A stretch of 64,000 nt of DNA from Cephalotus follicularis (taxonomy: Eukaryota > Streptophyta > Magnoliopsida > Oxalidales > Cephalotaceae): assembly GCA_001972305.1 (NCBI GenBank), contig BDDD01002368.1, positions 124,001 to 188,000 on the forward strand, read 5' to 3'. The notes below the pieces were generated by a model. It was not told the DNA's origin, did not search any database, and saw only the letters and a list, made by a program, of their open reading frames with translations. This document shows, in pieces, positions 1 to 64,000 of the stretch (its first letter is position 1; the number at the start of each line of letters is the position of its first letter). Position numbers and translations under genes: made by a program.

Positions 1-415
1 ACTAAAAAAACAAAGTCATTACAAAGGTTACATGTATTATTAAATGCTATCAATAATATATGAGTGAAATATCAAATATAAAGCCTATGAAATATTATCT
101 AATTAATGAAAAAAATAATTATTAAATTAATTTTTTTAATATAATTATTGCATGTACTATGAAGTACGATAAAATATTGCGGCTAACAAACAAATACTCT
201 TTTACATTTAGTAACGTCTTTTTTTTTTGTTCGGTCTGTCCACGTAGGATAATTAATAATATTAATTACCACCGTTTAAAAACAATTAAATAACGTAATA
301 CATTTAAATATCATCCAAATTTACATAATAATTCTATCTTTTGCTGTCCTTTTCATTTTGATTTATTTCTTTTCACACTCTAATTATTATCTCTCTGATT
401 TGATCAAGAATTAAC
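1..415. other. AT-rich upstream region of the syntaxin gene
   Basis: No gene is visible. The stretch is AT-rich and ends in a pyrimidine-rich leader (about 345-405) just before the syntaxin ATG. It presumably holds the promoter and 5' untranslated region, but I see no convincing TATA box at a fixed distance from a start site. Confidence 0.4.
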
Positions 416-3400
416 ATGAACGATCTTCTCACGGTAATTGATTTTTTATTATTGTATTTTACTCTGTTCTCAATATAGTTTACTCTATTCTCAATATAGT
501 TCCTGAAATTTGTTTTGAAGTAACTATTACTTGAATTTGATATGGGATTGCTTCAACTTTTATATATGATTATCAGTTTTTGAAAAAAAAACTGGGTGAC
601 TGGAGTTCAGTGTGAAATTGGGACTGTTAAGGATGATGATTGTTTGTGTTGATTGATGAAGTTTCTTTCAAATGATGTTGATTGTTTTGGTAATTCTAAT
701 TAGTGTTTTAGTGAGAGATGTAACTAAATGAATCAAAGATGACACCAAATCGAATTTACAGTAATCTTCTCCTTACCCTTTGTTTGGTACCTAAGAAAAC
801 CTGGGAAAAGGAAATGGATGAAGTCAGCAAATGTAATTTGTAATACTGTCTTGGTTTCTGTGTGAATTTATATTCATCTCTATTTAGCTCGATACTCGTA
901 TACGGTTATATTTATCACTTTCTTTATGTGGGGATTTCATTAAAGAATGAATTGGATTTGCTTATGTTTGTATTTATCCCTGCCGCTGGTTCTTTTTTTA
1001 TTGAAGCAATATAGTGTTTTTTTGTGGAACCCTATTGGAGTTTATATTGCAATCCCCTGTAAAATAGTTACGATCTTTTATTTGTGTACATGTGCCTTAT
1101 TAAGGATTCATTTGTTGGTGATGCCAAAGACCCACCTTCCAGATATGAGGATATCGAAATGGGAACTCGGGTTCCAAGAAGCAACCCTGATATGGGGATG
1201 GAATCTTTCGATAAGCAGGTGTGTGAATCATATTTATGTTGCATATGACATTTTTTTGTTTAAAGACTGGATAATCGAAGTAAATGCATCGAAGAAACAC
1301 ATATTTGATCATAAAGGTCACCGTGGGGATTTTGTGTACATGTAATGAGTGATTTTCTAGAAGTAACAAATAATTCATTTTACATCCTTATTTATAATAC
1401 ATGTTTCTTGTTTATTTATAAAATTCATTTCTTTCTGTTTTCCATTTCCTCTAATTGATTTTCTTGCTTTTATTTTCTATAATCTAGATACAAGAGATTG
1501 AGAAACAGATTGATAAGCTTGCTGGGTTACTTCAGAAACTCAAGGTATCTATGGTGCATGGATAATACAGTTGGTATTTTATAGTAATTTGTTTGTATCA
1601 AAACTTCTAATGTAAACTTTTTACAGGATGCTAATGAGGAGTCAAAGTCTGTAACAAAAGCATCTGCCATGAAAGGTAGACACCAGGTCTTGGACTCGAT
1701 TCTCCATGAGAGCGCCCTAAGATTGGGGAAAGGATAGGGTTACCCTTGTTGAGTAACCCAATTTCTTTTTTAATATACTCAAATGCTCATATTCTTGTTC
1801 TCGCAAATAAAATGTCTATCACAAGTTCATGATTAATGAGCTGCAACACTGTTGTTCTGCAGAATGTTGATTTGGACTAGTTTTGTCTCAGTTCAAACCT
1901 CACATAATTTAAGTAGATTTAGCTGACTTGTTCAACCTTGGGGCAAGTTCATAGCTATTCCATTAATCAATAATTTTGTATTTAGTTTTATTGTGAGTTC
2001 GTCAGTATTTGGTTGAGATATTATATTTAGTATGGTTCAACATATGTAACAACATTAAAAGTAGTGTTAAATATTGCAGCTATCAAGAAGCGAATGGAGA
2101 AAGATATTGATGAAGTGGGAAAGGTTGCCCGTAATGTCAAAGCAAGAATAGAAGCGATGAACAAAGAAGTAATGTTCAGTTCATTTGTTTTTCTATTCGG
2201 TAATATTTTTTGAGAACAGAAAGCTCACTTCAAAATTATTTACTGATTCCCTGTTTGTTCATCTCAGAACTTAGCAAATCGACAAAAACCTGGATGCGAA
2301 AAGGGAACAAGTGTCGACAGATCTAGGATGAATGTCACAAAGTGTGTACCAATTGAAAATTTTGTATCTCAGTAAACCTATGATATACATTCTTCAGAGT
2401 AACCTCTAGCAAGTGGATTGGATTTTATTGTATGCATTATTTCTTAATTTGTAGTGCTTTGACAAAGAGGTTCAAAGATTTAATGATAGAGTTTCAGGTA
2501 ATAACTACACGAGTGCTGGTTATTTTATAATGAGTTTCCTTCGTTGCTATCTCATCCTAATATTATTTTTCAGACACTAAGACAGAAAATCCAAGATGAG
2601 TATCGTGAGGTTGTGGAGAGGAGGGTCATTACAGGTTTGTATGCTTGGCTTACGTATTTCTGTAATCAGAAATGGTGATTACTGTCCATTTGTTTTCTGA
2701 ATAGTGATCAAGCCTTTTTTTGTCTAATAATTTTTTGTTCTTCATGATTGAGCAGTTACGGGAACTAGACCAGATGAAGAGGTAAGCAGTCGTTTCACCT
2801 TTCCATTGATCTCTAATAGATCTGGATGTTTTTGCGAAATAATTGGCGAGAGTTCAATGACTTAGACAATTGACCACCTGATCGAAACTGGAAACAGTGA
2901 GCAAATCTTCCAGAAGGCAATTCATGAACAGGGACGAGGACAGGTATGTAACTCGTAATTTTGACATCAATGGACATCTAATAATTCCATTCATTTTTTC
3001 ATTGGAAACTGCAGCCTAAGATCATTGAGATCAATTTTTTGGTAATTATTCCTATTAGTTATCGTATGCCAACTAAGTCAAAGATTAGTAATTACTAACT
3101 GAAGCCAGATACTCCGTCTAAGCTGCATATTTTTTCCCCCTTCTTCATTCACTTTTCTTGTACCATTCACATTCTATGTTGCAGCCTAAGATTGATATTA
3201 ATACCCTAAACATTGAAATTTATATGGACCTCGTTGATCAAGAAGTTTAATTTACATAAATTAAAAAAAAAAAACGAGTTGGATCTTATAGTTCTGCCTA
3301 TGTGGCTGGCTACTTCTGGCCTTCTTATAGAATTCAGATTACAAGTTTGGGCTATGATTGCAGGTGCTAAACACGCTGGAAGAAATCCAGGAGAGACACG

Positions 3401-3880
3401 ATGCTGTGATAGAAATTGAGAAAAAGCTCCTTGACTTGCACCAGGTATATTTGCAACCAGACCTGAGCCTGGACTACCTGAAACTAAGTTGTCTAACGTG
3501 ACTGCTGTTTGCCAGATTTACCTTGATATGGCAGTACTAGTCGATGCCCAAGGAGAGATTCTAGATAACATTGAAAGTCAGGTTTGTTTCTCTCATGCTC
3601 TAATTTTGTGTTCATATTTGTGCGCATTTTCACACGTATGCGCATCCATGCCTAATTGTTGGACAGTGTCTTTTGCATGGTTTTCTGCGTTAATAAAAAT
3701 ATTGTTCAGGTTGCGAATGCAGTCACTTCAGTCCAGACAGGGACAACTGCACTTCAAAATGCAAAGAAACTCCAAAAGAGTTCTCGAAAATGGATGTGCA
3801 TTGCTATCATAATTCTCCTACTTATAGTAGCTGTTATTGTTGTTGGTGTCATCCAACCATGGAAGAGTAAGGGGGCTTGA
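416..3880 (+). CDS. SYP132-like: Plasma-membrane Qa-SNARE syntaxin, SYP13 (SYP132-like) type, 13 exons
   Basis: I built the model by splicing. Exons: 416-433, 1105-1218, 1488-1544, 1627-1675, 2080-2168, 2268-2341, 2455-2497, 2574-2634, 2756-2781, 2866-2943, 3364-3444, 3516-3581, 3710-3880. All introns are GT-AG, and the exons sum to 927 bases, giving 308 residues, close to the usual length of about 305 for this group. The protein starts MNDLL, has an N-terminal syntaxin helical domain, the [13 protein letters not shown] linker, a SNARE helix from about residue 205 with the zero-layer glutamine near 242 (VLVDAQGE), and a C-terminal membrane anchor at about 281-300 after SSRKWMC. Qa-SNAREs of this type drive vesicle fusion at the plasma membrane. 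The many introns and the KPGC...GT motif favour SYP13 over the intron-poor SYP12 group. No break was seen. The exact paralog is inferred from remembered family sequences. Confidence 0.93.
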
Positions 3881-4804
3881 GTCTACCCTGTTTGCTACTT
3901 GACAATGTGAATTTAATACTAGATTGGAAACTGAGAGCTTACCTTTGTGTCAAGAGTCAACAATTTTCGGTTTGCTTGTGGGGGGTTTTTGACTTATAAG
4001 TTAATTAGATTTGTTTGCAAAGACTTACAGATAAAGGTTTGTAGCACATAGATACAGATGTTTTCATCAATGGAAAATTTCCTCTTCATATATGTGAAAT
4101 TTGCTGCCAATTATTGAAATACAAAAATTCACTCTCTCACTTTTCTATTACAAAGGAAGGAATAAGAGATAGCAGTACGATTCAATCTTTCTTATTGACA
4201 ATCAATAATATATGATTTCGTCGGGCAGTCAGTAAGTGCCACACACATATTGAAAAATTAATAATAATAGTAAATCTGTTGAGATATAATTTTATTTATT
4301 TATCATGACCACGAGCTTAGGTTAGCATGAGCACAAATTTCTTTGTTGATTACCACAAATATTATAATTAGTAAAAATTATACACTGTCTATGATGTAGT
4401 CATGTAGCAAGTGCTCAAAATGGTAGTGGTAGAACTGTTGTTAGGTTAACAAGACCACACATTTTTCTATTTCACAACCATTACTAATAAACATAACGAG
4501 AAATTCTTGGGTTTATGCAGCTTATATAGACACAACCAGTCATATGAATCCAAAGGCTGTTTCAACTCAACAATTTCTCTAAACATAACAGAAACATTAT
4601 GCTACTAAAATAAGGAATGAACATATTTGAGGTGCAAAGTTGTGAATTTGCTTAATCATCTTTATCAAACATTGAAAGCAGACAATCAGATACACTCTGA
4701 GTTACATTCACCGTAGATGATAGATACCAAAAACTGGAAGCTCAAAGAGAATTAAGGATCCAATCTAAAAGGAAATTGTTATTAAGGCATACCAAAATGC
4801 TGTT
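3881..4804. other. Intergenic, 3' flank of syntaxin
   Basis: AT-rich sequence downstream of the syntaxin stop. It should include that gene's 3' untranslated region. I see no further gene, RNA or clear repeat. Confidence 0.4.
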
Positions 4805-4867
4805 TCACTCAACTTTCACCTCTTTCTTTGCTAGATCAACCTCCAAATAGATGTATGGCTCTGTTGC
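4805..4867 (-). other. Possible orphan last coding exon of an unidentified gene
   Basis: On the minus strand a GTGCAG acceptor is followed by an open stretch that ends in TGA at 4805-4807. It encodes ATEPYIYLEVDLAKKEVKVE, which looks like the charged end of a real protein. I do not recognise the family. No upstream exons could be found. A decayed transposon lies directly upstream on this strand (5.2-7.2 kb), so the rest of the gene may have been displaced, or this may be a chance ORF. Confidence 0.22.
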
Positions 4868-5239
4868 CTGCACCATAATCATATACAGGCAGAATTAAGG
4901 GGTACATGAGAGATAATTGCTGGAAAAAGGCCTCCAAGTCAAGGGCTAGCAACGTCAAGCTTCTCCATTAGGTATCTGTTGATACTCAAATTCTACGCAG
5001 ACCGAATGGATTACGGGTAACTGTTTTCACCTATTGAATCCAGACCGAAATAAGAGAAAACATCTCCTATACTATAAGCTTCGGTCTAGAAGTATTAAAT
5101 GTCTCTCCTACTTGGGTATTTCTCATAAATATGAGCAGTCAGTGGTTATTTCAGTCCAGAATAACATTTGAAGAAATATTATCGTACAATATGGGATATT
5201 AAACAAAAATATATACAGAATATAACAGGAATATATCAA

Positions 5240-7200
5240 AATAAAAATCAGTTCTTATAAAGAGTCTTCACAGATTCTAGTAAAGCCTTGAGGTTGTCTA
5301 AATACTGTACAAGGGAACTTTCTTGCGTTAAAGTCTTGTCAAAATTTAACTTCAGTTGGGTGGCATTTGCTTTGGCCGTCTTTAGTTCTCCTTATTCTCT
5401 AGTGGTCTTCTCCAATAGCACTTGTGCCTTGGTCTCGATCTGTGCTTTCTGATCTTTCACTTCCTCATGCTTCTTTTCAGCTTCTGCAAGCTTAATTTTC
5501 AGCCTTTGAACAAGAGCCTCTGCCTCTTTCTGTTTTCAAATTTTTGAATTGGTGGGAATTATTTTTCATCTCTTTGGTCATGGTCTCTTGCAGCTTGTTA
5601 TTGTGGTAGAATTCGTCCTTTGCCCTTTGAATGACCATGAATAATTCTGTAGGAAGAGTCTTCAAAAAATCAAGACTTTCCAACACTTGAAGACTTTTTA
5701 TCTACGGTCAATCCATAGTCTATGTTGATGCCTTTGATGGCCTCGGTCCAATCAGTTACTTCTAGAATGCGGTCTGGGTCAATCAGCGAGGAAGGGTCTT
5801 CTAGCAGAAGTTGATCCAAGACTTTGAGAATAGTTTCATCATTTAAGAGTGAAGTAGAAGCATTAGAAGTAAAGGCCATTGTAGAAGGAGTTGTTTCTAG
5901 CCAAGCAGGAGTCTGAGTGATGACCCGATCGGAGAATGAGCAGAAGAATGAAACATCTTGCTTGCGGTCTTAGACACAGGCTGTATTTACCTTCATCTGA
6001 ATCACTTTGTGAAGATTCGGAGACTTGTTCAACAACTTCTGGCGCTACGGTCTTAGGAATGGCTGCAAACACAAACAAATATTAGACACAGGCTGCATTT
6101 ACTATCTACAAGGAAGCAGTTTTACTTCGATTACCGTGGCCATGTACTCGAGGGTAGGGAGTCTGCTCATTACAAGAATGCACCCCGCATCGAGCCCTTT
6201 CGCGACTCGACACATGCACAGAAGGGCTTGTATTTGTTCCTTTCTCCATAATTGGAGAACCCTCCAGAAGTACCATTGGTAACAAACTCTTGTTGAAAAA
6301 TTTGTTCTTTCAGATCATGAAGGTTCTTTGTATAAACATGCTAGGATGCAAGGTCCTAGTTCTATAGGATCATCTTCGGCCAAAGCCTTAGCAATTGGGA
6401 GATAGTCTTTGGTCACTTTGGCTAGCAGGAACACAAAAAACAAACTTGCATAGCCAATACAAAGGGAAAGCCGTATATTCTTTTTTATCGATAGGGCCCT
6501 TCAGTTTTCATATGAGTTTTCAAAAACTCGCCATAAGATTTTCTGGATTTGGGGATGTTAAAGTCAGTTCCATCCTTTACAGTCATTAGACTGTTAACCT
6601 CTTGTGACCCGACAACAACTATGTTTAACAAGGCAAATAAGTCAAAGAGAGTTACCGTCATTAGGCCCGCAGGGAAAATGAAAAACATCATGGGTCGAGG
6701 AGCAAAACAAAAGTGCAGCCCAATAAGATTACGATAAAGGCGTATATGCCTGTTCTTTTCCAAAATATCTTCCTACAGGGTTCCATTCTTTGGACCCAAG
6801 CATTAAAATTTTTATCTAAAGTAGGCCATCATGTGGTCAATAAATAGAGTTTTCTTTGGGATTTCAATAGAAGCTTTTCCCCAGAAACTAAAGGAACCCA
6901 TTTTCGCAGAGCGGGTGAAAGAAGATTGACACAAGAAGGACCAAGAACAGGAGAGGGGTAAGATGGATTAGAATGAAAAAATGCCAGATTTACCTCATCA
7001 GTAGGGAGGTCTTTGACAGCGTTAATATGATGATTAGGATGGTTGTACTTGGGGTCTTTCGTTCCTAGAGTTGAGAAGGGAGGTTTCCCTTTGCTGCCAT
7101 GCCAGCCATGGAAGATTAGAGAGAGGAAGCTTCTGGTATTTTCTGGAAATAAAAGAGAGAATGGTAAAACAAAGGATTTAATCATCCTCAACAATTATTA
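5240..7200 (-). mobile_element. Decayed transposon ORF with plant mobile domain and coiled coil
   Basis: Read on the minus strand, 7.19-6.3 kb shows pieces typical of plant-mobile-domain (PMD-like) transposon proteins, such as FCFAPRPMMFF and LMTVKDGTDFNIPKS. A stretch at 5.9-5.25 kb follows, rich in Lys, Glu and Leu with heptad spacing, which reads as a coiled coil. This PMD-then-coiled-coil order resembles the antisense ORFs of the gypsy element at 43-45 kb. It is broken in several places and no terminal repeats were found, so the parent could be gypsy- or MULE-related. It is a fossil. Confidence 0.5.
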
Positions 7201-8103
7201 ATTAACCAAAATCAAGAACTAAAACTATCCCACGCAACTACGCAGCTACAGACATCCTTGCACTAGAGTGCAAATAAGAATCAACTAAGTTGATATTTTT
7301 ATAACAATAAATCAATCTCCTTTTCATACATGCCATGCAGTAATTAATTAGCGCGAGTATCAATGCTAAATTTCATCAATGAAGAAAATTATAGATTACA
7401 GAATTTCTAAGCGACCAAACGGAAGCTAATCACAGCGCGATCTTTAAAACAGCTAGGAAAGTTGTCAAGGAAATATGTTTTTTATTTAGTTAAATTGCGT
7501 ATTGAAAAAGATAAAATAAGAAAATAAGAGAACACGATGAGATATAAAATGATACTGTACCTTTAAATACGTTATAAAGAATATCGTTATAAAGACTAGA
7601 GAGCATAACCACATTTTAAATTCCTCGGTTCCAATTTCTCTTTTTAACAAAGAATAGAGAGCATAACTAAAATCCTCTTAAAATCCGAGGAAAACACGAA
7701 TTATCATAAACGACAAAACGTACCGTATTCGGATGGTTTTGTTCTATGAGTAGTTTGACTCTTTGGTAGCATTTCGGATATATAAAATATAAATATAATA
7801 ATAAGTTTAAAAAATAAAACTTACACTCGTTTCACATTATATTTACTTTTTTATTAGTAAATTACCGATTTTAAAAATCAAAAACATACAAAATCTGGTT
7901 TTCAGGTAACCAATTCTTTTTAAACCTATTATCAAACTCGATTTTTTAGCAAAAGTCGATCCAAACTTTCGAACTACTCAAACCGGAAGAAAAAAAATTC
8001 ATTTTAACTAAGATCCCATAACTTTTGAGAGTTGAGAGGCTTGATTTTTTACTAGGAAGACCTGATTGACCAACTACAATTTAAATTAGTTTGGAATAAG
8101 GTA
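7201..8103. other. AT-rich spacer without recognisable gene
   Basis: No ORF with recognisable content, RNA gene or structured repeat was seen between the decayed PMD transposon and the solo LTR. Confidence 0.4.
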
Positions 8104-8108
8104 AAATG

Positions 8109-10064
8109 TGTGACATCTCTGTTCCAGTAGTCTGTGTTTATGGAGTTTATGTGGCAATCTATCTATCCGTCTAATGGTTAGACTGTTTTTCTGGCTTTCA
8201 TAACATATGCATTGTGGCATTAATAAATTTTTATGATTTTTATTATGATGGTTTCTGCATAACAAATAAATTTTCTTGACCGTAAATTAAATGATATTTT
8301 ACTGAAATGACTGTTGAATTCAGAAAATAAGCCAATTGGTATGTCCTAAAAATCCAATTTTTGTCCGTATCGGTTAAATTATGGGCTAAACTCAGTCCGT
8401 TTTGGATTGAATATAAAGAGAAAATACCAAAAATTTCTCATTTTGGCCTTTCTCTCTCTCCCCCCCTGATTTTCTCTCTCCTCTCTCACGTTCTCTCTTT
8501 CTCTTTGCACATGTCGTCGGCGTCACTGTCGAAACGACTCCGACGAAGGTACAGGCGTGACCGTCGTGACCTCCTGAGTCCACCAGACCCCACCACCGCG
8601 TTAGCAACCGCGTCGTGCGCGCACCACGAGCACTTCTCTCTCCGCCTCTGTTTTGCGTCGATTCGCCGTCTCCGGTGACCGTCACGGCAAGGAGAGCCCA
8701 GATTCGGCATCCTGGCGTCACGGCGGTTCGAACCCGACCAGCCCCGACTCGTGAAAATGCCAGCAGCGCAGATCGGCGGCGAAGGCAGCCGCGGTCAAAG
8801 CGCTCGTTCCTGCCAGATGTGGTGGCGCCATGACCAACGCGCCTCAGATCCGTGATCCCCCGCCTCCGGCGTACCAGATCTGGTCTTCTTTGCTGCTGAC
8901 CGGTGACCGCGGGTGGCTGACACACGCCAACCGGTAGCGACGTGTGGGCCCACGCGCCGACAGAGCGTTTCAGACGCGTCCAGCTTTCTGACTCCATTTT
9001 CCGCATGGAGGTGATCCGTTCCAGTTCCGTTTTGAGATTTCGGCTCTGTGCTCCGTTCTGCCCTATTTCATTAAGCTTTGAACTCTATTCCATTAATCTG
9101 TTTTCCGTTAAATAATGTAATTCTGTATCTGTATCTGTTTCTGTTATATATATGAGCTTAAATTGTATAATCAATTCGAATTGGATAACCTGGACAACTA
9201 CTTGGAATAGTTTTAAATGATTTCAAAAAAGTGTTTAATAAGAGGTTTAAACGATGTTTTGAACTATCAAACTTCTGTTGCTGTAGACCGTTTTGGTCGG
9301 TTATAGTTTTCTGACATCTGCTCACATTTCATTTCATAAAGCATTTCACGTCTTAGTACGTGTTTGAGTCTGATAGTCTGTTGTCTGTTTGTCTGTTGGC
9401 AGAGGATCCTGCCTTTGAGGTCGACCATGGAGGCAACTAGTTGTGAGACTTGCTCGTCTGTTCTGTGAGTGGAACGCCTTTCTTTAACCCTTTTTACTCT
9501 GAAATGTTTTTAATGTTATGAATGTATAAGCGTGTTCACTTATTTATTTATGTATATGAATGAACTGGTTTTTGGTTCGTTTCTGAAATCTGTTAAAGTT
9601 TTAAATGTCTGAAACTTTCTTTTAATGTTTTCAAATGCTCGCATGGTTATAGTCATACTATGACGCTATTTTCAGCTATATCTGTACATGATAAGGAAAA
9701 TGATTCCTCTATATGTTTAAGCCTGTTTTAAATCTGTTTTGATGACGTTGACAATTTCTGTATCTGCTGAAATCTGTTTTAAGCTTGTTCTGAGGAATTT
9801 GAGATTCTGTACTTTCTAAAATTTGTTAAATATATTTAGATGCATGGTGATCTCGGTATTGTATTAGTTACATATCTAATGCTCATGAGAGGCTTTGTCT
9901 ACATGTGTATGACCTTCTGTTCTGATGTTTTGACACGACGGTGTCATTGCCACTATTTCTGCTGGACGTTCGGCCCGATGGGGCCCAGGCGTCAACCTTA
10001 CCTAGTAGACCCATTGCATCTTTATATATTTTTATCTGTTTAAACTCTGTTAATTATTATTATA

Positions 10065-10129
<65 letters not shown>

Positions 10130-11008
10130 GAAATTCTGACGATTTGAATCTGGTTTTTTGATCCAATTTTCTGCTGATTTCTGGAAATATTGGTTTTATA
10201 AATCGGTTTTGAATTTATATTATGTTTAAGTTGTTTTAATCTGTTTTAGAAATCAGATTCTGGATTTTGTTTCTGTTTTTGAAATTCTGTTTCGGTTGTT
10301 TATATTTATGTTATATCTTTTCTGCAAAGATATGTTTATAATTGCGAGCAAAACTCTGCGGATTCTTTTTGTTCTATCTCACTAGTCTTGTGGACTAACC
10401 CCTCCTCTGTTTTCTGTTTTTAGTTCTGACAGGTTAGTCTGCTGAGCTCTTTCAGCTGGAGTCAGTATGTCTGCTGAGGTGAGACCACAAGGGCATGCCT
10501 ACCAGAGTCAACACTTGCATATCATCCACGACATTAGTATTTAAATTTCTGCATTACTTATGTTTTTATATAAATGTTTTGGATTTGCTTAAAAGGACTG
10601 AGTCCTATTCATGTTTTAAGTTTTGATAATATGATTGAGACAGAGCCCAACCCATACTTGTTCTCTGTTTAAATTGTGGTATGCTGAGGGTTGAGCCCAT
10701 TTTATAAACTGTTTCCTGCTTAAGGAATGTGGTTGCTGAGGGTATAAATTGTGTTTTTCTTTACATGAGGCATAGTCCTATAAACGAATACTACATGCCC
10801 GATTTTCGTAAAAATTTAAGAGTTAGATTTATTTTCAAGTTTTTCAAGAAACTTTTCTGTTTTCTTTATGTTTTGAAGAAAACTTTCTGTTTAAAAAATG
10901 TATTTCTGAAATTTTGTTCTGCTGAACCTACGATATGAGTCTCAGATTGGAGACTTGGCCTCGTAGCGGACACGACGGATTCCAGCTGAACTGGGTCCGG
11001 GCATGTCA
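8109..11008 (+). repeat. Solo LTR of a Ty3/gypsy-like retrotransposon (2.9 kb)
   Basis: The block begins TGTGACATCT and ends GCATGTCA. It is flanked by the 5-bp direct repeat AAATG at 8104-8108 and 11009-11013. No primer-binding site, polypurine tract or coding domain lies inside, so this is a single LTR left by recombination. It carries an AATATAAAG TATA-like box near 8409, then a CT-rich leader (8440-8510), a GC- and CpG-rich segment (8510-9000) and a (TA)n run near 10064-10125. The length and the TGTGACA start fit large gypsy LTRs. Assignment to a Tekay/Del-like lineage is only a guess. Confidence 0.75.
10064..10125. repeat. (TA)n microsatellite inside the solo LTR
   Basis: A nearly pure TA run with small interruptions, visible directly. 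It accounts for the apparent Tyr/Ile-rich ORF here. Confidence 0.9.
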
Positions 11009-11013
11009 AAATG

Positions 11014-11838
11014 CGTCCGAGAATTATGCATTTCTAGGTCTGTTTGAAATTTTTGTGTGTTTCACAAAAATATTATAATAAAATTGAAAGCGTTTGATAA
11101 ATTCAATGACAGGGATTGCGTCTACGAACAAAAACAATGAATATATGTGTGATCACAATCTTTTATATTAAAGGCATAAAAATGTAAATCTATGAAAAGC
11201 AATTTATCAACTAATACATTTGGGTCCGATAAAAAAATGTTTTTCTGTCGTCAAAAATAAAAAATACTTTGACTCAATTAAATTATTTTTTATCAAAAAT
11301 TTCGTGGTTTTTCCCCTTGATAAACTGGATGGCTTTTTAAGCTACCTAATTAATTTTACGGAAACTAATGCAACAGAAATACTTTATTGGACAGAGTCTG
11401 TTTTGTGTGGCTTGTTATTTGTGAATATAAACAAGGTAAATGGTATTTTCACTATAGTTCTTGTTTCGTTCACTGCTAATCTCCTATATTGTTCACAAAA
11501 GTTAATTCAAGTAAAAAAGTGGTGGATAAACTAAAAATCATTGTGACAAAGCAAAATTTTAACATGAGATAGTAGTTCGAAGTTCGAACCCAAGGTGTGG
11601 ACCAAATTATAGTGCAAATAAATTAGTTTTAACATAAGGCTCTTTTAGTAGGCAAAAACAAAGACTGAGTACAGGGAGGAATGTTGCCAAAAAAAATGCC
11701 CAAAATGACTCCAACCATCAGCAATTGAAATATTACGACAAATTATTTAGCCACAGCTCCACAATTGAGGAACTGGGTAATGCTCAATGACCCTGAAGAA
11801 CCATACCCATACGCAACTTAAAGTGGGTCTCTATTCTA
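11014..11838. other. Spacer downstream of isocitrate lyase
   Basis: AT-rich. A 104-residue open frame at 11220-11534 has plant-intergenic composition and no recognisable domain. The last part (about 11.7-11.84 kb) should be the isocitrate lyase 3' untranslated region. Nothing else was identified. Confidence 0.4.
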
Positions 11839-14469
11839 TTACATTCTGGCCTTAGCAACCACCTCATTGCCTGCACTCATCCCCATGGCCCCTGCCCTTG
11901 TCCATGTCTCCTTGAATTGCTCTTCAGTCACTCCTGCCACCAGAAAAAAAAAGAAAGAATTAACAGTTGTCATCCAATCAAAACCAGTGTCTATTTAGGA
12001 ATAGATATATGTATTTTCAACTTCATTATGCTGTTATTTTTATATGGAATTAGAGAGTGACTTGCCCTTGCCCATTGCAGCAGTTGAAGAGATGCCTCCC
12101 TGGACAGTCTTGAGATACTTATCATAAAAGTTGGCACCAGACCATTTCTGATGAGCCAATGTGTCAACTCCATTGTTCCTCTCCTCTCTTTGGATCCTCT
12201 CAACATAAGCCAGCATTCCCCTCCTAGCATAATCTCTAGCAAACGTGTCGATCACCAGAGCATCAGCATGGAAACCTGCCAATGTTATGAATTGCCAGCA
12301 AAATCCCAGCCTGGCTATCATAGGAATGAAATCCTTCATCTGTTCATCGGTCATTCTCGAGGCATCCCAATTGAAAGATGGTGAAAGATTGTAAGCCAAC
12401 ATGATCTCCGGTTGCCTAGACTTCACCCCTTCTGCGAACTTGGTGCACTCAACCAAGTCAGGGCTTGAGGTCTCCATCCATATAAGATCAGCATGAGGAG
12501 CAAAGGCCCAGCCGCGGACAATTGCAGCCATCACTGACCCTTTGAACCTATAGAATCCTTCTCTAGTCCTTGGTAAGTCCCAGTCCCAGAACAGATTCTT
12601 AAGCCCCAATCTCTCTGCAATCTCTCTGCATTGCTCATTGGAGAGGCACTTGTCATAGCTTGAATGGTTCATCCATTCGTTAAGTTTCCTTGTCTTCTCA
12701 TTCTCTCCAGTGTTCGCGTTTCTAATGGCATCCACAACACATTCAGAGAATGTCTTAAGCTGTGCCATTGCAATCCAATTATCCTCAAGGACTTGAAGTT
12801 CAACTCCTGTTTTACCAGCAGCCATTGCTTCTGCTAATAGAGAAGCTAAGCATTTACCCTTTAGATTCGGATTAGTAGCACCCAAAATGAACTGATGGTC
12901 TCTAGCATCTATGTTGCTTTGGATCAAAGTAGCGGCCACAGCATCAGTCCTAGCCACCAAGACTGTCTCCACCCCCATAACGTCAAATTGCAACCTTGCA
13001 GCCACAAGCCTATTGATATGTTCACTAACAGCAACAAGCACTTTCCCAGCCATGTGACCACATTTTTTTGTCACAGAGGACTGGTCCTCAATGTGAACAC
13101 CAGCAGCGCCACGCTCTACAAAAAGCTTGCAAAGCTTAACAGTCGCAGTAGTGCCACCAAAACCAGTGTCACCATCAGCTATAATTGGCTTCAAGTAATC
13201 AACATAAGGGGTTCTAGCCCTCTCTTCGCGGCCCATGCTCATTCTTGCCTCTTTTTGTTTCCTGTCATGGTATTGTTGCGCGAAGAAAAGATGTTCCACT
13301 TTGTTTGGGACAGTGTCATACGGGTAGTCAGCAAGGTCTGGCCCTGGTTCATTGGTAGAGGTATGAGTGGAGGAGCACTGCCAACCGGAGACGTAAATGG
13401 TGTCCAAGTACTTGGCCATCATGGTTACTTGAACAGGGTCAAGTGCACCAAAAGTCCTCGAGGCAGTGCCATTGGCTTGATGAGTCTTGAGAGTTCTCCA
13501 AAGCTTTTTAGCCATCTCATTCGAGCCATAACTTTGTCTAAGGTTGCCTCTTAGTGACGCGACGTCTCTTGCTGAATATGGTCTCTTGGTTAGCCTGAAT
13601 CTCTCAGAGTTCCACCATGCTTGCATATCTGCAACTTCGGCTTCAAATCTTCCTTCTTCTTCCATTATCTGCTCAAGAAAATCTCATTCAATAATACAAT
13701 TCTTCTGCACTACCATTAGAGACACTCATTTTCTTTTCTTACTACAAAATTGACAATTTTGTTCTATGCATATCCTATTATGTTTACTATAACAATCAGA
13801 TTGCATTTGGTCTTGAGTCTATTACTTCTCTTATTTTGTATTAACTCCAAAAAATTTATAGGTTACTAATTATTAGTTTCGTGGTGGTTATACGTTATTG
13901 GACTAGTGCATTTATATAAATATTGAAATTATCAATAGAGATAAATAATTAAAATTACAATACTAAATATATAAGACAAACTTTTTGTAAAGAGATGTCT
14001 TTGACTGTGACAGGCGTCTGTGTCAAATCACCTATATGAGATGTGAAACTAAAAAATGAAATTTGAAAATAGCTATAAACTAAGCTTTGTTGTGAATTTT
14101 TTAATAGATCCCTTGCTATTAAGTATGACAAAACTAACACTTTCACAAATCCTATCTTAAATTGGGTGATTAATTCATAAGCATATAATTGTTTCGTTCC
14201 AAAATATGTGCACAAGAACAATTTTGTGTATTAATTAAAAAAAATTAATGTACTTAAATCTTTAAATGTCTTTTTTACGAGTATTTATAAAAAATATGGC
14301 ATTCAATATTTAAAATTTATTTACAAATTTGGTGTACTTCACCATAACTTAAGTCCATGACGAACTTTTAGTTTCCAAAGGGAACAGTTCATAGAACACT
14401 TCTCTTGAGCTACCAATAACAATTAGCCACCATCATGCACAGGGACGGTGTCTCAGGGTGCCATCTCCT

Positions 14470-14507
<38 letters not shown>

Positions 14508-14512
14508 GCTAC

Positions 14513-14550
<38 letters not shown>

Positions 14551-14878
14551 ATGTGTGTGTGTTTTCTTTTTAAATGATAGTACCACTATTTAATCTAAAC
14601 GAGAAATTCTTAGATAGACACACGGCCACCTTCGTACACAAAGAGAGTCTAGTTTGTATACATGTAAGAGAATCTTGTTAAACAATAAAAAAAAAGTATG
14701 CAAAAACCATTGCATGAACCCTAAAATATGGGTTGAATTAATCCATCTACAAGGAAATATAATTTAGCTCAAGTTTAGCAAGTTTTCCTACTAGAGAAAG
14801 ATCATTAGAATTAATTAAGAAGAACAAAGAAGGGATTGCTGGGCTTACCATTGAAGGCACTGAGAAAGATGGAGCCAT
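11839..14878 (-). CDS. ICL: Isocitrate lyase, glyoxysomal
   Basis: Cleaves isocitrate to glyoxylate and succinate in the glyoxylate cycle, feeding lipid carbon into sugar in seedlings. The gene has three exons on the minus strand: 14878-14849 ([10 protein letters not shown]), 13668-12066 and 11933-11839. They sum to 1728 bases and give 575 residues, the normal plant length. I chose the upstream ATG because its ten residues match the conserved plant N-terminus and splice in phase into [12 protein letters not shown]. The catalytic motif KKCGH is at residues 211-215 (Cys213). The protein ends in ARM, a peroxisomal PTS1-type signal. Intron 1 is 1180 bp and contains a long (TA)n run. Intron 2 (12065-11934) fits only with a GC donor, AAGG|GCAAGT, which gives the expected [14 protein letters not shown] junction. 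No stop or frameshift breaks the frame. Confidence 0.97.
14471..14560. repeat. (TA)n microsatellite in isocitrate lyase intron 1
   Basis: Two TA runs separated by a short CGCTAC interruption and followed by (GT)n. They lie within the first intron of the isocitrate lyase gene and are likely length-polymorphic. Confidence 0.9.
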
Positions 14879-14957
14879 GGCTAGAAATTTTGTTTTTCAA
14901 TTATAGAAGCTTTGCTTAATTATACAACTGAGTGCAATGGCTCCTCCAAGTTCCTAA

Positions 14958-14964
14958 ATTTATA
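14958..14964 (-). promoter_or_regulatory. Probable TATA box of isocitrate lyase
   Basis: TATAAAT on the minus strand, about 80 bp upstream of the ATG at 14878. This is a plausible spacing for a plant promoter with a short leader. A second TATA-like match lies near 15060. Confidence 0.45.
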
Positions 14965-15500
14965 ACACAAGGTGGACGGTTATGGATAAGGAAAAGAAAA
15001 CAAAACCAAGAAAAGAAATTGACTTTGTTTCTGTCATTTATTTATCTAACTTTTGCAATAAATATAGTATTCATTGTTATCTAAAAATGTGAGTGAAACT
15101 TGTCCCACTGGAGCTGCATTAGTGCAGGCACGTAGGGTGATGCCATTTCTCCCGTATAACACCCCGCCCACCATGCCATTGTCTTCTTTCAGTTTTGCAA
15201 CTCGTCATCATCCCCGCCTCAGTTTTTTTTTTTTTTTTTTGAACGAGCCTCAGTTTTTCAATTATACATATTTACCTTCTTTTTAAGTATTGTATTGAAC
15301 TATCGTTTGCTTTGTGGAATTATTTGATGGGAATGAAATCAAATTCTAGCTCTGACACCACATTTCCATGTTTAGAATTTTCTATGGGAGAATACTTTGT
15401 TTCACCTATTTCGTAAATATAAACCGTTGGATTCAATGTTACATGTATATAGATTATCTATACAAATTGTCTCACCACTAATATTTGGATATTCATAGAA
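14965..15500. other. Isocitrate lyase upstream region and spacer
   Basis: AT-rich, with a poly-T run near 15223-15240. It should contain the isocitrate lyase promoter. No other gene is visible before the hAT remnant. Confidence 0.35.
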
Positions 15501-15505
15501 CCCAT

Positions 15506-16472
15506 TAACTACATGTGTCTAACTGTTCATTTCATTGATAATGACTGGAAATTGAACAAAAGAATACTAAACTTTTGTCCAATTTCCAATCATAAGGGTG
15601 AGCAAATTGGAAAAACGATTGAAAATGTTTGAAAGATTGGGTGTTGAGAAGATAATGACAATTACTAGTGATAATGCTAATTCTAATGATGTTGCTATTG
15701 AATATTTGAAGAATCAATTTTCTTACTTGGGTTCTAATGTTTTAAATGAGCAATTCCTTCACCTGAGATGTGTTGCCCATATTATAAATATCGTGGTAGT
15801 TGATTGGTTGTTCGAGGTTGGTGAGTCTGTTACTTGTGTTAGGGTGACTATGAGATATGTAAGACAATCTCCAGCTAGGATGAAGAAGTTTAAAGAGTTT
15901 CTAGGAAGAAAACATTCAAAGTAAGGGTTTTTTGTGCCTTGATGTGTCGACTAGATGGAATTCAATATCTAATGCTCAAGGCTCCTTCAAAATATCAAAG
16001 AGCATTTGATAGGTTTGATATTGAAGACCCATATTATGCTTTGGAGTTATAACCATCTATGGATAATGTAGCCCAAGTGAAGGGAAAGGGGAAGGGTAGG
16101 CCCTTTTATGTAGATTGGGAGAATTGTAAAAGGGTGGTGAAGTTTTTAAAACACTTTTATCAGTTGACACTACAGGTGTCAGGTTCTTAATTTGTATGTT
16201 ACTTCAAACACTTACTTTCATGAAATTAGTGAGACATATTGTCTCTTGAAAGAGTGGATTAACGATTATGAGTTGCAGGTGAAGGCTATCAAGAAGAGAC
16301 AAGTATGACACACATTGGGGTAATGTAAAAAAGATGAATTTTCTCGTCCACATTGCAGTTATTCTTGATCTGAGGCACAAGTTGGTTTTATGCAGTTTGT
16401 TTTGAGTCAGATGTTTGAAAATGATTTGGCCAAGGAGGTGGAAAAAAAAGTAATAAATGCTTTGTTTGATGA
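15506..16472 (+). mobile_element. hAT transposon remnant, left piece (transposase middle part)
   Basis: Three frames carry pieces of an RICESLEEPER-type hAT transposase in the right order: an HFIDNDWKLNKRILNF stretch, then ITSDNANSNDVAIEYLK, LRCVAHIINIVV and MRYVRQSPARMKKFKEF, then CLDVSTRWNS, and finally FVLSQMFENDLAKEVEKK. These belong to the RNase H-like catalytic region. The N-terminal BED zinc finger and the 5' terminal inverted repeat were not found, so the element looks 5'-truncated. The frame breaks several times: near 15625, where the first frame stops at a TGA, and again beyond 15924. At 16472 the coding stretch is cut by a Copia element and resumes at 21507. Confidence 0.8.
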
Positions 16473-16793
16473 TGTTGGAGATAATGTCAGCCAAATTAGT
16501 GGAGATAAATATGGAAAGGTTGTTGACCCAATTGTAACCACTAATCTAGCTAAAACAAAAGGAAACAAATTAGATTATTCCCTTGATTTTAGGCTCGAAA
16601 TATTGGTCAATTCAATGTATCAATTGCTATTTAAAGGGAATGGAACCTCCCTAACTAAGTGACAAGTTAGGGGGAGAAACCTTGATCGTGGATGTAAGCC
16701 TTCAAGGCCGAACCACGTTATTTTTTTGTTCTCCTTCTCTATCACTCTTATATTTCTCTCTAGAAATTGAATTGTTGATATACCGTTTAAACA
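16473..16793 (+). repeat. 5' LTR of the young Copia element
   Basis: 321 bp, starts TGTTGG and ends AAACA. Matches 21186-21506 almost perfectly. Confidence 0.95.
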
Positions 16794-19700
16794 TGGTATC
16801 AGAGCGGTAATTCTTCCTGCAAATCTTTGGTTTTGTTCCCTTTGTTTTGATGGCAACCACAACCACAGCCGATAAAGGTGGTTCACAAGAGGTGAATAGC
16901 CGACTAACTGCCTCCCTCCTCAATAGCCGAAACTACATGCCATGGGCTAGGGCTGTTTCTGTTGCTCTTGGTGGTCGTTCCAAAATCAGACACATCATGG
17001 GCACAGTCACCCCTCCAGCGGCTACAGATGATAAGTTCGAGTATTGGAGATCAAGTGACAACCAAGTGATGACATGGATTTTCAATTCCATGGAACCGGA
17101 AGTCTATGAAATTTTTGCCTACTCCGAAACGGCAAAAGAATTGTGGGATTCGGTTAAAGAACATTATGGGAATCAAAACAATATTTCTAGGGTGTTTGAG
17201 TTGCAACAAGAGGTATGTCAAACCAAACAACTTCCTACGCAATCCTTTAACGAACATCTTGGTCTGATGAAGAAGAGGTGGGATGAATTGAAGCAATATC
17301 GTCCCAAGGCTGCCACAGTTGATGAATATGTAATTCGTGAGGAACAAGACAAGTTGTTCATGCTTCTTGCTAGTGTGAGGCCGGAATATGAGGATGTCAA
17401 GAGACAAATCCTCATGACCACACCCCTGCCATCGTTTACTACGGTATGTAATATTATTCAACGTGAAGAGACACGAAGAAGAGTAATGAATCCAGTGATC
17501 TCATTGGGAGGAGACAGACATGAGAATTCTGCTCATCATACTGCCGCAACAAACCCTAGTAATATCGGATTCTCTTCAACAGGTAATCTTTCGGGTATAA
17601 ATCCTAATTTTCCTATAGTTCCTTCACCGACCAGCAACTTAAGTCGCTCCTCTGGTAGAGGTAAGGGCAGAGGACGTGGGAGCAAATATCACTGTGATCA
17701 CTGCCATAGGGATGGTCATACACAAGACCGATGTTGGATTTTGTATCCACACCTGAAAATTCAAAAAGATAAGCCGATTGGTGCCATGGCTTCTGCATCT
17801 CAGTCTGACGAATCCTCAAAAGATTTTCAGTCTACTCTTGGCAAGCTGGCAATGCAACTACAAGAATATCTAAGCTCCAACTCAAGTAATAAGGCTAACA
17901 ATGCGAGTCACTTTGTTCAAACTGGTAAGTCTTATGCCTTATCTAGTCAGTTATCACAATCATTTATTATTGATTCAGGGGCCACAGATCATATGTGTTA
18001 TGACCCACAATGTTTGTCTAATATTTCTGATACTACTCACATTGCCCCGATTACTATAGCCGATGGAAGTCAAGTTCCGGTCAAGGGACTTGGACAAATT
18101 GAATTTTTGAGAAACCCTCTAAAGCCTTATTTGTTCCTTCATTATCTGCAAACTTATTATCGGTTGCGAAAACCACTAATGATTTGAATTGCAATGTTAT
18201 ATTCTCTCCAAAAAAGGTGGTGTTTCAGGACATAAACACAAGGAGGAAGATTGGTGAAGGAACCTTGCATAATGGACTATATTTGCTGAATACGGTGCAC
18301 AAAGGCCTTAGTGCAACCCAGAATAAAAGGGATGACTCCAAGTTGTGGCATTGGCGTATGGGACATCCGTCTGATAAAATTCTGCATTTTATTAATTCTG
18401 AGTTGTCTATTGATTCAAGTACTTGTGAGACCTATCGGTATTCTAAATTACATAGATTAGCTTTCAATGATAGTTCTCATGTTTCTCGTCAATTGTTTGA
18501 CTTGGTTCACTCTGATGTTTGGGGGCCTGCCCCAATTGACTCAAAAGATGGTTTTCGATGGTTTGTTACTTTTATTGATGATAAATCAAGGTGCATGTGG
18601 TTATATTTATTGAAATCCAAAACTGACGTGGGGCAAATATTTCAGGAGTTTTATCATATGATTAAAACTCAATATAGATTTGGAATTAAGGTTTTGCGTA
18701 CCGATAATGGAACCGAGTATATTAATGGTGTTTTTCAGTCTTTCCTTAAACAAATGGGTATGGTTCACCAACTATCTTGTGTCGGGACACCACAGCAAAA
18801 TGGAATAGCTGAACGTAAAAATCGTCATCTTTTAGAGGTAACCTGATCTCTGTTATTTCATGGAAATTTGCCTTCTAAATATTGGTCGTATGCTGTGCTC
18901 ACAAGTTGTTACTTAATTAATCGCACTCCGAGTAAGATTTTACAATATCAATCTCCATTGGCTATTCTTCTAGGTAGACCAATAAACTTGTCTCACTTAA
19001 GGGTTTTTGGGTGTACTTGTTTTGTCCATATGCAAACAGGAAACAAGCTTGAACCTCGCTCAAAAAAATGTATTTTCTTGGGTTACTCGTCGGTAAAAAA
19101 GGGGTACAAGTGTTACGATGTTGCTACCAAGAAATTATATATTTCAAGGGATGTATACTTTGACGAGAATTCTATATTTTCTCCTCACAGGGATAAAAAT
19201 CAGGGGGAGATACGAGAACAATTTGATTTTTCTTCTCCAAGGCCGACTGTTGATAATAGCCTGGATGATAGTTGTTCCTTGAACAACTTACCTGGACATG
19301 TTACAGACGCACTGCATGAACCTTTACTAGTGCAGCCAACTGACCAGAATTGTGTGCTGGCACAAAGTGGAGAACTCAATGTACCCAATGTGTCATTGCA
19401 ATCTAAACCGCAAACTCAAGATGTTGTGCCCGAAAACTCAGAAAAACAAAATGAACAACTGTCTTCAACAACAGCGGACGGACAGCAATTGAGAAGGTCA
19501 AGTCGCGTACCCAAACCTTCGATTAAATTGAAGGATTTTGTCTCAACTGCTGTTGCTCACCCCATTCAAAGCTATGTATGTTACAATAATATATCTACAG
19601 GTTTCAAGTCATTCCTTGCATCAATTGATAGCCATCATGAACCAGTGAATTATATAGAGGCACAAAAATTACCAGAGTGGCAAACAGCCATGGCAGAGGA

Positions 19701-21185
19701 ATTGGTGGCTCTTGATAAAAATCAGACTTGGGAGATTGTGACATTACCTGAAGGGAAACGAACCGTTGGCTACAGATGGCTTTATAAAATAAAATATCAA
19801 AGTGATGGTACTATTGAACGCTATAAGGCTCGTCTTGTAGCAAAGGGATACACCCAAACATACGGCATAGATTATAATGAGACATTTGCACCAGTGGCCA
19901 AGATGAACACTGTGAGAGTGCTAATGTCTGTAGCCGTGAATCTTGATTGGCCGCTTTTCCAAATGGACGTCAAGAATGCGTTCTTGCATGGAGAACTTGA
20001 AGAGGAAGTGTATATGGACATTCCTCCCGGTCATTCTCTCGAAACTCAACCTGGTAAAGCATGCAGATTAAAAAAGGCGATTTACGGATTGAAACAGTCT
20101 CCAAGAGCATGGTATGGTAAATTAAGTGCAGCTTTGATGTTTTTTGGCTTCAAAAAAAGTAAGTCCGATTATTCATTGTATGTTAAAAAATGTTCTGGAA
20201 GTATTGTTGTTGTGTTGATTTATGTGGATGACATAGTCATCACAGGAAACAACTTGGTGGAGATAGAAAAATTGAAGCGACATCTCAACCAAAAATTTGA
20301 TATCAAAGATTTGGGGCAACTGAGATACTTCCTAGGAATTGAGGTGGCAACTTCAAGCAAGGGACTATTCATTTCTCAAAGGAAGTATGTGATGGATTTA
20401 CTGAAGGAAACTAGAAAGTTGGCAGCTAAACCAGCTGATACACCTATGGATTATAACAGTAAGTTTGAAGGTGATACTACTCCTCTTTCTGATCCGAGAC
20501 AATTTCAAAGATTGGTTGGAAAATTGATTTATCTTACAATAACTAGACCGGATATATCTTACACTGTAAGTTACATCAGTCAGTTCTTACATGCCCCTAC
20601 TCTTGGTCATATGGATTTAGTTGACTGAGTTCTCAGGTACCTGAAGTCTTGTCCAGGAAAAGGAATTTGGATGAAGAAAAATGATCATACAGAAATCATT
20701 GGTTATGCAGATGCTGACTGGGCAGGGAATCCATTTGATAGAAGATCAACTTCAGGATTTTGTACCTTTGTAGGAGGCAATCTTGTCACGTGGAAGAGTA
20801 AGAAACAAAGTGTGGTTGCTCGGTCCAGTGCAGAGGCAGAATATAGGGCCATGGCTTCAGCCACTAGTGAGCTTATTTGGCTTCACCACCTTCTTTATGA
20901 TCTGACATTGAGAAGGCCTGTTACACCTATCAAGCTGCATTGTGATAATCAGGCTGCTATTCACATTGCATCAAACCCGGTTTTCCATGAGAGAACCAAA
21001 CACATAGAAGTGGATTGCCACTTTGTTCGTGAGAAGGTTCAAAGAAAAATAATTATGACTCCCTATATTCAAAGTGAAGAACAACTAGCTGATGTTTTTA
21101 CCAAAGCGTTGCCTAAAAATACCTTTCAGAACATTCTTGCCAAGTTGGCCTTGATTGATATCTTCACATCAACTTGGAGGGGGAG

Positions 21186-21506
21186 TGTTGGAGATAATGT
21201 CAGCCAAATTAGTGGAGATAAATATGGAAAGGTTGTTGACCCAATTGTAACCACTAATCTAGCTAAAACAAAAGGAAACAAATTAGATTATTCCCTTGAT
21301 TTTAGGCTCGAAATATTGGTCAATTCAATGTATCAATTGCTATTTAAAGGGAATGGAACCTCCCTAACTAAGTGACAAGTTAGGGGGAGAAACCTTGATC
21401 GTGGATGTAAGCCTTCAAGGCCGAACCACGTTATTTTTTTGTTCTCCTTCTCTATCTCTCTTATATTTCTCTCTAGAAATTGAATTGTTGATATACCGTT
21501 TAAACA
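21186..21506 (+). repeat. 3' LTR of the young Copia element
   Basis: 321 bp. Preceded by a polypurine tract and followed by the GATGA target duplication. Confidence 0.95.
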
Positions 21507-22820
21507 GATGAGTACCAAAAACGTGTATGGTTCACCTAATGAATGTGAACAATCAAGTGCTAATCTGAGGCCCCAAGAATCAAGTGAAATGGAATCCCCA
21601 AGAAATGTTATAAGAAGAAAGATGGTAGATTTATATATGAAGCACATGGATGAATCGAGAAGTAGTGGAGATAATCAATCGGAGTTAGATAAGTATCTAG
21701 GTGAAAATACAGAAAAAATGGATAAAGACTTTGATGTATTAGGATGGTGGAAAGTTAACAGTCTTAGATTTCCTATCCTCTCTCATTTGGCTCGTCATGT
21801 GCATGCTACTCCAATATCCATTGTTGCTTCTGAATCTGCATTTAGCACGGGAGGGCGTGTTCTTGATCCATTTAGGAGCTCCTTGACTCATAGGCTTGCT
21901 GAAGCTTTGGTTTTGCACTCAAGATTGGCATTGAACATCAACTCGGGTCAATATTGAAGAAGATTTGGAAGAACTTAAAGAACTTGAATATGGTAACTTT
22001 TAACATTCTTAAAATCTTATTAGTCCTCTTGTTTTAGGAATTTTCTAGATGGTAAAATAAATATAAATTACTATTTTAATGCAATTCTTGATTTCTTAAT
22101 TTTCAGAATGGAGGAGTGGGGAATATGTGATTGAGGACACATGAGGTGAAGACTGCTTGGGTAAGGTTTAAAGGTAAGTTACAATGTGTTACTATTTTGC
22201 TATTTGTGTTCACATCAATTATACATCCACATTGATTTTGTGTAATTTGTATATGTTTTTTAGATTGATTTTGTAATCTTGTCTCTTGTAGTTGTAGTGT
22301 TGATTGTTTGAGGATGCTCAATTGTTTGTGGAGTGTGGACTGTTTTCAATGCCTAATTGTTGATGGTATGCATGCAGCCTGTTCATGCTTATTTATGGAC
22401 ATAATGGTTTAGACTTTTAATTGTCTGTGTTGTGATGCTGAGTCTGTTATTTTGTTTATTGTTGGTCTTATAAGTTGTAACTCCTGTTGGATTTGTTGGT
22501 GAGTGGTGACTTGGTAGAGGTGGCAACTGGACAGTGGACAGTTTAGTGCTTGTTTAATGTTTATGGTGTGGATGTAGTTTCAGTTTAATGTATAGTGTTT
22601 TAGTTGACTACAAATAGTTTTTTAAGGCTTAGTTGATGAATTAGTACAATTTACAAGTTTAATTTTTACATCCGGTAACAAATTACAGTAAAATACTAAA
22701 CACGTTACAAAAACAAGTGAGAAAAAACGCCTTCATGAATTTATTTGTGAAATTTCGGGTAATACCCGAAACCTCGGATTTTACCCAAAATTCCATAAAA
22801 TCGGATAGGGTTCTAAACCC
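21507..22820 (+). mobile_element. hAT transposon remnant, right piece (dimerisation domain and 3' end)
   Basis: The frame opening at 21508 continues the interrupted transposase and runs to a stop at 21955-21957. It holds the hAT C-terminal dimerisation signature: LGWWKVNSLRFPILSHLAR, then SESAFSTGGRVLDPFRSSL, then LVLHSRL. A 3' noncoding tail follows. Near 22756-22820 there are CGGGTAATACCCGAAACC and CGGATAGGGTTCTAAACCCC, a composition typical of Ac-like hAT ends, so I place the 3' border about there. The exact terminal inverted repeat and 8-bp target duplication were not identified. Confidence 0.78.
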
Positions 22821-25800
22821 CAAATGCACAATCCTATATGTACCTTTATCATTTAAATTTTCATATTACATGTCTAAATTTTGATAATTAATGCATGTGG
22901 ATGGATCTATTCTAGCTATTCATATATATGACATGCATAAAAAAAATTTAATTCTCCTTGTAACTTTTATTTTTGAAGAATTATAGAGAGTTTTTGCGTT
23001 TCAATTGTCAGAACTGATGAAAGTTTATTATAATAAATTTTTTTATAGGCACCTTAATTTGTTTTGTTGCTACTCCCTAAATAAAATATTTTCAAATAAA
23101 CACAACTTATGTAGACAAAACAAATAATATATAAAAATTTACATCATATAATAATATGATCAGTTATCATGAATCACTGACATGAGCTCTTATTACTGAT
23201 TGTGGTTACATGCAGTCCACACAAACTTTTTTTTTTCCTAAATGAGTGATTAGGAGCTATGGAATTTAGATATTTCAATTATTAAGATTTTCATTATATT
23301 TCTTGTTAACTCGTTAACACAAGAATCCATAAAAAAGAAAATTATTAATTTATTAAATAAATATAACATATAGTTATTGAGAAAATTTCTAGTATTACTG
23401 TACTATGAAATGATAGATACCTCTCTACATATATTTTTTATATATTAATCACTTTTTCTTATTTTATGAGACTGTGTCTTTAACCGATATACGTGAAGAA
23501 AAATGTATAAAAAAGATAACAATCATTTTAAATTACGGTAGAATAATTATAATAGGTAAAAAAGAATGTTACGGTGAACTTTCCATCACCAGAATAATAT
23601 TTAGGTTGACACAATTCGTACAGATACAATTAATGATCAAATTCTATGTCAATATTATATGATAAATGCCATATTTTTAGTTTGTATACACTTAACAATC
23701 TCTCCCTTTCACTAGGAAAAGATTAAAACGGTAGACAAATGCCATACTTTTTCACCCCGTGGCAAATAGAAAAACTGGGCACGTGTAGGGTAAATCTAAA
23801 TGGGACTATCACGTGGACTGTGGACAATGGAAGAAGTACGATAGTTATCTGTTGTGGTAGGAAGTTGAAGTTTGACTTCTATTCTTGGAATTATTGTAAC
23901 TTGTAAGGCATAGCTTGAACATTATTTTGTGTGATAATCAATCTAGTTGTGATCTTTTCATGGCTATATGACGCAACAAACGGTTACAATAGGTTCAAAA
24001 TTGGATTCACATTATCGTATCTTTAGATAAGCCTATCTCAATACGAATAAATATATCACACCCACACACAAGTTGGCAGTTCTATCCTGAATTTGTTCTT
24101 GGTCTCATTTTTGTGCTCTGCCATGTGGTCATCTTGCAGTTCCCATTAGAATCATGGGAACTCTCTTCCAATTAGGATCGGTCGTCTTGATCAACCTCAA
24201 ATTATGACTGTGGTTCATAGCCCCAACACGAAAGCACATCTTACATTCAATTTTATTAATGGGTCATGGCCTTACTATTGCTTATTGCAGTCCAGCTATG
24301 TTGTCATCGTCCTAAAATTCTAGTTTTGAATTCGATATGATTGTATATTAGAATTCAAACGGATATGTATATATTAAAATAGTGTCAAATTTTTTAATTT
24401 TACATATCAATTATTTATTATTAATTGATCTCACCGTTCTATAAGTTCTTTTTTTCTCAATCGGCGATAAGAAATTAGGTACAAAACTGAAAATTTTTAC
24501 ATTCTCTCTCTCTATATATATTGAATTAAAATATGTAAGCAACTATTCAGATATTGTGTGAGCAAGTGGAATCACAAATAAGGTGGCAAAATCTTATTTG
24601 TGAGTTTTTTAAAACATCAATTGACTTTTTGAAAAAATTAGTGTTGATCTTTTTAAAATCACAAATGAGATTGAATCGCCTCATTTGTAACCCTACTTGC
24701 TCACACAAGAGATGTGAACAAGATTTTGTTGTGTGTTTTCATGCGCGTACACGCGTGTGCATGTGTGTGTTCATCCCACATTCAATATGTGAGATGTTTT
24801 TTCTAGGACAAATGTGTGAAGCCCATCTAATATCTTACGGGTTGAACCAACTTTAGACCACGTTTGATACGATGAAGGAATTTACAAGTAATGGAATACA
24901 AAGACTAGAATGAAATAAAATGATCATTCACATTATCTTGTTTGGTAACAACTATTTTAATCTTATAGGAATTGAGTAGTCCATTCAATTTTATTGTTTT
25001 GTATGATCAAAGTATGGATGAGAATAAAATGAGTGGCTTCCTAAAATATTCTTTATCATCCAATAATGAAAATAATTTTTTCTTTACATAATTTAATATT
25101 TTCACTAGTATAATACCTAAAATTTTGATTATTCAATATATTAATTATGAAAACCCTGTCTTTATTTTCACTCATTATCCATTTTATTCTTATTCATTCC
25201 TCGTATTTTTGGAGGTGATGAAAACCCTGTCTCTATTTTCACTCATTATCTCATTCGAATTTCATTCCGCTATTCATATTGTGGTAAACAAAGACAAAAG
25301 AATGAACAATAGGCCATTTCATTTAATTTCCACCCATTCTACTAATGTTGTACTACCAAGAATAGTGGATGCTCAAATGAGTGGGAGTGGTGGATGTCAC
25401 GATATTAGAGAATTCAATATGTGGCGCGCCTTTTATTTTTGGACAAATAGTGTGGTCCAATGGACTAAATGGACAAAACTTTATACGTTGGTATAAACCG
25501 TAGCACATGAAATCTTACATGAATTACTTTGATATTTTTATATATAGACCATAATTAGATGTATATATATAGACCATAATTATGGTTTTAGTCCTTAACT
25601 ATTAAAAAATTTCCAAACTAATTTAATTTGAAGTTTAACTTTTACCAATTTAATCCTTATTAGCGGTATATATTTACCTTTTTCACAAATCTAATCTTCT
25701 AAAGAGGGTGGCCTTTACACTTCGGTTGCAAAAAAATCAAGTTATTAGTGATAACTCACGACTCAATCTGATAAGGATTTATCTGTGTTTGTTTAATGTA

Positions 25801-26100
25801 ACGTTTCGAAAGGGCTCCTATTTGCATTTAACATCCCCATTTGTTACGACACGGATGATATGTTTTGTTGCATATGATATGGATGGATGAATAGAGTATT
25901 TAATGCCCATATGAAATTTTCAGTGCTTTTATGAACTGTTTATACGATGATTGAGATATTAATTACCTGTATTTGTGCATTTAATAGATATAGAGAATTA
26001 TGGTCATTGATGTATTCATATACTTATGGGTGCATATGCATAAGATATAACATGGATGTATTAGTTTACTTATGAAAAATGTAAGCGTTTTGAACTTAAG
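22821..26100. other. AT-rich intergenic region with minor repeats
   Basis: No gene found. At 24850-25290 there is a block with the look of a degraded MITE (GACCACGTTTGATACGATG at one end, a partial inverted match near 25285). Inside it a 33-bp segment, ATGAAAACCCTGTCT..., occurs at 25147-25179 and again at 25218-25250 with one mismatch. The open frames at 24554-24856 and 25125-25496 lie in this block and look spurious. Confidence 0.4.
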
Positions 26101-27740
26101 AGAGAAAATCGAGTTTTACTATAAATAGAACTGTTTCTATTATAAACATTCATTTATCTCAATCTCTTCCTCTCTCTACACCTCTCTCTATCCCTCCCAT
26201 TTTCTCCCTCAACTGAATCAACAAATCAACAATGGTTATGGGTAGATTTACAAGCCAAGAACTTGAGTTCTTTCTCCTATATCTGATTGTTTCAACAATT
26301 TAAGCTTCAAACTAATAAACGGTAGGAACTTTTCTACCTCAAATGCATTTAGAATTGATTTATTGATTTATGATATGCATGAATTGTAGTGCCTTGATGA
26401 TCACTTGTGTATGGATGTGATTAGGATCGATTAGAACGAATTAAAATGGATTTTTCACCAAAAAAGATTTTTAGGTCTATTTTACCCCTTTTCAGATCTA
26501 ATAACCTTAAGACGGTCCAAATTACTTGATCTCTTGATATGTCATTCCTAGACATTTTTAGATCTTGTCCCTAAATTTTCGTTTCAAATGGATTTGAAAA
26601 TTGTTGTGAAATTCGAAAGTTAGGCCTTTTTGAGCATTAGTCGCAAACTACTGAATTGTTGTTCTAATATACTCCAGTCGACTACATCCTTTTGCACCAT
26701 AGTCGATTGGAGGCTTATAGAAACATTGTAGTCGACTAGAATATTTTGTTCTATAGTCGACTATATTGTAATTTTCGAGGTAGTTTTGCGGTTTAACTAG
26801 TTTTGCTCGTTTTCTCAAACGGTCTTCAACGGGAGCCTTCTAAGACCCAAATAACTTTCTTTTAAACATTTTTTAACATATTTCAATAAGTTTATCAAGA
26901 GATTTGACCAATTGATTAAAACATTTTAAAATGTAAAGTTTTATGGAGGTTTTCTACGAAGTAGTTCCTTTGAGACTTTTACTTGTTTTTCTCAAACGAT
27001 CTTCTTCGTGCTCCTTCTAAGGCATGAATCTAACCTACATAACATGTTTTACATTGAGTGAATGATTCTTTTTAATGTTTTCTACAATGTCTTAGTAAAG
27101 GGTAAGGGAGAGCCTATAGAGGGGTTCACTGTAGAGTGAACTATAACTTCTAGTCAGGTATGCTAGGCGTCGACTTACAGTTGACTGATCCTTCTGCTAG
27201 AGTTACTCATATTGTACGTGATTATTTGAGCTCTTATCAGTCCACCAATAGGTAATCAATTCTAGTCGAGCTCCTATAGGTCTATCGATAGGTGGCTGGA
27301 TGTATAATCCTAGAGCTTGTGCATCTTGAGGGGGTTATATGTCTCGTTCTAGAGCTTGTGCACCTTTGACGGGATTTGAGACTTACGTTTAGCTATTGTA
27401 TGGTACGGATATATGAATCTGTAACTAGTTGAACTCCTATAGGTCTACTTGTAGGCAACTAATTCTAGTTTAGCTCTTATCAATCTACCGGCAGGCAACT
27501 AGATATTCTAAATATTGAGCTTGTGCCACCTTGAAAAATGGGGTTTAGACTTACAAATATTGTACGTTTAGGTTAACCTGTTATATACACTGGTATATGT
27601 GTTATATAACTGGTTGACTTTCAGCTTGTCTGATAGATGTATAGATAAGGGTGTATGATTAGGTTAACCATTTATATATGCTGGTATGGGACAGTTATAT
27701 ATATGGATTGGTTAACCACAACTGTTCATGCATATTATTA
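26101..27740 (+). repeat. Left part of a repeat of uncertain class (possible gypsy LTR), split by Copia
   Basis: It contains a TATA-like ACTATAAATAG at about 26120 followed by a CT-rich leader, a cluster of AGTCGACTA palindromes (26685-26764), and degenerate internal repeats (27110-27600) of GAGCTCNTATNNGTCTA and GAGCTTGTGCA types. This resembles a promoter-bearing LTR. It appears to continue at 38255 after the Copia insertion. The outer borders are uncertain because no matching target duplication was found. Confidence 0.4.
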
Positions 27741-28177
27741 TGTTGGGCTGACTTCTAATTAACAAGCCCAAAGCCCATAAATAATTAGTTAAACCTAAAG
27801 CCAACACATATATATGTACATATGTTTGGTCTCTGAAATTAAGCGACAGACATATATACAAAACAAGAGAGAGTAAGGCATGAACGATTCTTTCAGCAGC
27901 TTGGCTTTTTGTGATTTTCTCCAAGGTTTGGGTATATAGTTAAGACTATATTTTCCTAACATATTTGGTGTATTAGGAAATTTGTTGATTTGTTTATTAT
28001 TCCCACATATTTGTAATCCCAATATTGGTGATAGTAAAAATTGATCTCTCTTCGCCCGTAGACGTAGATTTCACATCGAAACCGAACCACGTTAAATTCT
28101 TGTGTTCCATTGATTTTTATTTCGATTGCATATCTTACTTCATTGATTATTATTAGATGAGATAATTTGTCCTAACA
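27741..28177 (+). repeat. 5' LTR of the older Copia element
   Basis: Starts TGTTGGGC and ends CCTAACA. Pairs with 37820-38254 at roughly 92% identity by eye. Confidence 0.9.
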
Positions 28178-30494
28178 AACTGGTATTAGAGAGAGTTTCG
28201 CTGACTAGTGACTTCATGGCTTCGTCGTCGTCAATGAAATTTGATGTTGATAAATTTGAAGGAAACAACAGTTTTAGTTTGTGGCAAGTTCGTATGATTG
28301 TCGTTTTGACACAATAAGAATTGAAGAAGATTTTGTTTGGGAAATCAAAGAGGCCTGCTATTATGTCCGAGGAGGATTGGGAAGAGATGGATGATAAATC
28401 TATTTCGTCTATCCAGTTTCATCTGTCGAATGAGGTTTTACAGGAGATTTTGGTAGAAAAGACAACGTCGGATTTGTGGTCGAAATTGGAGAATTTGTAC
28501 TCAACAAAGTCTCTCACAAATAGGCTCTTGTTGAAGTAGCGGATGTATGCATTACGCATGTCTGAAGGTACCTTAGTAAAATCTCATATCGATGAATTTA
28601 ATTCTATTATGACTGATTTAAATAGAATTGATATTAAACTTAAGGATGAAGATCAAGCCCTATTATTATTATGTTCTTTGCCACCCTCTTTCAAGCACTT
28701 TTCTAGCAGAGAAACTCTTTGCATTGAAGATGTCAAAGCTAACCTACAGAGTAAAGTTAAAATTGATGGTGAGTTGACGTCAAGTGGGAAGGATGATCAG
28801 GGTGTTGGTTTGGTTGCTAGAGGACGTCCTACAGATAGAAACTCAAAGAATGATAAAAATAGGCCACAGTCAAATTCTAGACATAAGAATTTGATCTGTA
28901 ATTACTGTAAGAAGAAAGGGTACGTGAAGGCTGATTGTTTCAAGTTGAAAAATAAGCAGCAGACAGAATATGAAGCTAAGTCCCAGAAGGGAAAAGAGAT
29001 GTTGAGAGTGATTCTGATTTGCTCCTAGCTGTTGATGACAAAAATAGCCATATAGGTGAGTGGGTTGTCGACTCAGGATGTTCCTATCACATGTGTCCAC
29101 ATACGGGACTGGTTCACCACATATGAGCCAGTTTCAGATGGAGTAGTTCTAATGAGTAATAATGCTTCCTGCAAAATTGTTGGAATAGGGACAATTAAAA
29201 TTAAAATGCATGATGGTATTGTCAGAACTTTGGAAGAAGTGAGACATGTTCCAGATTTGAAGAAAAATCTCATCTCTTTGGGTTATCTTAATGTTAAAGG
29301 GTACAAGTATTCTGGTGGAGACAGAGTTTTGAAAATTAGTAGGGGTGCTATTTTTTTTATGAAATGATTGAAAATTGGCAGCTTATACAAGCTATAGAGT
29401 TCTACAGTATTTGGCTTAGTTGTTGTTTCTTCATCTGTTTCAGATTCAAATGATACTAAATTATGACACGTGCGACTGGTTCACATGAGTGAGAGGGGGA
29501 TGAATAATTTGAGTAAGAGAGGTCTCTTGGGAGGTCACAGTATAGGAAAATTGGATTTTTGTGAACAATGCATTTACGGGAAGCAGAAGACAGTAAGTTT
29601 CAGTACTGTTATTCACAGGACCAAGGGTACTCTTGATTATATTCATTCTGATCTTTGGGGTCCATCCAGTGTTCTCTCTAAAGGCGGTAGTGCTTGGTAT
29701 ATGCTTACCTTCATTGATGATTTTTCCAAAAAAAAGATTGGGTCTATTTTCTAAAGCACAAAAATGATGTTTTTGTGACTTTTAAGCAGTGAAAATTTTT
29801 AATTGAGAAACAGACTGACAAACAGATAAAGCGGTTGATGACAGATAATGGCCTGAAATGTTATGGTAGTGATTTTAATGAGTTCTGCAAGAATGAGGCT
29901 ATTGCGCGATATCACACAGTTGTTAGTACGCCACAGCAGAATGGAGTTGCAGAACATATGAACTGAACCTTATTAGAAAAGACGAGGTGCATGTTATCAA
30001 ATGCTGGCTTAGGCAAAGAGTTTTGGGCATAAGCCATTAATACAACATGTTTTGTGGTGAATCGTTCTCCTTGCACACCCATTGAGTGTAAAACTCCAGA
30101 GGAGGTTTGGTTGGGATATCCAGCAGATTATTCAGGTTTGAGAATTTTTAGTTGTCCAGCTTATACCCATGTTAATGAGGGCAAACTTGAATCTAGAGCA
30201 AAAAAGTGTATTTTTCTCGGGTATGCATCTGGTGTTAAAGGTTATAGATTGTGGTGTTATGATGCTAATGTGAAGAAAATTATTATTAGCAGAGATGTTA
30301 CTTTTGATGAATCTGTTTTGCTTCATCCCAAGGAGTCTCATGTTTCTTGTGATGAAAATCGAGATTCTAGTCAGACGGAGTTTGAAGTAACTCATACTCA
30401 GAAGACAAAGTCCAGTTCAGTTCAGTTGCCCGATGTCACTAAAGAGGTTGTTGTCCCAAATGATCCCGTTGTTTAACACTACTAAAAAACAGGG

Positions 30495-30660
30495 CAGACA
30501 GCGAGGGAATGGCGAGGGCACACGATCCCCTCGCCGTTGAACCCATTTTTTATTTTTTATTTTTTATTTAAAGAAAAGGCATGGCGAGGGCATTGTTGCC
30601 CTCTCCATGCCCTCGCTATGGCGAGGGCACTTAATGCCCTCGTCATGCCCTCGGCCGGTA
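30495..30660. repeat. 5' subterminal repeat array of the CACTA element
   Basis: I count six exact GCGAGGG or CCCTCGC motifs in both orientations within about 165 bp, plus near-matches, usually as GGCGAGGGCA. In En/Spm such subterminal motifs are TNPA binding sites. That role here is inferred. Confidence 0.85.
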
Positions 30661-31489
30661 CCTTAATTTGTACCGGCCTTCTTTTTTTTCCCCTTTTTCC
30701 CTCGTCTCCCTCACTTTCTCCCTCTCTCTCCCGCCGCCCTCACTCTCTCCCTCTCTCTTTCGCCCTCTCTCCCACTCCACTATCGGTCTCCCTCTCTCTC
30801 TCACTTTCTCCCTCTCTCTCACTACTAGTTTTATATATATACATATTACAGTATATACAATGTATATATAGTAGTATATATGTATATATTAGTTAGTATG
30901 TATAATTTAGTTACGGTATAATTTAGTTATGTATTCTAGTATGTTAGTATATATGTATGTATAATTTAGTTAGTATGTATATATAGTTAGTAATATATAT
31001 GAATGTATAATTTAGTTAGTCTGTTAGTATCATGTTTAAATTTATTGTAGAGTTCAATTACCTATTATGATTAAAGTCGAGAGAAACCTTAGATTCCCGT
31101 TCATGATTCGTTCAATAGGAGTGAATCATGAATTGTCCAGTTTGGATAGTTCTCGCATATGTACGTCCACTGTAGGATATATCGTTATCTTGCGTACATA
31201 GTTTTCTTCAAGAAAGTTTCGGTTACACTCCTTAAACATGTTCCTCGGATGCATAATTAAACCGATCAAATCAGTTTAATTCGTGTGTTTGAGGAACCGT
31301 GGGGAAATGCTACAGAAATTATCTAAAAATGAACTATGCACGCAGGATAACGATATTAGTGGAGGTACGTAGTCGGGAATGGGATAGGGCCATACCTTTT
31401 AGAGTTAGGTGGTGAGATACACTTCAGTCAATGCATATTGAGAAAAGTATACTTGAATATAACACTCTTCTACCCTGCTTGTAGAAAAA
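30661..31489. other. 5' noncoding region of the CACTA element
   Basis: A CT-rich stretch (30680-30830) is followed by AT-rich sequence with repeated TAGTATATATGTATG-like units (30870-31020). It probably holds the transposase promoter and leader. The start site was not determined. Confidence 0.5.
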
Positions 31490-34400
31490 ATGTCTGTTGA
31501 CAGGAGTTGGATGAGTAGGCGGGTTGTCCTGGGGTTACTAACCGAGGAATTTAACAGGGGTGTGCTCGCTTTCTTAGATTTTGCATTTTCAAACCAAGAT
31601 TTTGTCTGGGATAGGAAGATAAAATGTCCTTGTAGCCGTTGCAAGTTAAGGGCGTTTGGAACTCGATCTGAAGTGCGGTTACATTTGTTGAAGAAGGGTT
31701 TCACCCCTTATTGCACGTTGTGGGATCAACATGGGGAAAGGAAGGAATGTCGTCGGGCTACAGTAGAGCAGCCAGACCCCTCGGGTCCGAGCAATCCTTT
31801 TGTTGATCTCGTAATGGATGCCGGGGGGTTTGATTTTGACACTGGTGAACATGACGAGACGGCCGATGAACTTCCGAAACCCAAATGCAAAGAAGTTCTA
31901 CGACCTGCTTAAGGATGCCGACGAACCGTTGTGGAATGGTTGTAAAAAACACACGAAGCTGTCTATGATGACGCGACTCATGAATGTCAAGTCCAAGTAT
32001 GGGATTCCAAACGAAGGGGCCGAGGAAATTCTTCAGATCGTTAAGAGCGGAATGCCTGAATAAGTGAAGTTGCCGGAGTCTTATTACAAGTTGAAACAAA
32101 TTATGAAGACATTAGGATTAGGCTACAAAAAGATAGATGCATCTGTCAATGATTGTATGTATTATTATGGGGATCAGCACAAGTGTGCTACAGAGTGTCC
32201 AACGTGTAATCATCCTAGATTCAAACCTAGCGATGACGGAAAGAGAAAGAAATAGGTACCTTACAAGGTTTTGCGTCACTTTCCAGTGGCACCAAGACTT
32301 CAGAGGTTGTTTCAATCAGACAAAACATCTGCTGATATGAGATGGCACAGTAAGAAGAGGAAGGAGAACGACGGTGATGAAGTGGGAATGGTACACATGG
32401 CTGATGGTGAAGCTTGGAAGCACTTTGATATTACTTTTCCATCGTTTGCTGTAGAGGTTGGCAATGTTAGAATAGGAATAGCAACGGACGGGTTTTGTCC
32501 TTTTGGGGTCCGTAGTAGTGTTTACTCTTGCTGGCATGTGTTTGTTTTCCCGTACAATCTTCCACCTTGGTTGTGTATGACGAAGCCATTCATGTTCTTA
32601 TCATTGATTATACCTAGACCAAAAAGCCCAAGAAAAGATATTGATATGTTTTTGCGTCCACTCGTTGACGAGATGAAGATGTTGTGGGAAACAGGAGTTG
32701 AAACCTATGATGCATTGCCCAAGAAGAACTTTCAGATGATGGCAGCTTTAATGTGGACGATAAGTGATTTTCCTGCCTATGGAATGCTGTCAGGCTGGAG
32801 TACTCATGGTCATTTGGCATGCCCTTACTGCATGGGCCGGACCAAGGGTTTTAGATTGAAGTATACTCAGAAATGTTCGTGGTTTGACTGTCATTGTCAA
32901 TTGTTACCCGCAGACCACCAGTTTAGAAGAGACAATAAAAAGTTCTTGAGAGGTCGACGGGTGACCGAGGTGGGTGTGGAGAGGTTATCAGGTGAAGAGG
33001 TAGAGGAACAACTCCCCGAGTTGAATGAAGTTGTGTTTGGAAAAGGTGTACCGACTAGTAAGATTTCTGGGTTCGGGAGAGTACACAATTGAACTAAGCG
33101 AAGTATCTTTTTCGAACTTCCTTATTGAAGTAAAGTACTAGTCAGACACAAGTTGGACGTCATGCACATCAAGAAGAATGTGTTTGAAAATATATTCAAC
33201 AGGATCATGAATGTGAAGGGAAAATCCAATGACCAATTACAAGCTCGACTTGATCTGAAAGAGTTGAGAATAAGACCTGAACTGCATGCAGAAGAGGTGG
33301 ATAGGCGGTTCATATTGCCACCAGTAAAACATTCACTGAACAGTGAACAGGTCAAACAAGTTTGTGAATGGATGACGAAGGTCAGGTTTCCGGATGGATA
33401 CGCCTCAAACATATGTCGATGAGTGAATGTCTCAGAGTGTAAGGTTTCGGGATTGAAGAGCCACAATTGCCATATCTTCATACAGAGGCTTCTTCCGATT
33501 GTATTTTCTGAGTTCCTGCCGAGAAATATCATGGAGGTGTTGGCCGAGGTCAGTGATTTTTTCCGGAATATATGCTCAACATCCAACAGTGCTGCTAAGA
33601 TGGACTTGCTCCAGAGTAACATTGTGCAAACAGTTTGCAAAATAGAGAAGATATTCCCTCCATCATTTTTTGATTCGATGAAAATCTTCTCGTCCACCTA
33701 GCTTACGAAGCGAAAGTATGTGGGCCAGTTCAGAATACATGGATGTATCCCATTGAGAGGTACAGTTAATTGTTGTTTCTCTTTTTGAAAATGTTCATCT
33801 ATTTGGCATATATTCTAATTACATATTTACTTGCAGAGAGCTGTTTAATCTAAAGAAGATGGTCAAGAACAAAGCTCGTGTGGAGGGGTCGATCGCCGAG
33901 GCATACATCGTTCGCGAGCTGACAACGTTTTGTTCGTATTATTTCGAACCTGATGTCCCGACGAGGCTGAATAGACCCGAGAGAAATTGGGATGGGGGCG
34001 CCGTTGCAAGTAACGGATTGCTATCAATATTTACTCATCCCGGTAAAGCAATGGGTAAGACAGAGAGCAGACATTTGACAGACCAAGAATACGAGGCTGC
34101 ATATTTGTACATCCTTCTGAACTGCGATGAAGTCAGCCCTCTGGTTGAGTAAGTATACATATACGTTGTACTAAGTTTAAACTCTATTTATACGAATTGT
34201 TATCTCACTTATATTTCTTGTTGTAGTGGGTACGAACAACTGGTCACCGAATTAAACCCTAGCATTACCCCCAAACAAATTGAAGAAGAACGCGATGCAC
34301 ACTTTGTGAAATGGTTTCAAAGCCGTGTAAGTAATGACAGAATATGTCTACAAAGCGTTAATAGGTTTCATGATTTTTAATTGTTGATGTTGATTTTTAT

Positions 34401-35224
34401 GTTACGTGTGTACATTGCACACTTAATAGGTTAAGAATGACAAGGAAGTTGACGCCCATCTACGAAATCTAGCAAGTGCACATTCGACAAAAGTGAGGAC
34501 ATGGAAGGGGTATGTCGTCAACGGGTACAAGTTTCACACGAGAGATGCATCGAAGACCTCAAACACTCAAAAATGGGGTGTAATGATCAAGGGAAGCACT
34601 TGGAATGAAAGTTGCAGTGACTTCTATGGAGCCTTGATCAATGTCGTGGAGCTCGATTTCTATGGAAAAGACAACAACGTTGTTTTATTCAAGTGTGATT
34701 GGGTTGACACTTCAGAGAGAGGTATCAGAGTTGACGAGTTTGGGATTGTTCGGCTAAACCCAGAAAAGGAACTCCCCACATACGAGCCGTTCATGCTAGC
34801 GAGTCAGGCTGTGCAGGTGTTCTAAGCACATAGCGTTTCCAATGATCGTAGGTACAAAGGGTGTGTGACTGTAATAAAAACGAAACCCAGAAATTCCTAC
34901 ACCCTTCCTGATTATGAGGAAGAAGATGGCGATGATTTGGGTATGGATATGACATTGCAAGAAGATGTCGCGACCGATCCACTACGATCATTTGCAGCTG
35001 ATTTAGGACCTGAAAGTCAAGATTCCCTTCGAGGAGATGGCGAAAGGGAGGAGGTAGTATTGCCTCCAGTTGTTCGAATAAGAGATCCTACGTCAGACCG
35101 TGACAATACGAATGACGAGAAAGACGAATGAGAATACAATGTTTCTGACACGGATGAGGAGGACGGAGTGATGGAATATAATTCCGATAGTCAGGACGAC
35201 ATGGATATTGATAGCATGGATTAA
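31490..35224 (+). pseudogene. CACTA TNP2-type transposase, degenerate
   Basis: The ATG at 31490 starts a Transposase-associated domain (DRSWMSRR, then CPCSRCK, then LLKKGF and W..HGE). There follow the TNP2 catalytic region (SKYGIP, CPTCNHPRF, VLRHFP, YGMLSGWSTHGHLACPYC, LDVMHIKKNVFEN), a DUF4218 segment (QRLLPIVFSEFLP, FPPSFF), and a DUF4216 segment (about 34.49-34.83 kb) with an acidic tail. Introns are visible, for example around 33755-33838 and 34153-34226. The copy is dead: a frameshift lies at about 31865-31900, in-frame stops at 32061, 32253, 33090, 33126 and 33420, a further frameshift after 33660, a stop in the DUF4216 part near 34824, and one at 35129. At 33090 and 33126 the family would be expected to have tryptophan, so these look like TGG to TGA changes. 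Confidence 0.9.
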
Positions 35225-35377
35225 ACTGTAAGTTAATAGTGTAGTATATGTAGTAAGTACTGTTTGCAATAGTATTCTTAATGTTCTAATGTGACACGAT
35301 ATTGTAATTTGATAATATATAGTAGGACAACTGTATGTAGTTTGTATCATTTTTAAATATGGTGAGTTCTTGCAGAT

Positions 35378-37045
35378 ATGCCTCGGAGAGTCTCGCGTCT
35401 CTCTATCCGTGGAGACTCCAGCATACCCTCAGGATCTACACATCTTGAGCCGGACTCCATGGAGCTGGGGTCACAGGAGCAGGATATCGATGTTCCCAGT
35501 GCTAGTAAGAAAATTTGTTATGTTATAATATTTGACATTAAACTGTTTTTCGTATTGTCGAAACTTTTTTGTTATATTTTATTATATATGTTTACAGTGA
35601 AACGTAATCATGTTTTTGAATCAGGTTCCCATCAACGACGGATAAGGGGAGCTAGTAAGGGGGCAGACTTGCCCCCGCAGGGGGTTGACGCTAGACCTAT
35701 TCAGCATATCAGTCTGAATGGGTAAAGTGACTAGTAATTTGAGTACATTTTTTTAAACCTAACCTATGATGTATGTGCTAATAATTGTTTGTTTAATTAC
35801 AGGTGTTTTGAGGAGATGGACATGAAGAACACGATAGCGTCCATCATCAAGAGCAGAATACTACAGCCATGGATCACTTGGAGCCAGTGGCCTAATGCAG
35901 AGAAGGAACTACTGTGGGAGAAACTATTGGTGGGTAAAACTATTTCAATTTATCGTAAATATTATTTAGGTTTTTTTTGACCGACTAACTATTTTGGCAC
36001 TGATGTTTTGTAGGAGTACTTCCAATTTCTTCCATCTGATGCACACAGCAGACTGCCATTCTATAGTTACTCGCGGGAGAATTACCCAAAATGGATGCGT
36101 AACTATAAGAGTAAGGCAATGACGGGCACTGGGGTGCAGCAAATGAGCCCGGAGTGCATGCAGCATGGCCCTGCAGAGATACCACGACCATTGTGAAATG
36201 AAATGGTGAACAGGTGGTTGTCCGAGGATTTTCAGAAGCGGGCAAGAACAAATGCCGTCAATAGGGCGAACGAAGCACACACCACCTACACTGGCGGCAG
36301 TCACACAATAGAGAGACAGCTGCAGATTGGGGTAAGTAATAAACTAAATTTATGATTATGGTGATTAATAAACTTAATTTGTGTTTCAAACTAATTCGAA
36401 ATACCATTTGACTTGCAGGTGGACAAGGGGAAACCGCATGTGGATGTATACTTAGACACCCATAAGAAGGCGGGGGATGATACTCTTCCATCTCTTATTA
36501 TAATGGAGAGGATGGTGAGTTACAAACTGAAATGAATGCGTCACTTAACTGATTAATCTTGTATATGTTTAATCACTAACTGATTAATCTTGTATTTTTT
36601 GTAGGAAAAGTACCGGGCTGCTGCTGGACCGGATACTATGGATGGGCCCGACGGTACTAGGGTGTCGGCTCCCTTTGAAGTCGTGGCATGGACGGAGGCT
36701 ACTGGGGGTCTGCGGAAGGGCAAGATCCGTGGATTAGGGAACTATATGATTTCCACGAAGATGCTACCACAAGCACTCCGAGGTACTCAGTCGGGAGTGG
36801 GAAGTCAGAGTTGCCCATTCACTTCACACCCGTCACAGAGCACCCCAGGGTCAGACAGAGTCTCAGACCTTCAAAGCCAGATGGACCGGATGGAGTCGAA
36901 GATGGAGACTTTTATGGCTAATATGACGCAGATGATGGAGTCTCAGTCCACACGCACACCATATGATCATAGTTCACCGCGGTCTCGGCACCCCCCCTTC
37001 CAGCCATACGGAGATTCGGACGATAGCGATAGCAATGACCAGTAG
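35378..37045 (+). pseudogene. CACTA TNPA-like (Transposase_24) gene, nearly intact
   Basis: A multi-exon gene on the transposase strand. It starts MPRRVSRLSIRG at 35378. Later exons (from about 35802, 36014, 36419 and 36605) carry the Transposase_24 features ILQPWITWSQWPNAEKE, YSRENYPKWMRNYKSKA, NRANEAHTTYTGGSHT and a C-terminal coiled coil (VSDLQSQMDRMESKMETFM). Introns have GT-AG borders, such as the one ending TTGTAG at 36013. One in-frame TGA at 36194 sits in PRPL*NEM, where tryptophan is expected. TNPA-type proteins bind subterminal repeats and cooperate with TNP2 in excision. Exon 1 borders are approximate. Confidence 0.8.
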
Positions 37046-37284
37046 CAGTCTGTTGTATCTGACATATTCTAACACTGTCTGTAAATGTATTTGACATATT
37101 ATATTTTTTATAAAATGCTGACAAAACTTTTTTCCATTGTTTTGTTAGTTAAGAATGAATGAAATGTGTCTACTGCTGAGAATTGTAAAATATAAACTGT
37201 TATTGTGGTTGTTGCTGAAATGAATTACAGGTTTTGCTTGGAGTTTAGGGCATAGATTCTGCTGATAGTTCCTGCAGCAGATTC

Positions 37285-37728
37285 TGCAGAATGGCGAGGG
37301 ATCGGCGAGGGCATGGCGAGGCCTAGACGAGGGCATTCTGCAGCAACTGTAGACGGTGAGGGCATAAACCCTCGCCATGCCCTCGCTATGGCGAGGGCAC
37401 GGTGAGGGAGGCGAGGAGAGGGGCAGTCCAGGGCCCTAGCCATACCCTCGCCATGGCGAGGGTATGACGAGGGTATCTGACGTCCCCTCGCCATGGCGAG
37501 GGCACCGTGGCGAGGGGAGACTGCCCTAGCCATACCCTCTCTGTGGCGAGGGTAGTGGACGACGAGGGGACTCCACCCTCGCCGTACCCTCGCCATAGCC
37601 TCGTTGTAGTGGCTGGCGAGGAGTAAATTGGCGAGGGTGTATTCCCCTCGCTGTGCCCTCGTCGTTGACTCAATGGCGAGACGACGGCGAGGGGAAGTGC
37701 CCTCGCCGTAGCCCCCTTTTTTGTAGCG
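37285..37728. repeat. 3' subterminal repeat array of the CACTA element
   Basis: I count about 17 exact GCGAGGG or CCCTCGC motifs in both orientations within about 440 bp, plus variants such as ACGAGGG. This explains the GC-rich minus-strand frame of 171 residues at 37225-37740, which I do not treat as a gene. Confidence 0.9.
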
Positions 37729-37819
37729 TAAGAAAATCATGTCATTGCAAGAGATAGACCAAGGAGGGCTATAAAACCACCTCAGAGATATGCTTATGCA
37801 GATTTTGTTGCTTATGTTA

Positions 37820-38254
37820 TGTTGGGTTGACTTCTAATTAACAAGCCCAAAGCCCATAAATAATTAGCTAAACCTAAAGCCAACATATATATAAACATAT
37901 GTTTGGTCTCTGAAATTAAGCGACAGATATATATACAAAACAAGAGAGAGCAAGGCAGGAGAGATTCTTTCAGCAGCTTGGCTTCTTGCGATTTTCTCCA
38001 AGGTTTTGGTATATAGTTAAGGCTATATTTTCATCACATATTTGGTGTATCAGGAAATTTGTTGATTTGTTTATTATTCCCATATCTTTGTAATCCCAAT
38101 ATTGGTTATAGTAAAAGTTGATCCATCTTCGCCTCTGGACGTAGGTTTCACATCGAAATCGAACCACGTTAAATTCTTGTGTTCCATTGATTTTTATTCC
38201 GCTTATATATCTTATTTCATTGATTATTATTAGAGGAGGCAATTTGTCATAACA
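37820..38254 (+). repeat. 3' LTR of the older Copia element
   Basis: Starts TGTTGGGT and ends CATAACA. Diverged partner of the 5' LTR. Confidence 0.9.
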
Positions 38255-38723
38255 TGTTATGACATGCATATATACTTGCAATATCTGTTGATTCCATTAT
38301 GCATGAGTTATTTCCTGCTTGTCCGTATGACTAACCTATCCTTCGAGATGGGGCACCTATATTGTGTTCAGGTTCAGATGAAGCAGGGGTAGGTGGTAGT
38401 GGTCAAGGATATATATAGCAATCAGTGAAGGTAAAGTTGCATGGAACATAGGTTCAAGGAAGATGTTTAATTTGGATTTTATGTATGTATAGGACTGCTT
38501 CAGTTGTGTAATGGAATTGTATGACTTAAGTATGTTATGTAAAGAGTTTGTTTAAATTAATGTTTCATAATGGTTGAATGAATGTACGCATATATTCATA
38601 AAGTTTAAAGTTTTTATGGTTTTTCACTGTACATAATAGACTTAACTAGTACTCAACATAAGGACTAAGTGACCATACAGGGTTGTGGTGACATCATAGA
38701 CCTCAACTGTCTGGGGTGTCACA
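38255..38723 (+). repeat. Right part of the repeat split by the older Copia element
   Basis: Continues the 26.1-27.7 kb repeat beyond the Copia element. It ends CTGGGGTGTCACA, which on the other strand reads TGTGACACCCC, a common start of gypsy LTRs. The direction is therefore ambiguous: the TATA box in the left part suggests plus, this end suggests minus. Confidence 0.35.
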
Positions 38724-39070
38724 ATTCACTATATCTTAATGAACGAATACGAACATGATTTTAAAGACTTGTTAGTCTAACGAGCCAAACTTAAGTAAAG
38801 ATGAGTTCAATTTTTTATTGTTTATAGCCAACTCGTTAACAGATTGGTAACAACTCGATTATAGGTTTTCTAATTATTCGAATATAATATAAGCTTCACG
38901 TAGCTCGATTAAAGGTTTGTTAAGAACTCGCTTATGAAAATCATAACAAAGAACTAGCTACTAATCAGTAGAATCTAATGACAATAATTATGATTTATCT
39001 TTCTATTTTATTAATTATTACCATTTGTCATTATCATGATATCGCATTATTTACATTTTGTTGGAGGAAA

Positions 39071-39128
<58 letters not shown>

Positions 39129-40943
39129 CAAGACGAGTTCAAACTCTTGAATTTCTTTTTGACTCGAGCAATAGTTTTTTTTAGTTCGTTAAAAACTCAG
39201 TATAAACTTGAACTAAAATATAAACGATTCGAGCCTTAATGGGCAAAAACTCGATTCAACTCAACTCCTTTGCATCGTTACACTGGAATCAATAAATAAA
39301 ACAATGAACCTATTTGAAAATGGATCCATAATGGAGATATTAATACAAATTTAACCGATTAAATTTCTCAATATCATATTTAAAAAATGTTTATCTCAAA
39401 AATAATAATTAAAATGATTATTATCAAAATTAAGTATAATGATAATATAAATAGATTTTCTTTTTCTTTTTTTCTGGAGAACACATGTGAAGCCAAAACG
39501 GTAAAGATGAGCATAATGTAACGAGATAAATAAATTAAAAATAAATATATAATTGCCGTGTATGGCATGGCAGTGGCGAAGAACACGTAGTCCTCTTTTA
39601 GCAAATGAAAAAAGGCATTTTGCATGGGAGGATTTTGGAATTATTATACGTAACATAACTCACGAAGGAAAAGAGTGTTTCATTATTACACCGACTCCAC
39701 AAGTTTTAGATGATGAGATTTCTTTCGTATTTGGACTGTTTCTGCTTTCTATGTAGATAAGGGTGACGATGATGGTCAAATAATAAAGGCCAAGGCTCTG
39801 AGAAAGAGAGAGAGAAAGAGGGCAGTGGCCTACTAATCTGGGTTTTGTATCTCATTGAAATTTGTGGCAAATTTAATTTGGATTAGGCAAGTTGGACCTT
39901 TATTGGAGATGGAGATGCCAGTTTAGTGTCTCGATAGGGTAAGGTATTTAGCATTCCGAGGAAGAAGTACCTTTCATTTCACATATCTTTGGAGATTTGT
40001 ATCCCTTTCACATTTCTCCATTTTCTTCACGTGCATTTTTTTTATGATTTTAATTATTTCCTTTTTCTTTTATCCCCTACTGTACATTCTAATATTCTAT
40101 CATTCCTTTTTTGTTTTTTTTATATGGATCCTCCAATTTGAAGGCTACCCTACACGTCTTCTATTCGTCATGGATTCAATTTCTCTTCTATCCATTCAAA
40201 TTTAGGGTATTATCCAATGTACAAAAACGGATTCAGCAGGGGAATGAGCCTATATATGACTCAATTGTGGGTTGGAACAGTCATACATGAAGACCTCGCT
40301 AAGACACAAACATTAAATCGAATTTAATGATATCAAACTTTAATATCGGGCAAGACATATTGCAACCTCAACAATCAAATTGTGGTGTGTCCTCCAATTG
40401 TGCATAGATATTATATGATAATAGAAACAAAATTAATGGACAAGTATATTATTGTCTTAAAGTGTTGTTACGAACTCGCAACAAAAGTCTCATTTTTAAT
40501 ATTAGTATAGAAACTTTTAATATTATTATATAGAAAAAAGGGTTAATGAACAAAGAAATTATCGTCTTAAAATTTTATTGTGAATTCGCAACAAAACTAT
40601 AATTTTTAATAATAGTATAGATAAAAAAATAAAATATATCAAAATACATTGCACTACAATTGTATATAAATAGATGTATAGATATTATGTAGATTATAGA
40701 TTATAGATATACTATATAAAAAGTGATTTGATTTTTTTTAAAAAGTGTTTGAAATCACAACAAAAGTTTTCTTTTTATTATATATAGTATAAGTATATAT
40801 AAAAAGGGTTAATAAACAAAGAAATTATTGTCTTGAAATTTTATTGTAAATTCACAAAAAAACTCTCCTTTTTAATGATAGTAGAGATATATAAAATAGA
40901 ATATATCAATACTTCTATCTATGAAAAGAGTGAGTTTTGTTGT
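38724..40943. other. AT-rich spacer with local repeats
   Basis: Contains a (TA)n run (39073-39126). At 40435-40920 there are three diverged copies of a unit with TTAATNAACAAAGAAATTAT and a GTGAATTCGCAACAAAA-like part; traces reappear at 46560-46690 beyond the inserted gypsy element. A purine-rich GAGAGAAAGAG tract lies at 39800. No gene was recognised. Confidence 0.45.
39073..39126. repeat. (TA)n microsatellite
   Basis: Uninterrupted TA run of about 53 bp, seen directly. Confidence 0.95.
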
Positions 40944-41847
40944 TGATAGAGGAAAAATATGTTAATAAAAATAAGGACACGTGTCCACTGCAGACTTGAC
41001 CAGTTGTCCATCAGGGGTTTGCAAACTTGACAGACAGGTCGTGCCGAGGAGCACGCACATGATAAAGAATGTCCTTCTCGGACCAAGAGCCGAGGATCAT
41101 TACTTTTCGAAGACAACACTCTAAGACCACAAGTCTGAGGACACTCCTCGGACTCAAAGGCAAAAGACCATATTCACGGTGCGAGGGCCGAGGACACCCT
41201 CGGCCCAATGTATCTATCAGGTGAAGAACAGGAGATACGGTCTCCTGTATACAGAAGCTGAGGACCTCCTCCTCGAACGAACTCACACTTGTTCCATCCT
41301 TGGAACCACAGCAGAGACCAACTTTCCTCTGCAGCCATATCACAATCAATATTACCCTAAAATGCAGGACCTCAACCTTATCTACGGGATAAGGAGATTG
41401 CCTTCAGCAGATTTGTTGGGATTTATGCTTATCCAAATAAAGAGATAGAGTCCCAATCAACTACAAACAAAAGGAAAGCAGCTACATTACAGGCGGAGAT
41501 AAGGGAATGTCCGAGATTCTCGGCATTTCCTAGGGGATCACGATCACATCCGATTCACACGCTCTATCAGTTACAAAAACTTCACTATAAATACAAGTTC
41601 AACATACTGAACAAAGGTCAGCAATTTTTACATTCAAGAGAGTATAATATTTCATCTGCACTTGACTAACTTGAGCGTCGGAGTGTCCCCGGGAGAACAA
41701 CCTCCTGGGCCTTCACCATTGTTGTTACCTTGTGCAGGTGTCCGAGATCAACTTTTTTCCTCAAGGCATCAGTGACAAAGCGTTTCTCTTAACAAATCAA
41801 AGTCCTCCACGTAGGATACTGTTGAGAGAAGGATTTCTGTATCAACA
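40944..41847 (+). repeat. 5' LTR of the gypsy LARD-like element
   Basis: 904 bp, TG...CA, rich in CCGAGGA/TCCTCGG motifs around 41.09-41.29 kb. CACTATAAATAC at about 41583 may be its TATA box. Confidence 0.95.
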
Positions 41848-44800
41848 GTTGGCGCCGTCTGTGGGAAACGCTACGAGAAGTCATCAGCAATCATGCCTCC
41901 AAGGAAGAACACCCAAGTTGGAGCCACTCGCAGCCGACAGGAAGAGGTTGCAGCTCCTCCACCAGAGGCCGTGCAAATAGCGGCACAAGATCCAGCTCCC
42001 GTTACAGGGGAGCAACTCAACCAATTCCTCCAAGGATTGGAGCGTGTCATAGATCGGTTGGTCACAACTTTAGCCAACCAACAACAGCAAGCGGGGCCCG
42101 CTCAGCCGGTGGTCCGAGGAGTATCTGGCCCCCAGAGGCCAGAGGTGGAGATAAGGCACCCACGTGGTGCCAGGCGAAACCCGCCGAGGGGAGATGAACT
42201 TCCCCTTGGGCTGTCAGGGGACAATGATCCCCTGGGAAGGAGGCCTGAGATCAATGCATCTCATAGAGCAGAGTCCTCGACTGCAAGGGATCATCCCAAC
42301 GATCCCAGGAGAGGACACCCTCAGCACCAGCCTATGGATATGGATCCTCGGCAGCAAGAGAGGGGAGCAGAGGAGGCACAAGTGCGTTCTAATACACCAC
42401 GCAGAGCTGGAACTGCCCGAGGAAGTAGGGTAAATCCCCCAGCCTCATTGGCTGGAGGATCACATGTCTCCAGCAGAGTGAGGAACATTGAAGAGGTGGA
42501 GCAGGCAGTGAATAGAAGGCTTGCTGACCTAGAAAAGAGGTTTGGAAGAGCGGAACGGCATGGGGGGCACTTGTCCGAGGTGCAGAACATCAATGCACAC
42601 CCCTTCACTGCCGAGATCATAGCAGAGCCAGTCCCTAGTGGGTTCAGAAACCCCAATCTTGATAAGTACGATGGGTCCACGGATCCCATCCAGCATGTGC
42701 GCACTTACATCCAGGCCATGTGGATGCATCAGGCCTCGGATGCCATGCTTTGCCGAGGATTCCCAGTGACTTTAACTGGAGCTGCCCAATCGTGGTATTT
42801 TACCTTGGCCAAGAATTCAGTGAAGAGTTTCGATCAGTTTACGGAGCTGTTTGTAACGAAGTTCCTCAACAGTACAACACGGAGGAAAAATTCTACCCAC
42901 CTCATCAACGTAGTGCAGGGTAAGGATGAGACGTTGAGAGACTATCTCACCAGGTTTAACCAAGAATCTCTTACAGTGAAGGACCTGGAGCCTCATCGAA
43001 CTCCTCGGAGCCCTTGAACTCCTCCACCGAGGACCTCAGCAACTCCTTGAACTCTTCCGAATTCTTGAAGTCGGCCACGGCCTGATGTTGGACCCTCCTC
43101 AGTTGCTCCTCATCTTTCCTCTGCTGCCGATCCAGCTTGGCCACCAGGGCGTAATTTTTCTCCTCGGCCAGCTTCAGCTTGGCCTCGAGCCTCCTATTCT
43201 CGGACCTCTCCCCCTCCAGGTCCTCAACTGCTTGCTTCTTCTCCTCGGCCAAGGACTCCTGAGCCTTGAGAACCTCATTCAGTTGGGCTTGGGCCGAGTG
43301 AGCCGTTTCTTCTAAGGTGGCCATGCTCGACCTCAGTTCTCGGTCCCTGGCCACAACCGCACAGAAGTTGTCCACAAGCAGCTGGGTGTCGTTCAAAGAC
43401 TGACAGAGAAATAAGAAGTGTTAGACATTGTAAAGAACTAAAGTGCAAGAAAAAGCAAGGTAACTAAGGACAAGATCACTTACCCTCAGTTGCCTTTTCA
43501 CACAAACGGTGGCCAAGTCTTCATTGGTCCATCTCTGCCTCACCTCCAACTCCTGGGGCAAGAAGACCAGCCGGGTGAGTCTCTGAGGGACTCCAGCACC
43601 GTTCAAGTTCAAGTTCTCAACCTCCATCCCATCAAACCCATCCAGCAGTTGGTCTACCGTCAGAGATGGGGGAAGGATTATAGGATCCTGGGAACTAGCT
43701 CCGAGGGCAGCCACGTCCTCAACTTCCCGGACCTTCTCAGAGCCTTCCACGGCCTTCCCCTTTCTACTCCTCTTGGACAGAGGAGCATGCTCAGTTTAGG
43801 GGGTCTTGTCGGCCGGCCTCTTGCTGATCTCCTTTCTCTTCTCGGTCACAGCAACCGGAACCATGGCAGAGGGAGGAGGAGGAGGGGTCTTGGTCGGCGC
43901 CCTGGTCTTCTCGACCGTGAGAGTTTTGTCCTTGGGCTGAGCCCCAGTAGAAGTAGAGGCCTTCTTCTTATCGGTGGACCTGATGATTGCAGAAAGATCT
44001 CGGCGAGGACCCATTGCTGAAAAAAGACAAGAAAGTCAGAGTCAGAGATCAGAGATTAGAAAATGTAAGAGTTGGTAAGAACAGAATTAATTAAAGAGAC
44101 AGAGAAGACAAAGATGTTATACAAGTTTGCTCAGACACTAGGGGCGGAGGACTATCCTGCTCTTCCTCGCCCTCTGATTCTTCCTCCTCGGATCCGTCCG
44201 AGGAGGACTCATGCCCTAGGACCACACTAAGCCCTGCTTGGACCAGACGATCCTCGGTTACGGTGGAGTTAACGTCCTCTGGCTCAAGAGCCAGGAGCTT
44301 ATTAAGTCCAATTTTCTCGGCCGAGGACAGGCGAGACTTTCGGTTCAGAGACGTGACGTCCAAGGACGTGCACCAAGGAGAGGGAATGAATCCCTCAAAA
44401 TCCTTTATCAAGAAATATTTCCTTCTCCAGTTTTTTATTGATTGGGTGGGGTTGAGAAGAAGTTTTTTAACCCCAGAACGGGACTTGAAAAAATATCCAT
44501 TTGTTTTGGGGGTGGCCGAGATGACATGAAACTCCTTGAAGAGATTCACAGTGGCTACCACCTCGGACTCTATGCATCTAACTAAGAAACCTATCATGAA
44601 GCCCCAAGATTGGGGTTGGAGAAGAGAAGGATGAAGACTAAAGCTAAGGAGGACCGAGATGGCAAAAGAGGGAACAGGGACCCTCAGACCATAGGAAAGA
44701 GCAGTTTCGAAGACCACAAAGAGGCCTTCTCGGCTCTCAGTAACTACCCGAGGATCCTTAGGAATACTGAAGGTCAACCCACGAGGGAAATTATACTTTC

Positions 44801-45644
44801 TGGTAAGCCTTTTGACCTCGGCTTGACTAAGTTTGCTTAAACCAAAGGCACAATCCTCAGGCAGAGGATTGGCCTCTGCAGTGGGTGCAACAGGGTCACC
44901 CACCACAGCCCCTAGGCTACCTTCCACATCACTTGGCCTCTCAGCGAGGGGAATCACCATAGCCAAAGGTGCAATGGACAGGGGGGAAGGAGAAGAAGAA
45001 GAAGACCCAGAAGATAGTTCTTGATTAGCCATTAAAAGAAGAAGAAATCACCAAAAAGAAGAAAACAATCTGGGAAAACAAGAAAGTTGGTAGAAACTTA
45101 CCAAAAATTTTTGATTCGAAGAGTTGAAGAAGAAAGGGATTGAAGACACTGCAGACTCAAAAAGTACTCAAGAATCTGTGAATTCTTAGGTTTGAAGAAG
45201 TAAAAGTTTTGCTAAGTGAAGAACAAAAGCTTTTATAGGGCCTTTCCTCGGATCCTGGCCCTCCATCATACATATGATCCAACGGTGGGAAGACAGACCA
45301 TCAAATCAAGCGCGGGAAACGAAAAGGCAGAGGCGGGAATTGCTCTGTGCATGCCACGTGTCAAGCGTACTCAATACGCAACTTTAATGATAAACATAAC
45401 GGTTCAATGCTCGAGGTCACTTAATGACAGAGAAGGCAGACCAAAGGTCAAGCGTTAGTTCTTGGCTCAAGCAGACTATGTCATATGTCAGAGGAGCAAC
45501 GAAGGCAATGCTCTCGTCCTCAGCCCATTTGTATAAGCAAGAGCTACCAAGAAGTATTGCAGAGGAGTCTTGCCTGGGCCATGGCTCTCAACTCTGGTCC
45601 TCCTCCTCTGACCAAGCTCAGAGAACAAGGACCAGGGGGGCATA

Positions 45645-46548
45645 TGATAGAGGAAAAATATGTTAATAAAAACAAAAACACGTGTCCACTGCAGACTTGA
45701 CCAGTTGTCCATCAGGGGTTTGCAAGCTTGACAGACAGGTCGTGCCGAGGAGCACGCACATGATAAAGAATGTCCTTCTCGGACCAAGAGCCGAGGATCA
45801 TTACTTTTCGAAGACAACACTCTAAGACCACAAGTCCGAGGACACTCCTCGGACTCAAAGGCAAAAGACCATATTCACGGTGCGAGGGCCGAGGACACCC
45901 TCGGCCCAAAGTATCTATCAGGTGAAGAACAAGAGATACGGTCTCCTGTATACAGAAGCTGAGGACCTCCTCCTCGAACGAACTCACACTTGTTCCATCC
46001 TCGGAACCACAGCAGAGACCAACTTTCCTCTGCAGCCATATCACAATCAATATTACCCTAAAATGCAGGACCTCAACCTTATCTACGGGATAAGGAGATT
46101 GTCTTCAGCAGATTTGTTGGGATTTATGCTTATCCAAATAAAGAGATAGAGTCCCAATCAACTACAAACAAAAGGAAAGTAGCAACATTACAGGCGGAGA
46201 TAAGGGAATGTCCGAGATTCTCGGCATTTCCTAGGGGATCACGATCACATCCGATTCACACGCTCTATCAGTTACAAAAACTTCACTATAAATACAAGTT
46301 CAACATACTGAACAAAGGTCAGCAATTTTTACATTCATGAGAGTATAATATTTCATCTGCACTTGACTAACTTGAGCGTTGGAGTGTCCCCGGGAGAACA
46401 ACCTCCTGGGCCTTCACCATTGTTGTTACCTTGTGCAGGTGTCCGAGATCAACTTTCTTCCTCAAGGCATCAGTGACAAAGCGTTTCTCTTAACAAATCA
46501 AAGTCCTCCACGTAGGATACTGTTGAGAGAAGGATTTCTATATCAACA
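45645..46548 (+). repeat. 3' LTR of the gypsy LARD-like element
   Basis: 904 bp, same length as the 5' LTR. About 15 differences counted by eye. Confidence 0.95.
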
Positions 46549-47033
46549 GTTGTGATACTATCCAATAAAAGAAAGAGTTTGTTGTGAATTCACAACAAAT
46601 TTTTATGACACTATTATCTTTGCTCATTAACCAATTGTTCATACTAATATTAAGTAAGAGTTTTGTTTTGAATTCACAATTGTATCTTAAAACAAAATAA
46701 TTATGGGACATACCCCATCAAGAGGCTTGGGTTATAAAAGGTCTTAGCTCAGACCAATTTTCGATTCTCTCATCTCTTTCCGGTTTGGTTTAATATTTGT
46801 GTTCTTATAGGATCCTTAATGAGCTAGTTGATCAAGCCCATCTCAAGTCCTTTCTTTTTTTGAAAAAAATTGCAAGTGCTTTGCACTTATTAACTCAACT
46901 TATACTATATAAAAAATGATGTACAAAGGTACTTCGGTCAAAAAATATGTATTTGAAACCAACAAAACTCTTCTTATTATATCCTATAGATACCAAGGGA
47001 CACATATAGGCTTTTAGACCCAACAACAGACAC

Positions 47034-47127
47034 AATTTAAGAGCTTTAATACAGCGTTAGTGAATGGGCCATTTAGACCCAATTTAAGAGCTTTAATATA
47101 GCGTTAGTAATTGGGCCATTTAGACCC
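47034..47127. repeat. Tandem duplication, two copies of 47 bp
   Basis: AATTTAAGAGCTTTAAT...ATGGGCCATTTAGACCC occurs at 47034-47080 and again at 47081-47127 with a few mismatches. Confidence 0.85.
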
Positions 47128-47499
47128 AACAGCAGAGAATTTTGGTATGTATTTCCATGCTGGAGCAAATTTATGAAGATAATTTACGAAGTTGTCACTA
47201 ACAGAGATTCTTGTATACACCAATTGTATCACGTAATTATGCATTAAATTAAAATAATCATGTAAATATGAATAATATTTTTGTTAGATAGACGACAAAC
47301 AAGTAACTAAAATTTTACAGGTAAGGGGTTATTGAACTTACACTAACTAGTACATAAGCAATGAGTGTCACTTAGCTTAACTAGTAAGAGTCTTTGTAGT
47401 GAAACATCAATTTTTTATTCCAATTCTTTAGGAGATCACCTGCCTAAACTTGAGATTGAAGAAATTTATGGAATAAATTTATGGGAAGGTGGAACCATT

Positions 47500-47635
47500 G
47501 ATGGAGCCAGCTACCGTTGTGGAGGCAATAGCTATCTTCAAAGGTATGAGCAAAGCAAAAGAGCAGGGATTTGCTAAAATTGCACTGTAATCTGATACCT
47601 CAGTTCTGCTGATATTAGCCATCTCTGAGTAGACA
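47500..47635 (+). pseudogene. RNase H-like (RVT_3) fragment, probably LINE-derived
   Basis: One frame reads VVEAIAIFKGMSKAKEQGFA, then KIAL, a stop, and SDTSVLLILAISE. This matches the middle of the plant RVT_3 RNase H fold (EA.A...GL..AKE.GF......ESDS). An in-frame TAA and a later TAG show it is dead. The source is probably a non-LTR retrotransposon or an RVT_3-type host gene. Confidence 0.5.
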
Positions 47636-48762
47636 TTGTAATCATATCAGGTATGGCTCTGTAGTGGCTGATATTATTACTTAATTCCTGATTGCTTAGG
47701 TTGTACTTTTACTGCTATTCGTAGGGAAACAAATGCAAAAAAATGGGTGTCAATTAGGACAGACTGTTGGTGGTTTGAAGCCATACCTATGGCAATAAGT
47801 TCTATTGTAAGCTTTGGAATTTCTTTAGTAATGCAATTCATCATTTAATTAAAAAAAAAAGGTGCTCCTATATACGTTACTAAATTTTTTTCCTTTAAAA
47901 GACTAATACCACAACCCACGAGATTTTACCTACTCACCTAAATATTGTTGACCATAAAACATATTGTCAAACATATGAATGAAAGAAAGACTAAAGCGTC
48001 ACGAACATAAATATCATAACTGGATCGGTGATTAAATCGATTAAACTTTTGGTTAATGAGTTAATGGTCTAACCAGTTGATCAATGAGTTAATCGATAAA
48101 TGAACTTAAAAATATATATAACTTTGATCAGACGATATTGATGTAACCCATGTCAGTTCACCGGTCTGACCGATTCTGATCAACGCGGAGCATCGGTCTG
48201 ACTGGCCGACTCCAACCGGTTAACCGACTGGATCGACTAATCCGATTCGAGTTTAATAACTATACTCATAAGGTAATTAAATAAAAAAACTAATTCATCA
48301 ATTAATATTAATATAGTAGGAGAACTGGATTGAATCAGATATGCTAACAAAAATGAGAAACATGCGCGAAAATCGAGTAATATTATTAACCATAAGTGAG
48401 GTAGCATTATAATGGCATCACAAGTGAATTGTCAAAATATTATTGGTGTTTTTTTAATACCATTAATAATGTTTTGATTTCTAATATAACAATCACGGAT
48501 GATATTTTAACAACTCACTTATGATTTTTTGTGATGTAAGATTATTTATGTTTCATAATATTATTGATGGAATTCTAATCGAGACCTTTCGCACTTAATT
48601 CCCATTGGTATTACAACTTAGAAACTTAGAAGCTAACGTATTCTTTCTTTTCTTTTTCTTTTTTTTTTTTTTTTTTGCCTTAAGTCGAGAAAGCAGGAGG
48701 CTAAAGCCTCAAAGAAACCATACCAGCAAGATCACCAAAGAGTAACTCAGCTGTGCTACTAA

Positions 48763-48988
48763 GGGGTCGCTTGGTATGGAGGGTATGTGAGATATAAGGG
48801 TATGTGCAAATATAAATCTATTTAGTATATCAGTTTATAAAATTATTTATCTATCTAAATTTTTACTATAATATTATATTATCTAAAGTATTTATACAAA
48901 AAAAAATTAAAAAAAATCAATTTAAAAGGGTATCTCAGATAATCCCAAGTTAGGGACTATCTGAGATACCCTCGTAACAAACGACCCC
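48763..48988. mobile_element. Tourist-like (PIF/Harbinger) MITE, 226 bp
   Basis: Terminal inverted repeats: GGGGTCGCTTGGTATGGAGG at the left, and at the right, read inversely, GGGGTCGTTTGTTACGAGGG. They continue as a near-match for about 30 bp. A 3-bp TAA duplication flanks it (48760-48762, 48989-48991), the known preference of this superfamily. There is no coding capacity. Confidence 0.85.
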
Positions 48989-49344
48989 TAAGAGGGTTTT
49001 GGAACACCTAAGAGATTAATTTTCCAAGTTTAGATGTGGATGTTAGCCATAAAACCAGCACACATGTTACTACACTCCCAGTAGAAACTACCCTAGCTAT
49101 TCCATTTTCATATCCATGATTCTTTATCATTTTCTGTTATTTTAATAATATTAAATTCAACTTTTATTGCCATAACGTGAAAGAATAACGTCTCAATCAC
49201 ACAAGGGAAAATACAAAATATAATCTAGTTTATCATTCTTGGTTGTGTTATATTTTAAGATATATTTATGATGACAATTATATCCGAAAAAATTAAGTTT
49301 TGATCCTTTTTTTTTCTTGTATAGGACAAAAATCTTTGAAATAA

Positions 49345-49985
49345 ATGGGATTCGAACTCAATTGCAATATCCGTATTGTTTTTAGTTTTGATGAATCCAC
49401 TCACATTTAAATGGCTTGTTCAATTCATAATAATATCACCCTTATACATGTCACTTCCTTTATTGACAATATGAATTTTTACCATTACCTTAAGGAAGAT
49501 AACCCGTAATGATGAGGGTAATGGTTTGTAATAAACACCAATAATAAAGAGGGGTAAAATTATGAGATCCTTAAATAATATTAAAAAAACCAAAGACAAA
49601 AAAAAGGGCGGGGGGGCGGGGTTGCTTTAATTTGTAGTTTTGTATTTCCCATGTTTTCCTCAATTAAATCAGCAGTTGTTCTCGTAGATATTGCATAGTC
49701 AGATCTGGCTAGGCGTATGCATTTGATTGTTTTAGAGTGAATTACGGGATCACCCCTCAACACTTTTAACACGTTCTTTAGTTTAGCATTTAAAAATCAT
49801 TTCTGTCCCCAACTTTTGTAGCTAAATTTAGTTCATTAATTAACTTTGGCTATTCTATAAAGGTTACAATATTTATGTCTTTTTAAAATAAAAAATTATT
49901 TTATAGAAAAAGATAAAATGTGTCTGTGGTGTCAACTTAAGAATTTTTTTGAAGTGTTATCAATAGAGTAAGAGGAAAGGTATCT
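49345..49985 (+). repeat. Segmental duplication, copy 1
   Basis: Shares AATTAAATCAGCAGTTGTTC, the TCTCGTAGATATTG stretch, GGCTTGTTCAATTCATAATA and other blocks in order with 52815-53885. Identity by eye is roughly 75-85% outside gaps. It ends just where the F-box-like coding sequence begins. Confidence 0.75.
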
Positions 49986-49991
49986 ATCTTA

Positions 49992-50671
49992 TTGGTTCTC
50001 TTAATGGTATCATCTGCCTATCTTTCTATTATTATAAGGACATGAGTGGCACCAAAATCGCACTATGGAACCCTGCAACTAACGAAATCAAGGTTCATCC
50101 GGAGTTCGGTGTAGGCGTTGAATCTTATTTCCCTTTTATCGGATTTGGTTTGGATGCTAAAACCAAAGATTACAAAGTCGTCAAGATGTATGGTGAAACG
50201 TGTGATACAACTCCTGAATCTCGTATATTCCAAGTTGATGTATACAGTCTATGCAATAATAATTCATGGAGAGAACTGGATGTTGGGCCGCCAGCTTATC
50301 TGCTACCTTGTTATCCTGACGCGCCTGTTTATACATACCAAGGGGATCATTTCTTGGTTCGGTCATGAATATGGTGATGGGTTGGTTTCATTTGACATTA
50401 GCAATGAGGTTTTCACCACTGCCGGATGCTAGTATTATTGGATGTTATCTTGATAAATGGAGATTTTTTTTACTCCTTTAAGGATCCATTTCCCTACTAC
50501 TAGATATGGTTGGAATACGTGATATGGGTCTTGCTTGAGGATGGCGTTACCGAATCGTGGACTAAACTATTCACCAACCCCCTTCCAAAAATCGCATTCT
50601 CTCTAGGATTTGGGAAGAATGGTGAACTGATTTTTGAAACCATCGATGGAAAAATGATATATCTCGTGTGA
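49992..50671 (+). pseudogene. F-box-associated (FBA) domain protein pseudogene
   Basis: The frame opens in GSLNGIICLSFYYYKDMSGT, followed by the FBA hallmarks KIALWNPATNEIKV, IGFGLDAKTKDYKVVKMYG, and VDVYSLCNNNSWRELD. It breaks by a frameshift near 50350 and continues in another frame as WFGHEYGDGLVSFDISNEVF, with stops after. Later ESWTKLFTNPLPK and FGKNGELIFETIDGKMIYLV follow, up to a TGA at 50669-50671. No F-box motif was seen upstream, so the 5' part is missing. FBA proteins serve as substrate receptors of SCF ubiquitin ligases. This copy cannot. Confidence 0.85.
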
Positions 50672-52814
50672 CCCAACAAGTCAAAAAGTAACCATCGGTG
50701 GATCCCAACTTATGGGCAATGCGCCTCATAATGTACTTTTGTTGAGAAAAGAAAAGATTTTGAAACAGAGGATACCAAATTTTATGATTGTCTATAATTA
50801 AAAAAGCCATTTGATAAAAATGAAAAAAAGTATGATTGACGAGTAATTATGCTATATTATGCATCCTCCTATTCTTTACCACTTCTTAATATTTTTAATT
50901 TAATCTTTTATCTATGAAAATCATCTCCATAAATTTTTAAAAACAGAAATATTCAATGATTATATGAGATTCATTGTACAGAAAAGTTTAATCGCTGAAT
51001 TTTTCTGTCCAATAATACAAAATTGAAGTTATCTATAAATGTTTAATTCACTTAAAAATTAACAGGATCGATACAACTGACATGAATGCCTGTTGTGATT
51101 TTTCATCCATCCATACGAATATTTGTGATGGCATCAAGCAAAAAATTCTGGCCCGGCATACACCGTTCTTGCTAATATGACACCAGTACATGACTCTGGA
51201 TGTGGTTGTGGAAGTTGAAATGTGCTCAGCGACTTCGTTTCTTTGTTTGGCTACTCAAAACAAACACATGACGAATGGTAAAGCTTTGGCTCGTGGGTTG
51301 GGAGTTCCTTCTCAGGGGCGTGGTAAAGCTTAACTGTGATAGATCTGTTAAGGGTAATCAGGGGCTACGTGGCTATGGTGGTTTGCTTTGTGACAGTGAT
51401 GCATGACAATGGTTGAGTGGATTTGCAGGTTCCATTTGATATTTAGCAAATGTTATATCATTAATCTAAATTGCTTCTATAATGAACTAAAAATCTTTTG
51501 AGCCAAATATCTTTTCTTGTATTTTTGAAGTTCTAACGAGATGGGGATTATTTACGAATCCCTACCGGGCCTCATAACAGAAATGAAACAGAACATGCAT
51601 CGAAATTAATGTGATATCCCGCATTTGTTGTCGTATGTAATTAATACTAAATCAAACGTAGATTAGGGACTTTTGGGTTGTACTTAGAGAGCTTTTCTAC
51701 CTGATAAATTAAACCGAACAATCCCTTTCAATTTTTGTGTGGTTTCAAATTCTATTGTCGTACTAATAATTTTATAAAAATTAGCTTAATCTTTAAAGTC
51801 TTTTTTAAAGTGATACGATGGAGTATTATTTTTTATATTTTTAAAAAATTATAATTAATATTTAAAAATATAGAAAACATAAACAACGATATTTGGTCAT
51901 ATCATTCTTGAAAAAATCTTTCGTAAATAAGTTAATGTCTATAGAATTATTTTTGACAAAAACAGTTTATCAAGTCTATTAGGCCTTAACTAACCATCAA
52001 ATATTTGAGTATTCATATGTAACTTAGCTTAAATGACAAGTGTTTTAATAATTGTTAGTGTTGTATACGCGAATTAAAGAAATATGAAGGAATAATTGGA
52101 TTGAAGATATAAAAATGACAATGTGAGACAAGAATTAAAACGGAAAAATGAAGACTTAAAAATAAAAGAAAAATTGAGAGAAAACTTTTAAGATTTTTAA
52201 GTTATCTTATACAAATGATTCAGGATCTCATTTACAAAGGTATCGTTTATAGGCGTAATAGACAGTCATGATTAATTCATAACTGAATTATATAATAATC
52301 TTCTGATTTTGACACGTGTAAAGTAGTTATAACTGAAATCATACCTCGTACATTCCTACCTGACCTTCTTTTTTTTAACTACCGTCTTACACCTTCATAG
52401 CCTATACGTTTTCACTCATTTTATATTATAACTTATATATTTCATAACATTCACGTTTTTCCTTTAGTTATATGAAGGATCGTTTCTTAACATAATTAAC
52501 ATAAGAGGATATTTTCATCTTTTTGAACAAGTTAATTACGATATAAATAATAATACAACACTAGATATTGAATTCAATTCTTCGTGAGAGACTGAACGCA
52601 TCGGTCTCTACTTGATATCGGCGGAATAACCGTCTTGTATAAATGGAGCGGATTATGCAATCTATTTTTTAAAAAGAAAAGAAAGAAAGATATCTGTGTG
52701 GATGAGATTGTATGACACTAATATAGTAATATGTGCTGGATCTCACACGAGTGTCTACTACGGATATTATTTGTTCTATTAAAGAAACCAGCCTGTCCGG
52801 TACTACCCAAGAGA
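50672..52814. other. Spacer with an RNase H-like scrap
   Basis: AT-rich. At 51325-51445 one frame reads VKLNCDRSVKGNQGLRGYGG, then LLCDSDA, a stop and QWLSGFAGS. This matches the N-terminal end of an RVT_3 RNase H domain including the first Asp, and it is dead. No other gene was seen. Confidence 0.45.
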
Positions 52815-53885
52815 ACTCAATTCTAACATCCATATTGTTTTCCGTTTTGATGAAGAATAATGTACACTTTATTTGCCCTCACATTTAAACGGCTTGTTCA
52901 ATTCATAATATCACCCTTATACATATCACTTCCTTTATTAACAATGATACGGTAATACGATACGTGACAAGAACATTTATTAATAGAGATGAATTAAACT
53001 TTAATAAATACGAAAAAAAATCATGTCAAGATTCTTTTTGAAAGCTTATTTAATGATAATCTCAAAAACTCTAGATAGTCTTACTCGGTCACTATAAAAA
53101 GAAACTTAACATGCAATATTGAGGAAAAACTCTGAAAAATTCGACAGCAGTTCATTTTTTTTTTAGAATAATAGATCATCTTTCTTCATAAAACTGACTT
53201 AATCATTAAAGGGTGTTCCAATATTCACCTCCGATCACTTTTGAATTTGTTCTTATTTTGTATATTGAAGAAAAAAGATTTAGAGTGTGTTGCTAATCTG
53301 TATTGATGAGATAGACGAATTTTTGCATCAACAGACAATATGAATTTTCGTCATTTCCTTAAGGAAAAATAACCCAAAGTGATGGGGGCAACTTCTTTAT
53401 TGATTTGTGCTAATCACCGATATCAGAGATGTCTACTGTTCAAAACTTGAGTTAGAGAGTAAAAAATGATTAAATCTTGTGATTCTCGAATAATAATATA
53501 AAAAAAAAGGGGCAAATATTTGCCTTAATTGGTAATTTTGTACTTCCAATGTTTTTGTCAATTAAATCAGCAGTTGTTCTCGTAGATATTGTATGGTCAG
53601 ATATGGCCAGGCATGTGTATTTGTTTGTTACGGGAACAATCCTCGAAACTCAATGCTTTCTTTAGTTTAGTCTTAAAAATCATTTCTGTTCCCAACTTTT
53701 CTAAATTTATGTCATTAATTAACTTTGGTTACAGGAAAAAATCTTAGGTACATACAGTCTATTATCGACACATCTTATATTATTTTTAAAAAATAATATT
53801 TAAAAAAGAAAGAAAGATAAAACATGTACATGATACACGCATCAAAATTTTTTTCAGTTATCAATATAGTGAGGTAAAAAGCAGA
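52815..53885 (+). repeat. Segmental duplication, copy 2, carrying an inserted solo LTR
   Basis: Collinear with 49345-49985 but longer, because a 389-bp block lies in the middle (52945-53333). After it the match resumes (GACAATATGAATTTT, ATTAAATCAGCAGTTGTTCT). The match fades near 53885. No F-box coding follows this copy. Confidence 0.75.
52945..53333 (+). repeat. Small solo LTR inside segmental duplication copy 2
   Basis: Starts TGATACGG and ends GCATCAACA. Flanking 5-mers are AACAA and GACAA (4 of 5). The paralogous site in copy 1 (about 49475) lacks the block and has GACAA once, so it acts as an empty site. The ends resemble the TGATAG...ATCAACA LTRs elsewhere in the window. Confidence 0.7.
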
Positions 53886-54290
53886 CTTACATTTAACAAG
53901 CATTTTGAATATCGGACCCAACAGTGTGGCTCTTTCAAATATAATAATGTCTTGCACTGTTTTTTTAACAGTATGAAAAGTATACCACAAGTCGTTCTCT
54001 GGAGAATTTCATCATCATCAGACCTATTTACCCTATTGAGATGCACAATAGCTCATTCAAGTTCATGCCACAAGGTGAAGAACTAAACATCCAAACTTTA
54101 AGTCAGCAAACCAAAATAAAAAACCATTGTATACACATTGGCACTTGCAAAAATGCCCCGATGGGACTACAACTAATACCCATACTGCATCACTGCATAT
54201 TCCCCTATTTTAAAACAAAGTAAAGTGGCAAAGTCCATACAACCAAACTTCTCCCCTACAACACCCCAAAATTTTACTTGCTCGCCATAT

Positions 54291-54717
54291 TTATTCACTT
54301 GTAGAGTATCTTGAAGTCCAATACTTCTCAATTTCTTCTGCTGTTCTCCCTGGAATTCTCCCAGCAATAAGAGACCACCTCTCACCGACCAGGTTGTACA
54401 TCAGAATGACAAGGACTTCTTCATCTTCTGAGAACTCAAGCTTAGTATCTTGACTGGATTCCTCTGCAACAACACACCAAACAAAGAACAAAGGTTGTAA
54501 GGAATTGTACAAATTAGTGAACCATCTAAGCTAAATAAGCATTTTCAAATTCCGAAAAAGGTATGATCAATCATCAAATGAGTAACCAAAAGTCAGCTAC
54601 TATAGTTGAAAACACAGAGACAACAATTGAACAAGTAAGAAGAAGCTCTGATTTCAAATGGGTACCTCTAGAATCCACAGAGCTGTTGTCCTCAGAGGAG
54701 TGATCCAAGTCAGCCAT
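54291..54717 (-). CDS. Single-repeat R3-MYB, CAPRICE/TRIPTYCHON/ETC type
   Basis: Two exons on the minus strand, 54717-54666 and 54463-54291, joined by a GT-AG intron. Together they give 74 residues starting [13 protein letters not shown]. The R3 repeat spans about residues 26-70 and includes [20 protein letters not shown], then [13 protein letters not shown] at the end. Such proteins lack an activation domain and compete with R2R3-MYBs for bHLH partners, repressing trichome, root-hair or anthocyanin programmes. The usual intron after the GERW codons is not present. The bHLH contact pattern ([DE]Lx2[RK]x3Lx6Lx3R) reads VLVILMYNL here, with Leu where Arg or Lys is expected. The start is chosen as the first in-frame ATG. 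Ser/Asp-rich N-termini are normal in this group. Confidence 0.93.
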
Positions 54718-54946
54718 TACAATTAAGAGTTGAAAAAATTGAAGACAAACAGTAGAGCTACAGAATTTTCTCTGGTGTAGTGTAGCTATAGAAGTGAGTA
54801 GGTAGAATATTAATAGGAGAGAGGGTGGTCTTCATGAGAGATAGAAGAATGGGAGGTGTGATAGCAAGTGAAAGAAGAATGGTAGTTGACAAGTGGGGTT
54901 GAAGTCCAACTTTGATAGGTAGTTGAACACTTAACGTGTTGGTTGG

Positions 54947-54954
54947 TATAAATA
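54947..54954 (-). promoter_or_regulatory. Possible TATA box of the R3-MYB gene
   Basis: TATTTATA on the minus strand, about 230 bp upstream of the ATG. Weak evidence. Confidence 0.25.
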
Positions 54955-55692
54955 TTTGAAGCATGGCATTTCTTGAGTGTTACATACTCATACGTTTATT
55001 ATACAAATTCTAATTGTATCACACATGTCAGACACTCGTACTAGTCAAGTCATCAATTGGTAGCAAATCCTGATATGATTTATTTTTTTATATTTAATTT
55101 TTTATCGTATCATATAATTATATATTTTAAATCTAATTATTAAATTTTATATACTATCTAAATAAATCGTATATATTAATTTTTAAGTCAATCGAAAATC
55201 TATAAGTATGTTTTTGAATAAGAAATTATTTAATAGTATATATAAAAAACTATATAATTATTGAATTTGTTAAACATCAAAAACATATTTATATATTTTT
55301 GATCACCTTAAAAATTGACATGCACGATTTATCTAGATAGTAGATAAAATTCAACGATTAGATTTGGAAGATACAAATATATTATATGATAAAAATTTAA
55401 ATATAAAAATATGAAAAAGATATATCTCTATCTGTTGGGCCATCTATAAATCTCTTTACATGATTTTATTAAGAAAACAACTGTTTAGGACCTGATGAAT
55501 ATTATATTTATCTTGTGAGAAACTACTCATTTCTATTTAGTAGGTAGATGAAAACGGTTCATTTACAAGTTAATAATTAAAATAAATATATAATTAATAA
55601 ACAAAATTCAATTATTGTGTCTTTATTTTAATCTTAATTTATAAATATATCTTTTGCTTTTTAAAAATAAAAAATTGGAGAGGGGCCGTTTC

Positions 55693-55733
<41 letters not shown>

Positions 55734-56193
55734 GTAATGTTTGGCGGAACTATTATTAATTAGAAGATTATCCTTTAGCAGTAATTAAGAAAAAGCCAAA
55801 GGGAACGACAAAACAAACATGCCCATCAGTAAAAGCACATAACATGAGGTCAGTTGCCGTCTCGACCATCACATTCCCCATTATCCTATTGTGTAGAACA
55901 CAAATAAGTGTTTTACGCGCCATACAAAAGAGTGAATGACACGTAGTGCTGGAACCGGAATCAGACCACTGCAAAAAAATTAAATTCACAGTTGGATTGG
56001 TGGCCATCCGGTTACGGTTCTTGAACTGAAATCGGAACCGATACCGGTTCGAACCTGTTCTGAAACGGTACTGAGATTTAAAAAAAATTAAACCAACAGC
56101 TAGTATAACAATTGGTCCTGGTGGATCACTACCTGTGACACCAACAATTATGTTGGTTAATTAATCAATTTTTTTAAAATTAAATTTTGTAAT
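54955..56193. other. AT-rich spacer upstream of R3-MYB
   Basis: Contains a (TA)n run at 55695-55730. At 55940-56100 there is GGAACCGGAATC and CGGAACCGATACCGGTTCGA sequence of the kind found at hAT ends. No gene. Confidence 0.4.
55695..55730. repeat. (TA)n microsatellite
   Basis: Pure TA run of about 36 bp. Confidence 0.95.
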
Positions 56194-57066
56194 TGTTGAT
56201 GTAAAAATTCTTCCCTCAACAGTACTCCACGTGTAAGGGTTTGATTTGTTTAGGGAAACGCTGTTTCAATACTCCGAGATAAAGGTAGAAGATGACTGTA
56301 AGTGTTTTTCCTGCACAGAAGAGCAAACGCGTTGAATGTCCAGGAGGTTGTTCTCCCGGGGACACTCCGAAGCTCGAGTTAGGCCTTTGCATGGAGAAAA
56401 CTAGGTTTTTTTAGAGTAAAAATGGCTGACCTGAGACATGTCTTTGATTCTTGTATTTATAGTGCTGGTTTGTAATTGTTTGAGCGTGAAATGCGAAGGT
56501 GATAGCTATCCCCTAAGGAAATGTCGAGGATCTCGGGATTTCCTTTATCTCCACCTGATTTGTCGCTACTTTCCTTGTAGGTAGTTTTATATCTTATCTT
56601 CCATATTAGGAAGATGTGAATCCCTGGAAAGTAGACTGATTTTATAGCCTTGTCCTGCCGAGGATGAGGAGAATTAGGTTCTCTTGTTATTTACCCACTT
56701 CAAGGTCTTCAACTTCAAAGGCTTTCTCTAGGGCTGTCGCCCGAAGCATTAGGTCCTCTGCCTAGCTGTCGAGGAAGAGATCTTCTACAGTGCAGTTGAG
56801 GAGGAGTCTCCTGGGTTAGGTCCTCTGTACTGATGTTGGAAGGGAGATCCTCGGCACTTAGGCCGCGGATTTCCTCGGCACTTATGTTGAGGAGTGTGGA
56901 TTCTACATCACCAGTAAGGAGGGTCTCCTCGGACTTGATTCCGAGGAGGATGTCTTCATCTGTTTTTCCTGCCAGAGCTTGATAAGCTTTAAAGCCCCTT
57001 GACACCTGGCTACGTCGGCAGAGGACATGTGTCATTCTTGGTATAAACTAATTTTTCCCCATATCA
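56194..57066 (-). repeat. Solo LTR, gypsy LARD-like family relative (873 bp)
   Basis: On the minus strand it starts TGATATGGGG and ends CATCAACA. The perfect 5-bp duplication GTAAT flanks it (56189-56193, 57067-57071). It shares CTCCCGGGGACACTCCGA and the GTGTAAGGG and CCGAGGA motifs with the LTRs at 41 and 46 kb, but it is clearly diverged. No internal region remains. Confidence 0.88.
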
Positions 57067-57738
57067 GTAATTTATAAAAAAAAATTGTTTATAAATACCA
57101 AGGACTATTTTCAATTCATTTCATTGAAAACTGTCGTTTTTCTAACCTCTAATCTCTATTATATATTTTCAAATTCCTACTCTATTAGTGTATTTGTTAA
57201 TTGAATTATCTCATTAGTTTGTACAATTGTACATAAAATAAAAAGATCAACACCACAAGGGCAAAGTTCTGCGGCATAGTTAACATCAAGAAAACGAAGT
57301 TCTGCATCAAATTTAACACAAGCAACGCATAGTTCTGTTGCTTATGTATCACAATTTTCACCACCGAAGCAAAGCTTGGCATCTCGCATTCGGTCGACTT
57401 CAGCACTGACATAGCGTTTTGAATTAGAGCTTCGAGACCTGTACCAATATTGTAACATCTGTGTTCCAGTCAGTTGATAAAATGTATTTATGAGGTCGTG
57501 ATCAAATGTTGTAATTTTCGGCCAATAATTTTTGTATGAGATCATGTATTTATTTAGTGACATTCATAATCACACATGATTTTTAATTATTTTTAATATT
57601 ACATTTATAATATATTGATTTTATTACTTTTTTTTAATAAGTTTTAATGTGATTTCAAGTTTTTTATCAGTTTAAAAATATTTACTAAGGGAAGATATTT
57701 TTAAAGTTGTTTTTGATAACAAAAAAGTAAATAATTTT
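57067..57738. other. Spacer between two solo LTRs
   Basis: AT-rich. The minus-strand frames at 57206-57563 show no recognisable domain. Nothing identified. Confidence 0.4.
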
Positions 57739-58412
57739 TGTTCATACAAAAATCCTTACTCAACAGTACCTCACGTGTAAGGGCTTTATTTGTTGAAGAA
57801 AACACTGTAATATGCCTGAGAAGAAAGTTTAGAGGTTGATAATCCCTGCACAAATAGAGCAAAGACGTCGAAGGTCCAGGAAGTTGTTCTCCCCGGGGCA
57901 CTCCGATGCTCAAGTTAAGCAATGCACACAGAATATAGGGTTCCTTAGTATGCAAAATGAATGACCTTTGTTTTGACTGTGAAACTGGTATTTATAATGC
58001 TAGTTTGTAACTGTTTGAGCATGAATTTCAGAGGTGACTGCTATGCCCCTAAGGAAATGCCGAGGATCTCGGGATTTCCCTTATTCTCCACCTGATTTTG
58101 TGCCAGTACATTATTGTGTCTTATCTTACCATATTTGAAGAGATAAACCCCTAGAATGTAGACTGATTTCATGGCCTGATCCTATAACGGGGGAGGAGGT
58201 CCTATGCAATGCTGCCGAGGAGGTGGTCCTCTGTAATAGTTTCGAAGAGGTGGTCCTCTGCAAAGATGCCGATGACCTCGACTGTTGCCTTGGTGGAAAC
58301 AACGATTTTCCTCTGATCAATATCCTTGTATGCTTCAATTCACTTATGCACGTGGTAATGTTTACAGAGTACATGTGTCGCCGTGAATATAGACAGATTT
58401 TTTCTCCCGTCA
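57739..58412 (-). repeat. Second solo LTR of the related gypsy type (674 bp)
   Basis: On the minus strand it starts TGACGGGAG and ends GTATGAACA. The flanking 5-mers ATTTT and ACTTT match at 4 of 5. It shares GTTCTCCCCGGGGCACTCCG and the CCGAGGATCTCGGGATTTCC block with the neighbouring LTR. Confidence 0.75.
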
Positions 58413-60021
58413 ACTTTTAACTTCCAAAATATTTTATGAGTTTTTAAACGAAAAAAAAAAAAACAAAATGCCACTTCCTTCTTCTCTTCCTCTCATCAAG
58501 CTCTCGGCTAACACTCCACTTCCCACCAAATTAGCAGTTTCCTAAGCATCCAGGCCACCAAGTGAGGCGGCCATCTTCCTCCTTCATTCCCAAACTCAAG
58601 GTTGTATCATTAACCAGACAAGGTAACGGGTTCTCCTCCAATTTTAGCTTTAGTTGACTCATGACACCTCCATTAACCAAGACAGCCATTCTCCACCCTC
58701 CTCCACCACTAATTGATGATAATAGAAGGTTGGAGCAGCACCAAGGCAGCAATTCTCCTTTTCCCCTGGTATGGCAACTCTTTCTCCCACTCCTTTTTCT
58801 TTCTAGCACTCCTCTTTCTCTATAACTCTAACACCCACGAAATTTGTTCTCCTTTTTCCTTGCCACCAACCTCTCCACCCCTGGATCATCAAGGCAGCAA
58901 CATCGATAACCCCAAGGCAGCCCCTGTCCCCTTCGCGACAGCCGCATTCCACGGCATCATCGAGGGTAATTCTCCCTTCCTAGCCGATTGTGATTAGCTT
59001 AGTTAGTGTAAGTTTAAATTCGTCAATCTCATTTTCGATTATCGTTAGGAAGAGAAATTTGAGTTTTTCTTTAACTCTACGAAGTACATTTGAGTGAATC
59101 TTTAGACCAGAATTCAACAAGTATAAATTTTGAGCCCGTTGCCCTTTTAGGACTTAAATCGAGCAAATTAGCTTAACTTTGAAGATTTCTGTCAGATGAA
59201 TTAGCGAACTTAGATATGGAACGCACACTTGGTGATTATTGAATTAAGTATTCAAATTATGTTAAAAATAAATTTATTATTATTTTAAGGTTTTAAATGA
59301 CTCAAGTTAAGTTAAGAAATGAGTGAAGTTTAGGAGATTTTAAAGTGATTTTATAAACTTAAGTTTATATTTTTAGCTGTATAAATGACTTATTCAAGTC
59401 TTTTTAAGTTTGTTTAAAGCTATTATGAAAGTTTGAAGTGAATTAATTGAGTTTTTATCAATATTTAACGTTATTTCCAATGTGAACAATAATGAGATTG
59501 CATCATTATGGATGGATGGTTTGGGTATGTATCTTCAGGAATCCAAAAATGTGTCCGTAAAATACAAGTATTTGGTTCAAAAACTAATATCCGTTAAACG
59601 TGGGTATTTTTGGACTTGACTTATGGGACCAGTGAGTAAAAAGACCCTACCCGTGGACAGTGGCAAACACAACATGTGACCCATGAGAATAGTTTCCCCA
59701 TGGAACTTTAAAAAAAAAACTATAGTACATATCCCTTTTAATATATATTTAGAAATTTTCATCTTTTAAATTTTGTCAATGCCCCTACTTAATGTTAGTT
59801 AATTATAAATTCAATGTGGATGGAACGACTATGACTGTCTGGTCACATAAACTAAAAAAGCCATATTCGATATCTTTGCGTTGAGAAAATTGTCTAATAT
59901 ATTTAAAATATGAAGATTCGTGGAGAATAATTGTAAAAACTGTTTATCTCTTTTGAAAAGAGGTTTGCTTTTGTAAATAAACAAATCATAACTAAACACG
60001 ACTTTATAGGTGTTTTAGAAT
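58413..60021. other. Spacer with a CT-rich, GC-richer block
   Basis: 58470-58990 is pyrimidine-rich and contains an open frame (58713-58997) with no recognised domain. It resembles the leader segments of large plant LTRs. The rest is AT-rich and featureless. Confidence 0.4.
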
Positions 60022-60492
60022 TGTTGATGCAGAAATCAACTTCACAACAGTCCTGCACGTGTGAATGTTTGATTTGTTAAGAAAAGCGTAGGATGCTCCG
60101 AAGAAAGTACTGGATCTAGGTTCTCTGGTCTTCCCTGCACATAAAAAGGCAAACTATCAAAAGTTCAGGAGGTTTTACTCCCGGGGACACTCCAATGCTT
60201 AAGTCAGTAGTTGACAGAGAAGATAATGAGCGTATGGTCAATTGACTGACCTCCCCATAGTCTTTCTTGGGGGTATTTATAGTCTTACCTGGTCATAACT
60301 GTCTCTGAATTGTTAACATCATGGAGGAGGTTATTGGTCCCTTGGAAACGGCTGGAATTCTCCGCCATTTCCTTGTCTTTGAATGAAAGAGTTATCTCCC
60401 CATTATCACCACAATTTAAGATGATTTGCCCATGTGTTGGCTCCATGTGACACTTGTCAATGCCTTATTTATATAAAAAAATTTTCATATCA
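60022..60492 (-). repeat. 3' LTR of the window-edge gypsy element (471 bp)
   Basis: On the minus strand it starts TGATATGAAA and ends CATCAACA. Contains CTCCCGGGGACACTCCAATG, shared with the other LTRs of this type. Confidence 0.8.
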
Positions 60493-61116
60493 TATGCCCC
60501 TCTGGTCTTTCTTCTTTGGACTTTGCAAAGGAGGAGGAGCATTCATGAGGTGGTCTTGCTTGAGCAGGTATTTGATACTCAATTGTGCCAATTTTGGCTT
60601 ACAGGCTTCTCTCGCTTTTGGGGAGGAAGTCTTCATGGAGTCTGTGCTATTTTTTCGTCGGGGCTTTTATTCTTGCTGTAACTGGGTGGCTGGTCTTCAT
60701 CATGAGGTTTCTCTGACTCCTATCATATATTGTGAGTCAGCGGGAGACTTCGACTTTCTTCCTGAAGGGATAGAGGCCGAGGAGGAGAAAGTTTGTCTTG
60801 CCCTAAAGGGGAAAGAGACTCAGAGGGAAGACTCCATGATTGACTTGATCTCTGACCCCGCTCCAGAGCCTCAGCTTCTTTTCTCTGCTCCTGATGCCTC
60901 TTCCTTTGAGCATGCTTCAGAAACCGTTGCTGCTCCTCAGCCTGAGGATGTTCAGGACCTTGGTTCCGTTCTTGTACACAATGCCCCTTCAAGAGATAAC
61001 ATTGCTTAACTTATATAATTTGCATTGTACCTTTGTATTCTTGTAATTCTTACTCTGACAATGAATAAACCATAGTTTTTTGTATCATTTAGTCTGGTGT
61101 CTCCAAACTTTGTCAA

Positions 61117-61400
61117 TTTGAGCTTTTTAGTCCCCTTGGGGATACTTGTATCAAAGCGCTCAACCAACATGACTTGATTTCACGATTTCTTATGTTTTCA
61201 CCGATTAAATCTCTTTTTAATTTAGTCTATTGAGTTCTTATGGATTCGTAGACATCTTTCATACTGTCTGATTTTTTTCAAACCAGGTCACCTGAGCTTT
61301 TTAGCCCCCATGGGAGGACTTGTATCAAAGCGCTAGCCAACGAGACTTGATCTTTACGAGTTCTTATGTGTTCGCAGATGAAGATATGTTTTAGATCTGG
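61117..61400. repeat. Two-copy diverged repeat of about 190 bp
   Basis: GAGCTTTTTAG(T/C)CCCC...GG, then ACTTGTATCAAAGCGCT and GACTTGAT, and then a TTCTTATG...TTCGCAGA-like part occur twice in order, beginning near 61117 and 61299. Confidence 0.65.
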
Positions 61401-61499
61401 TCTGAAAAGTTCCTATGGGTTTGCAGATCAGCATTTGTTTTGTAGCTAAGACTCCGTTTTAGGACTCTTTTGGCATTTTGGGCTTAAAGAGTTGGGTTC

Positions 61500-62330
61500 C
61501 TGTATTAAGGACCTGCTCTGAGATATTTAACTACATTTTGGCTGGAAGTTTTTGAACAAGCTTGTATTAAAGCTTTTAAAAGAGCCTGCTTCAGACTTGG
61601 AGAGCTGTGGTCCTGTATTAAGGGCCTGCTCTGATTGCTCCATTGGGAGTATTTGAATAAGCTTGTATTAAAGCTTGGAGAGCTACAGTCCTGTATCAAG
61701 GGCTTGCTCTGACTGCTCACTTGGGAATCTTGAATAAGCTTGTACTAAAACTTTAGTCTGCTTGAGACTGAGAGAGCTATGATCTTGTATCTAGGACATG
61801 CTCTGACTGCTCCCTTAGGAGTCTTGAATAAGCTTGTATTAAAGCTTTAGTCTGCTTGAGACTAGGAGAGCTATGGTTCTGTATCAAGAACCTACTCTGA
61901 TTGCTCCCTTGGGAGCCTTTAAATAAGCTTGTATTAAAGCTTGGAGAGCTATGGTCTTGTATCAAAGACCTGCTCTGATTGCTCCCTTGAGAGTCTTGAA
62001 TAAGCTTGTATTAAAGTTTGGAGAGCTATGATTCTGTATCAAGGTCCTGCTCTGATTGCTCCTTTGGGAGTCTTTGAATAAGCTTGTATTAAAGCTTGGA
62101 GAGTTATGGACCTGTATCAAGGGTCTGCTCTGATTGCTCGCTTGGGAGTCTTGAATAAGTTTGTATTAAAGCTTGGTTCTGCATCAAGGGTCCGCTCTGA
62201 TTGCTCACTTGTGAGTATTTTATTGTTAGAACTTCTGAAGGCTATTCAGATGTTTAAGGACGTGAACATTGAACCTCTTGCTCTGACTGCTCCATTGGGA
62301 GTCTTTTATTATAGGAACTGTTGAAGGCTG
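61500..62330 (-). repeat. Minisatellite-like tandem array in the gypsy element
   Basis: About eight or nine diverged units with the shared core AATAAGCTTGTATTAAAGCT, GGAGAGCTATGGTCCTGTAT, CAAGGGCCTGCTCTGATTGC and TCCCTTGGGAGTCT. The basic unit is about 78 bp. Some units carry an extra TTAGTCTGCTTGAGACT segment and are about 95-105 bp. In the element's sense (minus) direction several units stay open and read as repeats of SNQSRPLIQDHSSPS. Confidence 0.85.
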
Positions 62331-64000
62331 TTCAGAGTTTTAAGGATGTGTACATTGAACCTCATGTCCCTTGCAAACTTGGAATTGATCCTTGTGTTAA
62401 AGAAACATCATCTTTATTGAATGGACTGAGCATTTATACATTTTTTAAGTGCTCAGAATTCCAAACCCTAGGTATCTCTCTTCTTCTGCCTAATCGGGGG
62501 CCGCGCTTGATTTATACTAAGTTTGTGAACAACGTCTGCCTTGTATAGGCCTTTCTGGCCCGACTGTGATCGCCTCCAGACTTGATCCCTCCAGAAATGG
62601 TGCGTATCACACATCTAGGTTGTTGCTCCTCTCCTTACTATGGAGCTTCTTCTCTGCGCTCCCATCTTCCTTGGGGAGCATCACTATCCATATACTTCCT
62701 CATATGACCTTTGCGGATTAGGTCCTCTATCTGATTTTTTTAACTGTCTGCACTCCTCCGTATTATGGCCATGATCACGGTGGTATCGACAGTACTTGCT
62801 TGAGTCCCTCTTGTCTGCTGGGGATCTCAATGGAGCTGGCCACTAGATTGAGACTTTTTCTTTCTCATCTGAAAGGATTATGGTCCGCGTCTCCAAGAGA
62901 GGGACGAAAGTATTGTAATTGGGGATTGATGATCCCCTTTTTGGTTAGTCCTCCCTCTTGGAGAGTTTGTGCCCCAGGTCACCTTCCGTTAGCTCTAGCC
63001 CCCATTTCCTCTTCTCCATTCTAGCCGCCAGACCCTTTTCTGCATTTACATACTTTTCAGCTCTTCTAAGGAGGTCTGCTATATCTAGGGCAGACTTCTT
63101 CATCAGGGAGATAGTGAAAGCTGACTTGTCTCTCGATCCACTGTTTAAGGCTGCCAGAGCAAATGAAGGTTTCAAGTCTTTTATCACCAGAGATTCCTTG
63201 TTGAATCGAGTCAGGTAATCTCTACGGGATTCATTTTTCCTTTGCACCACATTGATCAAATGATTAGAATTCTTTCTCTGGGTGGTGCTGTTAAGGAATT
63301 TTGTGACGAACATCTCAATGAATTGCTCGAAGTTCATCATTGACTTCTAGGGCAACGTGGAGTACCACGTCTGAGCTGCATCCGTTAAGGTCGCCGGAAG
63401 TCCTCGGCAGAGGACTGCGTATGAAGCTTTGTGCACTAGCATGATCTGAGTGTAAAACCTCACATGTTGTATAGGGTCAGAGGACCCGTCATACTCTCTG
63501 AACGTCAGGAACCTGAACCTTCTCGGCATAGGCTCCCTCAGTATCTCTGGAGCGAAGGGAGTGCAGTTTATGTTCCGCACCTCTGACAGGTATCCCTTTG
63601 TCTGCTCGGTTTCTCAGAGACTTTTCTCCATTTATACAAACTTCCTATTCATGGTCTGCTCGAGATCTTCTTGGTCCCTAGACTTGCTAGAGACCTGCAA
63701 TGTCCTTGTGGTTGGTCTGACAAAGTAGTCTGACCTGCTCCTTGGCCGTGATTCAGTCCTACGAGATGCGTAGGAACATGCACGGGGCTCCTCTTCGTCT
63801 ACGTAGTAGTCTGAGTAGTCTTCCTCCGTTGGATGTTGCTCTGGAAGGTCCTGCGCGGGGTTATAATTATAATCAATTGCACAGGAGGACTTTGCTCTCA
63901 TAAATATATCAATCTCTGACCGCTTTGGAGGGCATCTGGCCCCCTTTTAGGGGTTTCGCCTGGCCTCTTCGTGAACTAGAGGCTGTGGTTTTTCTTGAGC

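Follow-up and report, generated by a model that had tools for sequence, protein, structure and literature searches.

The retrotransposon at positions 40944-46548 of the window (the whole 64,000-nucleotide stretch of Cephalotus follicularis DNA that was analysed) is very probably a single internally deleted, non-autonomous copy of a Retand-like element, the relatives of which hold a maintained antisense Transposase_28 (TRP28) gene that would be spliced and the product of which would act in trans. Antisense TRP28 ORFs in Retand elements are already known; the reading of these ORFs as exons of one spliced gene, which the sequences suggest, is the addition made here.

Structure of the element at 41-46 kb

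The sense strand of the element and its ends contain the following features:

40939..40943, no strand: target-site duplication GTTGT, left copy
40944..41847, plus strand: 5' LTR
41850..41867, plus strand: primer-binding-site-like sequence TGGCGCCGTCTGTGGGAA, directly after the 5' LTR (putative PBS)
41893..42992, plus strand: gag, truncated, with PF03732 at residues 290-358 (E 4.8e-14)
42990..42992, no strand: deletion junction with 3-bp microhomology (GCC overlap)
45634..45640, plus strand: polypurine tract core, adjoining the 3' LTR
45645..46548, plus strand: 3' LTR
46549..46553, no strand: target-site duplication GTTGT, right copy

The LTR ends, the perfect target duplication and the polypurine tract just before 45645 are as the first-pass annotation had described them, and a putative primer site is present. 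The two LTRs differ by 15 substitutions in 904 aligned sites (K2P 0.0168). Gag and an antisense PF04195 match (E 3e-8) are both present, and pol is absent, again as described: a tblastn search of the element with the RT-RH-aRH and integrase pieces of a relative gave no match. The element had also been called structurally whole, which it is not. Its gag stops at the junction, past which the frame contains no gag sequence and stays open until a stop at 43017, while the antisense gene has lost its 3' end and has a stop in exon 2. As read from its sequence, the element is non-autonomous and internally deleted, and it belongs to a multi-copy family of Retand-like Ty3/gypsy elements.

In the relatives, the gag match stops at 42992 and the antisense-region match begins at 42990, with other DNA between them, which amounts to about 6.3 kb in four relatives. 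At this position a single deletion of the microhomology type took from the window copy the last part of gag, pol, and the 3' end of its antisense gene. With such a deletion and a premature stop, the window copy probably makes neither protein whole. The junction is spanned by only one of the 40 hits scored among 6582 genome candidates, a count outside which copies too diverged for scoring fall, and this one hit is the window copy. The remaining hits cover the gag side only (36) or the other side only (3). The striking appearance of the window copy, with gag, an antisense frame and no pol, is a deletion accident.

The antisense gene

In the long relatives, a single antisense gene model occupies the region that separates pol from the 3' LTR. 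It comprises a TATA box, three exons interrupted by two GT-AG introns, and a stop codon. The predicted 763-aa product has TRP28 at its N-terminus, a stretch rich in Lys and Glu, and a C-terminal part that is conserved. What had been annotated in the window element as a set of antisense ORFs is, on comparison with these predicted genes, three exons of one gene model:

45232..45237, minus strand: TATAAA box upstream of the antisense gene
44123..45032, minus strand: exon 1, with Transposase_28 (PF04195) about 100 residues from the start
44017..44122, minus strand: intron 1, predicted (GT...AG)
43484..44016, minus strand: exon 2, with one premature in-frame stop in the window copy
43400..43483, minus strand: intron 2, predicted (GT...AG)
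42993..43399, minus strand: exon 3, Lys/Glu-rich part, 3' end lost

Counted along the gene model of relative C5597, the premature stop is at codon 378. The antisense regions that were compared come from the window and 24 other places, all of them found through the 40 scored LTR hits and comprising 8 LTR pairs and 16 single LTRs. Four of these 25 regions were left out, two without a match (C290a, C268) and two with poor or misplaced matches (C1421, C92), which leaves 21 copies.

The elements of the gene are well preserved in these copies. The start ATG is kept in 20 of 21 and the TATAAA box in 19 of the 20 with data. Donor 1 is kept in 19/19, acceptor 1 in 18/18, donor 2 in 17/17 and acceptor 2 in 17/18 copies, and the stop codon in all 13 of 13; an AATAAA is found at the homologous place in only 2 of 13. 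A premature stop or a missing part occurs in 15 of the 21 copies, the window copy among them, a tally in which some copies are incomplete for no other reason than the end of a contig or of the retrieved stretch or a gap, and in which frameshifts, such as that in the C226 gene, are not counted.

The Lys/Glu-rich coiled coil of the protein was assigned by eye. An AlphaFold2 prediction for residues 60-260 of the window exon 1, from the single sequence with no alignment, has a pLDDT of 36, too low to be of use. A search of PDB sequences gave two matches, both at a non-significant E of 0.41; one C1306 frame matched no Pfam family, and none of the 42 stretches matching in an IMG/VR pattern search was confirmed.

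Selection on the antisense frame

The antisense ORF is shared by the 21 copies, and its dN/dS is far from 1, the median being 0.26 over 210 pairs, which are not independent because the copies share kinship. A ratio near 1, or a lack of other copies with the ORF, had been named as what would refute maintenance by the family, and neither was found. The ratio falls to 0.12 for residues 101-200, around TRP28. Divergence at the three codon positions is 0.076, 0.067 and 0.160. The introns, with divergences of 0.146 and 0.093, diverge no more than third codon positions, and hence are not evolving freely. Indel lengths are multiples of three in 13 of 18 cases in exons, 1 of 6 in introns, 10 of 28 upstream and 6 of 21 in the 3' UTR. 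The value for shared changes is 0.28 and that for private changes 0.40 (Fisher p 0.013; 17 copies, C1306, C290b, C11 and C5227 being also left out of this count). For gag, the ratio is 0.15 in 8 copies, and in the 7 of these with data antisense exon 1 has 0.21. The antisense gene is under purifying selection not much weaker than that on gag.

Constraint on the gag/pol strand could in principle produce a low ratio as a by-product, in which case the antisense frame would not be a gene. Off-register frames have a dN/dS of 0.93-2.17 and 33-441 stops per exon set, and the mirror frame, which lies wobble-aligned on the gag strand, does have a low ratio, 0.29-0.38, a point in favour of this explanation. 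In the mirror frame, however, exons 1, 2 and 3 contain 106, 34 and 131 stops, against 8, 4 and 8 in the antisense frame, and the mirror frame was rejected as a real gene on these counts. The splice sites, the TATA box, the stop codon and the frame-preserving exon joins suit the antisense strand, which also has the Pfam match. The by-product explanation is consequently held to be extremely improbable.

It is also conceivable that the main role of the conserved part lies in its antisense RNA, through dsRNA or self-silencing, and that the protein is incidental. PMC7264820 discusses dsRNA models as well as the antisense promoters of LTR elements, but the ratio around TRP28 and the frame-preserving exon joins show selection on the protein. 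Such a primary role for the RNA is unlikely, and the two roles could coexist.

The second element and the pol-less form

A second, related element lies at 60-64 kb:

60019..60492, minus strand: LTR, with its partner outside the window (L061 1169-1644, 87%)
60603..61009, plus strand: C-terminal remnant of antisense gene exon 3, TRP28 exons absent
62530..63964, minus strand: gag and pol start, broken, the remaining pol deleted near 62530

The same plan as at 41-46 kb had been claimed for this element. The claim stands for gag, which is 48% identical in amino acids to that of the first element over 279 positions. It does not stand for the antisense ORF, which is the other end of the gene: the ORF at 60617-60952 corresponds to residues 616-728 of the protein in the relatives (42.6%, E 1.8e-19), which the 41-46 kb element has lost, and TRP28 was not found in the 60-64 kb element.

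The antisense protein of the second family is 46-54% identical to that of the first, and both intron positions, read by eye in two copies, are common to the families; acceptor 2 is altered in one of the two. The low dN/dS, the conserved splice sites and the occurrence of the same introns in a second family together show that the family maintains the antisense gene.

In the second family, 17 of 40 scored hits extend across the pol-deletion junction, and a pol-less form of this family therefore did spread. This spread, together with the good LTRs, target-site duplication and polypurine tract of the window element at 41-46 kb, would fit a maintained non-autonomous family of the pol-less form, which combines gag with the antisense gene and keeps the cassette for its own use. 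Against it, the junction of that element is private among the 40 scored hits, and its antisense gene is truncated and contains a premature stop. Moreover, the window member of the subfamily that did spread is without the TRP28 exons. Two of the 16 other pol-less copies of that family, C3768 and C2022, have a listed LTR on the relevant side. In C3768, the LTR is 2.2 kb from the start of the junction query, as compared with 1.8 kb in the window copy; the TRP28 exons would add some 2.5 kb, for which C3768 seems to have no room. In C2022, the nearest listed LTR on this side is 9.95 kb away, a distance that speaks neither for nor against the exons. A maintained pol-less form is thus very unlikely, and it was rejected as the unit to which the 41-46 kb element belongs. 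Of the earlier proposal that the family maintains the antisense cassette, the selected gene is supported and the pol-less plan is not.

Origin of the antisense gene

A recently captured host gene or nested DNA transposon could account for the introns and the own promoter, which are host-gene-like, and the Pfam name does point to a transposon. Recent capture is nevertheless quite unlikely, as the gene has the same place and the same introns in two families at the protein identity given above, and PMC11963269 reports antisense TRP28 ORFs in 97% of Retand clusters. An ancient capture is possible.

The piece at 5.2-7.2 kb, which had been presented as a plant mobile domain (PMD) and coiled-coil relative, lacks detectable kinship with the antisense gene. 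The antisense protein has no tblastn hit in it at E 1e-3, and in the 6 of 22 listed ORFs that were scanned, the PMD matches (PF10536, E 0.0021 and 1.4e-4) are sub-threshold; kinship at the sequence level was rejected. The PMD remnant may belong to Ogre or to a host gene.

Proposed function

Transcription of the antisense gene would start at its own promoter and run towards pol, and the transcript would then be spliced. Retrotransposition would leave the introns in place, since the genomic RNA comes from the other strand, which is without their splice signals; the spliced-antisense reading in this way offers a reason for the persistence of introns inside a retrotransposon. The protein may be a trans-acting accessory factor of the element, and probably a nuclear one.

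We consider it rather probable that Retand in general carries one ancient spliced antisense gene and not loose ORFs. This gene would have a TATA promoter and three exons, the fixed positions of which are common to families with some 50% identity in protein sequence, and would encode a protein composed of TRP28, a coiled coil and a conserved C-terminal part. Its introns would be kept because the genomic RNA strand does not reveal them. Since the gene may be lost in cis from derivative elements, its product would act in trans, like a retroviral accessory regulator. Antisense ORFs are widespread in Retand, and this reading yields a full-length protein, a promoter and introns to look for.

Lineage and comparison with known systems

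Full-length RT-RH-aRH and integrase pieces were found by tblastn in six of eight relatives (C2366, C292, C1306, C1042, C597 and C5597), in the order RT-RH-aRH and then INT, an aRH between RH and INT being a feature shared with Ogre. C226 has a 72-aa RT piece and nothing more, and no pol pieces were found by tblastn in C1059, which has an N gap. The pol of C5597 contains RVT_1, RT_RNaseH, RVT_3 and rve, and in L044 RVT_3 follows RT_RNaseH, with INT on the next ORF. Antisense PF04195 between pol and the 3' LTR is present in the window element, C226 and C5597. The distance from the end of the C5597 INT ORF to the LTR, about 4.4 kb, is inside the 2.9-6.6 kb range of the Retand survey, and the 904-bp window LTR is inside the 315-1194 bp Retand range; the LTR of the second element is about 475 bp. 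The family is called Retand-like from the aRH, the antisense TRP28 and the lengths of the region and the LTRs.

Retand belongs to the Ty3/gypsy, non-chromovirus, OTA, Tat lineage, and its antisense TRP28 ORFs have been published (Vicient 2025, PMC11963269). According to the accessible text of that survey, the elements described here resemble Retand in the antisense PF04195 between pol and the 3' LTR and in the LTR size range, and the second element shares the tandem arrays in the pol-3' LTR region. They differ in that the survey treats antisense ORFs of at least 600 bp singly, whereas here they are read together as the exons of a single gene model. In the open literature checked, the word 'intron' does not occur, with 0 occurrences in the accessible text of PMC11963269. 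The window copy, furthermore, is without pol, and the survey was seeded on RT, so that pol-less copies could not appear there.

The TR-GAG elements (PMC8704663) are likewise LTR elements with gag as their only sense coding capacity. The window element, which has no pol, differs from them in its truncated gag and additional antisense gene remnant, and in its mobilisation: among copies close enough to be scored, its junction, found once in the 40 scored hits, does not indicate a mobilised non-autonomous family. Ogre, a sister lineage, has an aRH between RH and INT and extra ORFs, but its eORF has a plant mobile domain instead of Transposase_28 (PMC6317226). By its description, gene23 of maize Grande (Gomez-Orte 2013, as reported in PMC7264820) is also comparable: it lies antisense in the 3' internal region, has a promoter of its own and encodes a nuclear protein.

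An internally deleted Retand-like element

The Retand-like Ty3/gypsy copy extends from 40944 to 46548, exactly as the first-pass annotation had placed it. Its ends look as intact as was claimed there. The two LTRs differ by 15 substitutions over 904 sites (K2P 0.0168), GTTGT is duplicated on both flanks, and a polypurine tract and a PBS-like stretch are present. Pfam finds Retrotrans_gag in gag and Transposase_28 (PF04195, TRP28) on the minus strand, where a domain of this kind had been proposed. The RT-RH-aRH and integrase pieces of a relative have no match in the element, which bears out the reported lack of pol. On the minus strand, 56194-56586 and 57739-58094 are LTR-like fragments that match the 3' half of the LTR of this element at 71-72%; they are probably the remains of another related family. 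By eye and from the ORF list, the plus-strand stretch 16811-21375 looks like a copia-type element whose four long frames would encode gag, integrase and RT.

A search of the 1.577 Gb assembly, a plant's to judge by its elements, with the LTR (40 matches scored among 5274 candidates) gave LTR-pair spacings of 4.7 (the window copy), 5.6, 9.0, 10.6-11.0 and 14.4-15.1 kb. In the relatives, the match to the window copy through gag ends at 42992 and restarts at 42990, or at 43049-43050 in four relatives with a small gap there; the overlap at the deletion junction is GCC. Between the two match ends lie 6.26-6.36 kb in C2366, C292, C1306 and C1042, and 4.3 kb in C226. Among eight relatives searched for pol, full-length RT-RH-aRH and integrase pieces are found in six (C2366, C292, C1306, C1042, C597 and C5597), C226 has an RT piece of only 72 residues, and in C1059, which contains an N gap, no pol pieces were found. 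Pfam recognizes RVT_1, RT_RNaseH, RVT_3 and rve in C5597, and no family in the single frame scanned of C1306. C5597 (positions 1727-5797 of its sequence) also carries RT-RH-INT twice and, in the ORF after the integrase domain, a second gag piece (93.6% to 42868-42992), and is thus a rearranged or partly duplicated copy.

When the junction itself was the query (40 scored of 6582 candidates), 36 matches covered the gag side only, three the other side only, and the window copy alone spanned it. The pol deletion of the window copy is therefore private, or at least rare.

The antisense gene

The alignment of the relatives on the antisense strand reveals a TATA box, an ATG and three open blocks separated by two short GT-AG introns (phases 1 and 0), whose excision yields one continuous frame. 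In C5597 each of the three exons is open; together they encode 763 residues, and a stop and an AATAAA follow. Counting the copies with data at each site, TATAAA is present in 19/20, the ATG in 20/21, donor 1 in 19/19, acceptor 1 in 18/18, donor 2 in 17/17, acceptor 2 in 17/18 and the stop codon in 13/13, and AATAAA at the homologous place in 2/13. The share of indels whose length is a multiple of three is 13/18 in exons, 1/6 in introns, 10/28 upstream and 6/21 in the 3'UTR. Exon 2 of the window copy is interrupted by a single premature stop, and the deletion that took pol also removed the C-terminal part of the antisense gene in this copy. A premature stop or a missing part is seen in 15 of 21 copies, some owing to a contig end, an N gap or the end of the fetched region, with frameshifts outside this count.

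The suggestion that the family maintains the antisense frame holds: the median pairwise dN/dS is 0.26 and not near 1 (21 copies, 210 pairs, range 0.17-1.35; the copies are related, so that neither these pairs nor the change counts below are independent). By part, the ratio is 0.24 in exon 1, 0.12 in residues 101-200, 0.26 in exon 2 and 0.30 in exon 3. Of the five alternative frames of this DNA, four have ratios of 0.93-2.17 and contain 33-441 stops. The fifth is the wobble-aligned mirror frame of the opposite strand; its ratio is 0.29-0.38, and it contains 106, 34 and 131 stops in exons 1, 2 and 3, where the antisense frame contains 8, 4 and 8. For gag the ratio is 0.15 in eight copies, and for antisense exon 1 it is 0.21 in the seven of these with data. 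Changes found in at least two copies have a ratio of 0.28 versus 0.40 for private ones (17 copies, Fisher p 0.013), as expected from selection on replicating lineages and later decay of the copies. Divergence is 0.146 and 0.093 in the introns and 0.160 at third codon positions, and the introns are thus not faster than silent sites.

The related element at 60-64 kb

Window 60019-64000 and positions 1-1644 of the sequence just outside it (L061), minus strand: second Retand-like element
61595-62363: tandem arrays in the second element

The LTRs of this element (60019-60492 and one just beyond the window) are 87% alike. Its acidic ORF is a homologue of the antisense protein's C-terminal part, at 42.6% across 115 aligned positions. 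The claimed recurrence of the plan thus stands as a homologous antisense ORF in a related element, limited to this C-terminal part, the TRP28 exons having been lost through a deletion at about 60603 (junction crossed by 7 of 40 scored matches, the window included, among 1088 candidates). Among six relatives of this element, the TRP28 part is seen within the 3.5-3.7 kb covered in two, L065 and L068, with 45.8% and 54.1% protein identity. By visual inspection, the two families share both intron positions, although the AG of acceptor 2 is lost in L065. Sharing of introns at such identity argues against a recent capture of the antisense cassette, which we regard as quite improbable.

Of 40 scored matches (from 4772 candidates), 17, the window copy among them, run across the pol deletion near 62530, and the pol-less form of the second family was therefore copied after it arose. 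This spread favors the first-pass view of the pol-less gag and antisense form as a maintained family, but the junction of the first element, spanned among 40 scored matches by the window copy alone, makes that view very improbable. Of the 16 other pol-less copies, two have an LTR listed on the side of the antisense gene. In C3768 the LTR and the beginning of the junction query are 2.2 kb apart, compared with 1.8 kb in the window copy. This appears to leave no room for the TRP28 exons, which would need some 2.5 kb; in C2022 the nearest listed LTR is 9.95 kb away, compatible with their presence or absence. If the pattern of C3768 and the window copy is general, neither pol nor the antisense gene is needed in cis.

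Possible mode of action

Taken as a whole, the first element is very probably an internally deleted Retand-like copy from a family that maintains an antisense gene, predicted to be spliced and to act in trans through its product. At the level of sequence, the structure of the gene, the constraint on it and its loss in derivatives are established. The gene would be transcribed from the antisense TATA promoter, its transcript would be spliced, and the protein would act in the nucleus, in trans. Given what is known of splicing and retrotransposition, the introns can be retained, since the packaged RNA is of the opposite strand and lacks the splice signals of the antisense gene.

Comparison with known elements

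5500-6800, minus strand: broken remnant of a Plant mobile domain (PMD), Pfam match below the cut-off

The piece at 5.2-7.2 kb had been taken for a relative of the antisense cassette; the antisense protein has no tblastn match there at E 1e-3, and the claim falls at the level of sequence. The PMD remnant may stem from an extra ORF of an Ogre element or from a host gene. According to PMC6317226, 57% of Ogre elements carry PMD and 23% of Retand elements carry Transposase_28, and the two domains thus mark sister lineages. This pattern is context for the piece, not evidence of kinship.

Antisense TRP28 ORFs occur in 97% of Retand clusters, with DNA binding predicted and a regulatory role proposed (Vicient 2025, PMC11963269). 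Grande is transcribed in antisense from its own promoter, and the study of spliced antisense transcripts is urged (Vicient and Casacuberta 2020, PMC7264820). The word "intron" is absent from the main texts of both papers. The antisense gene in the window belongs to the same known kind as the Retand ORFs of PMC11963269; its architecture, and the conservation of this architecture across two families, may be the novel part.
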